Shown here piece by piece: positions 1 to 64,000 of a stretch of DNA of 64,000 nucleotides. The stretch spans positions 18,605-82,604 of the forward strand of contig JAHDPQ010000026.1 in NCBI GenBank assembly GCA_018434245.1, written 5' to 3'. The position numbers and the translations under genes were made by a program. The notes beneath the pieces are model-generated. The model saw nothing but the letters and a program-made list of their open reading frames with translations. It did no database searches and was not told the origin of the DNA. Within the stretch, counting starts at the first letter, position 1, and each line of letters starts with the position of its first letter. Source of the DNA: Oscillospiraceae bacterium. Its GTDB lineage: Bacteria; Bacillota; Clostridia; Oscillospirales; Ruminococcaceae.

Positions 1-285
1 ACCCCTTTGGGAATTGCCGCCATGCGCCAACTGGATCTTCTCAACCGCCACAGTCCCGAGGCCAGCAACTACATGTGCATGTTTGTGGTGCTCAACACCG
101 CTTCTTTGCAGGTGATTCCCACCACCACAGCCCTGCTGAGAGCCAATGCCGGTTCGGCAGCTCCCATGGAGATTATGCCTGCCACCTGGGTGGCGTCGGG
201 AGCCTCCATCCTCTCGGGGATTCTGGTGGCAAAGCTGCTGGAGGGCAGAAGGGGTAATACACGACAAAGGAGAGGGCGCCGATGA
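1..285 (+). CDS. spmA: Spore maturation protein A, C-terminal part (cut by window edge)
   Basis: The reading frame is open from the first base of the window, so this is the last 94 residues or so of a protein that begins upstream. It contains the stretch NRHSPEASNYMCMFVVLNTA followed by a hydrophobic segment and VASGASILSGILVAKL, which fits the SpmA membrane protein family. In Bacillus, SpmA and SpmB are needed for normal dehydration of the spore core. Its stop codon overlaps the ATG of the next gene (ATGA), so the two are almost certainly co-transcribed and translationally coupled. Identification rests on the pairing with SpmB as well as on the sequence. The N-terminal half cannot be judged here. 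Confidence 0.85.
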   Translation, partial: TPLGIAAMRQLDLLNRHSPEASNYMCMFVVLNTASLQVIPTTTALLRANAGSAAPMEIMPATWVASGASILSGILVAKLLEGRRGNTRQRRGRR

Positions 286-803
286 GCTTTAACGACCTGA
301 TCATTCCGCTGGTCCTTTGCGGTATCCTGATCTATGGGATTTACCGGGGGGTAGATGTTTTTGACGTCTTTTTGGACGGAGCCAAAGAGGGGTTGGGGAC
401 AGCGGTGAACATCCTGCCCTCCCTGGTGGCTCTCATGACCTGTGTGGGGATGTTTAAGGCATCCGGCGCACTGGACCTTCTGGTGCGCCTCTTTAATCCT
501 ATCGCAAAGTATCTTCTGCTTCCCGGAGAGGTGGTGCCTCTGGCCATCCTCCGGCCCATTTCGGGCAGTGGAGCTATGGTGATCTTCAACGATATTCTGG
601 CCACCTACGGCCCCGACAGCTTTATCGGCAGGGTGGCCAGCGTCATGGAAGGCTCCAGCGAGACCACCTTTTACACCATTGCCGTTTACTACGGAGCGGT
701 CAAGGTATCTAAGACCCGGCACACGCTGCCAGCTTCCCTGACTGCTGATTTAGTGGGTTTTGTCATGAGCGCCGTCATGGTGCGGCTGATCTTTGGCACG
801 TAA
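282..803 (+). CDS. spmB: Spore maturation protein B
   Basis: This 173-residue protein has several hydrophobic segments and the conserved text ILRPISGSGAM and FIGRVASVMEGSSETTFYT, typical of SpmB and related nucleoside-transporter-gate (Gate) domain proteins. SpmB acts with SpmA at the spore membrane and affects spore core water content and heat resistance. The ATG at 282 lies in an ATGA overlap with spmA and is preceded by AAAGGAGAGG, which fixes the start. Length is close to the usual 170-180 residues. It ends about 50 bases before the convergent ruvC gene, and a hairpin separates the two. Confidence 0.92.
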   Translation: MSFNDLIIPLVLCGILIYGIYRGVDVFDVFLDGAKEGLGTAVNILPSLVALMTCVGMFKASGALDLLVRLFNPIAKYLLLPGEVVPLAILRPISGSGAMVIFNDILATYGPDSFIGRVASVMEGSSETTFYTIAVYYGAVKVSKTRHTLPASLTADLVGFVMSAVMVRLIFGT

Positions 804-819
804 TCATATGATAAGGAAA

Positions 820-850
820 AGTGGCCCGGCCAACCTTTAGCCGAGCCACT
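820..850. terminator. Hairpin between convergent spmB and ruvC
   Basis: AGTGGC at 820-825 pairs with GCCACT at 845-850, with an inner GGC/GCC pair, and is followed by ATTTTAT on the plus strand. It sits between the two convergent genes and probably serves spmB and perhaps both. Confidence 0.55.
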
Positions 851-853
851 ATT

Positions 854-1366
854 TTATAAGGTAAGAGCCGGGTTCCTTGCCAGCAGGGAACCGGAGGTGT
901 GGGCGTGGCAGATAGCCATGGCCAGAGCATCGGCGGTGTCGTCGGGTTTGGGCAAAGCGGGAAGGCTCAGCAGCATTTTGGTCATCTGCATCACCTGGTT
1001 TTTCTCCGCCTTACCGTAACCGGTGACCGCCTGCTTTACCTGCAGGGGGGTGTACTCTCCAATGGAAAGCCCGTGTTGTCGGGCACAGAGCAGGATGACT
1101 CCCCGGGCCTGTGCCACATCGATGCCGGTGGTTTTGTTCTTGGTAAAATAGAGCTTTTCCAGCCCTAAAGAAACAGGCCGGTACCGCTCCAAAATCCCGG
1201 AAAGCTCCCGGTAGATGATCTCCAGCCGCACCTCAAAGGGCAGACCCGCCTTGGTGAGGATGGCCCCGTAATCCACCGCCTGAAAGGAGTTCCCCGTGTA
1301 ATCCAGCACTCCCCAGCCTGCAATGGCATAGCCCGGGTCTATTCCGATAATCCGAACGCTTTTCAT
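854..1366 (-). CDS. ruvC: Crossover junction endodeoxyribonuclease RuvC
   Basis: RuvC is the dimeric Holliday-junction resolvase that cuts junctions moved by RuvAB during recombinational repair. The protein of about 170 residues opens with the RNase-H-fold strand IIGIDPGYAIAGWG, whose Asp10 is the first catalytic acid. LGLEKLYF supplies the catalytic Glu, and DDTADALAMAICH near the C-terminus supplies the final acids. The ATG at 1366 is preferred because GGGAGAA lies 8 bases upstream; a longer start at 1399 adds 11 residues with no family match. No ruvA or ruvB follows. The minus-strand neighbour upstream is the small multidrug export family protein. Confidence 0.95.
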   Translation of the reverse strand: MKSVRIIGIDPGYAIAGWGVLDYTGNSFQAVDYGAILTKAGLPFEVRLEIIYRELSGILERYRPVSLGLEKLYFTKNKTTGIDVAQARGVILLCARQHGLSIGEYTPLQVKQAVTGYGKAEKNQVMQMTKMLLSLPALPKPDDTADALAMAICHAHTSGSLLARNPALTL

Positions 1367-1438
1367 CTGATCTTCTCCCTTTCCCCTTCCGCAAGGCAAT
1401 GGGAGCCGTGGGGAAGAAACGCTAAATTTGCACCGGAC

Positions 1439-1948
1439 TTATACATGAAAGCCCATCATAGAGGGGAAGGCGTAGGCCAGCAGCAGCATGATACAGGCGG
1501 CGCAGAGGACCCCCAGAGCAATGGGGAGGAAGGAGCGTTTAATCGGCAGGCCCAAAAAGGCGGCAATAAGGGAGCCGGTCCACGCTCCGGTCATGGGCAG
1601 GGGAATAGCCACAAAGGCAAACAGGCCAAACAAAATGCGGTGAGGGTATTTTTCCATTAGCTCGGTTCCTTTGCGCAGAGCCTTTTGCTCAAAGTGAGAG
1701 GCCACCCTGCCAAAGGTTCTGGTTTTCCCCAGCAGGGAAAGAACCTTGCGGACAAAGAGCAAAATTACCGGTACCGGAAGGATGTTTCCCAAAACGCAGG
1801 CCACAGTGGCCTGTACCCAAGGAACCCCCAGCAGGGAAGCGGTAATCAGCCCGCCCCGCAGCTCCAGAACCGGCAGCATGGAGATAAAAAAGCAGGTGAG
1901 CCAGGGGGGGATATAGCCAGTGAAGAAATCAATAAAGGCTTGCAGCAA
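1439..1948 (-). CDS. Small multi-drug export family (COG2426) membrane protein
   Basis: This 169-residue protein is mostly hydrophobic, with about four to five membrane segments. The N-terminal IPPWLTCFFISMLPVLELRG and the later GAWTGSLIAAFLGL are characteristic of the PF06695 / COG2426 family, named small multidrug export although its function is poorly established. The likely start is a TTG at 1948, preceded by AGGATGA on the minus strand; there is no good ATG. It lies 72 bases from ruvC and may be co-transcribed with it. The link with ruvC does not by itself suggest a role, and no substrate can be named. Confidence 0.8.
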   Translation of the reverse strand: MLQAFIDFFTGYIPPWLTCFFISMLPVLELRGGLITASLLGVPWVQATVACVLGNILPVPVILLFVRKVLSLLGKTRTFGRVASHFEQKALRKGTELMEKYPHRILFGLFAFVAIPLPMTGAWTGSLIAAFLGLPIKRSFLPIALGVLCAACIMLLLAYAFPSMMGFHV

Positions 1949-2259
1949 AAAGAATCATCCTGTTCTCAATATAATGTAAGGAGCCACTTGATCTGGCAGT
2001 TTGCACCGATCTACACTCGATCAGCCCAAAGGTTCCCAAATAGTATACCAGAAAAGCCTTGGCACTCCAAGGCGGATTTTGGAACGCCCGAAATTCTGTG
2101 AAAAAGGAGCGGCGGGAAGACTGCAGCTTTGGGGGAGGGCTACTGCCAGATCAGAGGCGAATAGCCAATATTTTTTCGGCAAAAGCCCTGATTTTCCATT
2201 GCGAAACCATAGAGAAAATGGTAGAATTGGTGCAACACAATCAAAGGGGGCGCTGCCTT
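1949..2259. other. Divergent intergenic region before the xdh operon
   Basis: These 311 bases separate the minus-strand export-family gene from xdhA. They must hold promoters for both, but no convincing -35/-10 pair is visible. The clearest structure is a distant 12-bp inverted repeat listed separately. AAAGGGGG about 10 bases before the ATG at 2260 is the xdhA ribosome site. The plus frame continues open upstream to 2059, but that part has no match to the hydroxylase family. Confidence 0.5.
1989..2153. repeat. 12-bp perfect inverted repeat, arms 141 bp apart
   Basis: TGATCTGGCAGT at 1989-2000 is the exact reverse complement of ACTGCCAGATCA at 2142-2153. The arms lie in the divergent region upstream of the molybdenum hydroxylase genes. 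They could be paired binding sites for a looping regulator, or the ends of a small decayed element; nothing decides between these. Confidence 0.6.
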
Positions 2260-4569
2260 ATGAGCGTTGGCAAAAGCATCTCCCGGGTGGATGCCTACGA
2301 AAAGGTGACAGGCCGGGCCATGTACACCGCCGATCTGGAACGGCCCGGCACTCTGGTGGCCCGGGTGATTCGCAGCACCATCGCCAATGGCGTGGTAAAA
2401 CGCTTTCATCTGGAAAAGGCACTGGCTGTACCGGGAGTGGTAAAAATCCTCACCTGCTTTGACGGCCCCGAGTTTTTGTTCCCCACGGCAGGACACCCCT
2501 GGTCCACCGATAAGAGCCATCAGGATGTGGCCGATCGCAGGCTGCTTAACACCCGGGTTCGGGTGTGGGGAGATGACATCGGCGCCGTCATTGCTGAAAA
2601 CGAGGTTGCCGCCCAGCAGGCTCTTCGCCTGATTGAGGTGGAGTATGAGGAGTATCCCCCTCTGGTTACGGTGGAACAGGCCATGGCCCCCGACGCCACC
2701 CAGCTCCACCCGGATTTCCCCGGCAACATCCTCAAGCAGACGGAGTTTCGCATCGGGGAGCCTTCTTACACCCAAGCGGCGGAGGAGGAGGGCCTTGCCC
2801 GGATCAGCAAGACTTACGGGGTGCAGACGGTACAGCACTGCCATATCGAAACGGCGGTTTCCATTGCCTGGATGGAAAAGGGCCGGATCGTCATTGTCTC
2901 CTCCACTCAAATTCCCCATATTGTCCGGCGGGTGATAGGGCAGGCCACCGGGCTTTCCTGGGGGAAGATCCGGGTGATCAAGCCTTACATAGGGGGCGGC
3001 TTCGGCAACAAGCAGGAGGTGCTCTACGAGCCCCTGAACGCATGGCTGACCACGCAGGTGGGGGGCCGCCCCGTGCGGCTGGAGCTTTCCCGGGAGGAGG
3101 TGATGGCCTGCACCCGGGTACGCCACGCCATGGACATCACCATCGGGATGGCGGCAAGGCCGGACGGCACCTTTGTGGCCCGCCGGTTTGAGGGCTACTC
3201 CAACCAAGGGGGATATGCTTCCCACGGCCACTCCATTATCGCCAATGCTGCCAACGGCTTTCGCAACCTCTACACTCAGGAAAAGGTGGTGGAGGCTCAG
3301 GCCACCACGGTTTACACCAACCTTACCTCCGGGGGAGCCATGCGTGGCTACGGGATTCCCCAGCTCAGCTTTGCCATGGAATCCGCTGTGGACGATCTGG
3401 CCCTTCAGCTGGGGATGGATCCTTTGGAGCTGCGGCTGAAAAACGCCATGCCGGAAGGCTACGTGGACCCGGGCACCGGCATCACCTGCCATGTCAGCGG
3501 CCTGCGGGACTGCATGCAGCGGGGGGCGGAGCACATTGGCTGGGCCAAAAAGCGGGCTGCCTATCAGAATCAAACGGGGCCTCTGCGCAAAGGGGTGGGG
3601 ATGGCCATCTTCAGCTACAAGACGGGAGTCCACCCCATCTCGCTGGAAACCGCCTCCTGTCGGATGATCCTCAATCAGGACGGCACGATGCAGCTTCAGA
3701 TGGGGGCTACGGAAATCGGTCAAGGGGCGGATACCGTCTTTACCCAGATGGCCGCTCAGGAACTGGAACTTAGTCCGGAGGATATTCACATCGTCTCCCA
3801 GCAGGACACCGACGTCACTCCCTTTGATACGGGAGCCTACGCCTCCCGCCAGACCTATGTCAGCGGCATGGCTCTCCAAAAGACGGCTCGGAGTCTAAAG
3901 CGGCGGATTCTGGATTACGCCTCCGGCCTGCTAGAAAAGCCCGCCGATACCCTGCGTCTGGAACAGGGCAATATCCGGGACGTTCAGGGCAACGACCTGA
4001 TGGCGCTGGATGTTCTGGCCACCGAAGCCTTTTATAGTTTGGAAAGACCCTTGCACATCACCGCCGAGGAAAGTATTCACTGCACCGACAACACCTATGC
4101 CTTTGGAGCTTGCTTTGCCGAGGTGGAGGTGGATATTCCCGTGGGCAAGGTAAAGGTGCTAGACATCATCAACGTCCACGACAGCGGCGTTCTCATCAAT
4201 CCCCAGCTAGCGCAGGCTCAGGTCCACGGAGGGATGAGCATGGGACTGGGCTATGCCTTGGGGGAGCAGCTCCTCTACAACGACAAAGCGGTGCCCCTGA
4301 ACAACAACCTGCTGGACTACAAGCTGCCCACCGCTTTGGATACCCCCGAGCTCTACGTAGATTTTGTGGAGACGGTAGACCCCACCGGTCCCTACGGCAA
4401 CAAGGCGCTGGGTGAGCCCCCTGCAATTCCGGTGGCTCCGGCGGTGCGCAACGCCGTGCTCCACGCCACCGGCGTTGCGGTAGGCAGCCTCCCCCTCAAC
4501 TCTCAAAAGCTGGTGGAAGCCTTTGAACAGGCGGGATTACTCAAAAAGGCAGGTGGGGAAAATGTTTGA
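2260..4569 (+). CDS. xdhA: Xanthine dehydrogenase family, molybdopterin-binding subunit
   Basis: This 769-residue large subunit binds the molybdenum cofactor and hydroxylates an N-heterocycle or aldehyde. GGGFGNKQE at about residue 245, RGYGIPQ near 362 and GEPP with the likely catalytic Glu at about 719 match the xanthine dehydrogenase / aldehyde oxidase family and its usual length. The ATG at 2260 follows AAAGGGGG and begins MSVGKSISRVDAYEKVTG, the standard family N-terminus. The gene overlaps xdhB by 8 bases. Purine is the default guess for substrate, but related enzymes oxidise nicotinate, aldehydes or CO, so substrate is open. No maturation chaperone or purine permease is encoded nearby. 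Confidence 0.88.
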   Translation: MSVGKSISRVDAYEKVTGRAMYTADLERPGTLVARVIRSTIANGVVKRFHLEKALAVPGVVKILTCFDGPEFLFPTAGHPWSTDKSHQDVADRRLLNTRVRVWGDDIGAVIAENEVAAQQALRLIEVEYEEYPPLVTVEQAMAPDATQLHPDFPGNILKQTEFRIGEPSYTQAAEEEGLARISKTYGVQTVQHCHIETAVSIAWMEKGRIVIVSSTQIPHIVRRVIGQATGLSWGKIRVIKPYIGGGFGNKQEVLYEPLNAWLTTQVGGRPVRLELSREEVMACTRVRHAMDITIGMAARPDGTFVARRFEGYSNQGGYASHGHSIIANAANGFRNLYTQEKVVEAQATTVYTNLTSGGAMRGYGIPQLSFAMESAVDDLALQLGMDPLELRLKNAMPEGYVDPGTGITCHVSGLRDCMQRGAEHIGWAKKRAAYQNQTGPLRKGVGMAIFSYKTGVHPISLETASCRMILNQDGTMQLQMGATEIGQGADTVFTQMAAQELELSPEDIHIVSQQDTDVTPFDTGAYASRQTYVSGMALQKTARSLKRRILDYASGLLEKPADTLRLEQGNIRDVQGNDLMALDVLATEAFYSLERPLHITAEESIHCTDNTYAFGACFAEVEVDIPVGKVKVLDIINVHDSGVLINPQLAQAQVHGGMSMGLGYALGEQLLYNDKAVPLNNNLLDYKLPTALDTPELYVDFVETVDPTGPYGNKALGEPPAIPVAPAVRNAVLHATGVAVGSLPLNSQKLVEAFEQAGLLKKAGGENV

Positions 4570-5446
4570 CGTCCAGAAAATCTATCGGGCGACCAGCGTG
4601 GAGGACGCTATCCGGGCGCTCCACCGGATGGAAGGCTCTATTCTGATCAGCGGGGGCAGTGATGTCCTCATCAAGATTCGGGAGGGGAAGCTGGCAGGCT
4701 GCACTCTGGTCAGCATCAACGACCTACAGGAGCTCACCGGCATTGTGATGGAGGAGGACGGGACCATCAAAATCGGCCCGGGAGAGACCTTTACCCGGAT
4801 CACCGAGCATCCCCTGATCCGGCAGCACATTCCGGTGCTGGGCCATGCAGTGGATCAGGCGGGAGGCCCCCAGCTTAGAAATGTGGCCACCATCGGCGGC
4901 AATGTCTGCAACGGCGTCACCAGTGCCGACAGCGCCGGTGCCCTGTTGGTTCTGGGAGCTCAGCTGGAGATTACGGGAAGGGACGGTATGCGCACCCTGC
5001 CCTTGGAACAGTTTTACAAAGGCCCCGGCCGTGTGGATTTAAACCGGGGGGAAATCCTCACCGCCATCCGCATTCCCCAAAAGGACTACCAAGGCTTTGG
5101 GGGGCACTACATCAAATACGCCCAGAGGGCTGCCATGGACATTGCCACCCTGGGCTGCGCCGTCAGCCTGCGTCTGGAGGAGGACCGGCAAACCATAGCC
5201 GATTACCGTCTGGCCTTTGGGGTAGCGGCTCCCACCCCTATCCGCTGCCGCAAAACGGAAGCTGCGGTGATGGGCAAGCCGGTGTCTTCCCGGCTGCTGG
5301 AGGAAATCGGCCAGCTGGCCCTTGGGGAAGTGAGTCCCCGCACCAGCTGGCGGGCCTCCAAGGAATTCCGGCAGCGCTTGGTCTGCGAGCTATCCGGCAG
5401 AGCCACTGCCCAGGCAGTGAAACACGCAGGAGGTGAGACGCTGTGA
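4562..5446 (+). CDS. xdhB: Xanthine dehydrogenase family, FAD-binding subunit
   Basis: This 294-residue subunit carries FAD and passes electrons from the molybdenum and iron-sulfur centres to NAD or another acceptor. The N-terminal ISGGSDVLIKIREG and LRNVATIGGNVCNG with DSAGALLVLGA are the pyrophosphate- and isoalloxazine-binding motifs of the CoxM/XdhB family, followed by the CO dehydrogenase flavoprotein C-terminal domain. The ATG at 4562 follows AGGTGGGGAA and overlaps the xdhA stop. The length is typical. The ACGCTGTGA junction overlaps the next start, so all three subunits are coupled in the order Mo, FAD, FeS. Confidence 0.9.
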   Translation: MFDVQKIYRATSVEDAIRALHRMEGSILISGGSDVLIKIREGKLAGCTLVSINDLQELTGIVMEEDGTIKIGPGETFTRITEHPLIRQHIPVLGHAVDQAGGPQLRNVATIGGNVCNGVTSADSAGALLVLGAQLEITGRDGMRTLPLEQFYKGPGRVDLNRGEILTAIRIPQKDYQGFGGHYIKYAQRAAMDIATLGCAVSLRLEEDRQTIADYRLAFGVAAPTPIRCRKTEAAVMGKPVSSRLLEEIGQLALGEVSPRTSWRASKEFRQRLVCELSGRATAQAVKHAGGETL

Positions 5447-5925
5447 CCATCATCAACATGACAGTCAACGGAGTACCCCGGCAGATGGCGGTGGACGAGC
5501 GGGAATCCCTTGCCGATACTCTGCGTAACCGCCTTGGTTTGACCAGCGTCAAAAAAGGCTGTGAGGTTGGGGAGTGCGGTGCCTGCACCGTGCTAATCGA
5601 CGGCAAAGCAGTGGACACCTGCATCTACCTTTCCCTGTGGGCCGACTGTAAATCCATTCTGACAGTGGAGGGCCTGAATCGCCCTGACGGAGAGCTGACT
5701 CCCATTCAGCGGGCCTTTGTGGAGGAAGCCGCTGTCCAATGCGGATTCTGCACCCCCGGGCTGATTATGACGGCGGTGGAAATTGTGGGAACCGGAAAAA
5801 CCTACACCCGGGAGGAACTGCGCCGCCTGATTTCGGGGCATCTTTGCCGCTGTACCGGCTACCAGAACATCCTTAACGCCATGGAGCGGATTGTGGAGGA
5901 GGCCCACAAAGTAGCGGGGAAATAG
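5443..5925 (+). CDS. xdhC: Xanthine dehydrogenase family, [2Fe-2S] subunit
   Basis: This 160-residue subunit holds two [2Fe-2S] clusters. CEVGECGACTVL beginning near residue 40 is the plant-ferredoxin-type site, and CGFCTPG together with CRCTGYQ forms the second, helical cluster. This is the full set of eight cysteines seen in the CoxS/XdhC family. The GTG start at 5443 lies in a GTGA overlap with xdhB, and AGGAGGTGAG is just upstream. A strong terminator follows about 20 bases after the stop, so the operon ends here. In some nomenclatures the symbol xdhC denotes the cofactor-insertion protein instead; that gene is not present. Confidence 0.92.
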   Translation: MTIINMTVNGVPRQMAVDERESLADTLRNRLGLTSVKKGCEVGECGACTVLIDGKAVDTCIYLSLWADCKSILTVEGLNRPDGELTPIQRAFVEEAAVQCGFCTPGLIMTAVEIVGTGKTYTREELRRLISGHLCRCTGYQNILNAMERIVEEAHKVAGK

Positions 5926-5945
5926 AAACCTATGCGTGAATTTAC

Positions 5946-5975
5946 AAAAGGCCCCCTGCTCGGGGGCCTTTTCCT
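5946..5975 (+). terminator. Rho-independent terminator of the xdh operon
   Basis: An 11-bp perfect stem, AAAAGGCCCCC at 5946-5956 with GGGGGCCTTTT at 5962-5972, closes a five-base loop and runs into TTTTCCTT. It lies 20 bases after the xdhC stop. Confidence 0.9.
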
Positions 5976-6250
5976 TGCGCCTTTGGGCGGCTGCCTGGAT
6001 GGAAGGACGTTCTCCGCTCCCGCAACAATACAGGCATAGTATCCGGGAAGAGTTGAATATCATATAATACCCCCATGGGCCCGGCCGGGGGGACAAGTTC
6101 TCCCGAAAAGTTCCACACTTTTGGAAAAAAAACAGGAATCCGCAGTAAAACGACAGGGAAAGCACACTTTATAGGTGAGAGTTCGCCCGACCTTGCGTCT
6201 GCTGTAGCAGAGGCAGAATCGGCTTTATTAATACCAAAGGAGCAAACCAT
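5976..6250. other. Intergenic region before the GHL10 lipoprotein gene
   Basis: About 275 bases lie between the xdh terminator and the next start. A short hairpin CTGCTGTAGCAG is visible near 6200 and the ribosome site AAAGGAG at about 6237. No promoter consensus or known riboswitch motif was recognised. Confidence 0.4.
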
Positions 6251-7756
6251 ATGCTGAAAACCCACCTCACCCGGTGTTTGGCGATTCTTTTCGCCTGTGT
6301 TCTGATGTTAAACGGCTGCACTCCCCGTCAGGCCCAAACGCCCGGTGAATCGGAATCTTCGGGCCGGATGGTGCTCACCGATCCTTGGACGGCGGAAGAA
6401 TCCCTCGCCTATCAGCCGGAGGCTCCCGCTGCCAATGACCTGTCGGCGCTGATAGTACATACCGATGACCCCACTTCTGGGGAAGAGGAGCAGCCTTCCG
6501 AGTCCCCGGAGCCTTCTGCCGCACCGGAACCTTCAGAGGCTCAGGAACCTTCCACTGCACCGGAGGTTTCCGCCGTCTCCACCCCTCAACAAGGCCTGCC
6601 GCTGCGGGGCAACGCTGTCCCCCGGATGGAGCCGGTAAAAGGGGAAGTGCGGGGGGTCTGGATTTCCTATCTGGAGCTTCAGAACTTGCTGATGAATCAA
6701 AGCAAAGAGCAGTTTGTCAAAAATATTCAGGGCGTCTTTGACAACTGCGCTGCTTATGGACTCAACACTGTCTTTGTACATGTCCGGCCCTTTGCCGATG
6801 CCCTTTACAAGTCCCAGTATTACCCTTGGTCCTACCTTTGCACCGGCACCGAGGGAACCGACCCTGGCTTTGACCCTCTGGCCATTATGGTGGAGGAAGC
6901 CCACGCCAGAAACCTGCGGATTGAGGCGTGGCTCAACCCCTACCGCATCCGCAACGCCAACAGCAAGTATGCCATCTGCGAGACCAATCCGGCGGTGAAG
7001 TGGCTGAGTGCCGGGGACAGCGCAGTAATTCTTCACAACGGCATTACCTCCTACAACCCCGCCAGCAAAAAGGCTCAGGACCTCATTGTCAATGGCGTGC
7101 GAGAAATTGTGAAAAACTACAGTGTGGACGGCATCCATATTGACGACTACTTCTATCCCGCCACCGCCACGGGGGCGGTGGATCTGGACTTTGATGCTGC
7201 CTCCTACCGGGCCTATGTCAATGGAGGCGGAAAGCTCTCTCAGGCCGACTGGCGCAGAAGAAACGTAGAGACTCTGCTCAAGGCCATCTACGCTGCTATT
7301 AAGGCGGAGGACCCGGATGTTCTCTTCGGCATCAGTCCCCAGTCCAGCGTTGACAACAACTACAACGCCATGTTTTTGGATGTGGCCAAAATCGTCTCCA
7401 CTCCCGGTTACTGCGATTACGTCTGCCCGCAAATCTACTTTGGATACCAGAATCAGGCCCAGCCCTATCAGGAGACTTTGGAGGGCTGGAATACCATGAT
7501 CACCTGCGACGAAGTAGATCTTTACGTGGGCCTTGCCGCCTACAAGCTGGGCGCTTCGGACCAGTGGGCCGGTACCGGCAAAAACGAGTGGATTCATAAC
7601 AATGACCTGCTGGCCAGAATGGTCAAAACCGCCCGAAATCAAAACAGCTACAAGGGGTTTGCCCTATACCGCTACGATTCCCTCTTTGCGCCGGAGCAAG
7701 GGGTAAGGGCCCATGTGGGCACCGAGTTCCAGAACCTCAAGAGCCTGTTGGGCTAA
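6251..7756 (+). CDS. Lipoprotein with glycosyl-hydrolase-like (GHL10/DUF187) domain
   Basis: The 501-residue precursor starts with a lipoprotein signal whose lipobox is LNGC, so Cys23 would be lipidated and the protein anchored outside the membrane. Residues about 30-120 are a low-complexity linker rich in Pro, Ser and Glu. From about residue 128 the text GEVRGVWISYLELQN, NTVFVHVRPFADALY, EAWLNPYRIR and VDGIHIDDYFYP marks the GHL10 (YngK-like) TIM barrel, thought to act on peptidoglycan or related glycans. Enzymatic activity is inferred from the fold only. The ATG at 6251 follows AAAGGAG. The next gene encodes a second protein with a related barrel, so the two may work together on the envelope. 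Confidence 0.88.
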   Translation: MLKTHLTRCLAILFACVLMLNGCTPRQAQTPGESESSGRMVLTDPWTAEESLAYQPEAPAANDLSALIVHTDDPTSGEEEQPSESPEPSAAPEPSEAQEPSTAPEVSAVSTPQQGLPLRGNAVPRMEPVKGEVRGVWISYLELQNLLMNQSKEQFVKNIQGVFDNCAAYGLNTVFVHVRPFADALYKSQYYPWSYLCTGTEGTDPGFDPLAIMVEEAHARNLRIEAWLNPYRIRNANSKYAICETNPAVKWLSAGDSAVILHNGITSYNPASKKAQDLIVNGVREIVKNYSVDGIHIDDYFYPATATGAVDLDFDAASYRAYVNGGGKLSQADWRRRNVETLLKAIYAAIKAEDPDVLFGISPQSSVDNNYNAMFLDVAKIVSTPGYCDYVCPQIYFGYQNQAQPYQETLEGWNTMITCDEVDLYVGLAAYKLGASDQWAGTGKNEWIHNNDLLARMVKTARNQNSYKGFALYRYDSLFAPEQGVRAHVGTEFQNLKSLLG

Positions 7757-7927
7757 CAAACCGACCCGGAATGCTTTCGGGGGCCTGTGGCCCATCGCCT
7801 ATGGGACAAGCTGTAGATTAAGTAGTTGTGCCGTTATTATCAGCCATTGACAACACGAGATCACTGGGGAAGGTGGAAGCAATCTTCCGCAGAGAAGTAC
7901 CATCAATCAATTTGGGGGCTGCGTATT

Positions 7928-10900
7928 TTGAGTGAGATGTTTAAAAGTAAAAAGAAGATGGGTTTGGTTCTTGGGGTAATCTTCCTCACCCTTACCCTGG
8001 TTGCGGGGGGAGTAGCCGGAATTCTGTCCGGTGCAGTGGGGGAGGGAGGCTTCCAAGCCATAAAGCCCGAAGCGTCCGATTCGTCGCCGGAAGGGGAACC
8101 GCCCTCCGATATCGATCTCGACGAGCTGCTTCCCGCCGAGCCGGAGCCGGAACCGGAACCCACCGAGCCGGAGTACAATGTCCCCGGCGAGATGCGTGGG
8201 GTGTATTTGGTGCCGGGTTCCGACTTTTTAAAGAGCCTGACCGCTACCCAAAGCGCCATCAAGGCAGAGGTGGACAAGGCCTTAGAAGAAGCCGCCAAGC
8301 TGACCATGAACTCGGTGATCATCGACACCGTCTACAACGACAAGGTGATCTTTGAAACCTCCGGTTCTCCCCAGCTGGAAGTGGGCTTTGATGTCATGGA
8401 CTATGTGGTGGACAGCGCCCGCAGGCAAGGCCTCCACGTCTACGCCATCTTTGACGCCTCCCTGTTTGAGGGCAAAAGCGGCGGAACTTCCCTGTCTTTG
8501 GGGGCGGGAGTCATCGACAAGCTCACCGCCAACCTGCGGGAATTTGCCGAGAAGTACACTCCCGACGCCATTCTCATCGACGGCTACACCCAGCCTGCCG
8601 ATGAGGAGCAGAACTACATCGGCTACCTGATGACCGGTGGAGCCATCGGCTACGACAACTTTCTGCGGCAGACCCCTGCCGCCGTGGTGCGGAATATGAG
8701 CAACACCATTCGCCACTATGCCCCCAATATTCAGGTGGGGCTACTGGCCGATGCCGTGTGGGCCAGCGACGCAGAGCAGGAGGGGGGCGTGGCCGTTCAA
8801 ACGGTGAACTTTTCCTCTCTGGGTAGCGGGAACGCCGACACCAAAGCCTTTGTGGAGGACGGCGCCGTGGATTTTGTCGCCGTCAAGGCGTTTTCGTCCC
8901 TCACCGACCAGAACGAACCCTTTGAAACCGTGGTTTCCTGGTGGGCCGACGTGGCTAGGCGCAGCGGTGTACCCATGTATGTGGTTCATGCCGCCAACAA
9001 GGCCTGTACCCAAAATGCCGGATGGGCTTCTCACGACCAGCTGACCCGGCAGGTTATCAGGGCCAGCGGACTGCCCGGCTATTCCGGCAGCGTGTTCAAC
9101 TCCTTGTCCCGGTTGGTGGCCAACCCTCAGGATACCACCGCCACTCTGGTCAAGTATTATAGAGGAGAGGTAAAAAGCGAGCACGTCCTCACCGAGCTTG
9201 CCGTCACCAAGCCCACCCAGACCACCTACACTACTCAGGAACCGTCGGTTACCTTTGCAGGAGCCTCCGACCCCACTGCTCCCGTCACCATCAACGATCA
9301 GCAGATCACCACCGATGCTTCCGGCTACTTTACCGCCAGCTTTGATTTGCGGGGCGGAGAGAACGTATTCACCATCGTCCATAAAGATAAGACGCTGACT
9401 TATAAAATCACCCGGAACATTGAAATCCTCAAGGAAGTTGCCCCCACCGGAGCCATCTCCACCGACGGCAACATGAGCATTAAGATTTCCGCCCTGGCCT
9501 ACGAGGACGCTCAGGTAAACGCCACCGTGGGTGGCAGCACTCTGGCTCTGGAAATTGACGATTCCGCCGAGGATGAAACCGCCCGGGATTCCAATTACAA
9601 GCGGTTTGTGGGATACTATACCGCGCCGGCGGGGACCTCTCAGGAGCAAAATCTGGGAGCCATTAGTATCACCGCCACTTGGCAGGGAACCACCAAAACC
9701 TTGACGGGAGCTACCGTCAAGGTGAACAAGAAAGCAAAGCTGGAAAACGGAGTCCCAGTGGTAGTGGTGGCGGATCAAGCTTGGACCTATCCCCCCAACA
9801 CTCTGGATAACGTTCCCAACCCCAACTATTACCCCATTCCCAAAGGGGCAATGGACTACGCCGTGGGGGATGAGATCACCTATGTCAGCAGTAAGGGGGA
9901 AACCTTCCAGTTCTATAAGCTGGCCTCTGGCCTGCGGGTGCTTTCCAAGGATATTCAGCCCATCAGCAACGATTATGTAGGCGGAAATGCCATTTCCGGC
10001 TTTAATATAAGCACCGAGGGCCGGTATGTCTACCTCACCCTCAAGACAGCCCAAAAGGTCACCTACAAGGTGGCATACACAGGCTCCACCTTTGACATCA
10101 CCTTCCACAACACCGACAAAAACCCCGGGGGAAGCCAGAGCCTTAACCAGAACCCCCTCTTTACCAAAGCTTCCTGGGGCAGCGACAATCTGAGTCTGAC
10201 CCTTGCCAAAACCGGCGGATTCCTGGGCTATAAAGGCTACTACGACTCCAACGGGAATCTGGTGTTCCGGTTTAACACCCCGCCTTCTTCCCTGAGCGGT
10301 GCGAGAATCGCGGTGGACCCGGGCCATGGCGGCTCGGATACGGGAGCCTTGGGCTTTTTGGCGGCCTATCCCGAAAAGGTGATCAACCGGGCCATTGCCG
10401 AAATGCTGGCCGACGAGTTGGAAAGCCGGGGCGCTACCGTCCTGCTTATCGAAAATTCCGGAAACCCCAGCCTTTCGAACCGGGTGAAGCAGGCGGAGGC
10501 CTTTAACGCCGACCTCTTTGTCAGCGTCCACAACAACACCGGAACCCGTGCCTCTGCCGTGGGAACCGAGGTCTACTACTTCTATCCCTTTGCCAAGAAT
10601 ACCGCCTCGGCCATTGCCTCTCAGGTCAGTAGTCAGTTGGGCAGCGACAACCGGGGAGCCCGCCAGAGCTACTACCACATCACCCTAAGCGCTCAGATGC
10701 CGACTGTTCTGGCGGAATGCGGCTTTATGACCAACAAGGGCGAGTACGAAAAGCTCATTCGGGAGGAGTACCAGCAGGCTATTGCCGTGGGTTTTGCCGA
10801 CGGTCTGGCGGCGGGGCTGAAAAGCGCCTACACCGGAGTGACCACCACCGGCTCCCAGAGTATGGGCAGCGGCGCGGCTCCCACTACCGACTCCGGCAAC

Positions 10901-12007
10901 ACCTCTGCGGGTAGCTCGGAAGTGGAGTATCTGGTCTTTGAAACCGAGGAGCTGGCAGTCAACGAGGGGGCAAGCTACACCCTCAAGCTGATCTCCGACC
11001 CGGAGGACGCCAACCTTAGCGGTATCACCTATAAGAGCAGCAATACTTCGGTAGCCACCGTATCCTCCCAGGGCAAGGTGACGGGAGTCAAGGTGGGCAA
11101 GGCTAAAATCACCGCCACCACCGCCGACGGCAAGGTCACCGCCGTCTGCCAGCTGGAAGTGGTGGAAAGAGGCGGCGAGCAGGATTACATCGAGCCTGCC
11201 GTTCAGCCCACTCAAGTATCGGGAGCTTCTCTGAAGAGCGTCTCCTACATTGAGTTCTACAACGAATATATAACCCTGGGTAAAAACGCCAGCTATGTGC
11301 TGCAAATCACCTCCGACAAGGGGCTGGTGAAAAACACCGAGCTGTTGTGGAAAAGCGAGGACACCAGCGTGGCCACGGTGGATTCCTCCGGTAAAGTGAC
11401 GGCAAAATCCACCGGATACACCGAGATTTATGCCTACACCGCCAACAACGACTACTCCCTCTCCTGCACTGTAGAGGTGGTGAGCGGAAAGATCGCCGTC
11501 AAAGGCATCTCCCTGGACCGGAGCAAGCTTTATATGAAGCGGGGAACCGATCAACAGCTTTATGTAAACTTCAACCCGGAAACCGCCACCAACAAGAACA
11601 TCAGCTGGACTTCCTCCCGCAACTCTGTAGCCGCAGTGGATGAATACGGTAAGATTACGGCCAAAAGCGCCGGAACCGCCGTCATTACAGCCACCAGCAA
11701 GGATGGCCGCTACACTGCCACCTGCACCGTGGAGGTAACCACCAAAACCATCAAGGTGGATTATCTCAGCTTTGAGTACAACGACATGGAGCCCTTTGTG
11801 GGGGATATTACCCAGCTGGAATACAGCATCGGCCCCGACAACGCCACCGACATTTCGGTCACCTTTAAGTCCAACAATCCCTCGGTGGTCAGCGTGGACG
11901 AGCAGGGCTTTATCACCTGCCACAAGAAGGGGAAGGCCACCATCACCGTCACTTCCGTTGCCAATCCCAAGGAGTATGATACCTGTGAGATTATAGTGGT
12001 GGGATAA
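7928..12007 (+). CDS. Large surface protein: GHL-type barrel, N-acetylmuramoyl-L-alanine amidase, four Big_2 domains
   Basis: About 1,359 residues. An N-terminal membrane helix is followed by a short acidic/proline linker, then a GHL13/DUF4015-like barrel (about 88-400) with GEMRGVYLVPGS and PDAILIDGY. Next come an Ig-like segment (about 420-505), a poorly conserved region, and an AMIN-like stretch before an Amidase_3 domain at about 790-963. That domain has VDPGHGG, FVSVHNN and TVLAECGFMTN, the zinc and catalytic residues of LytC-type amidases. Four Big_2 repeats (about 1000-1359) close the protein and probably bind the wall. The start is uncertain: TTG at 7928 has GGGGG nine bases upstream, and ATG at 7937 is the alternative. 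Pairing a glycosidase-like barrel with an amidase suggests a peptidoglycan remodelling enzyme, perhaps in sporulation. Confidence 0.85.
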   Translation: MSEMFKSKKKMGLVLGVIFLTLTLVAGGVAGILSGAVGEGGFQAIKPEASDSSPEGEPPSDIDLDELLPAEPEPEPEPTEPEYNVPGEMRGVYLVPGSDFLKSLTATQSAIKAEVDKALEEAAKLTMNSVIIDTVYNDKVIFETSGSPQLEVGFDVMDYVVDSARRQGLHVYAIFDASLFEGKSGGTSLSLGAGVIDKLTANLREFAEKYTPDAILIDGYTQPADEEQNYIGYLMTGGAIGYDNFLRQTPAAVVRNMSNTIRHYAPNIQVGLLADAVWASDAEQEGGVAVQTVNFSSLGSGNADTKAFVEDGAVDFVAVKAFSSLTDQNEPFETVVSWWADVARRSGVPMYVVHAANKACTQNAGWASHDQLTRQVIRASGLPGYSGSVFNSLSRLVANPQDTTATLVKYYRGEVKSEHVLTELAVTKPTQTTYTTQEPSVTFAGASDPTAPVTINDQQITTDASGYFTASFDLRGGENVFTIVHKDKTLTYKITRNIEILKEVAPTGAISTDGNMSIKISALAYEDAQVNATVGGSTLALEIDDSAEDETARDSNYKRFVGYYTAPAGTSQEQNLGAISITATWQGTTKTLTGATVKVNKKAKLENGVPVVVVADQAWTYPPNTLDNVPNPNYYPIPKGAMDYAVGDEITYVSSKGETFQFYKLASGLRVLSKDIQPISNDYVGGNAISGFNISTEGRYVYLTLKTAQKVTYKVAYTGSTFDITFHNTDKNPGGSQSLNQNPLFTKASWGSDNLSLTLAKTGGFLGYKGYYDSNGNLVFRFNTPPSSLSGARIAVDPGHGGSDTGALGFLAAYPEKVINRAIAEMLADELESRGATVLLIENSGNPSLSNRVKQAEAFNADLFVSVHNNTGTRASAVGTEVYYFYPFAKNTASAIASQVSSQLGSDNRGARQSYYHITLSAQMPTVLAECGFMTNKGEYEKLIREEYQQAIAVGFADGLAAGLKSAYTGVTTTGSQSMGSGAAPTTDSGNTSAGSSEVEYLVFETEELAVNEGASYTLKLISDPEDANLSGITYKSSNTSVATVSSQGKVTGVKVGKAKITATTADGKVTAVCQLEVVERGGEQDYIEPAVQPTQVSGASLKSVSYIEFYNEYITLGKNASYVLQITSDKGLVKNTELLWKSEDTSVATVDSSGKVTAKSTGYTEIYAYTANNDYSLSCTVEVVSGKIAVKGISLDRSKLYMKRGTDQQLYVNFNPETATNKNISWTSSRNSVAAVDEYGKITAKSAGTAVITATSKDGRYTATCTVEVTTKTIKVDYLSFEYNDMEPFVGDITQLEYSIGPDNATDISVTFKSNNPSVVSVDEQGFITCHKKGKATITVTSVANPKEYDTCEIIVVG

Positions 12008-12027
12008 GCCACATACGGGCCCAAGCC

Positions 12028-12064
12028 AAACGCCGCGGAGCATCATGCTCCACGGCGTTTTTGT
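12028..12064 (+). terminator. Terminator after the amidase fusion gene
   Basis: A 16-bp stem with one mismatch starts AAACGCCG at 12028 and ends CGGCGTTT at 12060, followed by TTTTTG. It lies 20 bases past the stop and can also serve the minus-strand coat gene from the other side. Confidence 0.85.
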
Positions 12065-12123
12065 ATCGGTTTCAAGCATAAAGAAGTGCCCGACCGATCA
12101 AGTGGGCGCGTGGTGTCAAGGTC

Positions 12124-12825
12124 TTACCCCTGAAAGCGGTTGGATGCGTGGATGGTTCGGGCTGTCTGGTAGTTGTCCGGGGTGAACTGCTGCATAATGG
12201 TGACAAAGCGAATAGAAAACAAATCGCAGAGCAGTTTGCTGCTGCCATCCAGAGCATCCAGAATGATGTAACTGGCTCCCACTTCCCGCAGAATTCCCAC
12301 CCGGTCAGTCATGCAGTCGGTAAGTAAAAACTCCACCCGAACCAGGCTGCCGATATTTTCCCGCAGAAAACCTGGGATATAGGCAGGGTTGGTTAGGGAT
12401 TCGGGGAGGTTTTCCGTCAGCTGGGAGGTCATGGAGGGAAGAGCCAGGGGAGTGGATGGAACAGCGGGAATTGCCGGCTGCATGGCGGAATAAAGAGGGG
12501 CGGTTTGGTAGAGAGGAGCAGGCTGGGCTTGGTAGAGTGGGGCAGGCTGCATGGTGAGTGCCTGCTGCGGAAAAGAGTAAAGAGGGGTTCCCGGGCCGGC
12601 AGGCTGCACCGAAATGGGCATGGAGGGACTGGGGGTGACTGGGACAGGCACATCATTGGGGGAAGCCGCCATGTAATCGCTGCAGGCCTGCCCGTAGTTG
12701 CAGGTGGGATTTTCGCGAATTACATCGGCCATGGGATCTGTCACGCCGACGCTATTCACCGATGTGGCCGGGACGGTGGCGCTGCGGGGAACGTTGGAAG
12801 GTCTTGCGTACTGAGAATTGCACAT
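12124..12825 (-). CDS. gerQ: GerQ-like spore coat protein with Pro/Gln-rich N-terminus
   Basis: The 233-residue protein has two parts. Residues 1-150 are rich in Pro, Gln, Ser and Tyr, with repeated APLYQ-type units. The last 80 residues (YIPGFLRENIGSLVRVEF, then GILREVGASYIILDA and IRFVTI) match the pattern of the GerQ (YwdL) coat domain as I recall it. In Bacillus, GerQ is a coat protein needed to place the cortex hydrolase CwlJ. The gene directly upstream on this strand is a CwlJ homologue, which supports the call. The ATG at 12825 follows AAAGGAGCC. Bacillus GerQ has a shorter N-terminus, so the repeat-bearing extension is unusual. Confidence 0.78.
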   Translation of the reverse strand: MCNSQYARPSNVPRSATVPATSVNSVGVTDPMADVIRENPTCNYGQACSDYMAASPNDVPVPVTPSPSMPISVQPAGPGTPLYSFPQQALTMQPAPLYQAQPAPLYQTAPLYSAMQPAIPAVPSTPLALPSMTSQLTENLPESLTNPAYIPGFLRENIGSLVRVEFLLTDCMTDRVGILREVGASYIILDALDGSSKLLCDLFSIRFVTIMQQFTPDNYQTARTIHASNRFQG

Positions 12826-12858
12826 ATGTAAGGCTCCTTTATCTTTGATTATAATATG

Positions 12859-13296
12859 TCATGTTTGGCTGTAATAGGCGGTGGGACGATAAAAACAGTG
12901 GTTGTTGACGCGAGTATGGAAGGTTCCGGAGCGGACGGGGAACTCACCCCTGCAGGGGCCGAAGGGGTTTAGGTACCACAGGCAGACACCCACCGGGTTG
13001 TGGATTCCACCGCTGAGAGCCCAGTCGGCGATCTGATAGTGGATGGGTTCGGGACGCATGTTGTAGATGTTTTGCATGTTAGTTCGGCCCCCTATTTCGG
13101 TGAGAATGCAATCAAACTGGCCGGGCTGATAGATGATGTTGCGCAGGCTACCCTGACCGGTCCGCAGATACTCCCCTTCACTGACATGGACCCGATTCAT
13201 GACCACGGTGGCCACCGACCTCATCCCGTCCTGGCCCTCTCCTCCAGCTTCGCACATAATCAGGCGAGCCAAAAGCTCTCGATCGTTAAAAGACAT
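12859..13296 (-). CDS. cwlJ: Spore cortex-lytic hydrolase, CwlJ-like
   Basis: This 145-residue Hydrolase_2 (SleB/CwlJ) protein carries LIMCEAGGEGQDGMRSVATV with the likely catalytic Glu, then VVMNRVHVS. It has no signal peptide and no peptidoglycan-binding domain, and its length equals CwlJ (about 142) rather than secreted SleB. CwlJ is a coat-located enzyme that degrades spore cortex during germination, especially in response to calcium dipicolinate. AGAGGTGAT lies 8 bases before the ATG at 13296. Only 33 bases separate it from gerQ downstream, so the two form a mother-cell operon as in Bacillus. A sporulation sigma promoter is expected upstream but was not identified with certainty. Confidence 0.88.
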   Translation of the reverse strand: MSFNDRELLARLIMCEAGGEGQDGMRSVATVVMNRVHVSEGEYLRTGQGSLRNIIYQPGQFDCILTEIGGRTNMQNIYNMRPEPIHYQIADWALSGGIHNPVGVCLWYLNPFGPCRGEFPVRSGTFHTRVNNHCFYRPTAYYSQT

Positions 13297-14087
13297 CGAA
13301 CGATATCACCTCTTCCCTTGCACCTAAGCAGTCTTGCAGCTTGTGCCACACTTAGGCAACGGTATCATTATTATTCTATGGAAAACCTCCTAAATTGTGA
13401 AAAAACCTGATGATAATCACGCTTTTATACTAAGAGAGTATTTCTTGTCCCCTTGCAAAAACAAGAAATACCAAAGGGAAAACCTTTAAAAATATTAAAA
13501 GTTTTCTTCATTGCCCGAGTTTGAGCCCCGGGGCAATGTTTCTGCTCTTTTCTCAGAAACATAACCCCGGAGGCGGCAGTTCCCCGCACCATGCCAAATG
13601 CATAAAACCAAAATTAAAGAACGGGATCAGTTGTGGGTTTTACATCATAAAAAGCAGGCAGATTGGGCGGGGGTAAATGCCGCGACCGGTCTGCCTGTCC
13701 TATTGCTGAGCGTTGAGAAACTTCATAGGGGAGGTGCATTTGGTTCATCATCTCGTTAAAGGTATCGTAAAGCTGTCGGAATTCGGTAAAGGTACCTGTT
13801 TTAATTCGGTAAGCGATATTGTCTTTTTGATATTGTCTTACAGTGGTGAACAGGCAACTTTAAACTTTAAAAGAATAAAGTACATTATAAAGTAATTATT
13901 AAAAATTAATAAATAAATATTAATATAATGGTTAAACAAACTAATAATTTCAATTAATTTGATATTATGTTTATAAATAAAAATATTATTATAACAAATA
14001 AACTTATTATTTTAAGAAGATGTAAAGAAAAACAAAAATTTATAGAAGTATACAATAAATTCAATAAAATATAGTGCAAAATTTAGG
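13297..14087. other. Long AT-rich intergenic region with two hairpins
   Basis: Nearly 800 bases lie between cwlJ and the LacI regulator. A perfect 11-bp inverted repeat, GTATTTCTTGT at 13438-13448 and ACAAGAAATAC at 13461-13471, is present. A second hairpin is CATTGCCC/GGGCAATG at 13509-13538. A third possible stem is CAGGCAGA at 13655-13662 with TCTGCCTG at 13690-13697, just ahead of the ribosome-site-like GGGGAGGTG. The stretch 13850-14080 is almost pure A and T. No known RNA family was recognised. Confidence 0.5.
13740..13895 (+). CDS. Possible 51-residue ORF of unknown function
   Basis: A TTG at 13740 lies five bases after GGGGAGGTG and opens a 51-codon frame ending at 13895. The peptide is basic with a short hydrophobic patch (SDIVFLILSYSG). 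I do not recognise it. Apart from the good ribosome site there is no evidence that it is translated, and the AT-rich surroundings make a chance frame quite possible. It would lie downstream of the CAGGCAGA hairpin, so a leader-regulated small gene is one reading. Confidence 0.2.
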   Translation: MVHHLVKGIVKLSEFGKGTCFNSVSDIVFLILSYSGEQATLNFKRIKYIIK

Positions 14088-14143
14088 TTGACTTTTAGCA
14101 ATCAAGCTATATATAATCTAGTAAAGCGATGAAAACGTTTTCT
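14088..14143 (+). promoter_or_regulatory. Sigma-A-type promoter with cre/LacI-type operator
   Basis: TTGACT at 14088-14093 and TATAAT at 14112-14117 are separated by 18 bases. The expected start is near 14124. TGAAAACGTTTTCT at 14130-14143 holds the 12-bp perfect palindrome GAAAACGTTTTC, placed where a bound repressor would block transcription. It fits both a CcpA cre site and an autoregulatory operator of the LacI-family gene that follows. Confidence 0.8.
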
Positions 14144-14171
14144 AATTTTGTAAAATGGTGGATCAATTTTT

Positions 14172-15221
14172 ATGATTACAATTTTGGATGTAGCCAAAGA
14201 GGCAGGAGTTTCAGCTGCCACTGTGTCCCGGGTGCTCAACAACAAGGGTGGTGTGAGCCGAATCACTGTAGAGCTTGTGTATCAAGCGGTGGATAAGCTG
14301 GGATACGAACCCAACATTCAGGCACAAAGTCTGCGCAAAAAAGAAACCCGCACCATTCTTGTGCTGGTGCCGAATATATCCAACCCCTACTATGCCCATA
14401 TTCTATCCGGTGTTAGCGATACCACCCGGGCTTTAGGATACAGCTCCTTTATCTGCAACACAAGAGGGGAGACGGAGCAGGAGCGGGAGGTGCTGGATTT
14501 GCTGGCCAAACGCCGGGCCGACGGAGCCATTCTGCTGGCATCCGAGTTGGGAAGCAACTGGTTGCTGGAATATGCAGAAAAATACCCTATTGTCCAGTGC
14601 TCAGAATTTGATCCCAACATTCCCATTCCCCATGTTTCCATCGACAATTACAACGCTGCCAGAGAGGCTGTGCGCTTTTTAATCCAGCTTGGCCATAAGC
14701 GGATCGGCACCATCAGCAGCACAAACAATTATCTTTCCACCCACCTTCGTTTAAAAGGCTACAGGGATGAGCTGGCCGAAGCGGGAATTCCTGTGATGGA
14801 ACACAACATCTACTATGCAGACCGAGACTATAATTTTAAAAGCGGGAAAAAAGCGGCAAAGGCAGTTCTGGCACAGGAAAACAGGCCCACGGCATTGTTT
14901 TGCATCTCGGATGTTTTGGCGCAGGGCGCCATTGTTGGTGCACAGGAAATGGGATTTGATGTTCCCAGAGACCTGGCGATTATAGGCTTTGACGATGTGG
15001 AGCAAACCACCATTTATCATCCCTATATCACCACTATTGCCCAGCCGTGTTATGAAATTGGAAAAAAAGGCGCCGAAATGCTATGCCAATCTCTTTTAAA
15101 TCAGCAGGACGGGAAACCTGCTCAGAGCACCTCTGCCCATGAAGTGATTCTGCCCCACAAGCTGGTGGTCCGTGAATCCGCGGCAAAGCGAATCAATCTG
15201 TTGGATTTCCCGGCATACTAG
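14172..15221 (+). CDS. LacI-family transcriptional regulator of the sugar ABC locus
   Basis: The 349-residue protein begins with the LacI helix-turn-helix ITILDVAKEAGVSAATVSRV and hinge region, followed by a periplasmic-binding-protein-like sensor domain (about residues 60-330) containing LVPNISNPYYAHILSG and IGFDDVEQTTIYHPYITTI. It is likely a dimeric repressor that releases DNA on binding a sugar. The ATG at 14172 is preceded by a weak GGTGGA. A consensus promoter and a perfect operator-like palindrome lie directly upstream, suggesting autoregulation. The genes downstream on the same strand encode a sugar importer, dehydrogenase and isomerase, so these are the expected targets. Confidence 0.9.
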   Translation: MITILDVAKEAGVSAATVSRVLNNKGGVSRITVELVYQAVDKLGYEPNIQAQSLRKKETRTILVLVPNISNPYYAHILSGVSDTTRALGYSSFICNTRGETEQEREVLDLLAKRRADGAILLASELGSNWLLEYAEKYPIVQCSEFDPNIPIPHVSIDNYNAAREAVRFLIQLGHKRIGTISSTNNYLSTHLRLKGYRDELAEAGIPVMEHNIYYADRDYNFKSGKKAAKAVLAQENRPTALFCISDVLAQGAIVGAQEMGFDVPRDLAIIGFDDVEQTTIYHPYITTIAQPCYEIGKKGAEMLCQSLLNQQDGKPAQSTSAHEVILPHKLVVRESAAKRINLLDFPAY

Positions 15222-15273
15222 CAACAGGCTGGTATCGGGTGATTCTATATTTAAGACTAGGAGGAAAAAGCCT

Positions 15274-16419
15274 GTGAAAAAAGTAGTTGCATTTCTTACA
15301 GCGATGACCTTATTGGCAGTGATCCTTGTTGGCTGCGGAGGAGGTCAGGCGACAAGTGTAAGCAATCCTCCGGCAGAAAGCCCCAACTCCACGGTAACAA
15401 GCCCCAGCCCTGCGGGTGATGCCAAACCGGCCGAAAGTCAAGCAGGTACTCTGCGCGTCGGAATGGTTACTCCCGATGCCGACCATGGTTTTACTGGTGA
15501 AAGCGTAGCACATGCCAAGGCAGAACTGGAAGCGCTCAAGGCTTCTGGCCGCATTGCGGAATTCAAGTATGAAGTAGGCGGCGAAGCAGCCCTGCAAATT
15601 GCTGCCATCGAGACCATTCTTCAGTGGGGACCCGACGTCATTGTTCTTTGGCCACTGGAAGGGGAGCAGTTGCGCAACGCGGCCCAAACCATTGTGGATA
15701 AAGGCGTTAAACTGATTATCTATGACCGCCTGATCGATGGCTTCCGCTGCGATGGTGAAATTATGGGTGACAACGAAACCATTGGCGAAATGACAGGCAA
15801 CTATCTGCTTAACTATTTCGGTGGCGAGCTAAAAGCAGGTGAAAAGCTTACATATCTCCGGTTTATCGGCGACAGTTCCACGGTTTCGGTGCAGCGCAGT
15901 GGCGGCATGGATCAAGTCATTGCAGCCTCTGAGTACAAAGATCAGTTCGAGCAGGTCCAGCAGGATTATCAGACCGACTGGTCTAACGCCAAAGCGCAGG
16001 AGCAGATGGAAAACTGGCTGAATACCTCCAGCAAAGAGAAAATTGAAGATCTTGATTTTATCGTCACCCACGACGACGAAGTAGTGGACGGTATTGTCGT
16101 TGCCTTGCAAAACTACCATGACAGCAATCCCTCTGCCCAACTGAACCTCAAGCTTATTACAGGGGTTGGCGGACGCCGGGAGACCTTAGATACCTTTGAT
16201 TCTCCTGTTGCCAATGGGATTGAAGTGCTAACCTATTTCTTCAGCCCCTCCTTCATCCGCGAATCCATTCGGCTGGGTGTTGCGGTAGGTTACGGCGAGC
16301 AATACGACAATCAAAACGTGGAAGGGCAGTTGTTCCTGATCCCCACCATTGAAATTGATAAGGATACGGTTGCGGCTTTCCGCAGCAGTACAGAATTTAA
16401 GGAGCGCTACAGCATCTAA
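15274..16419 (+). CDS. Sugar ABC transporter substrate-binding lipoprotein
   Basis: The 381-residue precursor starts KKVVAFLTAMTLLAVILVGC; the LVGC lipobox predicts a lipid anchor on the outer face of the membrane. A Ser/Pro/Ala-rich linker of about 45 residues follows, then a periplasmic-binding-protein family 4 domain beginning LRVGMVTPDADHGFT. The ribose/galactose/xylose group uses this fold, but the sugar cannot be named from sequence. The GTG at 15274 follows AGGAGG at 15259-15264, which is far better than any upstream start. A strong hairpin stands between this gene and the ATPase gene, as is common where the binding protein is made in excess. Confidence 0.9.
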   Translation: MKKVVAFLTAMTLLAVILVGCGGGQATSVSNPPAESPNSTVTSPSPAGDAKPAESQAGTLRVGMVTPDADHGFTGESVAHAKAELEALKASGRIAEFKYEVGGEAALQIAAIETILQWGPDVIVLWPLEGEQLRNAAQTIVDKGVKLIIYDRLIDGFRCDGEIMGDNETIGEMTGNYLLNYFGGELKAGEKLTYLRFIGDSSTVSVQRSGGMDQVIAASEYKDQFEQVQQDYQTDWSNAKAQEQMENWLNTSSKEKIEDLDFIVTHDDEVVDGIVVALQNYHDSNPSAQLNLKLITGVGGRRETLDTFDSPVANGIEVLTYFFSPSFIRESIRLGVAVGYGEQYDNQNVEGQLFLIPTIEIDKDTVAAFRSSTEFKERYSI

Positions 16420-16433
16420 CTTATAATTGTCCC

Positions 16434-16469
16434 ATTCAGCCGGCCGGTGTTATCGCCGACCGGCTGAAT
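16434..16469 (+). terminator. Intercistronic hairpin after the binding-protein gene
   Basis: ATTCAGCCGG at 16434-16443 pairs perfectly with CCGGCTGAAT at 16460-16469, with further GC pairing inside. There is no T-run (it continues TACTCT), so it is more likely an mRNA-stabilising or partial-termination hairpin than a full terminator. Confidence 0.7.
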
Positions 16470-16518
16470 TACTCTAAGCCTTTTGTCTTCGAGTACACCG
16501 ATATAAGAGGGGGGATCC

Positions 16519-18033
16519 TTGTTGCTGGTAGAAATGAAGAACATTGTAATGGAATTTGGTCCGATGCGCGCAGTGGATCATGTGGACTTTGCAATCAACA
16601 CAGGCGAAATTGTAGGGCTTTTGGGTGAAAACGGCGCCGGAAAATCCACGCTGATGAATATTTTGGCGGGTAGCTTTCTGCCGGTGAGAGGCGAAATTTT
16701 TATTAATGGAGAAAAGGTGCACATAACCAACGCCAAACAGGCTATGAGGCACGGTATCCGCTTTATCCATCAGGAGCTTAACCTGTGTAAGGATTTAAAA
16801 GTGTTTGAAAACATGTTTCTAGGGGAAGAAAGCAAGAAGTATGGATTATTAAATAAAAAAACGATGCGGGAAAAAAGCCAGGAGGTTTTTTTGCGCATGA
16901 AGGTCGATATCGACCCGGATGCTTTGGTGAAGGACCTACAAGCATCGGAAAAACAGCTGGTCGAAATTGCGCGGGCTCTCTTGTTTAAGAGCGATCTCAT
17001 CATCATGGACGAGCCGAGCACGGCATTGTCTAACAAGGAAATAGAAAATCTGTTTCTCATTATGAGGCAGCTGAAGCAGGAAGGTGTAAGCTTTATCTAT
17101 ATTTCCCACAAAATGCCGGAGCTCTTTGAAATATGCGACCGATACTATGTGATGCGCGACGGTAAAATGGTGGCGGACGGCAATTTTTCTGAGATTGACG
17201 AACAGCAGATTACCAAACTGATGATCGGCCGCCATCTGGAGGACCAGGGATTTACCCACAAGGAAACCTACAGCACCGGCGAAGTGGTGATGTCGGTCCA
17301 CAACATCAGCGGCAAGACCTTTCGCAACATCAGCTTTGATTTACACCAAGGCGAGATCATAGCCGTGACGGGACTGCAAGGCTCCGGTCGGGATGGCTTG
17401 GCAGACGCCATTTTTGGCGCGGAGGGCTACACAGGTGTCATTATAGTAAAAAAGGAAGCTTTTGACCAAAAGGCTTCTATTCTCAAGCGCATGAAAAAGG
17501 GGGTTGCCATGGTACCCCGCTCCCGCAAAGAACGGGGGATTTTAAATGATCTGTCTATCTGCGACAACATTTCCATCGGCTACTTTAACACCCAGCATAA
17601 AAGTATGTTGATCCATCATTCCAGAGAAAAAGAACGGTATTTGCGTCAAAAACAAAACCTTTCTATTAAATCGGAATCTCCCAAGGCTCCCGTCACATCC
17701 CTTTCCGGCGGAAACCAACAAAAGGTAATTTTGGGACGCTGGCTGGAGAGCGGTGCGGATATTTTTGTCTTCGATAATCCTACACAGGGCATTGATGTGG
17801 GCACAAAGTTTGAAATATACCACTTGATTATCGACCTTGCCAAGGCAGGGAAATCCATTCTGGTGTTTAGCTCGGAGTACCCGGAAATCATTAAGGTGGC
17901 AGATTCCTGCATGGTGATGTATAAAGGAGAAATGGCTGCGAGACTGGACCGTAAGGAGATTACGGAAGAAAAAATCATGTACTATTCAACAGGTGCAAAT
18001 CGGGAGGGAAAGAAAAATGGTGAAACAGCATAG
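16519..18033 (+). CDS. Sugar ABC transporter, double ATPase subunit (RbsA/MglA type)
   Basis: The 504-residue protein has two fused ABC domains. The first has Walker A GENGAGKST near residue 37, a relaxed signature (LQASEKQLVEIARAL) and Walker B LIIMDEPS. The second has the usual degenerate Walker A (VTGLQGSGRDG) and an intact signature LSGGNQQKV. This layout is the hallmark of CUT2-class importers for pentoses and galactose-like sugars. The start is a TTG: 16519 lies 4 bases after AGAGGGGGG and 16522 lies 7 bases after it, so 16522 is equally possible. The stop overlaps the permease gene by 17 bases. Confidence 0.93.
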   Translation: MLLVEMKNIVMEFGPMRAVDHVDFAINTGEIVGLLGENGAGKSTLMNILAGSFLPVRGEIFINGEKVHITNAKQAMRHGIRFIHQELNLCKDLKVFENMFLGEESKKYGLLNKKTMREKSQEVFLRMKVDIDPDALVKDLQASEKQLVEIARALLFKSDLIIMDEPSTALSNKEIENLFLIMRQLKQEGVSFIYISHKMPELFEICDRYYVMRDGKMVADGNFSEIDEQQITKLMIGRHLEDQGFTHKETYSTGEVVMSVHNISGKTFRNISFDLHQGEIIAVTGLQGSGRDGLADAIFGAEGYTGVIIVKKEAFDQKASILKRMKKGVAMVPRSRKERGILNDLSICDNISIGYFNTQHKSMLIHHSREKERYLRQKQNLSIKSESPKAPVTSLSGGNQQKVILGRWLESGADIFVFDNPTQGIDVGTKFEIYHLIIDLAKAGKSILVFSSEYPEIIKVADSCMVMYKGEMAARLDRKEITEEKIMYYSTGANREGKKNGETA

Positions 18034-19027
18034 CGAGGTAAAAGCTCCTTCCATTCATTTGCGGGTAAAATCTGCAATCGGCAAAGTGTTTAACGAACAC
18101 AGCTATTGGGTTTCCTTTGTCATTATTTTAATCATTGCTTTTGCGGTGGATCGCTCCTTTTTTTCCTGGGGTAATATCAGTACTATTTTTGTGCAAGCCT
18201 CTGTGACCGGCATAATTGCCCTTGGCATGAGCATGGTGATTTCGGCCGGAGAAATTGATATTTCGGTTGGTGCACAGGTTGCCATCATATCGGGACTCAG
18301 CATAGAGGTGCTCAACAAAACCAACAACATCTTTACCATGCTGCTGTTTGCCCTTGCCTTTGGGGCAATTATAGGCACAATAAATGGTTTGTTGGTAGCT
18401 TTTGGCCGCTTGCCTGCCATGATCGCCACCCTTGCCATGCAGACTATTTGCCGCTCCATCATCAACCATCTGGGACAGGGTGGGCCATTTACGGTTTCCA
18501 AAGAAAATTTTGATACATTCCGCATGATTGCAGCCGGAACTCTTTCCTTGGGAAGCATTCGGATCCCCTATCCCATGATTATGTTTATTGTGCTTTCTCT
18601 GCTGTTTGGCCTGATAATGTCCAGCACAACCCTTGGCAAGTATATTTACGCCGTGGGAAGCAACGAGACCTCCGCCCGCCTTGCAGGAATTAATGTTAAG
18701 CTGATTAAAATTACAGTCTTTCTTATTACCGGTGTACTGTGCGGTTTTTCCAGCTGGCTCTATTCTTCCCGGGTTATGGCAGTTGCAGCGGCAAGTGCTG
18801 GCAGTGCTTATGAGATGGACGCCATTGCCGCGGTTGCCATTGGTGGAACATCCATGAGTGGGGGGAGGGGCAAGATTATCGGCACATTTCTTGGAGCATT
18901 GATGTTCAAGATCATTAATGTAATACTCACCATGGCTGATGTCCCCACCTTTCTGAACGGTGCAATCAGCGGCTCCATTATAATTGTTGCAGTGCTTTTG
19001 CAGAACATACGCAATCAGGATCGATAG
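18017..19027 (+). CDS. Sugar ABC transporter permease (RbsC type)
   Basis: The 336-residue membrane protein has about 8-10 hydrophobic segments, with GIIALGMSMVISAGEIDISV and AAVAIGGTSMSGGRG, the conserved BPD_transp_2 signatures of ribose-type permeases. It would form the channel driven by the double ATPase encoded just upstream. The ATG at 18017 follows GGGAGGGAAAG and lies inside the end of the ATPase gene, so translation is coupled. A single permease gene is enough for CUT2 systems, which work as homodimers. Confidence 0.93.
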   Translation: MVKQHSEVKAPSIHLRVKSAIGKVFNEHSYWVSFVIILIIAFAVDRSFFSWGNISTIFVQASVTGIIALGMSMVISAGEIDISVGAQVAIISGLSIEVLNKTNNIFTMLLFALAFGAIIGTINGLLVAFGRLPAMIATLAMQTICRSIINHLGQGGPFTVSKENFDTFRMIAAGTLSLGSIRIPYPMIMFIVLSLLFGLIMSSTTLGKYIYAVGSNETSARLAGINVKLIKITVFLITGVLCGFSSWLYSSRVMAVAAASAGSAYEMDAIAAVAIGGTSMSGGRGKIIGTFLGALMFKIINVILTMADVPTFLNGAISGSIIIVAVLLQNIRNQDR

Positions 19028-19041
19028 AAAGGGTGCTGTTT

Positions 19042-20085
19042 ATGTTGAAAGTAGGAATTATAGGCTGCGGGAAAATTACTCAGGTTCGCCATGCGCCGGA
19101 ATATGCCGAAAACCCCAATGTAAACTTAGTGGGATATTATGATGAAGACCCTCGACGTTCCCGTGCTATGGCGGAGGAGTTTGGCGGAGTAGCTTTTAAC
19201 AGTGCAGAGGAGCTTTTGAGCAGCGGAGTGGATGCTGTCAGCGTTTGTGTTGCAAATGTTGCTCATGCCGAAATGACCATCAAAGCCCTGAATGCCGGTG
19301 TCCATGTTCTGTGCGAAAAGCCTATGGCAGCAACTATGGAAGAATGCGAAGATATGTTAAAAGCTGCCCGCATCAGCGGAAAACGCCTTCTGATCGGCCA
19401 GAATCAAAGATTGGCAAAAGCCCATCAAAAGGCACGCGAACTGATTATAAACGGAGAAATCGGCCGAGTGATCACCTTCCGCACTACCTTTGGACACCCG
19501 GGCCCGGAAGGTTGGACTGGAATGAAAAACTCCTGGTTTTTTGATAAGAAGCGGGCTGCCTTTGGCACCATGGCAGATTTAGGGGTACATAAAACCGATC
19601 TGCTCCACTTTTTGCTGGATGATGAAATTGATGAAGTCACCGCCAAAATAGCCACGCTGGACAAACAATTTCCCGATGGAAGCCCCATTACGGTGGATGA
19701 CAACGCCTATTGCATCTATCAAACCAAAAAGGGTGCGGTAGGCACCATGCATGTCAGCTGGACCTTTTATGGCGAGGAGGATAATTCCACCATCATCTAT
19801 GGAACCAAGGGTGTGATTCGCTGCTACCATCATCCAAAATACTCCCTGATTGTAGAGTCTCCAAACGGTGCCAAAATCTATTTTCAGCTGGATCAGCTCA
19901 CATCCAACAAGGACCAAACCAGCGGTGGACGCACCAACACCGGTGTGATTGATACCTTTGTGTCTGCTTTGATTAGCGGCGAAGCATCTTATCTGGACGC
20001 GGAAGAATCCATCAAAGCCATGCGGGTTATTTTTGCCGCCGAAGAATCGGCGCACAAGGGCAGCACCATCCATATAAGTCAATAA
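19042..20085 (+). CDS. Gfo/Idh/MocA-family NAD(P)-dependent oxidoreductase
   Basis: This 347-residue enzyme starts with the Rossmann motif VGIIGCGKITQV and has the family signature CEKPMA with the conserved Lys93. A C-terminal alpha/beta domain follows. Members oxidise or reduce sugars, inositols or sugar acids at a ring or side-chain hydroxyl. It lies 14 bases after the permease gene and before a sugar isomerase, so it probably acts on the imported sugar. The ATG at 19042 is chosen because AAAGGG is 8 bases upstream; a GTG at 19033 adds three residues. The precise substrate is unknown. Confidence 0.9.
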   Translation: MLKVGIIGCGKITQVRHAPEYAENPNVNLVGYYDEDPRRSRAMAEEFGGVAFNSAEELLSSGVDAVSVCVANVAHAEMTIKALNAGVHVLCEKPMAATMEECEDMLKAARISGKRLLIGQNQRLAKAHQKARELIINGEIGRVITFRTTFGHPGPEGWTGMKNSWFFDKKRAAFGTMADLGVHKTDLLHFLLDDEIDEVTAKIATLDKQFPDGSPITVDDNAYCIYQTKKGAVGTMHVSWTFYGEEDNSTIIYGTKGVIRCYHHPKYSLIVESPNGAKIYFQLDQLTSNKDQTSGGRTNTGVIDTFVSALISGEASYLDAEESIKAMRVIFAAEESAHKGSTIHISQ

Positions 20086-20147
20086 AGACAGCCAGAAATT
20101 GCAACAAACGAGTTTCACAAGAGTTAAAAAATAAGGGGGTAGCTAAC

Positions 20148-21140
20148 ATGCAACGACCCATTACTTTGTGCAGCGGACAGTTTGGAGATATGCCTCTGGA
20201 GCAGCTATGTGCCACCATGAGTGAAATAGGATACGATGGATTTGAACTGGCGTGCCAAGCCCACGTGGATATCCATCAAATTCTCTCGTCAGCGGATTAT
20301 CTGGCGGATTTTAACGGCACGCTGGAGCGGCACAACATGCAGCTTGGTGCCTTGTCGGCCCACCTGGTCGGACAGTGCGTCGGCGACCGATACGACCCAA
20401 GATTGGATCAGTTTGCTCCCTCCCGTTACGCCGGAAAACCGGAGGATATTCGCAAATGGGCGGTGGAGGAAATGCAGGCTATAGCCAATGCCGCAAAAAA
20501 GTTGAATCTAACTACCGTCACCTGTTTTTTAGGCTCCCCCATCTGGGCTTTTTGGTATTCTTTTCCCCAGACCAGCCCACAGATGGTGGAGGAGGGGTTT
20601 GCCCAAATCAAAGAGCTCTGGACCCCTATCTTTGACGAATACGATCGGTGTGGGGTAAAGCTTGCTTTTGAAGTACACCCCAGCGAGATTGCCTTTGATT
20701 ATTACACCACTCGCCGCTTGCTGGAAACTCTGGAATACCGCCCCACTCTTGGGCTCAATTTTGACCCCAGCCACCTCCTTTGGCAGGGAATCGATCCCCT
20801 GATCTTCCTCAATGATTTTGCGGGCCGCATCTACCATGTCCATATGAAGGACGTGAAGCTTTCCAAGGACCCGAGGGCGGGCCTGCTGGGCTCCCACTTG
20901 GAGTTTGGAGACTTGCGCCGCGGCTGGAATTTTGTTTCGCCGGGACATGGAGATGTGGATTTTGACGACATCATTCGCGGACTCAACCGTATGAATTATC
21001 AGGGACCTCTCTGTGTAGAGTGGGAGGACAGCGGGATGGACCGCCTGTTTGGCGCTAGCGAAGCCTATACGTTTGTACAGCAAATCAATTTTCGGGCATC
21101 CGATATCAGCTTTGACGCCGCCCTGAAAGTAAGGGAATAA
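20148..21140 (+). CDS. Sugar phosphate isomerase/epimerase family protein (xylose-isomerase-like TIM barrel)
   Basis: The 330-residue protein has the AP_endonuc_2 / xylose isomerase-like barrel. GLNFDPSHLLWQGIDP, HVHMKDVKLS and ending CVEWEDSG contain the Asp, His and Glu residues that bind the divalent metal in this family. Relatives include inosose isomerases/dehydratases and ketose 3-epimerases. Next to a Gfo/Idh/MocA enzyme it most likely catalyses the second step after oxidation, a pairing familiar from inositol and 3-keto-sugar catabolism. AAGGGGG precedes the ATG at 20148. A terminator follows at once, ending the operon. Confidence 0.87.
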   Translation: MQRPITLCSGQFGDMPLEQLCATMSEIGYDGFELACQAHVDIHQILSSADYLADFNGTLERHNMQLGALSAHLVGQCVGDRYDPRLDQFAPSRYAGKPEDIRKWAVEEMQAIANAAKKLNLTTVTCFLGSPIWAFWYSFPQTSPQMVEEGFAQIKELWTPIFDEYDRCGVKLAFEVHPSEIAFDYYTTRRLLETLEYRPTLGLNFDPSHLLWQGIDPLIFLNDFAGRIYHVHMKDVKLSKDPRAGLLGSHLEFGDLRRGWNFVSPGHGDVDFDDIIRGLNRMNYQGPLCVEWEDSGMDRLFGASEAYTFVQQINFRASDISFDAALKVRE

Positions 21141-21170
21141 AAAACAGCACTGTGACAACAGCGCTGTTTT
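21141..21170. terminator. Bidirectional terminator between convergent genes
   Basis: AAAACAGC at 21141-21148 pairs with GCTGTTTT at 21163-21170, with extra pairs inside (CTG/CAG). It starts one base after the isomerase gene and ends six bases before the minus-strand ROK regulator stop, so it can terminate both. Confidence 0.8.
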
Positions 21171-21176
21171 CCGATA

Positions 21177-22364
21177 TTAATTATCAAATCCTATGATAAA
21201 GGGGCTGGATCTCGAGAATAAAAACTGCCAGCATGCCGCAGCGGCGGCAGACATTAGATAAATGTTTTGTGGTTCCAGCAAGCGCAGGTTGACGGCGTGG
21301 CGCTGGGTAAAGATGCTCTTGGAATACAGGCTGTCCATCAGGCTGAAGTATAGGGTCTGCTGGCGGTGCAGCCATCGGCAGAATATGACGATCTCGTTGG
21401 GGTCATAGTTCATAATCACATTGCAGGTGGTGTCCACCAGATAGCGAACTGCCTGCACAAAAACCTGCTGGGCGGTTTCGTCCCCGCCTTCGGCAAGGCG
21501 GATAATTTCATCTATGTTTTGGCTTTTGCCTTCACTTTGCATGTTATATTGAGAGATGATGCCAAGGTCGGAACAATAAAGCTCCAGGCATCCGGTGTTG
21601 CCGCAGTGACAGCGGCTGCCGTCCCGCCGCACTGTAATGTGGCCGATTTCTCCAGCCAGACTGTTGGAACCGCGAAACACCTCACCCTTCATCATCACGG
21701 CGGCGCTGATTCCCTCCAGGATGGTGATGTAAACCGTGGTCTTATCCAGGGTAATCTGATTGGTGAACGCAAGATACTGGAGCCCGGCAAAGGCATCCTT
21801 ATCCACCCAAACCGGAAGATTCAGGGCAGAAAAGAGCCGTGCGCCCAAGGGAAAATCCTGCCATAGGGGCGCACCGGCTATCTCCCGGATGGTGCCGCTT
21901 TCAAAGTAAGTGGGGCCGGGCACCGTCACCCCTACGCCGGAGATGCGGTCTATTTGAATCTCATTGTCAGCAATCAGCTTGCGAATCCCTTCCACCAATA
22001 GGGCGGTATAGCTTTCGGGCCCGGCACTGTCCAGGCGTATTTCCATGTGGGTGTGGTGCAGAATCTCAAGGCCCATATTTACAATGGCGATATCGGCACA
22101 GTTCAGGCGTATGCTCACCGAAACAGCCAGTTTGAATTCCTGGTTGATTTTGTACTGCCTTGCCCTTCTGCCTCCGGTGGAATCCATCTGGCCAAAGCTT
22201 AAAACCGCACCCTTATCCACCAATTTTTCCACAATGTTCTGCACGGTAGACGCTGTAATATCACACCGTTTGCACAGCTGAGGCTTAGAGATACCGGGGT
22301 GATGTTGTATGTTTTGCAGCACATTGATGATGTTGTTGGTCCGTGTTTCCAAAGCGTTCGCCAT
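21177..22364 (-). CDS. ROK-family transcriptional repressor (NagC/XylR-like)
   Basis: The 395-residue protein joins an N-terminal winged helix (ISKPQLCKRCDITASTVQNI, about residues 24-60) to a ROK sugar-binding domain. The zinc-site motifs GEIGHITV and CHCGNTGCLE are intact, as in NagC and Mlc. It is probably a sugar-responsive repressor. It is transcribed away from the HAD-led cassette and shares a 124-bp control region with it, so it is the likely regulator of that cassette and of itself. An AAAACATAA inverted repeat in that region is a candidate operator. The ATG at 22364 lies after GGAGG. Confidence 0.9.
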   Translation of the reverse strand: MANALETRTNNIINVLQNIQHHPGISKPQLCKRCDITASTVQNIVEKLVDKGAVLSFGQMDSTGGRRARQYKINQEFKLAVSVSIRLNCADIAIVNMGLEILHHTHMEIRLDSAGPESYTALLVEGIRKLIADNEIQIDRISGVGVTVPGPTYFESGTIREIAGAPLWQDFPLGARLFSALNLPVWVDKDAFAGLQYLAFTNQITLDKTTVYITILEGISAAVMMKGEVFRGSNSLAGEIGHITVRRDGSRCHCGNTGCLELYCSDLGIISQYNMQSEGKSQNIDEIIRLAEGGDETAQQVFVQAVRYLVDTTCNVIMNYDPNEIVIFCRWLHRQQTLYFSLMDSLYSKSIFTQRHAVNLRLLEPQNIYLMSAAAAACWQFLFSRSSPFIIGFDN

Positions 22365-22397
22365 ACAAGGCCTCCATACGATATATTTTTTGCCTAC

Positions 22398-22462
22398 TTA
22401 TGTTTTTAATAACAACATCTTAAAACATAACTTAATATTATACCATATGTTTATTTTGTCAA
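22398..22462. promoter_or_regulatory. Divergent control region with 9-bp inverted repeat
   Basis: TTATGTTTT at 22398-22406 and AAAACATAA at 22422-22430 form a perfect 9-bp inverted repeat with a 15-base spacer. On the minus strand a TATAAT (22437-22442) lies just upstream of it, with TTGACA at 22457-22462; their 14-base spacing is short for a normal promoter. The repeat would overlap the start of the ROK repressor transcript, fitting an autoregulatory operator. Confidence 0.55.
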
Positions 22463-22488
22463 GCAGAATCCGATAAAGGGGAGGTAAA

Positions 22489-23313
22489 ATGAAACCTGTA
22501 ACATTTGTAGAAGTTATCACCCCCTGTACCCCAAGGGGAGAATTCCACTATGCGGTGTTTGATTTTGACGGCACCATCAGTCTGATTCGGGAGGGCTGGC
22601 AGCAGATCATGATTCCCTACTTTGCAGATGAACTGACGGCTACGCCCAAGGGAAAACACCGGAACCCACAGGAAATATGGAAGCTGGCAAGTGATTTTGT
22701 AGAATACAATACAGGCAAGCAGACCATCTACCAATGTATTTCTCTGGCGGAGGAAGTGGAAAAACTGGGGGGAACTCCGTTAACCCCACAGGCCTATAAA
22801 GAAGAGTACCACCAAAGGCTGCTAGAGCGGATTGACGGTAGACTCAAGAGGCTTAGGGAGGGGAGTATATCTCCCCAAGAGTATCTGTTGCCCGGCTCTA
22901 TTCAGTTGTTGGAACTATTAAAAAACAAGGGGATTACCATGTATCTTGCCAGCGGAACCGATGAGGAGTATGTATTCAACGAAGCTGATTTGCTGGGGGT
23001 TACCCAATACTTTAACGGCGGAATATATGGAGCCCAGACCGATTACAAAACCTTTTCCAAAAAAATGGTTATTGAAAGAATTGTGAGGGAAAACAGTCTG
23101 GCCGGGCCGGAAGTAATCGGATTTGGAGACGGGTATGTGGAAATAGAAAATATAAAGGAAGTAGGCGGATTTGCCTGCGGTATTGCCTCCGATGAGGCGG
23201 GAAAAAAAGATATAGACCCATGGAAGCGCCAAAGGTTGATAAAAGCGGGAGCCGATATCATCATTCCCCACTATGGCGACTTGCCCAGCCTGGAAGAATA
23301 CCTTTTTCGGTAG
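22489..23313 (+). CDS. HAD-superfamily phosphatase, first gene of sugar-phosphate cassette
   Basis: This 274-residue HAD hydrolase has motif I FDFDGTIS with nucleophile Asp25 and general acid Asp27, motif II in LASGTDEEYVF, a conserved Lys (KKMVIER), and motif IV IGFGDGYVEIE. It would dephosphorylate a small phosphorylated metabolite. Since a heptose-7-phosphate-kinase-like enzyme and a GmhA-like isomerase are encoded downstream, a sugar bisphosphate is a reasonable guess, in the role GmhB plays in heptose synthesis, although GmhB belongs to a different HAD subgroup. AAAGGGGAGG precedes the ATG at 22489. The next gene starts 18 bases later. Confidence 0.85.
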   Translation: MKPVTFVEVITPCTPRGEFHYAVFDFDGTISLIREGWQQIMIPYFADELTATPKGKHRNPQEIWKLASDFVEYNTGKQTIYQCISLAEEVEKLGGTPLTPQAYKEEYHQRLLERIDGRLKRLREGSISPQEYLLPGSIQLLELLKNKGITMYLASGTDEEYVFNEADLLGVTQYFNGGIYGAQTDYKTFSKKMVIERIVRENSLAGPEVIGFGDGYVEIENIKEVGGFACGIASDEAGKKDIDPWKRQRLIKAGADIIIPHYGDLPSLEEYLFR

Positions 23314-23330
23314 AGAAGGGAGAAGCCATC

Positions 23331-24299
23331 ATGCCATTTGAACACTTTGACCGTTCTAAATTAAAATTGCAGCCCCTTTCCCAGCGGACACATGACTTGG
23401 ACTTGAGGGTAATGATCAATCCTGACGAAAAACCACAGTATACCCATCCTAAAATCGATATTCTTGCAAACCGCATTGTACAGGCTAAAGAAGCAGGTGC
23501 ATCGGTGATAGTAATGATGGGAGGACATGTGGTGCGGTCTGGAGTTGCCCCCTGCCTGATCCGCCTGATGGAGGAAGGATATATCACTCACTTTGCCCTG
23601 AATGGTGCTGCCGCCATACACGATTTTGAACTTGCCCTGATCGGGCAGACCTGCGAAAGCGTTGCCAAATACATTAGCGAAGGCCAGTTCGGCCTCTGGG
23701 AAGAAACAGGGCGGTACAACGATGCTGTCAATCAGGGAGTGGAGGAGGACCTTGGCTTTGGGGAGGCGTTGGGGAAATACATAGAGGAGCATCGTTTCCC
23801 TTACCGGCAGTATAGTCTACTGGCTGCCGGCTATCGCAACCAGGTGGTGCCGGTAACGGTTCATGTTGGGGTAGGGTGCGATATCGTCCACGAGCACCCC
23901 AATGCCGATGGTGCAGCCATAGGGCAGGCCAGCTACACCGACTTTCTCATCTACACAAAGAGCGTAGAGCGTTTGCAGCACGGTGTTTTTTTAAATTTCG
24001 GCTCTGCCGTTACAGGGCCGGAAGTCTACCTCAAGGCGCTGTCTATGGTGCGCAATGTGGCAAAACAGGAGGGAAAAAGCATTGCCAATTTTACCACAGC
24101 GGTATTTGATTTACTGCCGCTGGAAGAAGAAGATATTCAGGAAGCGCCCCCAAAAAACGATCCTCGCTATTACTTCCGACCGTGGAAGACCATACTGGCA
24201 CGGACGGTGGCGGACGGTGGCGAAAGCCACTACATACAGGGAACACATCGGAACACCATACCCCTTTTAACGTATCGGCTGCTGCATGGGCAGCGATAA
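23331..24299 (+). CDS. Deoxyhypusine-synthase-fold protein of unknown function
   Basis: The 322-residue protein resembles deoxyhypusine synthase in order of segments: GGHVVRSGVAPCLIRLMEEG and THFALNGAAAIHDFELAL correspond to the NAD-binding part, and HVGVGCDIVHEHPNADGA with VFLNFGSAVTGPEVYLKAL to the later strands. The lysine that carries the aminobutyl group in true deoxyhypusine synthase (in a GGGVVKHH context) has no equivalent here; the matching position reads FGSAVTGPE. Bacteria also lack the eIF5A substrate. It is therefore more likely an NAD-binding sugar-modifying enzyme. AGAAGGGAGAAG precedes the ATG at 23331. It sits between a phosphatase and a heptose-kinase-like gene. Confidence 0.7.
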   Translation: MPFEHFDRSKLKLQPLSQRTHDLDLRVMINPDEKPQYTHPKIDILANRIVQAKEAGASVIVMMGGHVVRSGVAPCLIRLMEEGYITHFALNGAAAIHDFELALIGQTCESVAKYISEGQFGLWEETGRYNDAVNQGVEEDLGFGEALGKYIEEHRFPYRQYSLLAAGYRNQVVPVTVHVGVGCDIVHEHPNADGAAIGQASYTDFLIYTKSVERLQHGVFLNFGSAVTGPEVYLKALSMVRNVAKQEGKSIANFTTAVFDLLPLEEEDIQEAPPKNDPRYYFRPWKTILARTVADGGESHYIQGTHRNTIPLLTYRLLHGQR

Positions 24300-24332
24300 G
24301 GAAGGTTTATTACAGAAAAAGGAGGGTGGCAG

Positions 24333-25364
24333 ATGGATGAGATCCGCTTAAAGGAAATACTATCCGGTTTTTCAAGTATTCGCATTGCGGTGGCAGGAGA
24401 TTTGTTTTTGGATAAGTGGCTCTATGTAGACCGGCGGTTGGATGAGCCTTCTTTGGAAACCGGTCTGACCGCCTATCAGGTAGTGCGCGCCCGTTCCCAG
24501 CCGGGTGCTGCCGGAACGATACTGGCCAACCTGTCGGTACTAAAGGTGGGAAAGCTGTATGCGGTAGGTTTCGTAGGCGATGACGGCGAAGGCTATGACC
24601 TGCTCAAGGGTTTGGATCACATTGGTGTGGACAGAAACCTTGTACTAAAAAGCAGGGAGGTTATGACACCGGCTTATGTCAAGCCTATGTTTTTCCGTAC
24701 AGGTGGCGAGAGAGAACACAACCGTTTTGATCATAAAAATATGGGAGAAACACCCCGGGAGATGGAGCAAGCTGTCATTGAAAACATCCGGCAGGTTGCC
24801 CCTATGGTGGATGCCGTCATTGTGTTGGATCAGCTGACCTGTGAAAACACCGGTGTTGTCACAAGGGCGGTGCGGCAGGCCATTGCTCAAATAGCGCTGA
24901 ACCATCCAGAGTTGATTGTCTTTGCCGATTCCCGAGCTTTTATCAATCAGTTTCGGCATATCATTTTAAAGTGTAATAACAAAGAGGCTGCCAAACTTGC
25001 CGGAGCAGCGCAGGAAGAGCCCTTTGACCAAGAGAAGCTCTGCGACTATATGGAGCAGCTGGCTCAATCCACCCATTCCCAAGTGTTTGTCACCTGTGGC
25101 GAGCACGGTGTTTTGGTGCGGGAGAATGGAGAATGCCATCTGCTTCCGGCTGTTCGGTACAAGGGAGAAATTGATGTGTGTGGGGCGGGAGATGCCTGTT
25201 CCTCCGGCATCGTGACATCCCTTTGCGCCGGTGCCAGCTATGTAGAGGCAGCGCAGGTGGGAAATCTGGTTTCGGGTGTGACGGTGCGGAAAATCGGCAC
25301 AACGGGGACCGCCACCCATCAGGAGATCATGGATATCTTTCATGAAAGCGCAGGGAAGACGTGA
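24333..25364 (+). CDS. PfkB-family kinase, D-glycero-D-manno-heptose-7-phosphate kinase-like (HldE N-domain/RfaE1)
   Basis: The 343-residue kinase starts IRIAVAGDLFLDKWLYVD and has the ribokinase fold signatures, including VCGAGDACSSG with the catalytic base Asp287. The N-terminal pattern GDLFLDKW plus the absence of a cytidylyltransferase-like second domain fits RfaE1/HldA-type heptose kinases, which make heptose 1,7-bisphosphate. Other sugar kinases of the same family cannot be excluded. GGAGGGTGG lies just before the ATG at 24333. It overlaps the following ROK kinase start by one base, so the cassette is tightly coupled. Confidence 0.82.
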   Translation: MDEIRLKEILSGFSSIRIAVAGDLFLDKWLYVDRRLDEPSLETGLTAYQVVRARSQPGAAGTILANLSVLKVGKLYAVGFVGDDGEGYDLLKGLDHIGVDRNLVLKSREVMTPAYVKPMFFRTGGEREHNRFDHKNMGETPREMEQAVIENIRQVAPMVDAVIVLDQLTCENTGVVTRAVRQAIAQIALNHPELIVFADSRAFINQFRHIILKCNNKEAAKLAGAAQEEPFDQEKLCDYMEQLAQSTHSQVFVTCGEHGVLVRENGECHLLPAVRYKGEIDVCGAGDACSSGIVTSLCAGASYVEAAQVGNLVSGVTVRKIGTTGTATHQEIMDIFHESAGKT

Positions 25365-26323
25365 TGCTTCATTTGGATGATGTGGTACTGGCTTTGGATA
25401 TTGGGGGTTCCAAACTAATGGTTGGCCTGGCTACCCTGCAAGGAACTATATTGTGCAGCGAAAAGTTTCTGTGGGACGCCTTATCCCCTGCAGCAATCTT
25501 GGCTATGATTCAGGAAAAGGCAAGCCGGATGCTTATAAATTACCCGCAACATCAGCCGTCTGCTATAGGAGTGACCATTCCCGGCCTTGCCGATTCTGCA
25601 AAGGGCTTATGGGTGGAGTCTAGCTTTTCCGGCATTGAAAACCTGGCTATAGCAGAAGAGCTTACCAACTGCTTTGGCCTCCCCGCATATATTGGTAACG
25701 ATGCCCAAGCCTGCGCTTTGGCAGAAAACTATTACGGCAGCGGAAAGGGTACAGACCACTTTTTGTATGTCACCGTATCCAACGGTGTGGGTGGGGCTCT
25801 GTTCCTGAACGGAAAGCTGTACTGTGGAGCCCGAGGAAATGCGGGGGAAATTGGCCACTGTGTGGTGGTGGAAAACGGTAGGACATGCAAATGCGGCAGC
25901 AAGGGATGCCTTGAAATGTATGCGGCGGGCCCGGGAGTTGTGAAAAACTACAGGGAGCTGGGGGGCAAGTCGCAAATGAGCGGGCAACCGGCCAGCGCCC
26001 AACTGATTGCCCAGTTGGCACGAACAGGGGACGAAGCAGCCCGCAAAACCTTTGAACTGGAAGGATATTATCTGGGCAAAGCAATAGCCGCTGCCTGTAA
26101 CCTGCTAAACCCTGAAAGGGTGATTATAGGAGGGGGAATATCCCTTGCTTTTGATGTTTTTGAACAGTCTCTCAAAAGCACCTTTTTTCAGTCTATCTAC
26201 CAAAAAGCCAATAAAAATGTAATCATTGAGCCCACACCGCTGCGTTATTCTGGCGGCTTACTGGGTGCGGTGGCGCTGGTGCGCAGAGGCGATGGGGCAG
26301 AAAAGGGGGATGAACATGTTTAA
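25364..26323 (+). CDS. ROK-family sugar kinase
   Basis: The 319-residue kinase has the phosphate-binding DIGGSKLMVG at its N-terminus, a central NDAQACALAE with the catalytic Asp, and EIGHCVV plus CKCGSKGCLEMY as the ROK zinc site. It has no DNA-binding domain, so it is an enzyme rather than a repressor. It would phosphorylate a hexose-like or heptose-like sugar, giving the substrate for the GmhA-like isomerase encoded next. The ATG at 25364 follows GGGAAG and overlaps the kinase stop before it; a GTG three bases earlier is also possible. The stop overlaps the next gene by eight bases. Confidence 0.87.
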   Translation: MLHLDDVVLALDIGGSKLMVGLATLQGTILCSEKFLWDALSPAAILAMIQEKASRMLINYPQHQPSAIGVTIPGLADSAKGLWVESSFSGIENLAIAEELTNCFGLPAYIGNDAQACALAENYYGSGKGTDHFLYVTVSNGVGGALFLNGKLYCGARGNAGEIGHCVVVENGRTCKCGSKGCLEMYAAGPGVVKNYRELGGKSQMSGQPASAQLIAQLARTGDEAARKTFELEGYYLGKAIAAACNLLNPERVIIGGGISLAFDVFEQSLKSTFFQSIYQKANKNVIIEPTPLRYSGGLLGAVALVRRGDGAEKGDEHV

Positions 26324-26924
26324 GAATCATCTGGCAGGCTATCAAAAAGATCTGATCGGTGCAATGGGGGAAATTGACCATCAAGACTTTGAAAAGATCA
26401 TTGTTTTGTTAAAAGAGGTATATCAAAATGATCGCCAGGTGTTTGTGGTGGGAAATGGTGGAAGCGCAGGAACAGCCAATCACTTTATCTGTGATTTTGG
26501 AAAAAACGCGGTGCTTAATCCGGAAAAACGGCGGTTCCGAATCTTATCTCTTAGTGATAACGTAGAAAAGATTACTGCCTTTGGCAACGATATCGCATTT
26601 GAAGAAATATTTCGCCAGCAGATGATCAACCTGCTCAATCCAAAGGATCTGGTAATTGTGATTAGTGCCAGCGGAAGCTCCCCCAATTTGGTTCGGGCCT
26701 GTGAATACGCTCGGGAAAAGGGGGCGTATATTGTCGCTCTTTCCGGTTTTGGAGGTGGAAAGATACAAGAATATGCATCTGTTGGCATCTACACTGCCTT
26801 GAAAAGCTACGAGCAGATAGAGGATTTGCACCTGATTATTCTCCATATGATCGTCTGTTTTTTTAAATATAACCCCAACTATTTGAATGATGGCGCATTG
26901 CAGGATCAAAGAATTTGCGTATAA
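26316..26924 (+). CDS. gmhA: SIS-domain isomerase, phosphoheptose-isomerase-like (GmhA)
   Basis: The 202-residue protein matches the length and layout of GmhA (about 195). VGNGGSAGTANHFICDF at about residues 45-61 and ISASGSSPNLV at about 116-126 are the phosphosugar-binding motifs, and HLIILHMIVCFF near the end holds the catalytic-helix His. GmhA converts sedoheptulose 7-phosphate to D-glycero-D-manno-heptose 7-phosphate. The ATG at 26316 is preferred because AAAAGGGGG ends six bases upstream; the ATG at 26310 touches it. It is the last gene of the cassette. No heptose nucleotidyltransferase is encoded in the window. Confidence 0.82.
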   Translation: MFKNHLAGYQKDLIGAMGEIDHQDFEKIIVLLKEVYQNDRQVFVVGNGGSAGTANHFICDFGKNAVLNPEKRRFRILSLSDNVEKITAFGNDIAFEEIFRQQMINLLNPKDLVIVISASGSSPNLVRACEYAREKGAYIVALSGFGGGKIQEYASVGIYTALKSYEQIEDLHLIILHMIVCFFKYNPNYLNDGALQDQRICV

Positions 26925-26989
26925 TGCGGGCTGCTGCTTTTCTGATGGGTAGAAGTCAAAAAAGCGACAGAAAGGATAAGACTTTCGGA

Positions 26990-27029
26990 AACAGAGCACA
27001 GGATATCCGGTATCCTGTGCTCTGTTTTT
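26990..27029 (+). terminator. Strong terminator ending the sugar-phosphate cassette
   Basis: A 16-bp perfect stem (26990-27005 with 27011-27026) closes on the loop TCCGG and ends in a run of five T at 27025-27029. It lies 65 bases past the GmhA-like stop and faces the convergent chemoreceptor gene. Confidence 0.92.
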
Positions 27030-27080
27030 GCTGAGGTAATCGGGCAAAGACCTGAAGTTGCAAGGCTTTCTTGAATTTAT

Positions 27081-29159
27081 TTAGTATTTGCCAATCTCCA
27101 TGACACCAAAGGAGGGAGGTTTTCCTTCGGAGGAGGAGTAGGGCGTATCCTGCTGCAGGTGGAACTGGCTCACCAGCTCCTTCATGATGCTGGCCTGCCC
27201 CGAAAGCTCTTCGCTGGCGGCGGCAGATTCCTCCGCTGTGGCGCTGTTGGTCTGCACTACTTCTGCAATTTGCTCCGCCCCCACCCGGATTTGTTCGATG
27301 GCGTTGGCCTGCTCCACGGCAGTGAGGGAGATGTTGTCGATAAGGTTGTTAATGATGGATACGCCTTCTACCACCGACTGCATAGCGGCAGCGGTGGCAT
27401 CGGCCAGGCGGGTGCCGTTTCTCACGGCGTTTACCGTTTCTTCAATGAGCTGGGTGGTGTTTTTGGCGGCTTCAGCGCTTTTGCCCGCCAGATTGCGCAC
27501 CTCGTCGGCTACTACGGCAAAACCCTTTCCTGCCGCTCCGGCGCGGGTTGCCTCCACGGCGGCATTGAGAGCCAGAATGTTGGTCTGGAAGGCAATATCG
27601 TCTATGGTCTTGATAATCTTGCTGATCTCTGTGGACTTGATACTGATCTCCTCAATAGCCTGAATCATCTCCTGCATCTGCAGGTTGCTATTTTCCACCA
27701 GATTGTGGGTATTTACCGATTCTTTCCGAACCTGTTGGGCGTTTTGGGCGCTCTCCTTAATTTGTTCGGATATCTCCGCAATATTGATGGAAAGCTCCTC
27801 GATGGTGCTGGCTTGATCGATGGCTCCCTGACTGAGGGCCTGGGCTCCAGCCGCCACCTGATGGGAGCCCATGGCTACCTGCTCTGCGGCGGTGTTGATC
27901 TGCCCCAGGGTGGTATTCAGGGAGGCGGAGATGTTATTTAGCGCCTCCTTGAGCCGGGAAAATTCCCCCACATAATCTAGAGAGAGCTGATAGTGCAGCT
28001 CACCCTGCGCAATCTGATTTAGAGCGGTGGACAGCTCGCGGATGTAGGAAATATAATCCCTGAGCCGGTCGACGGTGCGGCTCAGAGCCAACGCTACCTG
28101 CCCTACCTCGTCTGCGGAATTCAGGTCGATGGTGATATTCAAGTCACCGTTGGCAATGGAGTTGGCGCGGTTTCTCAGGGCTTTAAGGGGCCGTATGATG
28201 CCGATGGAAATTATCAGAATCACTCCAAGCATCACCAAAAGACCTGCGGTGAAGATCAATAGAATCTGCTTTTGAATAGCATAGTATCCCTGATAAAATT
28301 CCTTGTCGGGTAGGCAGGAAAGAACCTTCCATCCCGACTGCTCCACAACGCTGAGATACCCCTTGACCGGAGCTTCGGTGCTCTGATAGGAGTAGGCTCC
28401 CTGGGCATTTTGGGCAAAGGCCTCCTTGATGTGGCCGGAGATGTTGAGCTGGGAAATGTTCTGGCCAATCTGATTAGGGTTGGGGTGATAGACCAGATTG
28501 TTCTGAGGAGTGGCCAGAACGTAGAAGCCGGTTTTCCCCAGTGTCAGCGAGCTCATCATGGTTTTGAGCTGCTCCACCGACAAATCGATGGCCACCACGC
28601 CGATTTTGCTGCCGCCGTCGAACACCGGCTGAATGACGCTGACCACCGGCTTGCCCGTATTGGCATTCTCATAAGGCTCTGTGACAAATGCTTGAGATTG
28701 GTCCAAAGCCTGCGGATACCAGAAGCATTCGTCAATCTGGTAGTTGGTGTGCCTGCCCTGCACTACACCTCCCGGGTTCACACTGTCCCCCGAATCAAAA
28801 TCGGCGGTCCACACCAGGGAGACGCTGTCCTCTCCGGCCAAAACCCGCTCAAAACTCCTCATCGCCATGCCGTAGGAGGGAGCGGCTTGAGTGGTGCCGG
28901 GGGCATGGGTATCCTTGAGCATCTGAACCACAGCGTCGTTATTGCCGATTTGGTGAACCATCCCTAAATATCGGGCAAAGAACCCCTCTACTTGGTACGA
29001 AGCAGCCTGGGAATGGGTCATCACTTCGTCCAGGGTGATGGCCTCAATGTTCTTGCCTACCGCCTGCAAAATAATCCATGCGCAAGCTCCAAAAATAATA
29101 AAAATAGGCAGGATAATTCCAAGCAAAAGCTTGATGAAAATGCTCTTTTTCCAAAACAT
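27081..29159 (-). CDS. Methyl-accepting chemotaxis protein with Cache sensor
   Basis: The 692-residue receptor begins with a membrane helix (FIKLLLGIILPIFIIFGACAWI), then an extracellular Cache-type sensor of about 250 residues, a second helix near 300, a HAMP segment and a long coiled-coil signalling domain. The hairpin tip contains IDDIAFQTNILALNAAVEAT and GFAVVADEVRNLAG, the invariant CheA/CheW contact. Signals would be small molecules such as amino or organic acids, but none can be named. The ATG at 29159 lies after GGAGA on the minus strand; upstream ATGs add residues with no family match. No other chemotaxis gene is nearby. A leader of about 250 bases precedes it. Confidence 0.93.
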   Translation of the reverse strand: MFWKKSIFIKLLLGIILPIFIIFGACAWIILQAVGKNIEAITLDEVMTHSQAASYQVEGFFARYLGMVHQIGNNDAVVQMLKDTHAPGTTQAAPSYGMAMRSFERVLAGEDSVSLVWTADFDSGDSVNPGGVVQGRHTNYQIDECFWYPQALDQSQAFVTEPYENANTGKPVVSVIQPVFDGGSKIGVVAIDLSVEQLKTMMSSLTLGKTGFYVLATPQNNLVYHPNPNQIGQNISQLNISGHIKEAFAQNAQGAYSYQSTEAPVKGYLSVVEQSGWKVLSCLPDKEFYQGYYAIQKQILLIFTAGLLVMLGVILIISIGIIRPLKALRNRANSIANGDLNITIDLNSADEVGQVALALSRTVDRLRDYISYIRELSTALNQIAQGELHYQLSLDYVGEFSRLKEALNNISASLNTTLGQINTAAEQVAMGSHQVAAGAQALSQGAIDQASTIEELSINIAEISEQIKESAQNAQQVRKESVNTHNLVENSNLQMQEMIQAIEEISIKSTEISKIIKTIDDIAFQTNILALNAAVEATRAGAAGKGFAVVADEVRNLAGKSAEAAKNTTQLIEETVNAVRNGTRLADATAAAMQSVVEGVSIINNLIDNISLTAVEQANAIEQIRVGAEQIAEVVQTNSATAEESAAASEELSGQASIMKELVSQFHLQQDTPYSSSEGKPPSFGVMEIGKY

Positions 29160-29411
29160 AGACACGTCTCCAATCATAGATGTTGGGTTACCTACCGGGC
29201 ACCGAAACGTCCTGAGAGCTGACTGTAATATGAATGGCATAGCCTTTTTATTTCGACATTATTTTCTCAGCCATTTATATTCACTTCGCCGGGCCGGTGT
29301 GAAACAGGCAGGCTCGCCCACCTACCGCAAACAGGGTGGGTAGCGGAATCCTCCGGCAATTTTGCTCTCCCCTAAAGAAAAATGTCGGAAGATTGAAAAG
29401 TTTACGGTCAT
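29160..29411 (-). other. Long structured leader upstream of the chemoreceptor gene
   Basis: About 250 bases lie between the feoB terminator and the receptor start. Read on the minus strand, CCCACC pairs with GGTGGG around 29319-29340, flanked by an outer GCCGG/CCGGC pair (about 29290-29357). The 3' part has GGTAGGTAACC close to the ribosome site. This looks like a folded leader, but it matches no riboswitch consensus that I can recall with certainty. Confidence 0.45.
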
Positions 29412-29454
29412 AGAAAACCCCCTTGAGATACCGCCACGGTACCTTAAGGGGGTT
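29412..29454 (-). terminator. Terminator of the feoAB operon
   Basis: AACCCCCTT at 29416-29424 pairs with AAGGGGGTT at 29446-29454, with an inner TACCG/CGGTA stem. Read on the minus strand it is followed by TTTTC. It lies about 20 bases after the feoB stop. Confidence 0.88.
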
Positions 29455-29476
29455 CTTTATGCTTTTGAGTGCTTCA

Positions 29477-31615
29477 CTAAAAGAGCCTGCCCACAGCGGC
29501 GACCAGAGCGCAGAGAATCATGCCGATCATCACCGGGAGGACAAAGGCCACCGCCGTCCACTTGAGGCTGCCGGTTTCCTTTTGGATGGTGAGAAGGGTG
29601 GTGGAACAGGGGAAGTGGAACAGGCAGAACAAAGCGGTGCACAGGGTGGTCACCCAAGTCCAGCCGTTGGCCAGGAAGAGGGCGTGAAGCTGGGAAATTC
29701 CTCCCACCTCCACCAAGGCTCCTCCCGAAACATAGCCCATGACAATGATAGGCAACACGATTTCGTTGGCGGGAAGCCCCAGAATAAAGGCCATGAGGAT
29801 GATGCCGTCCATCCCCAGCAGCCGGGCAAAGGGGTCTAGCAGTCCGGCGCAAAGAGCCAACAGGCTGCTTTCTCCCACAGTGACGTTGGCCATCACCCAC
29901 AGAAACATCCCCGCCGGAGCCGCCACCACCACCGCCCGACCCAGCACAAAGAGAGTGCGGTCCAGCAGGGAGCGGATCACAATCTGTCCGATTTGGGGCT
30001 TGCGGTAGGGGGGCATTTCCAAGGTGAAGGAGGAGGGGACTCCTCGCAGCAGGGTTTGGGAAAGAAGGCGGGAGGCCAGCAGGGTGGCGGCCACTCCCAG
30101 TACCAAAAACCCTACCAGCAACAGAGCTGATAATACAGACCCTAGCCCTTGGGAAACCTGCCCCGCCAGCAAGATGCCGATGAGGGCAATCAACATGGGA
30201 AAACGCCCATTACAGGGTACCAGAGAGTTTGTGATGATGGCGATCAGTCGCTCCCGGGGAGAATCGATGATGCGGCATCCGGTGACTCCGGCGGCATTGC
30301 AGCCAAATCCCATACACAGGGTCAGGGCCTGTTTGCCGCAAGCCCCCGCCTTTTTAAAGCTGCTGTCCAGATTAAAGGCGATGCGGGGTAGATAGCCCAC
30401 ATCTTCCAGCAGGGTAAACAGGGGGAAGAAGATGGCCATAGGGGGCAGCATGACACTGACCACCCATCCCAGAGAGCGGAACATCCCTTGGATGAGCAGG
30501 CCGTGAAGCCACAGGGGAGCTTGGAGATATGTAAATAGGCGATCCAGGTGCTCTTCCAGCTGGTTAAAGAGGAAGGCAAGACCCTCCGAGGGAAGGTTGG
30601 CTCCCGCAATGCTGAGCCAAAGCACCCCAAACAGCAGCAGGATCATCAGGGGAAGGCCCAACAGTCGCCCGGTGAGAAGGCGGTCCAGCTTGCGGTCCCG
30701 CTCCCGGCAGCGGCAGGGAACGGTGCAGACTGTTCCGGCAATGGTCTCCGCCATCAGAACAATGCAGCGAACCACAACATCTCCCAGCTTTGCCTGCTCT
30801 ACGCCGCTGTCCACAATGGACCGGCGGGCGGCGGCAACCTGCTTCAGCAGTGCCCCTTCTCCTTCCTCGTCCAGATTCATCCCTTCCAGAATCCGCCGGC
30901 CAAGGGTTTCCTCTCCTTCAATGAGGCGTAGGGCGGCCCAGCGGGACGGAAGCTTTTCTCCAAGATGCTGTTCCAGCAGCGGCTGGAGGGAAGCGACAGC
31001 GGCTTCGATCACCGGGGTGTAGCGCACGGGAACAGGGGCGGTTTTGATTTGGCCTCCGGTGAGAGACTCCATTGCCGCCATCAGCTCTTCCAACCCATAG
31101 CCTTTTCGGGCATTGGTTCCCACCACCGGAATCCCTAGTTTTTTGGAAAGAGCCTCAAGATCAACGGTGATTCCCACCCGCTTGGCCTCATCCATCAGGT
31201 TGACGCAAAGCACCACGTTGGGGGTAATTTCTAAGGTTTGCAGCACCAGATTAAGGTTTCGCTCCAGACAGGTGGCATCGGCCACCACGATGGCGGCATC
31301 GGCTCCCCCAAAGCAGAGGAAGTCTCGGGCGATCTCCTCCTCCACCGAGCTGGAAAGCAGGGAGTAGGTACCGGGCAGATCTACAAACCGATAATCGGTC
31401 TCCCCCCGCCGGTGAACCCCTTGAGCGTTGGTTACGGTTTTGCCCGGCCAGTTACCGGTGTGCTGCCGTAGCCCCGTCAGTGCGTTGAACACGGTGCTTT
31501 TTCCCACATTGGGGTTCCCCGCCAGAGCGATGAGCCGCTCTCCGGCGTGGGTTCGCTGAATACTTTCGCTTTGATCCAATGCGCCGATGCCGGTAGATGC
31601 TTTCGTCAATCCCAT
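29477..31615 (-). CDS. feoB: Ferrous iron transporter FeoB
   Basis: FeoB imports Fe(II) across the cytoplasmic membrane. This 712-residue protein has the N-terminal G domain with GNPNVGKST at residues 33-41, the G3 motif DLPGTYSL and the NLMDEAKR specificity region. Its C-terminal half is a permease of about eight or nine helices, with two Gate domains containing GFGCNAAGVTGCR and GLPANEIVLPI. The cysteines in the first Gate motif are conserved in the family. AGGAGGAGC lies just before the ATG at 31615. FeoA is encoded 11 bases upstream. A divergent DtxR-type regulator suggests repression in iron- or manganese-rich conditions. Confidence 0.96.
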   Translation of the reverse strand: MGLTKASTGIGALDQSESIQRTHAGERLIALAGNPNVGKSTVFNALTGLRQHTGNWPGKTVTNAQGVHRRGETDYRFVDLPGTYSLLSSSVEEEIARDFLCFGGADAAIVVADATCLERNLNLVLQTLEITPNVVLCVNLMDEAKRVGITVDLEALSKKLGIPVVGTNARKGYGLEELMAAMESLTGGQIKTAPVPVRYTPVIEAAVASLQPLLEQHLGEKLPSRWAALRLIEGEETLGRRILEGMNLDEEGEGALLKQVAAARRSIVDSGVEQAKLGDVVVRCIVLMAETIAGTVCTVPCRCRERDRKLDRLLTGRLLGLPLMILLLFGVLWLSIAGANLPSEGLAFLFNQLEEHLDRLFTYLQAPLWLHGLLIQGMFRSLGWVVSVMLPPMAIFFPLFTLLEDVGYLPRIAFNLDSSFKKAGACGKQALTLCMGFGCNAAGVTGCRIIDSPRERLIAIITNSLVPCNGRFPMLIALIGILLAGQVSQGLGSVLSALLLVGFLVLGVAATLLASRLLSQTLLRGVPSSFTLEMPPYRKPQIGQIVIRSLLDRTLFVLGRAVVVAAPAGMFLWVMANVTVGESSLLALCAGLLDPFARLLGMDGIILMAFILGLPANEIVLPIIVMGYVSGGALVEVGGISQLHALFLANGWTWVTTLCTALFCLFHFPCSTTLLTIQKETGSLKWTAVAFVLPVMIGMILCALVAAVGRLF

Positions 31616-31626
31616 GTGTGCTCCTC

Positions 31627-31860
31627 CTATGACTGTACCAGAATTTGAGCGGAGTCCTCGCCCCGCAGTGCAATGAGAGCGCCGCGAATCTCGTAGGCCA
31701 CCGGGTCTCCTGAAGGCCCGGAGTAAATGCTTTTGACTAAGGTGCCGTCAATCAGTCCTAAATCCAAAAGCCGGCGGCGCATTCTGCCGTGAGAGAGCAG
31801 TCCGCTGACCCGGGCCTGAGAGCCAACAGGTAGTTTGTTGAGGGTGAGATTATGTTCCAT
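31627..31860 (-). CDS. feoA: FeoA-domain protein
   Basis: This small cytoplasmic 77-residue protein has an SH3-like FeoA fold: LPVGSQARVSGLLSHGRMRR, then LLDLGLIDGT and VAYEIRGALIALRGEDS. FeoA associates with FeoB and is needed for iron uptake. It is the first gene of a two-gene operon with feoB on the minus strand. AAAGGATAA precedes the ATG at 31860. The start lies 111 bases from the divergent metalloregulator start. Confidence 0.93.
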   Translation of the reverse strand: MEHNLTLNKLPVGSQARVSGLLSHGRMRRRLLDLGLIDGTLVKSIYSGPSGDPVAYEIRGALIALRGEDSAQILVQS

Positions 31861-31879
31861 GATTCTATTATCCTTTCAT

Positions 31880-31914
31880 GTTGGGAGTGTGAAAAAGAGT
31901 TTCCATATCCCAAC
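31880..31914. promoter_or_regulatory. Inverted repeat between feoA and the DtxR-type regulator
   Basis: GTTGGGA at 31880-31886 and TCCCAAC at 31908-31914 form a perfect 7-bp inverted repeat with a 21-base spacer in the divergent region. It is a candidate metalloregulator site, but it differs from the known DtxR and MntR boxes as I recall them. Confidence 0.4.
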
Positions 31915-31971
31915 TTATGCAGGATATCTTTATGGGGTTCCGAATATGATGTAAAAAAGGAGGTGGAAACA

Positions 31972-32409
31972 ATGAAGGATGATACCATGCGCACCGTCAA
32001 AGGGTATCAGCTTCAAAACAAGAGCCGCCTGACCCAGTCTCTGGAGGATTATCTAGAGATGGTTTACCGGCTGGAACGGGGCGTGGGCTTTGTCCGGCTG
32101 GGGGAGCTGGCCCAGCGGTTGGGGGTGGGGGCTCCCTCCGCCAGCAAAATGGTACAAAAACTGGGGGGCTTGGGCTTTGTGCATTATGAACGCTACGGTG
32201 TGATCCGGCTGACCGGGGCGGGGCGGGAGGCGGGGAGCTACCTCATCCGCCGCCACGAGGTGGTGCGCCGGTTTTTCCAGCAGCTTCATCCCCGGGGCGA
32301 CACCCTGCAGGAAACCGAACTGGTAGAGCACTGCCTGTCTCCCGGCACCGTAGAGCGGCTGGAGCAGCTGGTGGAAATTTTAGAGCAAAACCCCAAGCTG
32401 CTTTCCTAG
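31972..32409 (+). CDS. DtxR/MntR-family metal-dependent transcriptional regulator
   Basis: The 145-residue protein has the DtxR winged helix (LTQSLEDYLEMVYRLERG, then RLGELAQRLGVGAPSASKMV) followed by a dimerisation domain with RRHEVVRRFFQQLH and ELVEHCLSP, where the metal-binding His and Glu residues lie. There is no C-terminal SH3 domain, as in MntR. The ATG at 31972 follows AAAAAAGGAGGTGG. Its position opposite feoAB points to iron control, although MntR-type proteins often sense manganese. Translation from an upstream start at 31852 would add 40 residues with no family match and overlap the feoA start. Confidence 0.9.
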   Translation: MKDDTMRTVKGYQLQNKSRLTQSLEDYLEMVYRLERGVGFVRLGELAQRLGVGAPSASKMVQKLGGLGFVHYERYGVIRLTGAGREAGSYLIRRHEVVRRFFQQLHPRGDTLQETELVEHCLSPGTVERLEQLVEILEQNPKLLS

Positions 32410-32574
32410 AAGTTTGCCGCCGCAAGAGGAGGCTGATTTCTTCCGGGTATTGGGGGTCTGCAACCGCCAAAGCCAGGATTCCTTTTGCTGGATATAGGCC
32501 TTGTCCAAAAAAAATCGGTCTAAAGTTGGACAAAGGGTCATATCCTGATACAAACGACAGATGAGGTGAATGAC

Positions 32575-33621
32575 ATGGATGTCCAAGGCGGTGTATTTCG
32601 GTTCGAACAGGCCATATCCGGATTTCCCCAGCGGGTCCGGGAGGTGCTGCAGGCTTTGCCGGATTCGGTCAAGAGCAGCGTCTGTGAGGTGCGGCTGCGG
32701 GTGGATCAGCCTTTGATGCTCACCTGCCCGGGGCAAAACTGGTTTGTGGACGCCTTTTCCCGGCTGAGCAATATACCAAGGGGCTGTCTATGTGTCACCC
32801 CACAGGATATTTCCGATGCGGTGGTGGCCATGTGCTCCTATTCGGTACACAGCCACGAAAATGAGATGAAAAATGGCTTTATCTCCCTGAAGGGCGGACA
32901 TCGGGCGGGCATCTGCGGAACTGCCGTTTTGACCGACGGCAAGATCAGCGCCCTGCGGGAGATCACCAGCGTGAATCTGCGGATCGCCCGGGATATTCCA
33001 GGGGCCGCCGACGAGGTGGTGCGCCGGGCTTTTCGGGAAAACACAGGGGGAGTGCTGATAGCGGGTCCGCCCTCCAGCGGGAAAACCACTATTCTGCGGG
33101 ATCTAGCCCGGCAGCTTTCCGGTGGGAAGGCGGGACGGTACGTCAAGGTGGCTGTAATCGATGAGCGGTGCGAGCTGGGGGCGGTGTGTGAGGGCATCCC
33201 CCAAAACAACATGGGACCCTGCTGCGATATTTTAAGCGGCTACCCCAAGGGGGAAGGGATTCTCATGGCGGTGCGTACCCTTTCCCCACAGGTGATCATC
33301 TGCGACGAAATCGGCGGCGGCGAGGATGTCGACTCCATGCTGGACGGCCTGCGCTGCGGTGTGCGGATGGTGGTGACCGCCCATGCCGGAAGTTTGGAGG
33401 AGCTGCTGGGCAAGCGGCAGATCACCCGCCTGCTGGTTGAGGGAGCCTTTTCCCGGATTGTTCTGCTGGGAGGGGCCGACGAGCCGGGCCGGGTGGAGGA
33501 GATGATTCGGGTGGAGGATTTGCGCTATGAAAATGGCCGGTTTGTTGCTTATCGCCCTATCCTGTTCCATGACGGGAATCTTCATGGCCTCGAGTATGTG
33601 GGAGCGGATTCGCAGACTTGA
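32575..33621 (+). CDS. spoIIIAA: Stage III sporulation protein AA (ATPase)
   Basis: SpoIIIAA is the cytoplasmic ATPase of the SpoIIIA-SpoIIQ channel that links mother cell and forespore. The 348-residue protein carries Walker A GPPSSGKTT at about residue 164, Walker B VIICDEIGG and the GspE/type IV-like LRCGVRMVVTAHAGS. The ATG at 32575 lies five bases after GATGAGGTGA; the stretch just before it is a poor coding match. It is about 40 residues longer than the 307-residue Bacillus protein, and that tail is encoded in the same DNA as the start of spoIIIAB. First gene of the eight-gene operon. Confidence 0.95.
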   Translation: MDVQGGVFRFEQAISGFPQRVREVLQALPDSVKSSVCEVRLRVDQPLMLTCPGQNWFVDAFSRLSNIPRGCLCVTPQDISDAVVAMCSYSVHSHENEMKNGFISLKGGHRAGICGTAVLTDGKISALREITSVNLRIARDIPGAADEVVRRAFRENTGGVLIAGPPSSGKTTILRDLARQLSGGKAGRYVKVAVIDERCELGAVCEGIPQNNMGPCCDILSGYPKGEGILMAVRTLSPQVIICDEIGGGEDVDSMLDGLRCGVRMVVTAHAGSLEELLGKRQITRLLVEGAFSRIVLLGGADEPGRVEEMIRVEDLRYENGRFVAYRPILFHDGNLHGLEYVGADSQT

Positions 33622-34030
33622 GGATTGCGATGCCCTGCTGGGGGAGATGATTCACCGGATGCGGTATCTTGCCCCCACGGTGCAGATGCTGATCAGCTCT
33701 TTGTGCGGGCAGGAGCGGTTTGGGCGGCTGGGATTCCTTCGGCGGTGCAGGGAGCTTTTGCTGGAGGGGAACCCCATGGAGCAGGCTTGGCGCACCGCTC
33801 TGAGTGAGGACGAAAAAGCGCTGGGTAAAGAGGAAGCCCAGCTGCTGGCAGGTCTGGCCGATGTGCTGGGCCGCACCGATCTGGAAAGCCAGCTGGATGC
33901 TCTGACCGGTGCCCGGGAGCTGCTGGCGGTGCGGCGCACAAGCCTTCGGGAGCACACCGAAAAGCGGGGCAGCCTTTACCGGACAATGGGGGTACTTTGT
34001 GGGACGGCTTTCGTCATCCTGCTGGTGTAG
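33527..34030 (+). CDS. spoIIIAB: Stage III sporulation protein AB
   Basis: This 167-residue membrane protein has an N-terminal helix (MAGLLLIALSCSMTGIFMAS), a helical soluble core resembling GspF-type domains, and a C-terminal helix (MGVLCGTAFVILLV). The first residues line up with the start of Bacillus SpoIIIAB, so the ATG at 33527 is real and is supported by GGTGGAGG nearby. It therefore overlaps spoIIIAA by 95 bases in another frame. It acts in the forespore-engulfment channel complex with the other SpoIIIA proteins. Confidence 0.92.
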   Translation: MKMAGLLLIALSCSMTGIFMASSMWERIRRLEDCDALLGEMIHRMRYLAPTVQMLISSLCGQERFGRLGFLRRCRELLLEGNPMEQAWRTALSEDEKALGKEEAQLLAGLADVLGRTDLESQLDALTGARELLAVRRTSLREHTEKRGSLYRTMGVLCGTAFVILLV

Positions 34031-34079
34031 AAAGCAGCCGCCGGATGTGTGAGAAAGGTATTGGGAAGGGGAAGGGCAG

Positions 34080-34277
34080 ATGGAAATCGATCTGATTTTT
34101 CGCATTGCGGCCATTGGGATTATTGTAGCGGTGCTGGATCAGGTGCTTCGCCGGGCGGACCGCCCGGAAATCGCCACCATGACCACTCTGGCAGGGGTGA
34201 TTGTGGTATTGCTGATGATGATTACTGAAATTAACCACTTGTTTGAAACGGTAAAGAGTGTGTTTGGATTGTATTAA
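34080..34277 (+). CDS. spoIIIAC: Stage III sporulation protein AC
   Basis: This 65-residue protein has two membrane helices (IFRIAAIGIIVAVLDQVLR and MTTLAGVIVVLLMMITEI) and matches SpoIIIAC in length and pattern. It is one of the small membrane subunits of the mother cell-forespore channel. GGAAGGGGAAGGG precedes the ATG at 34080. It is separated from spoIIIAD by 145 bases, whereas these two genes are normally adjacent. Confidence 0.93.
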   Translation: MEIDLIFRIAAIGIIVAVLDQVLRRADRPEIATMTTLAGVIVVLLMMITEINHLFETVKSVFGLY

Positions 34278-34422
34278 AGGGCCACAAAGCTGCCCGAAGT
34301 CAAAAGGGGACAAGCAATGGGCTTTCATGACCCGCAGGACAGCCCGTGCTTTTGGGCGGGAATGAGTTTGCGCTTTGGTCAGGTGGATTCCAGTCGGTTG
34401 TTTTTTATTTTACCGTTAGGAC
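34278..34422 (+). other. Unusual 145-bp gap inside the spoIIIA operon
   Basis: Neighbouring spoIIIA genes lie much closer. The gap contains AGGGGAC followed by ATG at 34317, which opens a frame that runs into spoIIIAD in the wrong phase, and a short GCCC/GGGC hairpin at about 34339-34358. No family match was seen for the 35 or so residues encoded before the spoIIIAD start. Confidence 0.5.
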
Positions 34423-34827
34423 GTGACGCCTGTGGATGTGACACAACTGTTTACCTTGGTGGGTTTGGGGCTTGTGGCCGCCGTTCTGGCGGTCACCTTG
34501 CGCCAGCACAAGCCGGAATTTGCCCTGCTGGTATCCTTGGGGGCGGGGATTTTAATTCTAACCGGGGTGGTGCAGGGAATTCTGCCTGTGGTGGAACAAA
34601 TTGAATCAATCTTCCGGTCCACCAGTATGCCCACAGCCTACCTGCAAGTGCTGTTTAAGGCGTTGGGCATCTGCTTCCTCACCCAGATTGCCTGCGACGC
34701 CTGCAAGGACGCAGGGGAGGGGGCCATCGGCTCCAAGGTGGAGCTGGCGGGTAAGGTGGCGGTGCTGGTGGTCAGCCTTCCCCTGTTTGCTCAGGTGCTG
34801 ACCATTGTACGGGGGCTGCTGCTATGA
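34423..34827 (+). CDS. spoIIIAD: Stage III sporulation protein AD
   Basis: This membrane protein of about 134 residues has four hydrophobic segments and the conserved ITQIACDACKDAGE-like text (here LTQIACDACKDAGEGAIGSK), the best SpoIIIAD signature. It is a membrane subunit of the SpoIIIA channel. The start is uncertain: GTG at 34423 has only TTAGGA two bases away, while GTG at 34432 begins VDVTQLFTL and has the same AGG 11 bases upstream. Its stop overlaps the spoIIIAE ATG (ATGA). Confidence 0.93.
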   Translation: MTPVDVTQLFTLVGLGLVAAVLAVTLRQHKPEFALLVSLGAGILILTGVVQGILPVVEQIESIFRSTSMPTAYLQVLFKALGICFLTQIACDACKDAGEGAIGSKVELAGKVAVLVVSLPLFAQVLTIVRGLLL

Positions 34828-35969
34828 GGTGGATGATGGCGACTGTTCTGCTTCTGCTTCTGCTGCTTCCCCTGCCGGTCTGGGCGGAGGAGTCTGGGCT
34901 GAGTCTGGAAGAGCAGATGGAGGCGCAGCTGGATGCTCTGGGCCGGGACGAGCTGCTCAGCCGGGTTCCGCAAGAGGCGCGGGAATACTTGGAGGAAGCC
35001 GACCTCTTTGATATCAGTCTGAGCCGTCTGATGGAGCTGACCCCGGGCAAGTTCTTCCCGGCACTGGGGCGTATTTTGTGGAATACCGTCAAGAGGCCGG
35101 CCAAAACCCTTGCTGCCATGCTGGCGGTGATTCTGCTGTGTGCCCTGCTGGAATCCCTGCGGGACACAGTGAGCGAACCGGCTCTTTCGGGAGCTTTTCA
35201 GACGGTAAGCATCCTGTGTATCCTCTCCACAGTGGCCACCCCCATTCTGGACTGCATTGTCCGCACCACCAATACCATTCAGGATGCCGCCTTTTTTATG
35301 CTCAGCTTTATCCCCATGTTTTCGGCGGCTATGATCAGTGCCGGACAGCCCGCCACAGGAGCTGCCTACAACCTCTTTTTACTCTCCGCCTGTCAGGTGG
35401 TGTCCCAGGTGGTGGCCCAGACCTTTATCCCCCTGATGGCTATCTATCTGGCCTTTTGCATCTGCGGTTCCTTTGTGCCCGAGCTGAACGTGGTCTCCGC
35501 CGCCTCGGGAATCCGCAATGCAGTCAGTTGGGGCATGGGGCTGATGCTGACAGTGTTTGTCTCCCTCCTTTCCATCCAGAGCATGCTCTCTCAGGGCGCC
35601 GACGGAGTGGGAGTTAAGGCCACCAAGTTCCTCATCAATAGTCTGGTTCCGGCGGTGGGGAACGTTCTGTCCGACGCCTATATGGCCGCTCAGGGATGTC
35701 TGCGCCTGCTCAAAACCACAGTGGGAGCCTATGGGATTGTGGTGGCCCTGTTCACCTTTTTGCCCACTCTGTTGTATGTGGCGGTGTGGTACCTCATCAC
35801 CCGGGTGGTCTCTCTGGCCGGGGATATTGTGGGAGTGAACCGGGTGTCCGGTATTCTCAAGGCTTGTTCCAACGTGCTGGGACTGCTCATCGCCGCCATC
35901 TTCTGTTTTGCCCTGCTGATCATCATTTCCACCAGTGTGGTGATGATCACCGGACTGGGCGGCGGATAA
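34824..35969 (+). CDS. spoIIIAE: Stage III sporulation protein AE
   Basis: The 381-residue multi-pass membrane protein begins with a signal sequence ending near WAEES, followed by an amphipathic segment and about six to seven helices. ISAGQPATGAAYN and GADGVGVKATKFLINSLVPA match the SpoIIIAE family. It is the largest membrane subunit of the channel between mother cell and forespore. The ATG at 34824 overlaps the spoIIIAD stop, so these two are translationally coupled. Confidence 0.94.
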   Translation: MRWMMATVLLLLLLLPLPVWAEESGLSLEEQMEAQLDALGRDELLSRVPQEAREYLEEADLFDISLSRLMELTPGKFFPALGRILWNTVKRPAKTLAAMLAVILLCALLESLRDTVSEPALSGAFQTVSILCILSTVATPILDCIVRTTNTIQDAAFFMLSFIPMFSAAMISAGQPATGAAYNLFLLSACQVVSQVVAQTFIPLMAIYLAFCICGSFVPELNVVSAASGIRNAVSWGMGLMLTVFVSLLSIQSMLSQGADGVGVKATKFLINSLVPAVGNVLSDAYMAAQGCLRLLKTTVGAYGIVVALFTFLPTLLYVAVWYLITRVVSLAGDIVGVNRVSGILKACSNVLGLLIAAIFCFALLIIISTSVVMITGLGGG

Positions 35970-35989
35970 ACTTTTGGAGGAGAAGGAAT

Positions 35990-36469
35990 ATGTCGGCTGT
36001 CAGAGAGTGGGCCTTTGCCCTTTGTGCCGCCATGGTGGCGGCAGGGCTTGTGCGGATGCTGTTGCCCAAAAGCAATCTGGAAAAGATGCTGCGGATGGTT
36101 CTGAGCGTCTTTTTTCTCTGCTGTCTGCTCTCGCCAGCGGTGTTACGGGCCCCCTCCCTGATGGTGGAGATTGAGACTGTAGGTCGGGAGGAGCTGGCGG
36201 CCCGCAGCGAAAAAGTTGCCGAGCTTGCCCGGCGGCAGACTCTGGAGCTTGCCCGGGAGAGCTTGCACAAGCTGGTGGAGGAGAAATTAGAGCAAAGGGG
36301 AATAAAAGTCCATGTTATCACCATAAACATGGTAACAAAAGGACAAAACGAAATGGCACTACAATCGGTGGAGCTTCTGCTGGACTTTGCCGATCAGGAT
36401 GGTCACCAAAGCCTAGCGCAGGAGCTGGGCCGGGAACTGGGGGCCGAGGTGATCCTCGACTACCGGTAA
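35990..36469 (+). CDS. spoIIIAF: Stage III sporulation protein AF
   Basis: This 159-residue protein has two N-terminal membrane helices (FALCAAMVAAGLVRMLLP and MVLSVFFLCCLLSP) and a soluble C-terminal domain with an alpha-helical lead (EELAARSEKVAELARR) and a ring-building-like beta fold. Both features match SpoIIIAF. GGAGGAGAAGG lies five bases before the ATG at 35990. Twenty-one bases separate it from spoIIIAG. Confidence 0.9.
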   Translation: MSAVREWAFALCAAMVAAGLVRMLLPKSNLEKMLRMVLSVFFLCCLLSPAVLRAPSLMVEIETVGREELAARSEKVAELARRQTLELARESLHKLVEEKLEQRGIKVHVITINMVTKGQNEMALQSVELLLDFADQDGHQSLAQELGRELGAEVILDYR

Positions 36470-36490
36470 ATGCAAGGAAGGAGAAGGCCC

Positions 36491-37075
36491 ATGGATGCTT
36501 CAAAATTTTTTCGCGCATGGAGGAGTTTTTTCTCCAAAGATGTCAGGCTGAAGATTATTGTGCTGCTGGGTATTACGGGGATGCTGATGATTCTGATCTC
36601 CCAGTTTATCAGCCGGGGCGACACCCCACCTCAGAGGCCCCCCGACGAGGCAACGGCCTACTTTACCTCGGAGGAGTACATCGCGTCTCTGGAAGCCAAG
36701 CTGGAAAATTTGGTCACCGGCATTGACAAAGTGGGCCGTGCACAGGTGATGATCACTCTGGAAAGCGGTGTGGAGTACGTCTACGCTCAGGAGCAAAAGC
36801 GCAATACCGACACCACCAGAGAGCCGGGAGGGGAAGAAGTCATTTTGGTGAACCAGAAGGAAAACGTGGAGCAGACCTACATCCTTGTGGAAACGGAATA
36901 CGGCAAGCGTCAGGCTCTGGTGCTGACCCAACGCCAGCCCAAAGTGCAGGGAGTTGTGGTGGTTTGCGAGGGCGCCGACGACATCCGGGTGCAGGAAAAG
37001 CTCATTTCTGTTGTAACAACCGCCCTTGGCATTCCATCTAACAGGGTCTGCGTTGTAAAAATAGGTCAACAATAA
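36491..37075 (+). CDS. spoIIIAG: Stage III sporulation protein AG
   Basis: This 194-residue protein has one membrane helix (LKIIVLLGITGMLMILISQF) and an extracytoplasmic ring-building-motif domain. SpoIIIAG forms a large ring in the space between mother cell and forespore. The typical ending RVCVVKIGQ and the EVILVNQKENVEQTYILVE segment support the call. The ATG at 36491 has GGAAGGAGAAGG five bases upstream and is favoured over the start at 36470. Confidence 0.94.
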   Translation: MDASKFFRAWRSFFSKDVRLKIIVLLGITGMLMILISQFISRGDTPPQRPPDEATAYFTSEEYIASLEAKLENLVTGIDKVGRAQVMITLESGVEYVYAQEQKRNTDTTREPGGEEVILVNQKENVEQTYILVETEYGKRQALVLTQRQPKVQGVVVVCEGADDIRVQEKLISVVTTALGIPSNRVCVVKIGQQ

Positions 37076-37108
37076 CTGTATATTACATATCAAGCGGGAG
37101 GAAGCGCA

Positions 37109-37648
37109 ATGAACATGATCATCGGCAAGCGGCAAATTATTCTGGCGGCCCTGGTACTGGGGCTGGGTATCGCGGTCTATTTAAACTGGCAGTATTCCCA
37201 GGTGGCGGTAGAGCTTCCCATCACCGATGCCATTGAGCAGGGAAGCCCTAATTACGGTGAAGCGCAGTATGTGGACTCTCCCCAAGGGTTTCAAGATGAC
37301 GAAACCTACTTTGTAGAGGCCAAAATGAGCCGTCAAAAGGCCAGGGATGAAGCGGTGGAAACTCTGGCGGTTATGTTGGCCGACGCCGAACTGGACAGCG
37401 AGCAAAAAGCCGGGTTGGCTATGCGGGCTGCCGATCTTGCCGATTCCATTGAGAAGGAAGGCAAAATCGAAAATCTCATCAAGGCCAAAGGCTTTACCGA
37501 CGTGATGGTTTACTACGACACCCAACGAGCCGACGTGATTTTAAAGACCAGTGGGCTGCTGGCCAACGAGGCGGCTCAGATCAAGGACATTATCCTCAAA
37601 GAGACGGAAATCTCCCCCGAGAACATCTCCATCGTAGAAATTAACTGA
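37109..37648 (+). CDS. spoIIIAH: Stage III sporulation protein AH
   Basis: This 179-residue protein has one N-terminal membrane helix (IILAALVLGLGIAVYLNW) and a secreted YscJ/FliF-like domain beginning near residue 70 (FVEAKMSRQKARDEAVETL). SpoIIIAH binds forespore SpoIIQ across the intermembrane space. The ending EISPENISIVEIN is standard. GGGAGGAAGCGC precedes the ATG at 37109. It is the last gene of the operon, followed about 65 bases later by a terminator. Confidence 0.95.
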   Translation: MNMIIGKRQIILAALVLGLGIAVYLNWQYSQVAVELPITDAIEQGSPNYGEAQYVDSPQGFQDDETYFVEAKMSRQKARDEAVETLAVMLADAELDSEQKAGLAMRAADLADSIEKEGKIENLIKAKGFTDVMVYYDTQRADVILKTSGLLANEAAQIKDIILKETEISPENISIVEIN

Positions 37649-37687
37649 TTTTTTGGCTGTGGCAGCCAAGAATTTCTAAATCTCCAG

Positions 37688-37749
37688 TTGTTTGTCCTAA
37701 AAATTGTGGTATAATATATACAGCGTCCCTAGGCGCTGTATATCTTTTT
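37688..37749 (+). promoter_or_regulatory. spoIIIA terminator with an overlapping promoter for the downstream genes
   Basis: ATATACAGCG at 37716-37725 pairs with CGCTGTATAT at 37734-37743 and runs into CTTTTT, a terminator for the spoIIIA operon. TATAAT at 37710-37715 with TTGTTT at 37688-37693 (16-base gap) forms a plausible vegetative promoter whose start would fall inside the hairpin, so that the downstream transcript would not carry the whole stem. Confidence 0.65.
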
Positions 37750-37863
37750 GCAATCACTCCGCCAAAGCCAAACGCTGTGCGGAGGCGGCGTCCACCCGGC
37801 TTTCCGGCTGGACGGCATCACTATATCATCCCGGCTGCGGCCGGTTGGCCCAGGAGGTTTTCG

Positions 37864-38241
37864 ATGGAGCATTTCAAGGAAAAGCAGCCTACCGGCAGTC
37901 TGCAAATCTCCCAGGAGGTCATCGCCACTATTGCCAGCGTGGCGGCCCTGGAAATTGAAGGAGTGGCAGCTCTGGCTCAACACTCCCCCGGTTTTCGCCA
38001 CAGCCCTTTTCTCAAAAGCCGGGGAAAAACCGTGGATGTGGTGCTGGCCGACGATTTTGCCGAAATCGATATCGGTCTGGCTCTTAAATTCGGTGCAAGA
38101 ATCAACGAGGTTTGCACCGCTGTTCAGAATGCGGTAAAGGATAACGTCCAAACCATGACGGGTATGGCGGTATCCAAGGTCAACATCTATGTGGCCAAGA
38201 TTGTCTTCCCGCAGGATGAGGAAGACAGCGAAGAAGAATAA
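37864..38241 (+). CDS. Asp23/Gls24 family envelope stress protein
   Basis: The 125-residue cytoplasmic protein contains GSLQISQEVIATIASVAALE, then EGVAAL and VSKVNIYVAKIVF, the pattern of the Asp23/Gls24 family (YqhY in Bacillus). It has an acidic tail. In many Firmicutes this gene lies directly before nusB, as here, and YqhY homologues are linked to lipid or envelope homeostasis. CAGGAGG precedes the ATG at 37864; longer frames upstream lack family similarity. A hairpin with T-rich tail separates it from nusB. Confidence 0.9.
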   Translation: MEHFKEKQPTGSLQISQEVIATIASVAALEIEGVAALAQHSPGFRHSPFLKSRGKTVDVVLADDFAEIDIGLALKFGARINEVCTAVQNAVKDNVQTMTGMAVSKVNIYVAKIVFPQDEEDSEEE

Positions 38242-38271
38242 GAACCTTGACAACTGAACGCAATCCAAAAG

Positions 38272-38308
38272 AAGCCTCCATGGCCCAGCTTTTGGAGGCT
38301 TTCTTGTT
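38272..38308 (+). terminator. Hairpin between the Asp23 gene and nusB
   Basis: AAGCCTCCA at 38272-38280 pairs with TGGAGGCTT at 38293-38301, followed by TCTTGTT. A 9-bp stem with a modest T tract suggests partial termination. Confidence 0.7.
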
Positions 38309-38344
38309 GCAGTTGGGAGAAATCTGGAATCAGAGGGCGTTAAC

Positions 38345-38806
38345 ATGAAACAAAGTAGTCGTAGACAATCCCGGGAAGTTGCATTTTGCCTGATTTTTGA
38401 ATGGTCCTTCCACGGGGAGGATTTGGAGTCCATGCTGAAAAATGCCGTGGACGGCCGAGGTCTGGAACCGGACCCCTTTGCCCGGGAGCTGGTGGAAAAA
38501 ACAATTGATGGAATACAAGAGTTGGATGCTCTTATTGAACAGTATTCCGAAACCTGGAAAATTTCTCGTCTTTCCCGGGTGACTTTGTCGGTGCTTCGTC
38601 TGGGCTTTTGTGAAATCACCCGGATGGAGGATATTCCTCTGGGGGCCACCATCAACGAGGCGGTGGAGCTTTGCAAAAAGTTTGCCACCGAGGACGAAGC
38701 CTCCTACGTCAACGGCATTTTGGGCCGCTACGGTCGGGATATAGATGCCGGCGGAGAAGAATCAAACTCTTCCCCCGAGTCTGCTCTTCCTGTGGAGAAC
38801 GGATGA
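38345..38806 (+). CDS. nusB: Transcription antitermination factor NusB
   Basis: NusB binds boxA RNA with NusE and supports antitermination in rRNA operons. The 153-residue all-helical protein has SRRQSREVAFCLIFEW and the conserved RLSRVTLSVLRLGFCEI with PLGATINEAVELCKKF and the ending ASYVNGILGRYGRD. An acidic/Ser tail of about 20 residues is extra. The ATG at 38345 is the only sensible start. The stop overlaps the next gene (ATGA). Confidence 0.95.
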   Translation: MKQSSRRQSREVAFCLIFEWSFHGEDLESMLKNAVDGRGLEPDPFARELVEKTIDGIQELDALIEQYSETWKISRLSRVTLSVLRLGFCEITRMEDIPLGATINEAVELCKKFATEDEASYVNGILGRYGRDIDAGGEESNSSPESALPVENG

Positions 38807-39750
38807 TGTGGTTCCTTGGAATCGACACCAGCAATTACACCACCTCCGCCGCTTTATACGACGGCGAGACTCTGCTGCAGGAAAAGCTGCCCCTCCCGGT
38901 GAGGGAAGGGGAACTGGGCCTGCGCCAGAGCGATGCGGTATTTTTACACGTCAAGCAGCTGCCCGGCCTGCTGGAACAGCTTTTGCCCCATACCGGGGGA
39001 CAGCTGGGTGGGATTGGGGTATCCATCCGCCCCCGGGATGTTGGGGGCTCCTACATGCCCTGCTTTCTGTCCGGGGAGCTGGCAGCCCGCTCGGTGGCCG
39101 CCGGCCTTGGAGTTCCCTGCCGATCCTTTTCTCATCAGGCGGGGCATATTGCCGCCGTTTTACTGGGCTCCGACAGCTTAGAGCTGTTAAGCCGGCCCTT
39201 TTTGGCCATCCACCTTTCGGGGGGGACCACCGAATGCCTGTTGGTGCAACCTGGATGGGAGCATCCCTTTGACATTGAGCTGCTGGCCCACACTCTGGAT
39301 CTGGCCGCCGGACAGGTGATCGACCGGGTGGGCAAAATGTTGGATCTCGCCTTTCCCGCAGGCCCTGCCTTGGAAAAACTGGCGGCCCAAGCCCAGGGAA
39401 AAATTCGCCCCAAAGCAGTGATGAAAGACGCAAACTGCTGCCTTTCGGGGCTGGAAAATCAGTGCCGTACCCTGCTGGAACAGGGAGAAGCACCTGCTTT
39501 GGTGGCCCACTTCTGTCAGGAAAGTGTGGGAGAGACGGTGCTGCAAATGGCGCAAAAAGCACGGGAACATTATCCCGGCCTTCCTTTTATATTTGGGGGC
39601 GGGGTGATGTCTAACGGTGCTATTCGGGAGCGGCTGCAGGCGCATCTGCCCGATGTCCGCTTTGCCCCTCCCGCATTGAGTGCCGACAATGCTGCCGGGA
39701 CGGCCTTGCTGGCCTATCTGTCCGGTCAAGGAGGGGAGACGCTTTGCTGA
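38803..39750 (+). CDS. M22/TsaD-like ASKHA-family protein (TsaD paralogue)
   Basis: The 315-residue protein carries GIDTSNYTTSAAL, the metal-binding HQAGH, LSGGTTE and the terminal GGGVMSN with LSADNAAG, all hallmarks of the Kae1/TsaD fold. It is shorter and more divergent than true TsaD and is encoded between nusB and xseA, a place where a TsaD-like paralogue is common in Clostridia. It is therefore unlikely to be the essential tRNA t6A enzyme. Its own function is unknown. The ATG at 38803 overlaps the nusB stop; ATG at 38806 is equally possible. The stop overlaps xseA. Confidence 0.85.
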   Translation: MMWFLGIDTSNYTTSAALYDGETLLQEKLPLPVREGELGLRQSDAVFLHVKQLPGLLEQLLPHTGGQLGGIGVSIRPRDVGGSYMPCFLSGELAARSVAAGLGVPCRSFSHQAGHIAAVLLGSDSLELLSRPFLAIHLSGGTTECLLVQPGWEHPFDIELLAHTLDLAAGQVIDRVGKMLDLAFPAGPALEKLAAQAQGKIRPKAVMKDANCCLSGLENQCRTLLEQGEAPALVAHFCQESVGETVLQMAQKAREHYPGLPFIFGGGVMSNGAIRERLQAHLPDVRFAPPALSADNAAGTALLAYLSGQGGETLC

Positions 39751-40949
39751 CCATCACCGTCAGCCAGCTCAACCGCTATGTCAAAGCGGTGCTGGAGGAA
39801 GACCCCCGCCTGCGAGATGTTTATATCAAAGGAGAGATCGCCGGCCTTGTCCGCCACCGAACCTCGGGGCACTGCTACTTTAAGCTGGCTGATGAGGGAG
39901 GCAGCGTCAAGGTGGTGATGTTCAGCCGCCACGCTGGGCTGCTGGAGTTTGAGCCCACAGAAGGTATGGCGGTGCTGGCCCGGGCTTCGGTGGGAGTGTA
40001 CGAGCGGGACGGCGCCTATCAGCTCTATGTCACCGAGATGATGCCCGACGGGGCGGGGGCGCTGGCTGTGGCTTTGGCCCAGCGCAAGGAGCGCCTCACG
40101 GCTCAGGGGGTGTTTGACCCCACCAAAAAGAAGCCGTTGCCCGCTTTTCCCCATAAAATCGGGGTGGTTACCTCCAAGTCGGGGGCAGCCCTTCAGGATA
40201 TTCGCACCGTGGTGGAGCGGCGCTGGCCTCTTTGTACCTTGGTGCTCTGCTCTGCTCAGGTGCAGGGAAAGGATGCTCCCGCCTCCCTAAAAAAAGCGTT
40301 GAAAGCATTGGACAGCGTAGACTGCGACGTCATCTTGCTGGCCCGGGGAGGAGGCTCCGCCGAGGAACTGTGGAGCTTCAACGACGAGGAACTGGTGCTG
40401 GCGGTTCACCGCTGCCAAACCCCTGTTATTTCCGCTGTGGGTCACGAAACAGACTACACTCTTTGCGACTATGCCGCCGATGCCCGGGCTCCCACCCCTT
40501 CTGCCGCCGCCGAGCTGGCGGTGCCCGATCGGCAGGAACAGCTTCGCCGGATAAGGGGACTGGAGGAAAACTTGCGGCAGATGGCTAATAATCAACTGGC
40601 CACCCGCCGGCAGATACTGGAGCGAATGGCTTCCCATCCTGCCCTTAAATCTCCCGGGGCCATGGTGGACCGCTGCAAAGAAAAGGTGGATATTTACCAC
40701 AAAGCATTATATAATAGTAAGCGACTTCTTATCCGGCGGCTGGAAAACCGGCTGACGGCGGGAGCGGGACTGCTGGATTCCCTCAGTCCTCTCCGGGTGC
40801 TGGACCGGGGCTACTGTCTGGCTCTGCGAAAGGATGCTCCGGTGACTCGGGCAAAAATTTTGAAGGTGGGCGACAAACTGGAACTGCGCTTTTCAGATGG
40901 AAGTGCAATGGCCGCGGTAACCAAAGCGGCGGGGGAGGAAAATCCATGA
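39744..40949 (+). CDS. xseA: Exodeoxyribonuclease VII large subunit
   Basis: XseA is the catalytic subunit of a single-strand-specific exonuclease used in mismatch repair and recombination. The 401-residue protein has the N-terminal OB-fold (VSQLNRYVKAVLEED, IKGEIAG) and the catalytic domain with IGVVTSKSGAALQDI, LARGGGSAEELWSF and SAVGHETDYTLCDYAAD. The start is a TTG at 39744, six bases after GGAGGGGAG and overlapping the previous stop. It overlaps xseB by four bases. Confidence 0.96.
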   Translation: MLTITVSQLNRYVKAVLEEDPRLRDVYIKGEIAGLVRHRTSGHCYFKLADEGGSVKVVMFSRHAGLLEFEPTEGMAVLARASVGVYERDGAYQLYVTEMMPDGAGALAVALAQRKERLTAQGVFDPTKKKPLPAFPHKIGVVTSKSGAALQDIRTVVERRWPLCTLVLCSAQVQGKDAPASLKKALKALDSVDCDVILLARGGGSAEELWSFNDEELVLAVHRCQTPVISAVGHETDYTLCDYAADARAPTPSAAAELAVPDRQEQLRRIRGLEENLRQMANNQLATRRQILERMASHPALKSPGAMVDRCKEKVDIYHKALYNSKRLLIRRLENRLTAGAGLLDSLSPLRVLDRGYCLALRKDAPVTRAKILKVGDKLELRFSDGSAMAAVTKAAGEENP

Positions 40950-41161
40950 GCAAGCAAACCAAAATCGATTTGACGTTTGAACAGGCCATGACCCGGCTGG
41001 AAGCCATTGTGGCACAGCTGGATGGCGGCAGTCTTTCGCTGGATGACTCTCTTGCCCTGTTTTCCGAAGGCGCGGAGCTGGTCCATATCTGCAACCGGTC
41101 TTTGGAAGAGGCAAAGCTGCGGATGGATGAGCTGTTCCCCGAAGCAGTCCGGGTGGATTGA
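40946..41161 (+). CDS. xseB: Exodeoxyribonuclease VII small subunit
   Basis: This 71-residue helical protein has the conserved FEQAMTRLEAIVAQLDGG and LSLDDSLALFSEG of XseB, which binds and activates XseA. The start ATG overlaps the xseA stop (ATGA). After it there is a 172-base gap where the geranylgeranyl/farnesyl diphosphate synthase gene ispA would be expected in many Clostridia, but no such gene is present. Confidence 0.95.
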   Translation: MSKQTKIDLTFEQAMTRLEAIVAQLDGGSLSLDDSLALFSEGAELVHICNRSLEEAKLRMDELFPEAVRVD

Positions 41162-41294
41162 CATCCCCTAATATCATTGCAATTAGTGTCACCCAATGAC
41201 AGTGAGGAAAGAGCCCTTTCGACAGTGGGGCGAGGCATCCTCAAACAGCAAGTAGCCGGTATCATGCCGGCCTTATGGAATTAGAAATGATGTG

Positions 41295-41320
41295 CGACAG
41301 GCCCAAGGCCTTGTCGTTTT
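41295..41320 (+). terminator. Weak hairpin before the divergent PAP2 gene
   Basis: CGACAGGCC at 41295-41303 pairs with GGCCTTGTCG at 41307-41316 with one bulged T, followed by TTTT. A second GCCGG/CCGGC stem lies about 40 bases earlier. It may terminate the nusB-xseB transcript. Confidence 0.55.
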
Positions 41321-41333
41321 GGATTGGTGAAGC

Positions 41334-41864
41334 ATGAACGTGATCCGAACACTGACCAGCAACTCAATACTGAACGTGGCTGTGGTGGCTTGGAGCGCCG
41401 CTCAGATTCTCAAGACGTTATTTACCCTGTTCTTTACCGGAAGGCTCAATTTGGAGCGGCTGGTGGGGGCGGGGGGAATGCCGAGCTCCCACTCGGCAAT
41501 GACCTGCTCTCTGGCCATTGCCACCGCCCGCAAACTGGGGTTTGCGGCTCCAGAATTCGCCCTGGCTGTCTGTTTTGCCGCCATCGTCATGTACGACGCC
41601 ATGGGAGTGCGCCGGGCAGCAGGGGAGCAGGCAAAGGTGCTCAACAAGATGATCTTTGAATTCCCCTTCTTTCATCTCAAGCTGGATCAGGAGGAAGAAC
41701 TGGTTCCCGAGGACCTGGAAAAGCAGCCCGAGTCGGCAGAAGATGAAAGCGGCCTGCCCCTCATCGCCAAGGAGCTGAAGGAGTTTTTGGGGCACACTCC
41801 CATGGAGGTGCTGGGAGGCTGCCTGCTGGGAATTATGGTGGCCATGTTGATGCCGGCCGCATGA
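41334..41864 (+). CDS. Divergent PAP2 family (DUF212) membrane protein
   Basis: The 176-residue protein has the DUF212 signature GAGGMPSSHSAMTCSLA, a PAP2-like phosphatase motif, and MYDAMGVRRAAGEQAKVLN, plus a closing hydrophobic helix. It is probably a membrane lipid-phosphate phosphatase, perhaps for undecaprenyl or prenyl phosphates, by analogy only. Its position directly before dxs, with an ATGA overlap, is a known clostridial arrangement and hints at an isoprenoid role. The ATG at 41334 has a weak ribosome site (GGTGAAGC). Confidence 0.88.
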   Translation: MNVIRTLTSNSILNVAVVAWSAAQILKTLFTLFFTGRLNLERLVGAGGMPSSHSAMTCSLAIATARKLGFAAPEFALAVCFAAIVMYDAMGVRRAAGEQAKVLNKMIFEFPFFHLKLDQEEELVPEDLEKQPESAEDESGLPLIAKELKEFLGHTPMEVLGGCLLGIMVAMLMPAA

Positions 41865-43804
41865 ACAAAGCCTTTCCCGGGCAACAAGATGGATTGGAGA
41901 TATGGAGTTTGGGCAAGCGAGCCATCCTGGATAAAATACACTCTCCCCGAAGCCTGCGCTATCTGAGCGATGCTCAGTTGGAGCAGCTTTGCGCCGAGCT
42001 GCGGGAGGAGTTGATCGAGGGAGTTTCTGCCAACGGTGGGCATTTGGCCTCCAATTTGGGGGTGGTGGAGCTGACCGTGGCTCTGCATACGGTTTTTCGC
42101 TCCCCCACCGATCAGATTGTATGGGATGTGGGCCATCAGTGCTATACCCACAAGCTGCTGACCGGCCGCAGACACGGCCTGGAGCGCCTGCGCCAAAAAG
42201 ACGGCATGGCGGGGTTCCCAAAACCCGGTGAGAGCATCCACGATGCCTTTGTGGCCGGGCATGCCTCCACCTCTCTTTCGGTAGCCGATGGCCTTGCAAG
42301 AGGCAAGGAGCTGCTCAGGGAGGAAGGGTTCGTCATCGCCGTCATCGGGGACGGTGCTCTCACCGGAGGGTTGGCCTACGAGGGCCTGAACAACCTGTCC
42401 CGCAAGAAGAACGGCAAAGTAATTGTGGTGCTCAACGACAACAAAATGAGCATTTCTAAGAATGTGGGAGGCCTGACCAAGTACCTTTCCCGGTTGCGGA
42501 CCGCAGGCCCCTACTATAAACTGAAGAATCTGGTCAAATCCGGCTTGAGCTCCGTTCCCTATATGGGGTCGGGCATGGTGGAAGCAGCGGGGGGCGTTCT
42601 TTCTCAGATGAAGGATGTGCTCTACCGCAGCGGCTTTTTTGAAGATATGGGGTACACCTACATGGGCCCGGTGGATGGCCACGATCTGACTGCCCTGCGG
42701 GATGCTCTGGAGCAGGCCAAAAAGCTGGAGCGCCCGGTGCTCCTGCACGTGGAAACGGTAAAGGGCAAGGGCTATCCTCAGGCGGAAAGCAACCCCGGCG
42801 CCTACCACGGTGTCTCCAAGTTCGATCCCAAGGAGCAGGGGTCCCCTCTGCCCAGCGCCGACAGCTTTTCCGATGTGTTCGGCCGGCATCTCACCCGGCT
42901 GGCGGTGGAGGATAGCCGTATTTGTGCTGTCACCGCCGCCATGAAATACGCCACCGGCCTCTACCATTTTTCCCGGCGTTTGAAAGGGCAGGGCCGCTTC
43001 TTTGACGTGGGCATTGCCGAAGGCCACGGCGTCACCTTCTGCGCCGGACTGGCTGCCAAGGGGCTTTTGCCGGTGTTTGCCGTCTACTCCTCCTTCTTGC
43101 AGCGGGGCTACGACCAGTTGATTCACGACTGCTCCATCCATCCTCAGCATGTGGTGCTGGCGGTGGACCGGGCCGGTTTGGTGGGGGAGGATGGGGAAAC
43201 TCATCATGGCGTATTTGACTGCGCCTTTTTGTCCTCCATCCCTGGGGCCTGCATCTATGCTCCCGCAACCTATCAGGAGCTGCAGCTCTGCCTAGAGGAG
43301 GCTCTGTATCAAAACAAGGGCCTTTGCGCCGTGCGCTACCCCAGAGGAGCCCAGCCCCTTCTGGCGGCGGAATACGTCACCAATGGCATTGACGCCGCCC
43401 TGACAGGTCCCGGGCGGGGCAGAACCCTGCTGGTGACCTATGGCCGCCTATACGGGGAAGCCTCCCGGGCCCATCAGGCTCTTGGGGAACAAGAGGAGAA
43501 AGCCTCTCTCCTCAAGCTGACACGGGTCTGGCCGCTGGAAGAAGCGGCGGTGGAGGCTGCCTTGGCCTTTGACCGGGTGCTCTTTCTGGAAGAGGGTATC
43601 CGCAGTGGCGGCATTGGCGAACACTTCGCTCTGGCTCTCATGGAGCGGGGCTACAGAGGCCGGATTCAGATTCGGGCCATCGACAACCGGTTTATCCCTC
43701 AGGGCAGTGTGGAAGAGCAGCTGCAGCTGGTGGGGTTGGACGCTGCTTCTATTGTGAAGGCGGTGCTGGAAACCGGGGGAAAAGGAGAATCCCGTGAAGG
43801 ATAA
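41861..43804 (+). CDS. dxs: 1-deoxy-D-xylulose-5-phosphate synthase
   Basis: DXS condenses pyruvate and glyceraldehyde 3-phosphate, the first step of the MEP isoprenoid pathway, using thiamine diphosphate. The 647-residue protein has WDVGHQCYTHKLLTGR, GHASTSLSVADG and the ThDP site GDGALTGGLAYEGLNN, then the pyrimidine-domain FDVGIAEGHGVTFCAGLA with the catalytic Glu and a transketolase C-terminal domain. Length is normal. It overlaps the PAP2 gene at its start and tlyA at its end by 11 bases, so the cluster is one transcription unit. Confidence 0.96.
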   Translation: MNKAFPGQQDGLEIWSLGKRAILDKIHSPRSLRYLSDAQLEQLCAELREELIEGVSANGGHLASNLGVVELTVALHTVFRSPTDQIVWDVGHQCYTHKLLTGRRHGLERLRQKDGMAGFPKPGESIHDAFVAGHASTSLSVADGLARGKELLREEGFVIAVIGDGALTGGLAYEGLNNLSRKKNGKVIVVLNDNKMSISKNVGGLTKYLSRLRTAGPYYKLKNLVKSGLSSVPYMGSGMVEAAGGVLSQMKDVLYRSGFFEDMGYTYMGPVDGHDLTALRDALEQAKKLERPVLLHVETVKGKGYPQAESNPGAYHGVSKFDPKEQGSPLPSADSFSDVFGRHLTRLAVEDSRICAVTAAMKYATGLYHFSRRLKGQGRFFDVGIAEGHGVTFCAGLAAKGLLPVFAVYSSFLQRGYDQLIHDCSIHPQHVVLAVDRAGLVGEDGETHHGVFDCAFLSSIPGACIYAPATYQELQLCLEEALYQNKGLCAVRYPRGAQPLLAAEYVTNGIDAALTGPGRGRTLLVTYGRLYGEASRAHQALGEQEEKASLLKLTRVWPLEEAAVEAALAFDRVLFLEEGIRSGGIGEHFALALMERGYRGRIQIRAIDNRFIPQGSVEEQLQLVGLDAASIVKAVLETGGKGESREG

Positions 43805-44600
43805 AATAAGGCTGGACGCCGCATTGGTGGAGCAAGGCCATGTCTCGGGCCGGGATCGGGCCAAGGCGCTGATTATGGCGGGGCAGGTGTATGTCAATGG
43901 CGAAAAGGTAACCAAGGCAGGGGAGGAGGTCCACGGCAGTGCTGCCATCGAGGTGAGGGGAGAGACTCTGCCCTATGTCAGCCGGGGAGGCCTCAAACTG
44001 GAACAGGCGGTCAAAAGCTTTTCTCTTTCCATTCAGGATCAGGTCTGCGGGGACATTGGAGCTTCTACCGGTGGCTTTACCGACTGCATGCTGCAAAACG
44101 GGGCGTCCCGGGTCTACGCGGTGGATGTGGGCTATGGCCAGCTGGACTGGCGGCTGCGCAGCGATCCCCGGGTGATTGTGCTGGAGCGTACCAATGCGCG
44201 TTACCTGACCCGGGAGCAGATTCCCGAAGCCTTGGGGCTGGTGACCATCGATGCAAGCTTTATTTCCCTGACTTTGCTGCTGCCTGTCCTGCCTACCTTG
44301 ATGAAGGAAGAAGCCGACCTTGTTTGCCTCATCAAGCCCCAGTTCGAGGCGGGGCGGGACAAGGTAGGGAAAAACGGCGTAGTCCGGGATGAGGCGGTTC
44401 ATCGCGAGGTGATTCGCAAGGTGGCGGATTTTGGGTTGAAGGCAGGGTTTTCTCCCCGGGGGCTGGACTTTTCCCCCATTACCGGGCCCAAGGGAAACAT
44501 CGAGTACCTACTGCATTTGGCCCACTCTCCAAAGGGAGAGAAGCTTTCCGACCAACTGATTCTGGAAACCGTGGAACAGGCCCGCTTAACTTTGGGCTAG
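43794..44600 (+). CDS. tlyA: TlyA family rRNA 2'-O-methyltransferase / putative hemolysin
   Basis: The 268-residue protein has an N-terminal S4 RNA-binding domain (IRLDAALVEQGHVSGRDRAK) and an FtsJ-like methyltransferase domain with GDIGASTGGFTDCML as the SAM site and LVTIDASFISLTLLLP. TlyA methylates rRNA ribose in mycobacteria; in Clostridia its target is less certain. The GTG at 43794 follows AAAAGGAGAA and lies inside the end of dxs. The arrangement dxs-tlyA-nadK-argR-recN is well conserved in Firmicutes. Confidence 0.94.
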   Translation: MKDKIRLDAALVEQGHVSGRDRAKALIMAGQVYVNGEKVTKAGEEVHGSAAIEVRGETLPYVSRGGLKLEQAVKSFSLSIQDQVCGDIGASTGGFTDCMLQNGASRVYAVDVGYGQLDWRLRSDPRVIVLERTNARYLTREQIPEALGLVTIDASFISLTLLLPVLPTLMKEEADLVCLIKPQFEAGRDKVGKNGVVRDEAVHREVIRKVADFGLKAGFSPRGLDFSPITGPKGNIEYLLHLAHSPKGEKLSDQLILETVEQARLTLG

Positions 44601-44657
44601 AGGGAGCTTGCACCGCCAGAGATAACCGGTGCAGATACTACTTATTTGGGGGTACCC

Positions 44658-45527
44658 ATGAAGATTCTGTTACGTCCCAATCTGGACAAGCCGGGCAGTG
44701 TGGACTGCACCCGGCAAACCTTACAAAGGCTTAGGGAACTGGATATGATTCCCATGCTGGATCAGAAATTTGCCCAGTTGGCCCAGCCGGAGGACCACTG
44801 CATTCTGGGCGGATTTCAGCAGCTGCTGGACCAATGCGATCTGATCCTCACCATCGGCGGGGACGGCACCATTCTCCATGCGGTGCAGGCCTCCCTCCAT
44901 GCAGGCAAGCCTCTGCTGGGCATCAACACAGGGCGGCTGGGCTTCCTGACTCAGCTGGAATCCAATGAACTGGACAAGCTGGCGCTGCTGCGCAAGGGCA
45001 AATACAGCCTGCTCCACCGGATGATGCTGGAGATTTTTCTGGTACAGGAAGGGGAAAAGTCCGAACACCACTACGCCCTCAACGATTTGGTGATCACCCG
45101 GGGGGATTCCGACCGGCTGGTGGAAATGGACATCACCTGCCAGGGCAAGCCTGTGGCCCGGCATCGGGCCGACGGAACTATCTTTTCCACCCCCACCGGC
45201 TCCACCGCCTACAATCTTTCGGCAGGGGGCTCCATCGTGGACCCCACCCTGCATCTCATCCAGATGACGGCAATTTGCAGCCACTCTCACTTTAATCACT
45301 CCATCATACTCTCACCGGAGCAGGTGTATCAGGTGCGGGAACTGCCGGGCAACAACCGCTTAGGCCTCCATGTCACCGTGGACGGAAAGCGGGTGGCCCA
45401 GCTGATGCCGGATAGCCACATTCTGGTGAAAAAGTCGGAGCGGACCGCCGCCTTTATCGACTTGAACCTAAGGGACTTTTACAACTGCGTGGACAAAAAA
45501 TTGGCATTGGGAGGCCGCCTGAGCTGA
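44658..45527 (+). CDS. nadK: NAD kinase
   Basis: NadK phosphorylates NAD to NADP. The 289-residue protein has TIGGDGTILHAV with the catalytic Asp, NTGRLGFLTQLE and TPTGSTAYNLSAGG for nucleotide binding. The ATG at 44658 lies five bases after GGGGG; the TTG at 44646 would only add four residues. It sits between tlyA and argR in the standard order, with 57 and 62 bases on either side. Confidence 0.95.
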   Translation: MKILLRPNLDKPGSVDCTRQTLQRLRELDMIPMLDQKFAQLAQPEDHCILGGFQQLLDQCDLILTIGGDGTILHAVQASLHAGKPLLGINTGRLGFLTQLESNELDKLALLRKGKYSLLHRMMLEIFLVQEGEKSEHHYALNDLVITRGDSDRLVEMDITCQGKPVARHRADGTIFSTPTGSTAYNLSAGGSIVDPTLHLIQMTAICSHSHFNHSIILSPEQVYQVRELPGNNRLGLHVTVDGKRVAQLMPDSHILVKKSERTAAFIDLNLRDFYNCVDKKLALGGRLS

Positions 45528-45589
45528 CCTACTGGGCGAGCCTTCTTCCCCGCAACGTCTAACATTGAAAGGAATGGAGCACGACCAAC

Positions 45590-46039
45590 ATGAAAAGCAA
45601 ACGCCACACCAAAATTCTGGAGCTTGTTTCCGAGCACGAAATCGACACCCAGGAGGAACTGTTGCGCAAGCTCAACGAAAATGGCTTCAAAGTAACTCAA
45701 GCCACCGTTTCTCGAGATATTAAGGAGCTACGGCTTGTAAAGGTACAGGCTGGCGCCGGCTACAAGTACTCCACCAATGTTTCCAAGGAAAGCATGGATA
45801 TGTCCTTTAAATTCCACGCTATTTTTTCCGAATCGGTGCTGGGGATCGACTACGCCGAAAACATTGTGGTGATTAAATGCTATGTGGGCATGGCCAATGC
45901 TGCCTGCGCCGCCTTGGACAGCGTTCCGTGGAAGAATCTGGTGGGCACTATTGCAGGAGACGACACCATCCTGTGTGTCATGCGGGATAAGCAGAGCGCC
46001 ATTAAGCTTTCCCAGCAGCTGACCAAGCTGCTTAAGTAA
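45590..46039 (+). CDS. argR: Arginine repressor ArgR/AhrC
   Basis: The 149-residue protein has an N-terminal winged helix (KILELVSEHEIDTQEELLRK, QATVSRDIKEL) and a C-terminal hexamerisation and arginine-binding domain with GTIAGDDTILCVMR. ArgR represses arginine synthesis and activates catabolism, and also takes part in some site-specific recombination. The start ATG follows GAAAGGAATGGAG. Its stop is directly followed by the recN ATG, giving TAAATG. Confidence 0.95.
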   Translation: MKSKRHTKILELVSEHEIDTQEELLRKLNENGFKVTQATVSRDIKELRLVKVQAGAGYKYSTNVSKESMDMSFKFHAIFSESVLGIDYAENIVVIKCYVGMANAACAALDSVPWKNLVGTIAGDDTILCVMRDKQSAIKLSQQLTKLLK

Positions 46040-47725
46040 ATGCTGACACGACTGTACATTCAAAACGTAGCGGTGATCCGCAAAGCCGAAATTCGGCTGG
46101 GAGCAGGGCTAAACGTCTTTACAGGAGAAACCGGGGCCGGTAAAACCATCCTCATTTCCGCCATTGATGCGGTGCTGGGGGAGCGTACCGCCCGGGATAT
46201 GATCCGCACCGGGGAAGAAAAGGCCATGGTGTCGGCCTTCTTCGAAGATATTTCCCCCAGAGCGCTAGAAACCCTGCGGGAACTGGGCTACGACGAAGAT
46301 GAAGGCGGTGTGCTTGTCACCCGGGAGCTATCGGCTTCCGGCAAGAGCACCAGCAAAATCAATGGGATGCCCGCAACGGCTTCCATCCTCAAGCAAATAT
46401 CTTCTCTGCTGATTCATATCCACGGCCAGCGGGACGCGGCGCAGCTTCTTTCCCCCGAGCGCCATATGGAGATGATCGATTCCTTTGGCCGTCTGGATTC
46501 CCTGTTGGAGGAGTACCGGACCGCTTATCAGCGTCTGCGGGAGCTGGAGGGGGAAATCCAGCGGCTGGCCATGGACGACAAGCAAAAGGCACAGCGGATG
46601 GATATGCTCACCTTCCAGATCGGGGAGATAGAAGCCGCCGGACTGGATGATCCCGATGAAGAAGAAGAGTTGCTGGCCCGCAAAAAGCTGATCGGTTCCA
46701 GCGAAAAGGTGCTGGAGGCCCTATCCTTGGCCTACACCGCTCTGAAAGGGGAGGAGGAGCGGGAGGGGATTGACGTTTTGTTCGATCAGCTGACTGGTGG
46801 AGTCGGTGTCGCCGGGGAATATCTGGCCTCCCTTGCTCCCATGGCATCCCGTCTGGAGGAAATCGGCTACGAGCTGGAGGAGTTTGCCGCCGAGCTGCGG
46901 GATACTCTGGACACCTTTGAGTTTGACCCCCAGGAACAAAGCGACATCGAATACCGGCTGGATCAGCTGTACAGACTCAAGCGCAAGTACGGCGAGGATA
47001 TCCCGGCCATCTTGGAGTTTTGCCAAAACGCCAGAGAAGAGCTGGATCAGATCACCACCGGGGAGGAGCGTCTGGCCCGGCTGAAGGATCAGCGGCAGCA
47101 GGTGCTTCAGCAGGCCGAAAAGCTGGCAGGGGAGCTAACAGCCCGCCGGGAGAAGGCGGCGGCAGACTTTATGGCAAGGGTGGAGGAGGAACTGGCCTTT
47201 CTAGATATGGGAGGGGTCAAACTGTCGGCCCGGCGGGAAGAAAAACCCTTGGCCCCCGATGGAGCCGATAGCATCACCCTGTATGTTTCCACCAACGTCG
47301 GGGAGGAAGCCAAGCCTCTCCACAAAATCGCATCGGGGGGAGAGATTTCCCGGATGATGCTTTCCATGAAGAATGTACTGGCCGACCGGGACGATATCGA
47401 CACCCTTATTTTCGACGAGGTGGATATTGGAGTTTCGGGCCGTGCTGCTCAAAAAATCGGCCGCAAGCTGGCGGAAGCATCCAGAGGGCGGCAGGTTATC
47501 TGCGTCACCCATCTGGCTCAGGTGGCCGCCTTTGCCGATAGTCACCTGCTCATTCAAAAGGAAGTGGAGGAAGGCCGCACCTTTACCCGTGTACGGGAAC
47601 TGGATCAAGAGGAGCGGGTGGCGGAGCTTTCCCGCATTACCAGCGGCGACAACATCACTCTAACAGCTTTGGAAAACGCCCGGGAGCTATTGGCCCACGC
47701 TCAACAGGCAAAAGCGGGAAAATGA
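46040..47725 (+). CDS. recN: DNA repair protein RecN
   Basis: RecN is an SMC-like ATPase that acts early in double-strand break repair. The 561-residue protein has Walker A GETGAGKT near residue 30, a long central coiled coil (about 160-360), the signature IASGGEISRMMLSMKNVL and Walker B LIFDEVDIGVSG. The ATG abuts the argR stop, with the ribosome site inside the end of argR. It is the last gene of the housekeeping block; the spoIVB/spo0A genes that often follow it are absent. Confidence 0.96.
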   Translation: MLTRLYIQNVAVIRKAEIRLGAGLNVFTGETGAGKTILISAIDAVLGERTARDMIRTGEEKAMVSAFFEDISPRALETLRELGYDEDEGGVLVTRELSASGKSTSKINGMPATASILKQISSLLIHIHGQRDAAQLLSPERHMEMIDSFGRLDSLLEEYRTAYQRLRELEGEIQRLAMDDKQKAQRMDMLTFQIGEIEAAGLDDPDEEEELLARKKLIGSSEKVLEALSLAYTALKGEEEREGIDVLFDQLTGGVGVAGEYLASLAPMASRLEEIGYELEEFAAELRDTLDTFEFDPQEQSDIEYRLDQLYRLKRKYGEDIPAILEFCQNAREELDQITTGEERLARLKDQRQQVLQQAEKLAGELTARREKAAADFMARVEEELAFLDMGGVKLSARREEKPLAPDGADSITLYVSTNVGEEAKPLHKIASGGEISRMMLSMKNVLADRDDIDTLIFDEVDIGVSGRAAQKIGRKLAEASRGRQVICVTHLAQVAAFADSHLLIQKEVEEGRTFTRVRELDQEERVAELSRITSGDNITLTALENARELLAHAQQAKAGK

Positions 47726-47774
47726 AAGACAGAAACTATTTCGCAACAGCAGAGTACTTATCCGTTATTTATCA

Positions 47775-47803
47775 TTGACAGCCCGACCGGTTCATGCTAT
47801 AAT
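47775..47803 (+). promoter_or_regulatory. Consensus promoter of the tRNA-Ser pair
   Basis: TTGACA at 47775-47780 and TATAAT at 47798-47803 are both perfect consensus hexamers with an ideal 17-base spacer. The first tRNA begins 23 bases downstream. Confidence 0.93.
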
Positions 47804-47825
47804 ATGAAACGGTCAAAACGCCTAC

Positions 47826-47914
<89 letters not shown>

Positions 47915-47948
47915 CCAAAATGATAGGTTGATTGTAAGCCAGCAGCTT

Positions 47949-48039
47949 GGAGAAGTACTCAAGTTGGTGACGAGGCGCCCCTGCTAAGGGCGTAGGTCGG
48001 GTAACCGGCGCGAGGGTTCGAGTCCCTCCTTCTCCGCCA
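47949..48039 (+). tRNA. tRNA-Ser (anticodon GCT)
   Basis: The acceptor arm GGAGAAG pairs with CTTCTCC, then G and CCA. The anticodon stem CGCCC/GGGCG holds the loop CTGCTAA with anticodon GCT at 47983-47985. The long variable arm (TAGGTCGGGTAACCGGCG) marks class II. It lies 34 bases after the first tRNA and shares its promoter. Confidence 0.96.
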
Positions 48040-48079
48040 AAAGCCGCTTAAACATTATGTTTAAGCGGCTTTTCTTTTT
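48039..48079 (+). terminator. Terminator of the tRNA-Ser operon
   Basis: AAAAGCCGCTTAAAC, starting at the last base of the second tRNA, pairs with GTTTAAGCGGCTTTT and is followed by CTTTTTG. Confidence 0.92.
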
Positions 48080-48095
48080 GCCTTAAAAGCTTGTA

Positions 48096-48157
48096 GAGAT
48101 TTGTTGCGATTTTCTCTATTCCCAACGCTATTCCCAACACTATTCCCAACAAATCTC
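48096..48157. repeat. Three tandem 11-nt repeats (period 12) inside an 11-bp inverted repeat
   Basis: CTATTCCCAAC occurs exactly at 48116-48126, 48128-48138 and 48140-48150, a period of 12. The block is flanked by GAGATTTGTTG at 48096-48106 and its exact reverse complement CAACAAATCTC at 48147-48157. It lies between a tRNA gene and a recombinase remnant, so integrase arm-type binding sites or an attachment region are likely. Confidence 0.8.
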
Positions 48158-48284
48158 ATTGCTTGGGGGGCATTATGAGGTTTACGGCGTTGAGCATGGT
48201 GGCTGTATCCCGGTCGGTATGGATGTACCGCTCGGTAGTAGAGAACTTTGCATGCCGCATCACGCTTTGGGCAATTCTGCTAAC
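48156..48284 (-). pseudogene. C-terminal remnant of a tyrosine recombinase (phage/ICE integrase)
   Basis: Read on the minus strand, 42 codons ending in TGA encode VSRIAQSVMRHAKFSTTERY, then IHTD and a short tail. A His and a later Tyr in the context xMRHxxxxTTERYxH match the final box of phage integrases, with the nucleophilic Tyr in ERY. No Met start and no upstream catalytic Arg boxes are present, and the frame is lost further upstream, so only the end of the gene survives. It lies about 115 bases from tRNA-Ser, the common kind of integration site. The element it belonged to seems to have been lost or rearranged. Confidence 0.6.
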
Positions 48285-48364
48285 TTCGCCACATCCTGCT
48301 GAGCCTGCAAAGGTGAGACAACAACTACTTAAACAAATACTTCCGCTGTGTTGGTTTTTAGGCT

Positions 48365-48805
48365 TTAACTTAAATACCGCTTCATGGCCTGCACATTATC
48401 CTCTTCAATTTGAATCAGGCGCTGGGTAAGCCTTTGGGCTTGCGGAGATATGTTTTTGTGAGTGTTGAGCGTTTTTGTGTTATCTACAATACCCATAGAA
48501 CTCCCCTGAATCAGCATTTCCGCCATGTGGGAGGAAGTCTTGTCTATCAAGGTGTTCATTTGAACCCCCATCCACAATGCACTATCTTCCATGCGATCAG
48601 TGTCCTGAGGGAGTTGTCCGTATTTCGCCAAACCTTCTGCCGCCTTTTCCTTTAGTTCCGTGTAGTCTGCCAAAAATTTATGCAGCGTTCTGGAGAATTC
48701 TACATCGTCCGATTTTTCCACTAACAGTTGAGTGGCTTTAATACCCATGGAAGCATTTTTATAAATATTATTCAAAGCACTAATATCCTGTTTATTTTGA
48801 TCCAT
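48365..48805 (-). CDS. Helical protein of unknown function (DUF2383/ferritin-like pattern)
   Basis: This 146-residue hydrophilic protein is predicted to be almost all helix. It starts MDQNKQDISALNNIYKNASM and has ATQLLVEKSD, DYTELKEKAAEGLAKYG and QIEEDNVQAMKRYL, spaced like a four-helix bundle. The pattern suggests a DUF2383 or ferritin-like relative, but no metal ligands are certain. It stands alone next to the recombinase remnant, and could be cargo of the lost element or a resident gene. GGAGG lies eight bases before the ATG at 48805. Confidence 0.7.
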   Translation of the reverse strand: MDQNKQDISALNNIYKNASMGIKATQLLVEKSDDVEFSRTLHKFLADYTELKEKAAEGLAKYGQLPQDTDRMEDSALWMGVQMNTLIDKTSSHMAEMLIQGSSMGIVDNTKTLNTHKNISPQAQRLTQRLIQIEEDNVQAMKRYLS

Positions 48806-49165
48806 ATCTAAACCTCCATTCCATTGATGCCTTTAGTATTTCCTTAAAAAAAATAAATAAACAAAGGAGGTTATTCCAGGTCCTGCAGCTTGAATTGGCG
48901 AATCTCTCCAGTGTTTTTAATGATTGGATGTCCCGTGAAGAAATCGGCGAGTTGCCTTTGGTTTTTCTGTACATAATTCACATTGTATAAAATTTAACAT
49001 GTTAAAACTGTGGGATATTTACAATATCACTTGACATGTGGGCTTTGGCAGGCTAATATTTATAAAAGTTTTATTATTTGTATGGGATAAAACTTTGTAG
49101 TCTTGGCACCCCGTTTTCTAGGACTGGGAATACCGATAAACATATTGATTGAAGGAGAATGTGCA
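48806..49165. other. Intergenic region before the liv operon
   Basis: About 360 bases. AAAGGAGG at 48863-48870 is followed by an open frame to a TAA at 48988-48990, but it has no ATG, GTG or TTG at a usable distance. The rest is AT-rich and ends in the liv promoter. Confidence 0.5.
49031..49059 (+). promoter_or_regulatory. Promoter of the liv operon
   Basis: TTGACA at 49031-49036 and TAATAT at 49054-49059 with a 17-base spacer form a strong sigma-A-type promoter. The expected start is near 49066, leaving a leader of about 100 bases. Confidence 0.82.
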
Positions 49166-50359
49166 ATGAAAAAAACACTGAGTATCATGCTTTCCATGCT
49201 GCTGCTGTTGGGCGTTTTGGCCGGATGTAACAACGCAGGCAGCTCTTCCGCTTCTGCACCGGGAGGTTCCGAAGGCGGCCAGCCCGCAGCACCTTCTGCT
49301 ACTGCCTTTAAGATCGGCGGAACCGGCCCCCTGACCGGCGGAGCAGCCATCTACGGCATTGCGGCTCAGAACGGTGCCCAGATCGCCGTGGAAGAAATCA
49401 ACGCCATGGGTGGCATCCAGTTTGAGCTGAAGTATGAGGATGACGAGCACGACGCCGAAAAGGCAGTCAACGCCTACAATAAGCTCAAGGACTGGGGTGT
49501 ACAGATTTCTCTGGGCTCCGTCACCAGCACCCCTGCGGTGGCTACCAGTGCCGAAACCTTTGCCGACCGCATCTTTGCCCTGACTCCTTCCGCCTCTGCC
49601 GCTGCCGTGGTCGAAGGCAAGGACAACGTGTACCAGATGTGTTTTACCGACCCCAACCAGGGTTCGGCTTCCACCCAGTACATCTTTGATAAAAAGCTGG
49701 GCAATAAGATTGCTGTCATCTATAAGAACGACGACGTTTACTCCAAGGGCATCTATGATACCTTTACCGCCAAGGCCAAGGAGCTGGGGCTTGAGATTGT
49801 CTCCGCCACCACCTTTACCGAGGACAGCCAGACCGACTTTTCCGTTCAGCTGACCGAAGCCAAAAACAACGGAGCCGACCTTGTGTTCCTGCCCATCTAC
49901 TATACCCCCGCCTCCCTGATCTTTCAGCAGGCCAAAGCCATGGACTACTTCCCTAAGTACTTTGGCGTAGATGGCATGGACGGCATTCTGGCTCTGGAAG
50001 GTTTCGACACCTCTCTGGCCGAGGACGTTATGCTGCTGACCCCCTTTAACGCCGACGCCACCGATGATCTCACCGTTAACTTTGTAAAGAAGTATCAAGA
50101 AGCCTACGGCGAAATCCCCAATCAGTTCGCCGCTGATGGATATGACTGCGTATACGCTATCAAGCAAGCTCTGGAAGCCGCCGGCTGCACTCCCGATATG
50201 AGCGCTGCCGACATTTGCGAAAAGCTGGTTGCCACCTTCCCTACCATTACCTTTAACGGGCTGACCGGCGACGACGTAACCTGGGCCCCCACCGGCGAGG
50301 TTTCTAAGAGCCCCAAGGGCATGATCATTCAAAACGGCGCCTACGTCGGAATGGACTAG
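49166..50359 (+). CDS. livJ: Branched-chain amino acid ABC transporter, substrate-binding lipoprotein
   Basis: The 397-residue precursor has a signal peptide ending in the lipobox LAGC, a short Ser/Gly/Pro linker, and a type I periplasmic-binding fold starting FKIGGTGPLTGGAAIYG and including EDDEHDAEKAVNAYNKL. This is the LivJ/LivK family, which binds Leu, Ile, Val or related amino acids. AAGGAGAAT lies before the ATG at 49166. A large hairpin after the gene may limit read-through into the permease genes. Confidence 0.93.
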   Translation: MKKTLSIMLSMLLLLGVLAGCNNAGSSSASAPGGSEGGQPAAPSATAFKIGGTGPLTGGAAIYGIAAQNGAQIAVEEINAMGGIQFELKYEDDEHDAEKAVNAYNKLKDWGVQISLGSVTSTPAVATSAETFADRIFALTPSASAAAVVEGKDNVYQMCFTDPNQGSASTQYIFDKKLGNKIAVIYKNDDVYSKGIYDTFTAKAKELGLEIVSATTFTEDSQTDFSVQLTEAKNNGADLVFLPIYYTPASLIFQQAKAMDYFPKYFGVDGMDGILALEGFDTSLAEDVMLLTPFNADATDDLTVNFVKKYQEAYGEIPNQFAADGYDCVYAIKQALEAAGCTPDMSAADICEKLVATFPTITFNGLTGDDVTWAPTGEVSKSPKGMIIQNGAYVGMD

Positions 50360-50390
50360 GCTCCCCACCGCCCTTTCCACTGGTTTGATG

Positions 50391-50427
50391 AGAGGGCTGC
50401 CGAGGAAGCTCGACAGCCCTCTTTCTT
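50391..50427 (+). terminator. Intercistronic hairpin between livJ and livH
   Basis: AGAGGGCTG at 50391-50399 pairs with CAGCCCTCT at 50414-50422, with an inner CGAG/CTCG stem, and is followed by TTCTTTT. It is strong enough to act as an attenuator that favours binding-protein expression. Confidence 0.8.
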
Positions 50428-50514
50428 TTCATTTCCCGGGCGTGACGCTCTCCTGCCCTTTTTGTGGGGTAGCTTTCCGTTTATGCTCGAACATTTAACA
50501 AAGGTGTGTATGGA

Positions 50515-51396
50515 ATGACCTTTCTCTCCTATTTCATCAGCGGATTAAGTCTGGGAAGCATTTACGCCATTATCGCACTGGGGTACACCATGGTGTACGG
50601 CATTGCCAAAATGCTCAACTTTGCCCACGGAGATGTGATTATGGTGGGCTCCTACATCTGCTTTTTTGCGGTATCCCGGTGGAACCTGCCTCCCGTTGTA
50701 GGGGTTCTGCTGGCCATGATTCTCTGTACGGTTTTGGGCGTGACTATCGAGCGGCTGGCCTACAAGCCCCTGCGCTCGGCCCCTTCTCTATCGGTGCTGA
50801 TTACCGCCATCGGCATCAGCTATTTTTTGCAGAACGCGGCGCAGCTGCTCTGGACCTCCAACCCCAAGGTGTTTCCCTCGGTGGTGGGGGACGGTTCTGT
50901 AAAGTTTTTTGACGGAAGACTTTCTATTTCCGTCATCACCATTGTTACCATTGCCACCTGCGTTGTGATTATGGTGGCCCTGACATGGTTCACCAGCAAA
51001 ACCAGAATGGGCAAGGCCATGCGGGCCTGCTCGGAAGATAAAGGTGCCGCCCAGCTTATGGGTATCAGCGTCAACCACACCATCTCCGTCACCTTTGCCA
51101 TCGGCTCAGCCCTGGCGGCCATTGCGGGAGTTCTGCTCAGCTCCGCTTACCCCACCCTGATGCCTACCACCGGCTCTATGCCCGGCATCAAGGCTTTTAC
51201 CTCCGCTGTATTTGGCGGAATCGGCTCCATCCCCGGCGCCATGCTGGGGGGTATCCTCCTTGGAATTATCGAAATCTTCAGCAAAGGCTACATCTCCACC
51301 CAGCTTTCCGACGCCATTGTCTTTGCGGTTTTAATTGTGATTCTGCTGGTAAAGCCCACCGGGCTGTTGGGCAAGCAGATCACCGAGAAAGTTTGA
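50515..51396 (+). CDS. livH: Branched-chain amino acid ABC transporter permease LivH
   Basis: The 293-residue membrane protein has about eight helices and the conserved GLSLGSIYAIIALGYTMVYG and NFAHGDVIMVG segments of LivH. The ATG at 50515 is about ten bases after AAAGG; a GTG at 50506 adds three residues. It pairs with LivM to form the channel. The next gene starts 10 bases after its stop. Confidence 0.95.
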   Translation: MTFLSYFISGLSLGSIYAIIALGYTMVYGIAKMLNFAHGDVIMVGSYICFFAVSRWNLPPVVGVLLAMILCTVLGVTIERLAYKPLRSAPSLSVLITAIGISYFLQNAAQLLWTSNPKVFPSVVGDGSVKFFDGRLSISVITIVTIATCVVIMVALTWFTSKTRMGKAMRACSEDKGAAQLMGISVNHTISVTFAIGSALAAIAGVLLSSAYPTLMPTTGSMPGIKAFTSAVFGGIGSIPGAMLGGILLGIIEIFSKGYISTQLSDAIVFAVLIVILLVKPTGLLGKQITEKV

Positions 51397-51406
51397 GGTG
51401 GCAGAT

Positions 51407-52483
51407 ATGAAACGCATCGGAAAGCGGTTGCGCAGCAACCTTGTGATTTATGGGCTGGTTGTGGTAACCTATGTGGTGCTTCAGATGGTGATGGGAAGCG
51501 GCCACATCAGCTCCTCTCTGCAGGGACAGCTGGTACCCATCTGCGTCTATGTGGTGATGGCGGTGTCCCTCAACCTCACCATTGGCGTTCTGGGAGAGTT
51601 GTCCCTGGGTCACGCCGGATTTATGAGTGTGGGTGCCTTCACCGGAGTGGTGGCCTGTATTGCTCTGGAAGGCATTATCTCTCTGGGAGCGGTGCGCATG
51701 GCAGTCTCCATGCTCATCGGCGCTGCCTGCGCCGCCTTGGCGGGAGTGCTTATCGGTATACCCGTTCTGCGCCTAAGCGGCGACTATCTGGCCATTGTCA
51801 CCCTTGCCTTTGGGGAGATCATTAAAAACATCATCAACTGCCTTTATGTGGGAATCGACCATCGGGGGCTGCGCATCAGCTTCCTCACCAGCGCCGCAGC
51901 TCTGGAACTGGCAGAAGGCGGCCGGGTCATCATCGACGGGCCCATGGGTATTTCGGGCATTAAAAAGCTCTCCACCTTTACCATGGGCTTTGCTTTGATC
52001 CTCATCACCCTGTTTATTGTGCTCAACCTGATTTACAGCCGTTCGGGGCGGGCCATCATGGCGCTGCGAGACAACCGGATCGCCGCCGAAAGCGTGGGAA
52101 TCCCCGCTACCAAATACAAGATGATGGCCTTTGTCACCTCTGCCGCGTTGGCCGGAGCAGCGGGGACCCTGTATGCCCTCAACTACTCCACCGTCACCGC
52201 CGCCAAATTCAACTTTAACACCTCGATTTTGATTTTGGTCTTTGTGGTGCTGGGAGGACTGGGCAACATTCTGGGCTCCATCATCGCAGCCACCGTTCTG
52301 ACCATCTTGCCGGAAATGCTGCGGCAGTTTAACGATTACCGGATGCTGGTGTATGCCGTGGTGCTGATTCTGGTGATGCTGGCCACCAACAACGATGACT
52401 TTAAGGGCCTGCTGTATCAGATTCGAGGCAAGATACTGGCCCGAAACGGTACCAAGGGAAAGGAGGGCGCAGTCAATGAGTAG
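51407..52483 (+). CDS. livM: Branched-chain amino acid ABC transporter permease LivM
   Basis: The 358-residue permease has about nine or ten helices and the conserved LTIGVLGELSLGHAGFMSVG and RDNRIAAESVGI sequences of LivM. GAGGTG lies six bases before the ATG at 51407. The stop overlaps livG by eight bases. The N-terminus is extended by roughly 30 polar and basic residues, as is usual for LivM. Confidence 0.95.
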   Translation: MKRIGKRLRSNLVIYGLVVVTYVVLQMVMGSGHISSSLQGQLVPICVYVVMAVSLNLTIGVLGELSLGHAGFMSVGAFTGVVACIALEGIISLGAVRMAVSMLIGAACAALAGVLIGIPVLRLSGDYLAIVTLAFGEIIKNIINCLYVGIDHRGLRISFLTSAAALELAEGGRVIIDGPMGISGIKKLSTFTMGFALILITLFIVLNLIYSRSGRAIMALRDNRIAAESVGIPATKYKMMAFVTSAALAGAAGTLYALNYSTVTAAKFNFNTSILILVFVVLGGLGNILGSIIAATVLTILPEMLRQFNDYRMLVYAVVLILVMLATNNDDFKGLLYQIRGKILARNGTKGKEGAVNE

Positions 52484-53327
52484 CTATAAGAGACCTGAAA
52501 TCAAACTGGTGCCCGTTCCTTCCACCAACATCATTCCCGAGCGGGATATCGACAAGCTGCCGGTGCTGGAGGCCCGCAATCTGGGCATCGACTTTGGCGG
52601 CCTAATCGCGGTGGACGACTTTAACATGGCCATTGGCCGAACGGAAATTGCCGGGCTGATCGGGCCCAACGGCGCGGGAAAAACCACGGTCTTCAACCTG
52701 TTAACTAAGGTGTACCAGCCCACTCGGGGTACCATTCTGCTGGATGGGTACGACACCCACAACATGACCACCGTTCAGGTCAACAAGGCGGGAATTGCCC
52801 GCACCTTCCAGAACATTCGCCTGTTCTCCAACCTTTCGGTGGAGGACAACGTAAAGCTTGGAATGCATAACCAGATTACCTACGGGATGTGGAGCGGCAT
52901 CTTCCGCTTGCCTACCTACTGGAAAAAAGAAAAACAGGCTCACGAGCGGGCCATGGAGCTGCTCTCCATCTTTGATCTGCAGGATTTAGCTAATAAGCAG
53001 GCCGGTTCCTTGCCTTACGGGGCCCAACGCAAGCTGGAAATTGTCCGCGCTCTGGCCACCAACCCCTCCCTGCTGCTGCTGGATGAGCCTGCCGCAGGCA
53101 TGAACCCTTCCGAAACCAGCGAGCTGATGGACAACATCGTCAAGGTTCGGGACCTGTTCCAGATCGCCATCATGCTGATTGAGCACGACATGAATCTGGT
53201 CATGGGCATCTGCGAGGGCATCTGCGTGCTGAACTTTGGCAAGGTGATTGCAAAAGGCACGCCCAGCCAGATTCAGAATAACCCCAAGGTCATCGAGGCC
53301 TATCTGGGCAAAAGGAAGGAGGGGTAA
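52476..53327 (+). CDS. livG: Branched-chain amino acid ABC transporter ATPase LivG
   Basis: The 283-residue ATPase has Walker A GPNGAGKTT, the LivG-type signature LPYGAQRKLE and Walker B LLLLDEPAAGMNP. A non-conserved N-terminal lead of about 30 residues (SSYKRPEIKLVPVPSTNI) precedes the ABC domain; it is longer than usual. AAAGGAGGG lies before the ATG at 52476, inside the end of livM. Confidence 0.95.
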   Translation: MSSYKRPEIKLVPVPSTNIIPERDIDKLPVLEARNLGIDFGGLIAVDDFNMAIGRTEIAGLIGPNGAGKTTVFNLLTKVYQPTRGTILLDGYDTHNMTTVQVNKAGIARTFQNIRLFSNLSVEDNVKLGMHNQITYGMWSGIFRLPTYWKKEKQAHERAMELLSIFDLQDLANKQAGSLPYGAQRKLEIVRALATNPSLLLLDEPAAGMNPSETSELMDNIVKVRDLFQIAIMLIEHDMNLVMGICEGICVLNFGKVIAKGTPSQIQNNPKVIEAYLGKRKEG

Positions 53328-53330
53328 GCC

Positions 53331-54032
53331 TTGCTGAAAATTGACAACATCAACGTGTATTACGGGGCGATTCACGCCATCAAGGGTGTTTCCCTGGAGG
53401 TGACGGAAGGGGAGATCGTCACCCTGATCGGCGCTAACGGAGCAGGAAAGAGCACCGTGCTGAAAACCATTTCCGGCTTGCTCCGCTCCAAAACCGGTGA
53501 AATCAACTTTATGGGGGAGAACATCAGTACCCTGCCTTCCCACAAAATTGTGGAGCGGGGCCTTGCCCATGTTCCCGAGGGCAGGCGGGTGTTCCTTCAG
53601 ATGACGGTGCAGGAAAATCTGGAGATGGGTGCCTACACCCAAAAAAATAGAGACACCGACGCCGATATGGAGCAGGTGTTTGCCCTTTTTCCCCGCCTGT
53701 TGGAGCGCCGCAAGCAGATTGCGGGAACCTTGTCCGGCGGAGAGCAGCAGATGCTGGCCATGGGCCGGGCCATGATGAGCAGGCCCCGGCTTTTGATGCT
53801 GGATGAGCCCTCTATGGGTCTTGCCCCTCTGCTGGTGGAGCAGATTTTTGCCATCATTCAGGAGATGAATAAAAAGGGAACTAGCATCCTTCTGGTGGAG
53901 CAAAACGCTCAGATGGCCCTTTCCATCGCCGACCGAGCCTACGTTCTGGAAACGGGAAGCATTGCAGTATCCGGCACTGGCGAGGAGCTGATTGAAAGCG
54001 ACAAAATCCGCAAGGCTTATCTAGGAGGCTGA
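53331..54032 (+). CDS. livF: Branched-chain amino acid ABC transporter ATPase LivF
   Basis: The 233-residue ATPase has Walker A GANGAGKST, signature LSGGEQQMLA and Walker B LLMLDEPSMGLAP, with the LivF-typical HVPEGRRVFLQMTV. The start is a TTG at 53331 a few bases after AGGAGGGG, immediately following livG. It is the last gene of the operon and is followed by a terminator. Confidence 0.95.
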   Translation: MLKIDNINVYYGAIHAIKGVSLEVTEGEIVTLIGANGAGKSTVLKTISGLLRSKTGEINFMGENISTLPSHKIVERGLAHVPEGRRVFLQMTVQENLEMGAYTQKNRDTDADMEQVFALFPRLLERRKQIAGTLSGGEQQMLAMGRAMMSRPRLLMLDEPSMGLAPLLVEQIFAIIQEMNKKGTSILLVEQNAQMALSIADRAYVLETGSIAVSGTGEELIESDKIRKAYLGG

Positions 54033-54064
54033 CGCCTGTAAGTTCCTTGCGCGAAACATACACC

Positions 54065-54101
54065 AAGAGTGCAGAAGCCGCGGGGCCGCTGCACTCTTTT
54101 T
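54065..54101 (+). terminator. Terminator of the liv operon
   Basis: AAGAGTGCAG at 54065-54074 pairs with CTGCACTCTT, followed by TTTTG. The stem is 10 bp or more with a GC-rich interior. Confidence 0.9.
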
Positions 54102-54322
54102 GTATAAGAAAACCTTTGGTCCCATACACCACCCGCCGATAGATGCTCTATTATATTTCTGATACTACAACAGTGCTTTGTGCCTGTGGTATCATAGCCA
54201 CAGGACGGATATGATACGCTCATTTGCAAGGCCCGCCTACGGCAATGGCCAATGATACCATATCCGCTTTACTTCTATGGTATAATAGACATAAGATGAC
54301 ATATTTTGACGGAGGTGAGATC

Positions 54323-55063
54323 ATGTATATTGATCAACTGGCGGCGATTCTGGCAAAAAGTGAGCGCGTTGTATTTTTTGGAGGCGCGGGCGTCTCTACT
54401 GCATCGGGGATTCCAGACTTTAGAAGCGCAGAGGGCATCTTCAGCAAACAGTGGAATCGCTCCTTCTCTCCGGAAGAACTGGTATCCCACACCTTTTATA
54501 AAAAGCACCCCCAGGAGTTTTTCCGGTATTACAAAATAGCGCTGGTCCATCCAAATGCCAAACCCAATCCCTGTCATACCGCTCTGGCAGAATTGGAAGA
54601 AATGGGAAAGATCTCGGCAGTGGTGACACAGAACATAGATGGGCTGCATCAGCTGGCAGGCAGCAAAAACGTTATAGAGCTCCACGGTTCGGTGCATCGA
54701 AACTACTGTGAAACCTGCCGCAGCTTCTATGACCTTGAGTATATCCTGGGCGCAGAAGGAATCCCCCTTTGCAGCAAGTGCGGGGGCAGGGTGAAGCCCG
54801 ATGTTGTGCTGTACGAAGAAAGCCTGAACACCCACTCCATCGAAAACGCCGTAAACCAGATTGCCCACGCGGATACTTTGATTGTGGGCGGGACTTCTTT
54901 AATCGTCTACCCCGCAGCAGGTTTGGTAAGGTATTTTGGCGGGAGACACTGTGTTTTAATCAACAAAAACTCCACCTCTTTGGACCATCGGGCCGACTTG
55001 GTGATTCAGGAGGACATCGCGGCGGTGTTTCAGTCGGTGATGGACAGGCTTCGAGCTATGTAA
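54323..55063 (+). CDS. cobB: NAD-dependent protein deacylase, sirtuin family
   Basis: Sirtuins remove acyl groups from lysine using NAD. The 246-residue protein has GAGVSTASGIPDFRSAEG, TQNIDGLH and ELHGS with catalytic His121, and a zinc site CETC...CSKC. The ATG at 54323 follows GGAGGTGA. A TATAAT at 54281-54286 may be its -10 but no good -35 is visible. The upstream gap has an 8-bp inverted repeat CGGATATG (54206) / CATATCCG (54259) and a CCTGTGG/CCACAGG stem. The role may be acetyl-CoA synthetase regulation or general deacylation. Confidence 0.95.
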   Translation: MYIDQLAAILAKSERVVFFGGAGVSTASGIPDFRSAEGIFSKQWNRSFSPEELVSHTFYKKHPQEFFRYYKIALVHPNAKPNPCHTALAELEEMGKISAVVTQNIDGLHQLAGSKNVIELHGSVHRNYCETCRSFYDLEYILGAEGIPLCSKCGGRVKPDVVLYEESLNTHSIENAVNQIAHADTLIVGGTSLIVYPAAGLVRYFGGRHCVLINKNSTSLDHRADLVIQEDIAAVFQSVMDRLRAM

Positions 55064-55140
55064 AGGCTGGATAGGTATCCCCAAACCGCTGATATGGCAG
55101 GCTCGTTTATCATAATCTACAGAAAAGAGATTGGGCTGAC

Positions 55141-55413
55141 ATGACGAATTTCACTACCTACCTACTGATTTATATCCTGTGTTTGAATCTCGGGGGGTTC
55201 TATCTTTGCTGGTCGGATAAACGCCGGGCCAAGAAAAGACTCCGGCGGATTTCAGAAGCTACGCTGCTCCTGACCGGCCTGTTGGGAGGATGCTTTGGCC
55301 TTGCGTTGGGCATGTACCTGTTCCGGCATAAAACCAAGCACATCAAATTCCTGCTCCTTGTGCCAGCCCAGTGTGTGTTGTGGATTTACCTACTCTACAC
55401 TGTGCTTAGATAA
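55141..55413 (+). CDS. DUF1294 family membrane protein
   Basis: This 90-residue protein has three hydrophobic segments separated by the basic SDKRRAKKRLRRISEATLLL and ends LYTVLR. The motif SDKRRAK with RISEATLL and GGCFGLALGMYLFRHKTKH marks the DUF1294 family, whose function is not known. No clear ribosome site precedes the ATG at 55141 (AAGAGATTGG). It lies 77 bases after the sirtuin gene and may be co-transcribed. Confidence 0.85.
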   Translation: MTNFTTYLLIYILCLNLGGFYLCWSDKRRAKKRLRRISEATLLLTGLLGGCFGLALGMYLFRHKTKHIKFLLLVPAQCVLWIYLLYTVLR

Positions 55414-55432
55414 CCGAATAGAACCCATAGAA

Positions 55433-55465
55433 AACCCCGCTTAAACTTATTGTTTAAGCGGGGTT
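55433..55465 (+). terminator. Strong hairpin after the DUF1294 gene
   Basis: AACCCCGCTTAAAC at 55433-55446 pairs perfectly with GTTTAAGCGGGGTT at 55452-55465. No T-run follows (CGCCGG). The core CCGCTTAAAC is shared with the tRNA terminator near 48045. Confidence 0.75.
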
Positions 55466-55756
55466 CGCCGGCTAAGAAGGAAGGCGGGACTCCTGCAAGA
55501 TTTCCAGAAGCGTAGGAGCGCTTTCAATTCGGAAGAGGTTTTATGGTGATTGCATTACAATTGAGTGTGTAATGGGAATTGCGTGTATTGGCCGGTGGTT
55601 GCGGACAGGTTGCTCCGTCATCGCCGTAATACCGTTCTGAGAGCCCTACTTGTTTTCATCCACCAATATAGCTAAAATAACTTTTGGGTTGATTTTAACG
55701 GCTCATTAGTACAAACTGTCTAAAATACACGATGTGATTATTGCTATTTTGGACAT
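55466..55756. other. Intergenic region, no gene seen
   Basis: About 290 bases with no convincing open frame, promoter or repeat beyond the regulatory block that follows. Confidence 0.5.
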
Positions 55757-55878
55757 GTCAAAATGACTAATTTATGCAAGATATTGCAGATAGCGCTTTA
55801 TTAATTGACACTGTTAGTATAGAAATGATATAAATAACTCAGTGCACAATCGTTTGCCTTACCTTCCGCAATCGTTTG
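55757..55878 (+). promoter_or_regulatory. Promoter and operators of the second LacI-family gene
   Basis: In order: GTCAAAATGAC at 55757-55767, the palindrome TGCAA-GATA-TTGCA at 55775-55788, -35 TTGACA at 55805-55810, -10 TATAAA at 55829-55834 (18-base spacer), and two copies of CAATCGTTTG at 55847-55856 and 55869-55878 (22 bases apart, about two helical turns). The last two fit LacI-family half-symmetric operators. The same layout occurs before the downstream aldolase gene. Confidence 0.75.
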
Positions 55879-56123
55879 TAACTATTTTTTATTCAAATAG
55901 AGACTCTAGTAAAAATACCTATGGATTCTATGCCAAGATCTCAAGGATAAGAATATACGCTTCTAACATTTAATCTGCACCCTGAGAGAAGCTCCTATGT
56001 TCTCTGTTACCTTGCTATGACGTAAGTGTTATCCTTAAAAAGACACTCCTAACGTAGAATTATCTTGCAAGCAAGTATTTTATGATAGAAAGATTTTGTA
56101 GCTATAAAGGGAGGAAAAACAAG

Positions 56124-57122
56124 ATGGCAACTCTAAAGGATGTTGCAAAGCTGGCTTGTGTAGATGTAAGCACGGTATCCCGTGCCCTCAATGGTTCATC
56201 CTACGTGCATCCTGAAACCAAGGCGAGAATTTTTGAGGCAGTAAAGCAATTAAGCTATCAGCCAAATTTGCTGGCCAAAGGATTGCGGCAAGGAAAAAGA
56301 AATACTCTTGGACTGGTTATTCCCAGTCTTAAGCTAACCATTTTTGCTGAGATTGCCCAAGGAATTGAGCAAGAGGCTCGAAAACTGGGATATGGTGTTA
56401 TGATATGCAGTACACAAGACAATGCAGAACAGGAAGCTGCATGCTTAAACCGTTTGCGCAATGGGTTTGTTGATGGTATTATCATTGCTTCTACCGGAGA
56501 AAACGGTAGGTTAATTCGCGATATTAAGTCGAGCGGAATATCAGTTGCCCAAGTGATTCGTGCGCAGGATATGCAGATTACAAGTGTTGTGGCCGATTAC
56601 TTTTCCTGTGCGTACGAAGGAGTTAAATATCTGGTGTCCAAAGGCTGCAAACACATTGGATTGATTAACGGCAACATCGGACTGATCCCCTATAAAGAAC
56701 GTTACCGGGGATATCAGGCTGCTATTAAACAGTTTGGACTTAAAGAAAATATTTCCCGATCGCGATCGCCGAAATATGATAATTTTAATGATGGGCTCAA
56801 GGGTACTCACTATTTGCTGGAAAAGAACCCCCAACTCGATAGCATTATTGCCGCTCTGGATATGCAGGGAATTGGCACTATTCGAGCTTTGAAAGAGCGA
56901 GGAATCATCATTCCCGATCAAATCAAGGTGATGAGCCTAACCGGCCATTCCATCGGCAGCATGATGGAAACTTCTATGACATCCATCGAAATGCCAGCTT
57001 ACGATATCGGGAAGAAAATTACCCAACTCATTGTAGAGGATATTGAGGCGTCCCCGGAGAATAAACCAGAAACGCAACATGTGGTGTTTGAAACATCACT
57101 GGTTGTACGGGAAACTACATAA
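56124..57122 (+). CDS. LacI-family transcriptional regulator of the aldolase/TRAP module
   Basis: The 332-residue protein has the LacI helix-turn-helix ATLKDVAKLACVDVSTVSRA and hinge, then a sensor domain with VIPSLKLTIFAEIAQGIEQE and MTSIEMPAYDIGKKITQLIV. The ATG at 56124 follows AAGGGAGGAAAAAC, which is much better than the TTG upstream. Its operators are probably the CAAACGATTG-type sites upstream of itself and upstream of the aldolase gene, so it would repress both. The ligand is unknown, probably a sugar acid or 2-oxo acid. Confidence 0.9.
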   Translation: MATLKDVAKLACVDVSTVSRALNGSSYVHPETKARIFEAVKQLSYQPNLLAKGLRQGKRNTLGLVIPSLKLTIFAEIAQGIEQEARKLGYGVMICSTQDNAEQEAACLNRLRNGFVDGIIIASTGENGRLIRDIKSSGISVAQVIRAQDMQITSVVADYFSCAYEGVKYLVSKGCKHIGLINGNIGLIPYKERYRGYQAAIKQFGLKENISRSRSPKYDNFNDGLKGTHYLLEKNPQLDSIIAALDMQGIGTIRALKERGIIIPDQIKVMSLTGHSIGSMMETSMTSIEMPAYDIGKKITQLIVEDIEASPENKPETQHVVFETSLVVRETT

Positions 57123-57193
57123 TTTCTTTAAAATTTATAAATATTGTCTACATACTCGATATCAAAAGAGATGCCTGTAATTTTAATAACCGC

Positions 57194-57330
57194 CAAACGA
57201 TTGCATTTAAAATCGTACAAATTGCCAAGGTCAAAACTGATAAACTATGCAAAAAATTGCAGCATTTATTGTACCTATTGACTTAGATTTTTTTGAGTGC
57301 TATAACAGTGTCAGCGACTACAAACGATTG
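57194..57330 (+). promoter_or_regulatory. Promoter and operators of the aldolase/TRAP operon
   Basis: CAAACGATTG at 57194-57203 and again at 57321-57330 are the reverse complement of the CAATCGTTTG sites before the regulator. Between them lie GTCAAAACTGA at 57230, the palindrome TGCAA-AAAA-TTGCA at 57248-57261, -35 TTGACT at 57278-57283 and -10 TATAAC at 57301-57306 (17-base spacer). The second operator would cover roughly +9 to +18, a typical repression position. Confidence 0.8.
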
Positions 57331-57484
57331 CAAGCGAAAGTAAACTATCCGTTTTGTAGTACAAGTTAGTCTTTTTGATGTCAAATAGTCTACTGTCTAG
57401 CGCCGCATCTGCGGCAAGACGCTTTGGTGTATGTGCACACACTACGAGCAAGTTAATTAGTAACAGAAGAAAAGGAGAACAAAA

Positions 57485-58432
57485 ATGGCTAAAGTAAAAA
57501 ACTGGAAAACAATATTTCCCGCAATCTGTATCCCCCTGAACAACGATTATAGCATCAACGAGCCCGAGCTGCGCAAATATGTGCGGTGGCTGGCTTCCTT
57601 TGATGAAATCGGCGGTCTTGTCTGCAACGGTCACACAGGTGAAATTACTGGCTTGAGCCGCGCTGAGCGCAAACGTGTTATCGAAATTGTCGCCGACGAG
57701 GTAGGGGACCAGGTGTTGATTATCTCCGGTCTTAACTGCGAAAACACCATTGAGTCCATTGAAATGGCCAAGGAAGCTAAAGAGGCCGGAGCCGATGGTA
57801 TCCTGTTGATGCCGCCTCACATGTGGCTTCGCTTTGGAATGCATCCCGATGCCCCTTTCAACTATGTGAAGGATGTGGCCGATGGCGCAGATATCGATAT
57901 CATTATCCACCTGTATCCCGCCATTAGCAAAGCTTTCTATCCGGTGGAGACTCTGGTAAAAATGTGTAAGGAGATCGATCATGTCAAGGCCATTAAGATG
58001 GGAACTAGGGTTACCCCTCTTTACGAGAACGATGTCCGCGTTCTGCGCAGGGAAGCTCCCCATGTTTCTCTGATTACCTGCCATGACGAAAGCCTTATGT
58101 CCTCTTTGACCTTCCCCGGTATGGATGGTGCCCTCATAGGCTTTGCCGCCTGCATCCCCGAGTTAATCACCGAGGCATTCAAAGCTTATAAGGCTGGTGA
58201 TTTCAAGAAAATTCACGAGTATGACGACAAGATTTTCCCCATTTCTAGGGCGATTTACGGTGGCGGACAACCCTCCGGTGAAGCCCATGCCCGCATGAAG
58301 GAGGCTCTGCATCAAAGAGGAATCTTCTCTTCTGCGCTTATGCGCCTCCCCGTGCTGCCTTTGACCGATGAAGAAAAAGCCCAAGTCGCCGAAGGTGTCA
58401 AGGGCAGCGGATGCACGAAGATATCCCTATAA
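57485..58432 (+). CDS. Dihydrodipicolinate synthase family (DapA-type) aldolase/lyase
   Basis: The 315-residue class I aldolase barrel has GHTGEITGLSRAER, the Tyr in HLYPA (Tyr144) and the Schiff-base Lys in AIKMG (Lys171), spaced as in DapA and N-acetylneuraminate lyase. It is longer than most DapA and lies in a LacI/TRAP context, so cleavage of a 2-oxo-sugar acid (such as KDG) is more likely than lysine synthesis. AAAAGGAG precedes the ATG at 57485. A 155-base gap with a perfect hairpin separates it from the TRAP genes. Confidence 0.9.
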   Translation: MAKVKNWKTIFPAICIPLNNDYSINEPELRKYVRWLASFDEIGGLVCNGHTGEITGLSRAERKRVIEIVADEVGDQVLIISGLNCENTIESIEMAKEAKEAGADGILLMPPHMWLRFGMHPDAPFNYVKDVADGADIDIIIHLYPAISKAFYPVETLVKMCKEIDHVKAIKMGTRVTPLYENDVRVLRREAPHVSLITCHDESLMSSLTFPGMDGALIGFAACIPELITEAFKAYKAGDFKKIHEYDDKIFPISRAIYGGGQPSGEAHARMKEALHQRGIFSSALMRLPVLPLTDEEKAQVAEGVKGSGCTKISL

Positions 58433-58452
58433 CAATCGGACTTTACTGGGCT

Positions 58453-58491
58453 CCTGCTCTTCGGACCATAGCGATACTTCCGAAGAGCAGG
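58453..58491 (+). terminator. 13-bp perfect hairpin between aldolase and TRAP genes
   Basis: CCTGCTCTTCGGA at 58453-58465 pairs with TCCGAAGAGCAGG at 58479-58491. No T-run follows, so it is more likely a stability or attenuation element than a full terminator. No promoter is obvious between it and the next gene. Confidence 0.7.
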
Positions 58492-58586
58492 CAGTTCTAC
58501 GGTGACTAAAGAATCGCATGGCAAACAAACACAACACAGGTAACTCCTCACCGATTGACGGAGTTATTTAGAATTGCGGGAGGCAA

Positions 58587-59654
58587 ATGATGAAAAAAGT
58601 TATAAGCCTGTTGCTGGCAATCATTGTAGTAGGAACGCTATTTTCCGGATGCAGCGAAGCGAGCGGTGGCAATTCGACCTCCACCGCAGCGCCACAGAGT
58701 CAAAGCGAGAGTTCTGGTGCAAGTGCAAGCACCGCCAGTGATGATGCCCAAGAAGATATGGCAAACTATGAAAAACCTAAATTTCTTTCCATTGGCACTG
58801 CGGGCGCCGGTGGTGCCTACTATCCGATTGGGATTGCCATGGCCGATATCATCACCAATGACTTGGGGATTCAGGCTACAGCTCAGGTAACCGGAGGCGC
58901 AGTAGAAAACAATGGCCTGATTGAGGAAGGAACGCTGGATGTCGCCATCACCCAAGGGCCTATGGCTTATGCGGCAGTGACTAACTCTGCACCCTACGAA
59001 GAATATCATAATAAAGTCAGTGCAATGTTCAGTGGTTTGTCTAAAGGTATTTTTCATGTGGTAACTTTAGAGGGAACCGGCATTAAAAAGATGGAAGATT
59101 TAAAGGGCAAGCGTGTTGTTATGGGACCCGCTGGCGGTGGTGCCATCAATATGGCCACGGATATTTGGGCTGAATTTGGATTTTCTATTGATGATGTTAA
59201 TGCAACCTACATATCGTATTCCGATGGTATGTCTGCTCTGACCGACGGTAAATGTGATGCGGTCGTGGTGCAGTCGGCATTCCCAGCAGCCGCTATTACA
59301 GAGTTGGCCGTTACCCGCAAGGATGTTGTTATTTTGGAAATAGACGAGGCTATGAGGCAACAAATTTTAAAAAACTATCCCTTTTATGCTGAGACTTTCA
59401 TCCCTAAAGATGTTTACGGAACCGAAGAGGATATTCCAGCCATTCATCTGTCTAATATGATTGTGTGCAACGCCGATTTGCCCGAAGGACTGGTATATGA
59501 CATGACCAAAGCATTTATGGAAAATATTGAAAAGATTCAGCAATCCAACCCCGCGGCAAAGGATTTGACCATTGAATCCGCCGCTAAGGACGTGCCCATT
59601 CCTCTTCATCCTGGTGCCGAGCGCTACTTTAAGGAGATAGGTGCTTTATCATGA
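58587..59654 (+). CDS. TAXI-family TRAP transporter solute-binding lipoprotein
   Basis: The 355-residue precursor has a signal peptide with lipobox FSGC, a Ser/Ala-rich linker and the TAXI domain with LSIGTAGAGGAYYPIG, VTGGAVENN and QGPMAYAAV. TAXI proteins capture carboxylates or related ligands for a fused TRAP permease, as encoded next. GCGGGAGG lies just before the ATG at 58587 (58590 is also possible). The stop overlaps the permease start. The ligand may be the substrate of the upstream aldolase, which is an inference from context. Confidence 0.9.
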   Translation: MMKKVISLLLAIIVVGTLFSGCSEASGGNSTSTAAPQSQSESSGASASTASDDAQEDMANYEKPKFLSIGTAGAGGAYYPIGIAMADIITNDLGIQATAQVTGGAVENNGLIEEGTLDVAITQGPMAYAAVTNSAPYEEYHNKVSAMFSGLSKGIFHVVTLEGTGIKKMEDLKGKRVVMGPAGGGAINMATDIWAEFGFSIDDVNATYISYSDGMSALTDGKCDAVVVQSAFPAAAITELAVTRKDVVILEIDEAMRQQILKNYPFYAETFIPKDVYGTEEDIPAIHLSNMIVCNADLPEGLVYDMTKAFMENIEKIQQSNPAAKDLTIESAAKDVPIPLHPGAERYFKEIGALS

Positions 59655-61543
59655 GTGATGCAGTTATCCAGCAAGAGCGTTGGATCAAGCCGTTGGTTCG
59701 CATTCTATACATTACTACCTCATTGGTATTTCTCTACATAGCGGCATTTGGAAGCTTTTCCGACATGGTACAGCGGGCGCTTCTGATTACTTTGCTTTGC
59801 CCCACTATTTTCCTGACCAAGGAATTAAAGCTAGGTAAACATTCTTCCCGTCTAACACGTGCCATTGACTACCTTCTTTCCATAGCTTTTATGGTGGCGG
59901 GTGTCTATATTATGGTGGTGTGGCAGAACCGGATTTTGAAGGTGGGAAAACCACCTCAGATGGATATTGTCATGGGTACCATTATGATACTCTGTGTACT
60001 TGAGGCAACCCGCCGCACCACGGGAAAATTACTCAGCGTCACTGCCCTTGTCTTTTTGCTCTACACGATGTTCGGGTCTTACATGCCCGGGTTTCTGGCC
60101 CATAAAGGTGAAACCTGGAGCCGGATTGTCACCTTTATGTATGTTTCTACCGAGGGCGTTTTTGGTGTACCTATGGGCATTGCAGCCAGTTATATTATTC
60201 TGTTTGTTATCTTTGGCGCATTTCTGGAGGCGTTTGGCACTGGGCAGTGGTTTGTGGATATTTCCTATGCTATGACCGGGCGCTATCGAGGCGGCCCCGC
60301 CAAAACGGCAATTCTTGCCAGCGGGCTTATGGGAATGATCTCCGGTTCTTCCGCAGCCAACGTTGTTACCACTGGTTCCTTTACCATTCCGCTGATGAAA
60401 AAAACCGGATATAAGCCTCATGTAGCCGCGGCAGTAGAGGCTGTTGCCTCCAGCGGAGGCATGTTTACCCCGCCTATTATGGGAGCCGGTGCCTTCATTA
60501 TGGCCGAATATATTGGTGTACCGTATACCGAAGTGGCTATGGCAGCAGTTTTGCCTGCTTTACTGTACTACTTTTCAGTGGTGATGTCGGTAGATGCTAT
60601 TGCGGTCAAAACCGGACTAAAGGGCCTACGTAAAGAGGAGTTACCTTTGGTAAGGGAAGTCATGAAGGAGCGAGGGATCTTTGTCATTCCCATTCTTTGC
60701 CTTCTGGTGTTGATCTTTATCGGGTTCAGTCCTATTAAGTCTGCCTTTTACTCCATTATTTCTATTGTTATTGTGGCGTGTTTTAAAACGGAAACTCGCC
60801 CCAACTTTCAAAATCTAACCGAAGCTCTTGCCACCGGCTCCAGTTCGGTACTGTCTATTGTAGCTACCTGTGCTACTGCCGGAATTATAGTGGGTGTTCT
60901 GTCTATGACAGGGCTTGGTGCAAAGTTGTCCTACTCGCTGATCAGCATTGCCAACGGTAATATTTATGTGGGAGCTGTTATCGCAGCCATCATTACCATT
61001 ATTCTTGGTTGTGGCATGCCTCCCACGGCTGTGTATATTATTTTGGCTGCGGTTCTAGCTCCGCCGCTGATCGAAATGGGCATTGCCCCCATTGCCGCCC
61101 ATTTTTTCATCTTTATTTTTAGTTGTATCGGAGCCATCACTCCCCCGGTAGCCATTACGGCTTATACTGCTGCAGCATTAGCTGATGCAGATCCTAACAA
61201 AACCGGGTTTATGGCTTTTCGGATGGGGATAGTTGCATACATCGTACCCTTTATTTTTCTTACGTCCCCAGCTCTGATCATGGTAGGAAATGGAGGCCAA
61301 ATTGCGCTGGCGGCTGTAACCGCAATATTAGGTGTTCTCTGCCTAGTAGGCGCTTTTGAAGGATACATCTTTAAATTCCGATTTCCGATTCCCGCTCGAA
61401 TGGGTCTTTTGGTTTCTGCGTTGCTTACCATTGTTCCGGGAATTGTCACCGATTTAATCGGCATTGGGTTCATTGCTTTAGCAGTTTCCTTTACTTTGGC
61501 AACCAATCGCAAAGAAAGAAATCAATCCTTAAACCACACATAA
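59651..61543 (+). CDS. TRAP transporter fused permease (DctQM-type, TAXI system)
   Basis: The 630-residue protein has about 16-18 hydrophobic segments. The small DctQ-like part lies at roughly 20-160 and the large DctM-like part follows, with SGLMGMISGSSAANVVTTGS, SSGGMFTPPIMGAGAF and GCGMPPTAVYIILAAVLAP, all conserved in the family. It uses an ion gradient, not ATP, to import the ligand held by the TAXI protein. The ATG at 59651 lies in an ATGA overlap with the upstream gene. The operon ends with a long palindrome. Confidence 0.94.
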   Translation: MSDAVIQQERWIKPLVRILYITTSLVFLYIAAFGSFSDMVQRALLITLLCPTIFLTKELKLGKHSSRLTRAIDYLLSIAFMVAGVYIMVVWQNRILKVGKPPQMDIVMGTIMILCVLEATRRTTGKLLSVTALVFLLYTMFGSYMPGFLAHKGETWSRIVTFMYVSTEGVFGVPMGIAASYIILFVIFGAFLEAFGTGQWFVDISYAMTGRYRGGPAKTAILASGLMGMISGSSAANVVTTGSFTIPLMKKTGYKPHVAAAVEAVASSGGMFTPPIMGAGAFIMAEYIGVPYTEVAMAAVLPALLYYFSVVMSVDAIAVKTGLKGLRKEELPLVREVMKERGIFVIPILCLLVLIFIGFSPIKSAFYSIISIVIVACFKTETRPNFQNLTEALATGSSSVLSIVATCATAGIIVGVLSMTGLGAKLSYSLISIANGNIYVGAVIAAIITIILGCGMPPTAVYIILAAVLAPPLIEMGIAPIAAHFFIFIFSCIGAITPPVAITAYTAAALADADPNKTGFMAFRMGIVAYIVPFIFLTSPALIMVGNGGQIALAAVTAILGVLCLVGAFEGYIFKFRFPIPARMGLLVSALLTIVPGIVTDLIGIGFIALAVSFTLATNRKERNQSLNHT

Positions 61544-61570
61544 TTTGATACATAGGGTAAAACGGAAACC

Positions 61571-61618
61571 GTAAATAAGACATCCGGGCTGTATGTACAG
61601 CCCGGATGTCTTATTTAC
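61571..61618. terminator. Long perfect inverted repeat between convergent genes
   Basis: The arms 61571-61593 and 61596-61618 are exact reverse complements of 23 bases, starting GTAAATAAGACATCC and ending GGATGTCTTATTTAC. It lies between the TRAP permease and the minus-strand uvsE and probably stops transcription from both sides; it is longer than a typical terminator. Confidence 0.85.
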
Positions 61619-61738
61619 GTTACTCGGTCTGACGGTCGGTTGTCTTCAATCCAAGCGGTCGTGTCAATAAAAGATTGCAAAAAGCCCCGTTAAAATATTA
61701 GGCGGCAGGGGTAACGGTTTTGCAGGCCCCCTCCTTAA

Positions 61739-62995
61739 TTATAAAAAGTAATAGGACTGGAGGAGATATTGCGCATCATATTTTTTGGATAGCTTATAAA
61801 GCTGATTCTTTACGGTAGTTAGCTTTGCAGTGTTGTTTTTATATTTATCAAAGGCGGAGAAAAAGTGCTTTTTTTCATCCAGTTTCGCAACCTTTTTAAA
61901 GTATCCCCAGACATGAAGCAGCGCATTGACAGCATTGTTAGTTTCCAGTGGTTGGTCCAATGCCTGCTCTAAGATACTGTAAAACTGTACTGCTGGATAT
62001 GCATATTTATCCTTTAGTAGTGCCCGTATTGTCAGATATGCACTGGGTGAGTGCTCGAGCACACTGTACTTATATTTTGCCCATTCTCGTTCCAAGCAAG
62101 ATACATTGTTAGTATCCGAGACCATTAGGCCACATTTTACAGCGGATAAGTTCTTATCCTTTACCTCTAACATAACATCAAGATCGATATTATAAATCTC
62201 TTTGTAAAATCGCAGAAACTCTTCTACATAAATTGTTTTTGAATGCGCACCCGGCTTCCCATATAGGCTTTGCTGGGAGTAGTGAATTTTTTGTCTTCCA
62301 TCCGATAATTTCCATGTTTTTTTGCATTGTAAAATCCAATCTGTAACCGCCCCACCTTCACTGGGCAAATGAATGGAGTGGTGCAAAGTGTCAAATACTG
62401 CGGGAATTCCCAATTGTTCGACTATATTTAGGACATCGAATATCGTATAAATCCGTTCGTCATTTTCCAGTACGATACGACTGCGCACCCTGTCACTCAA
62501 CCGTTCCCAGTTGCGGCAAAAACGCTTGCTTGCGGCTGCTTTATCCCCGTAAGCACCCCCAACATGGAGTATGATTTTGCTTGTACTGTCTGCCTTCAAA
62601 AGGCGCAATACCTGTTCATGGTATTCCAAATCAGCAATTGCTCGATTAACCACATTCTCATCAGGGGAATTCATTACTGTATACTGCCCGGGATGCATCG
62701 AAATACGCATGCCTGCATCAGCAATCGCCTTGCCGATTTTTTCAAACTCATCTGCAAACTCCTCCTGCCACTGCAAGGTATTTACAGTGCTTGAACCGAA
62801 GGGAATTAAATCAGAGCTGATGCGAAATAACAGTATATTGTGTTCTTTATTATATTGAACAAGCTGCATCAGCGCCCGAAGATTATGTGTGATAATTTCC
62901 CGCAGACGTTCCGGTGTAATAGTGCGCATGGTACAGGATTTCATTTGCGTATCGGCAACACCCAGAGCAAGGCAGGCATATCCAAAATTGATCAT
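61739..62995 (-). CDS. uvsE: UV DNA damage endonuclease UvsE/UvdE
   Basis: UvsE cuts DNA 5' to UV photoproducts, an alternative to UvrABC. The protein of 418 residues has the N-terminal INFGYACLALGV, FRISSDLIPFGSS, ISMHPGQYTVMNSP, HVGGAYGDK and FDTLHHSIH, the metal-binding residues of the barrel. A C-terminal extension of about 120 residues with KYKNNTAKLTTVKNQLYKLS is typical of some clostridial forms. The ATG at 62995 follows AAAGGAA; the longer frame upstream to 63058 has no family match. Confidence 0.93.
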   Translation of the reverse strand: MINFGYACLALGVADTQMKSCTMRTITPERLREIITHNLRALMQLVQYNKEHNILLFRISSDLIPFGSSTVNTLQWQEEFADEFEKIGKAIADAGMRISMHPGQYTVMNSPDENVVNRAIADLEYHEQVLRLLKADSTSKIILHVGGAYGDKAAASKRFCRNWERLSDRVRSRIVLENDERIYTIFDVLNIVEQLGIPAVFDTLHHSIHLPSEGGAVTDWILQCKKTWKLSDGRQKIHYSQQSLYGKPGAHSKTIYVEEFLRFYKEIYNIDLDVMLEVKDKNLSAVKCGLMVSDTNNVSCLEREWAKYKYSVLEHSPSAYLTIRALLKDKYAYPAVQFYSILEQALDQPLETNNAVNALLHVWGYFKKVAKLDEKKHFFSAFDKYKNNTAKLTTVKNQLYKLSKKYDAQYLLQSYYFL

Positions 62996-63054
62996 TGTAA
63001 TTCCTTTCAGCAGAGTACATTTATCAGGTTCAGGCAATTTACAAAGCAACCTTG

Positions 63055-63180
63055 TCATTCCTCAGCCTGCATCATTACAAGGGATTCATCGCCTTTTTGT
63101 AAACGTTTGGATTTTGGCAGGTACTGTCCATCAACCTTTGGTAGGTAAACACCCCATCGTTTGCACCCAAATGTAAGCAT
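63055..63180 (-). CDS. Possible 41-residue ORF between the TspO-like gene and uvsE
   Basis: On the minus strand an ATG at 63180 overlaps the TGA of the TspO-like gene (TGATG) and opens 41 codons ending at 63055. The peptide is rich in Lys, Arg and Gln (KRWGVYLPKVDGQYLPKSKR) and looks like a real coding stretch rather than random translation, with an acidic end MMQAEE. I do not recognise the family. No ribosome site is obvious, so it would depend on coupling to the upstream gene. It might instead be a fragment of a larger lost gene. Confidence 0.4.
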   Translation of the reverse strand: MLTFGCKRWGVYLPKVDGQYLPKSKRLQKGDESLVMMQAEE

Positions 63181-63995
63181 CAATTATTATTAAGTGATGG
63201 CAGCAGCGAAAAATGGTTCCTATAAAGCTGAATTGCAGCTGTACCAATTAAAACAACCATCCCTACCATTGAAGCGACTTGCAAAAAGCTATATTGTCCG
63301 TTAAAGCCTTCCGGTGCTTTTAAGAATTGATAAATTCCGAAATAAGCCCAAGCGACAGGCAGTGGGAATACAGCGTTACGGTTATTTAGCTGCACCCCAA
63401 TAACCAACAAAACTGCTACCACCAAGATGATGGCAGCCCAAGTTTCATCAGATAGTCCGAAGCCATCCCATTTAAGCTTGACGAGTGCTGCGGAGATATT
63501 AACGACAGTTGCAATAACCAACCAGCCTGCATATAACCCAAAGCTCAATGGCAAAAGCCAGCGCCTGTTTTCTTGTATTTTCAAAAGCTGTTTGCAAATT
63601 AAGGACAATACTATGACAAGCCCTAAGATAAAGAGCACGGATAGTTCAATCTGAACATAGGAAAAAGCAACAATCCATGCAATATTTAGAACGCAGGAAA
63701 GACGAAAAAGAACAGTGAGCTGACCTATGGCTCTCTGATAATATGGGGTCTTATTCTTAATGATCATTGTAAAAATAGATATTATCAGCAGCGAATAGAT
63801 TACACCCCAAATGCTAAAAGTAGAGGGACTCGGTGTTATCAGGGTAAGGTACTTATCAGAAATTTGCTTCTGTGAGAGTCCGTTGATTGCACCTATTGCA
63901 CCTAACGCATTAATAGCCAGAGTAACTGCCAGAAACAGACCGTTGATCCATGCTTTTCTAGTGTTATTAATAAAGATCCTACTTGCTGCTTTCAT
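63180..63995 (-). CDS. TspO-like tryptophan-rich membrane protein
   Basis: The 271-residue membrane protein has about eight hydrophobic segments. The text LITPSPSTFSIWGVIYSLL resembles the PP.FxxxWxxxY loop of TspO/MBR proteins, and LSFGLYAGWLVIATVVNISA and VFPLPVAWAYFGIYQF match the longer TspO-like tryptophan-rich proteins found in Firmicutes. The function is uncertain; porphyrin or other small-molecule binding is suggested for the family. The ATG at 63995 lies five bases from the window edge, so an upstream start cannot be excluded. It is followed by a small ORF and uvsE on the same strand. Confidence 0.72.
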   Translation of the reverse strand: MKAASRIFINNTRKAWINGLFLAVTLAINALGAIGAINGLSQKQISDKYLTLITPSPSTFSIWGVIYSLLIISIFTMIIKNKTPYYQRAIGQLTVLFRLSCVLNIAWIVAFSYVQIELSVLFILGLVIVLSLICKQLLKIQENRRWLLPLSFGLYAGWLVIATVVNISAALVKLKWDGFGLSDETWAAIILVVAVLLVIGVQLNNRNAVFPLPVAWAYFGIYQFLKAPEGFNGQYSFLQVASMVGMVVLIGTAAIQLYRNHFSLLPSLNNN

Positions 63996-64000
63996 ATTTC

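Follow-up and report, generated by a model that had tools for sequence, protein, structure and literature searches.

The second gene of a five-gene cassette in the 64,000-nucleotide stretch of Oscillospiraceae DNA analysed here (the window) encodes a member of the GSU2086 family. From profile matches and gene context, our tentative reading is that proteins of this family may act on C7 sugar phosphates, likely as hydride-transfer epimerases in the place of HldD, and that the window would carry an uptake-linked form. The sequence-only reading had proposed an NAD-dependent step in a new heptose pathway, a hypothesis that is narrowed here to a putative HldD-alternative step.

Identification of a GSU2086-family protein

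The protein matched NCBIfam NF052581 ('GSU2086 family') over residues 6-314, with 399 bits for a cut-off of 250. NF052581 is a named family that carries no assigned function or reaction in NCBIfam; its members appear to form a widespread group of bacterial proteins, distantly related to deoxyhypusine synthase (DHS). Relatives were encoded in at least 558 stretches of species genomes. The family was found above cut-off in 127 of the 246 sampled Planctomycetota genomes and in 8 of the 398 sampled genomes of the window's own phylum. Within the window's genus, the gene was present in only 2 of 11 genomes, and its function there is therefore likely to be accessory.

The window protein is a full-length member of the same family as GSU2086 of Geobacter sulfurreducens, which is named in a table of PMC5585712. 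As far as that table goes, GSU2086 lies between hldE and gmhA, judging by locus number, and the three genes have similar Tn-seq scores (-3.1 for hldE, -3.2 for GSU2086 and -3.7 for gmhA; PMC5585712), a likeness that polarity could cause. HldE is annotated there as a kinase and adenylyltransferase, whereas the window encodes a kinase without adenylyltransferase, together with a ROK kinase, a HAD phosphatase and an importer.

Organization of the cassette

The sequence-only reading of a tightly coupled five-gene cassette was borne out by five open frames on the + strand (Table 1), separated, in order, by 17, 33, -4 and about -14 nt. The ROK repressor that it described as facing the cassette did have HTH and ROK matches, but is divergent from it, back to back, with 124 nt in between. 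Putative operator half-sites were observed in this intergenic region, which is AT-rich, so that they may have arisen by chance. Promoter-like sites (10 versus 6.0 ± 2.6) and terminator-like sites (5 versus 5.4) were close to the shuffled background.

Table 1. Position of the cassette and neighbouring features in the window.
Feature	Position	Strand	Evidence
LacI-family regulator (PF00356)	14172..15221	+	
Periplasmic sugar-binding protein (PF13407), part of ABC system	15172..16419	+	start codon uncertain; 15262-16416 scanned
Sugar ABC transporter ATPase, xylose/allose/arabinose type	16519..18033	+	
Sugar ABC permease, ribose-type	17993..19027	+	
Gfo/Idh/MocA oxidoreductase	19033..20085	+	
Xylose-isomerase-like TIM barrel (PF01261), IolE-like	20148..21140	+	
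ROK-family repressor, winged HTH at N terminus, divergent from cassette	21177..22364	-	HTH and ROK matches
Putative operator: TTATGTTTT / AAAACATAA / TATGTTT half-sites about 24 nt apart, divergent intergenic region	22398..22452	none	
HAD phosphatase (PF00702), cassette gene 1	22489..23313	+	open frame and family match
GSU2086-family protein (NF052581), carries the NAD-domain motif of the DHS/ArgZ superfamily; candidate epimerase/oxidoreductase of C7-sugar phosphates	23331..24299	+	profile matches
PfkB kinase, relative of HldE kinase domain	24333..25364	+	TIGR02198 130.7 bits, kinase tree
ROK-family sugar kinase, without HTH match	25361..26323	+	family match
SIS-domain isomerase, GmhA-like	26310..26924	+	TIGR00441 98.9 bits, under cut-off 209.45

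The same ten genes, from the ABC ATPase through the SIS isomerase, were found in identical order on a Clostridiales MAG contig (L034), and the Gfo/Idh/MocA and IolE-like genes were neighbours in L034, L042 and L076. Because of this shared order, and because a HAD phosphatase, a GSU2086-family protein and a PfkB kinase recurred together in many relatives (see below), chance clustering of the cassette genes was ruled out.

Relationship to deoxyhypusine synthase and ArgZ

The claim that the protein lines up with DHS held at the profile level: comparison with six DS-family proteins gave a probability of 93.6 and an E-value of 2e-7 over 148 columns, which take in the Gly-rich loop. It did not extend to family membership, which was ruled out, as Pfam DS (PF01916) had no match in the window protein at E ≤ 0.1 or in the window genome at E ≤ 0.001. 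The likeness was confident in the N-terminal half alone, the C-terminal half being alignable just under forced global alignment. GGGVVKHH had been taken as the lysine-bearing region of DHS; this was mistaken, as the lysine of GGGxPK was not invariant in the six aligned DS-family proteins, which instead share an invariant W and K in (S)WGK. In the forced alignment, K286 of the window protein fell near the WGK lysine, and was kept in every one of the 95 proteins of clades A and B but in none of the 15 of clade C; a lysine near this site is not universal in the GSU2086 family. The window protein differs from DHS in its sugar gene context.

Profile comparison (hhalign) with 13 TIGR00300 proteins, the identity of which was checked, gave a probability of 96.3 and an E-value of 1.6e-9 over 66 columns. 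PF21570, the ArgZ-like C-terminal Rossmann domain, matched with 30.1 bits (cut-off 27) over 63 of its 213 positions, and a profile search of the PDB retrieved ArgZ chains at E 8e-5 and a DHS chain not before E 1.1. About 65 residues of NAD-domain motif are thus common to the window protein, the TIGR00300 ornithine cyclodeaminase and the C-terminal domain of ArgZ/AgrE. Membership of TIGR00300 was ruled out (25.9 bits versus a cut-off of 410.8) and, unlike these proteins, the window protein sits among sugar genes. NCBIfam labels TIGR00300, the nearer relative, as 'nickel-pincer nucleotide-dependent', and the cofactor of the GSU2086 family may therefore be other than NAD.

That the protein could be a true deoxyhypusine or polyamine-modifying enzyme is extremely improbable. 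Pfam DS matches under cut-off in two relatives, and the DHS chain in the PDB search, would speak for such a role; against it are the absence of a DS match in the window protein, the neighbouring sugar genes, and a search of 19 genomes of relatives, chosen from those available, in which 6 had separate DS proteins above cut-off.

Genomic neighbours of related proteins

We surveyed the 80 nearest of the at least 558 relatives, with contig ends scored as misses. The proposed pairing with HldE-type kinases was confirmed, with a PfkB kinase within 3 kb on the same strand in 60 of the 80 loci; the objection that homologues might lack any link to sugar kinases therefore does not apply. A HAD phosphatase of the same kind was found within 3 kb on the same strand in 48 loci, and both partners in 43. 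Pairing with SIS/GmhA-type isomerases was observed less often. An archaeal MAG locus exhibited the order transaldolase, HAD, GSU2086-family gene, nucleotidyltransferase (NT), NT-kinase and SIS. Fusions of the GSU2086-family protein to SIS (GmhA-like) domains were observed in two loci (L135 and L043); in a third (L143), the fusion partner was an HldE-type NT domain, cytidylyltransferase-like.

Such fusions, the tight gene coupling and the divergence from catalytic DHS would suit a non-catalytic protein, such as a nucleotide- or sugar-phosphate-sensing subunit or a scaffold for the kinase and isomerase. We consider this very unlikely, as ten residues (D98, E100, E109, D184, D204, E231, K235, N242, D260 and R283) showed a conservation of 1.00 over 110 proteins of clades A-C and therefore look like an active site. 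Five partial matches were left out of the conservation counts and of the corresponding 110-sequence tree, so that clade D is absent from the counts. Deep nodes were weak in the trees: clade C had a support of 0.995 in this one versus 0.218 in a 219-sequence tree, in which clade 'A' is the remainder.

Kinase, isomerase and absence of the nucleotidyltransferase

The resemblance of the cassette to heptose phosphate metabolism was upheld, in that its kinase is related to the HldE kinase domain and its isomerase to GmhA, in the ADP-heptose pathway GmhA-HldE-GmhB-HldD, whose genes adjoin clade C relatives of the window protein. Both matches were below cut-off: the PfkB kinase scored 130.7 bits against TIGR02198 (HldE; cut-off 345) and the SIS isomerase 98.9 bits against TIGR00441 (GmhA; cut-off 209.45), while no GmhB model was among the NCBIfam matches of the window HAD protein. 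In a tree of 147 of 154 kinase domains, the window kinase belonged to a clade of 69 without an NT domain; nine kinases labelled as clade A do carry one, four within the clade C kinase group and five apart from it.

The absence of a nucleotidyltransferase, pointed out in the sequence-only reading, was confirmed for the cassette, and in the window genome (91% complete) TIGR02199, the HldE NT domain, had no match at E ≤ 0.001. HldD was not found above cut-off in this genome either; the window thus departs from the ADP-heptose pathway in these two respects and in the attached importer. Of six genomes in which an ABC set was observed beside the cassette (the window, L034, L042, L076, L141 and L134), none had an NT above cut-off and one had a weak match. 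Among other loci with some ABC gene near, placed outside this set, L038, L043 and L139 also belong to genomes without an NT match, and L039 and L145 lay outside the NT searches. L083, also outside the set, has a strong NT in its genome and a better-scoring ABC gene 8.7 kb off. The NT searches covered 35 and 11 genomes and the HldD search 41, all chosen from those available.

These data also bear on the idea that the cassette is not heptose-specific, and that HldE-, GmhA- and ROK-like enzymes were recruited to catabolise some other sugar or glycoside after its import, the GSU2086-family protein providing the hydride-transfer step. The two sub-threshold scores, the missing NT, the ABC importer, Gfo/Idh/MocA and IolE-like genes kept as neighbours in L034, L042 and L076, and a DeoC gene on a Chloroflexota plasmid are compatible with it. 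We regard it as unlikely, however, since clade C members of this family are linked to HldE, LpxK and GmhA-like genes.

Planctomycetota loci and co-occurrence with HldD

In Planctomycetota, the gene commonly precedes a bifunctional HldE gene, among lipid A genes. Among the matches listed (150 for the NT), 87 genomes had both; in 56 of these the HldE NT domain followed on the same strand, with its start 1.0-2.9 kb downstream. An NT was found within 4 kb in 62 of 92 clade C loci, an LpxK-like gene in 56 and a lipid A acyltransferase-like gene in 43; 81 loci had one or more of the LpxK, acyltransferase, heptosyltransferase, GmhA- and GmhB-like genes. These were called by similarity to one or two examples per kind, of which one per kind was searched against Pfam. 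Clade D consisted of 17 divergent Planctomycetota members, whose partners were mostly missing (HAD in 3, PfkB in 3). Of the 127 loci, 126 were fetched; the omitted genome (G678) was therefore counted among the 120 'gene-less' genomes.

Among the 246 Planctomycetota genomes, 8 had both the GSU2086 family and HldD, 119 the family alone, 52 HldD alone and 67 neither (p 3e-12, ancestry ignored). When the 210 NT-positive genomes were considered, the corresponding numbers were 7, 111, 52 and 40 (p 1e-16, kinship ignored). Co-occurrence with HldD was thus rare among genomes with the NT, as would be expected of an HldD alternative if kinship is ignored. Against this reading, 67 of the 246 genomes had neither gene, and D,D-heptose can be used by bacteria without any epimerase.

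The scarcity of the family in HldD genomes could instead reflect alternative end products, if the family makes some other C7 compound, such as a further epimer, a keto or deoxy sugar, or a product of sedoheptulose 7-phosphate that resembles a cyclitol. The same partner evidence (kinase, HAD, HldE neighbours) would serve this explanation, as would the NT-less kinase clade, the HAD phosphatase, a transaldolase gene in L110 and transketolase genes on a Solidesulfovibrio plasmid. It is nevertheless doubtful, though it keeps some weight: the Planctomycetota gene lies among lipid A genes, ahead of an NT-bearing HldE, a placement that fits ordinary ADP-heptose supply.

Proposed role

In the epimerase reading, the GSU2086-family protein would work alongside an HldE-type kinase in C7 (heptose-type) sugar-phosphate metabolism. 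Its DHS/ArgZ-like domain would most likely bind a nucleotide cofactor that carries hydride (as NAD does in DHS), and a heptose or heptulose phosphate would be oxidised at one hydroxyl, then reduced back, which would make the protein an epimerase or isomerase. Sugar stereochemistry would be set around the 7-phosphate stage, ahead of nucleotide activation; this stage and the C6 position are guesses. In heptose-making bacteria (clade C, near HldE and lipid A genes), the protein would replace HldD.

The window variant combines a clade A protein, a HAD phosphatase, an NT-less kinase, a ROK kinase and a GmhA-like isomerase, and is joined by a sugar importer of the ABC type, a Gfo/Idh/MocA dehydrogenase and an IolE-like enzyme, with a divergent ROK repressor adjoining and possibly controlling it. 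This NT-less, ABC-linked form probably serves the use of an imported sugar. A C7 sugar, or one like it, would be phosphorylated by the ROK kinase after import, the GSU2086-family protein would correct the stereochemistry of the phosphorylated sugar, and the SIS protein would isomerise it, towards the pentose-phosphate pool. The HAD phosphatase and PfkB kinase have no obvious catabolic role in this uptake form.

A broader proposal, which we consider quite unlikely, is that nature has a second, unrelated route to setting C6: a hydride-transfer epimerase of the DHS/ArgZ superfamily (NAD- or even nickel-pincer-dependent) acting on heptose phosphates would replace HldD in many Planctomycetota and in other bacteria, and an NT-less copy of the module would serve heptose uptake and breakdown (e.g., of L,D-heptose released from LPS) in anaerobes like the window host.

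A family without assigned function is thus placed in heptose-type metabolism, and its rare co-occurrence with HldD in our sample raises the questions of which step it performs and whether nature has a second heptose epimerase, which are open to a test with one enzyme. The answer would bear on the assembly of the LPS core and on the consumption of heptose by anaerobes.

Organization and conservation of the cassette

The sequence-only reading had described a tightly spaced five-gene cassette at positions 22489-26924 of the window, and this was confirmed: genes encoding a HAD phosphatase, a GSU2086-family protein (NF052581; 23331-24299), a PfkB kinase, a ROK kinase, and a SIS isomerase were found on the forward strand. 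A ROK repressor gene is divergent from the cassette, at a distance of 124 nt. Upstream, we identified a LacI-family regulator, a sugar-binding protein, an ABC ATPase, a permease, a Gfo/Idh/MocA oxidoreductase, and an IolE-like TIM barrel protein.

Other features of the window (labels assigned by reading the sequence)
Feature	Position	Strand	Remark
Methyl-accepting chemotaxis protein	27081-29240	opposite to cassette	directly after the cassette
FeoB-like ferrous iron transporter	29477-31615	-	
DtxR/MntR-like regulator	31852-32409	+	adjoins the FeoB-like gene
1393-residue protein, probably secreted	7826-12007		amidase-like stretch (VDPGHGGSDTGALGF) and repeated Ig-like segments

The ten genes from the ABC ATPase to the SIS isomerase were found in identical order, reversed repressor included, on a Clostridiales MAG contig (L034), and most of them were present at two other loci (L042 and L076). 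In another genome of the window's phylum (L134), a regulator, the GSU2086 protein, PfkB, HAD, ROK kinase, SIS, ABC ATPase, and permease occurred in a different order (labels by reading), and a Chloroflexota plasmid carried Gfo, DeoC, ABC genes, HAD, the GSU2086 protein, PfkB, and SIS. The family was detected in 2 of the 11 genomes searched in the window's genus, and in 4 out of the 41 relatives overall. Among the matches listed, the nearest named relatives of the window protein were from Clostridiales and Planctomycetaceae MAGs.

Family assignment and conserved residues

The window protein matched the NCBIfam GSU2086 family with 399 bits (cut-off, 250). Pfam recognized solely 63 residues of an ArgZ-like Rossmann domain, and Pfam deoxyhypusine synthase (DS) had no match anywhere in the window's genome. 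In profile-profile comparisons, the family was similar to DS proteins (probability 93.6, 148 columns) and to TIGR00300 ornithine cyclodeaminases (96.3, 66 columns; 13 of the 13 members compared matched TIGR00300), whereas the tie between the latter two was weaker than that of either to the family (probability 14). Against solved structures, the family profile matched ArgZ-type chains with E values of 8e-5 and 2e-4 and 3c2q with 0.006, whereas a DHS chain was matched no better than E 1.1. The shared part is a loop, NGAGxIHDFE; only a forced global alignment could align the C-terminal half. As NCBIfam labels TIGR00300 'nickel-pincer nucleotide-dependent', the cofactor of the GSU2086 family may not be NAD; our literature search found no paper on nickel-pincer dependence of TIGR00300.

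Proteins with weak partial matches to NF052581 were also observed in the window's phylum (22 loci, L012-L033); the 13 of these that were scanned matched TIGR00300. Of the 41 genomes in this phylum that gave a match, 33 fell under the cut-off, and such matches are a possible cause of misannotation when cut-offs are ignored.

Among 110 GSU2086 relatives, K235 and R283 were invariant (110/110), and conservation was 1.00 for D98, E100, E109, D184, D204, E231, N242, and D260. K286 was present in all 95 members of clades A (which includes the window protein) and B, and in none of the 15 from clade C. The earlier argument that the lysine-bearing GGGVVKHH region of DS reads FGSAVTGPE in the window protein was misdirected, since it compared the wrong site: in six aligned DS proteins, the invariant lysine lies within a WGK stretch, not in GGGxPK.

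Partner genes and nucleotidyltransferase

A scan of genome contigs confirmed at least 558 GSU2086 relatives, of which the nearest 80 (from Clostridia, Planctomycetota, Acidobacteria, Armatimonadota, Chloroflexi, and others) were used for neighbor counts. HAD lay no more than 3 kb away on the same strand in 48 of these, a PfkB kinase in 60, and both in 43. Exceptions to the usual set were two Lachnospiraceae loci, with a nucleotidyltransferase (NT)-kinase fusion and GmhB-like and SIS-like genes (the latter two by reading), and an archaeal MAG locus with transaldolase, HAD, the GSU2086-family gene, NT, NT-kinase, and SIS. Fusions of the family gene to a SIS domain occurred at two loci (L135 and L043), and at another (L143) it was joined to an HldE-type NT domain of cytidylyltransferase-like character; on a Solidesulfovibrio plasmid, PfkB, GSU2086-family, and SIS genes were consecutive. 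In Ornatilinea apprima (L043; 3834-5534 and 10001-10972), the clade B fusion shares a contig with a clade A HAD/GSU2086/PfkB triad, the two being separated by transport-like genes.

In a tree of 147 PfkB domains adjacent to GSU2086-family genes, the window kinase fell within a clade of 69 (support 0.997) containing no NT-bearing protein. NT was carried by 61 of the 65 clade C partner kinases, and by nine kinases beside clade A-labelled genes. Of 35 genomes of named loci, 22 gave a strong NT match (E at most 2.4e-45), 6 a weaker one, and 7 none at E ≤ 1e-3; 12 exceeded the curated cut-off. Of the 11 family-positive genomes of the window's phylum, 3 gave a strong match (E at most 3.9e-50) and 1 a weak match, whereas NT was absent from 7, among them the window's genome; none exceeded the cut-off. 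Nor did any of the six genomes in which the ABC set was observed beside the cassette (the window, L034, L042, L076, L141, and L134), where L034 alone had a weak match (E 1e-13). The window thus shows an uptake-linked form of the cassette without the known nucleotide activation.

HldE and HldD in Planctomycetota

Of 246 genomes drawn from the Planctomycetota, 127 encoded the GSU2086 family over the cut-off, 210 the HldE NT domain (E ≤ 1e-25; 172 over cut-off), and 60 the epimerase HldD (E ≤ 1e-78; 59 over cut-off). Eighty-seven genomes were common to both match lists printed; in 56 of them, NT started 1.04-2.9 kb past the GSU2086-family gene and on its strand, a spacing that would result from bifunctional HldE directly following it. 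This arrangement was present in the examples read (L151, L152, L155-L158, and L160). Within 4 kb of the 92 clade C loci, we found NT (62) and PfkB (65). LpxK-like (56), lipid A acyltransferase-like (43), GmhB-like (13), GmhA-like (9), and heptosyltransferase-like (6) genes also accompanied these loci, 81 of which had at least one of these five. At three clade C loci (L161-L163), an LpxK-like gene lay upstream, with no HldE within the stretch fetched, and the following gene was endonuclease III-type-like (by reading).

NT was more common in genomes with the family gene (118/127 versus 92/119, p = 6e-4) and HldD was rarer (8/127 versus 52/119, p = 3e-12), including among NT-positive genomes alone (7/118 versus 52/92, p = 1e-16); these p-values ignore shared ancestry, and part of the effect may reflect lineage. 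By clade of the GSU2086 copy, HldD was present in 5/92 (C), 1/16 (A), 0/1 (B), and 2/17 (D) genomes. In a separate set of 41 family-positive genomes, HldD exceeded the cut-off in 3. Clade D comprises 17 divergent planctomycetal relatives (L166-L169 and 13 more loci) on a long branch (1.28), with 366-391 residues (four seen) and few of the usual partners.

Proposed role

In Geobacter sulfurreducens, Tn-seq during electrode growth gave similar values for hldE (GSU2085, -3.1), GSU2086 (-3.2), and gmhA (GSU2087, -3.7), possibly through polar effects; GSU2086 is described as a 'Hypothetical cytoplasmic protein in sugar biosynthesis operon' (PMC5585712). The terms hldD, rfaD, and gmhB are absent from the main text of that paper.

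In the simplest account, the GSU2086-family protein probably belongs to a heptose-type pathway, a link much safer than its chemistry, which we propose tentatively. The enzyme would act near the 7-phosphate stage, as suggested by the GmhA-like domain fusions and the frequent position of its gene 5' of the kinase. Hydride transfer may be its reaction, given the DHS/ArgZ-like motif, and it may act as an epimerase because the gene seems to substitute for HldD in LPS-type clusters. The window cassette is best read as an imported-sugar version, in which the roles of HAD and PfkB lie outside this account.
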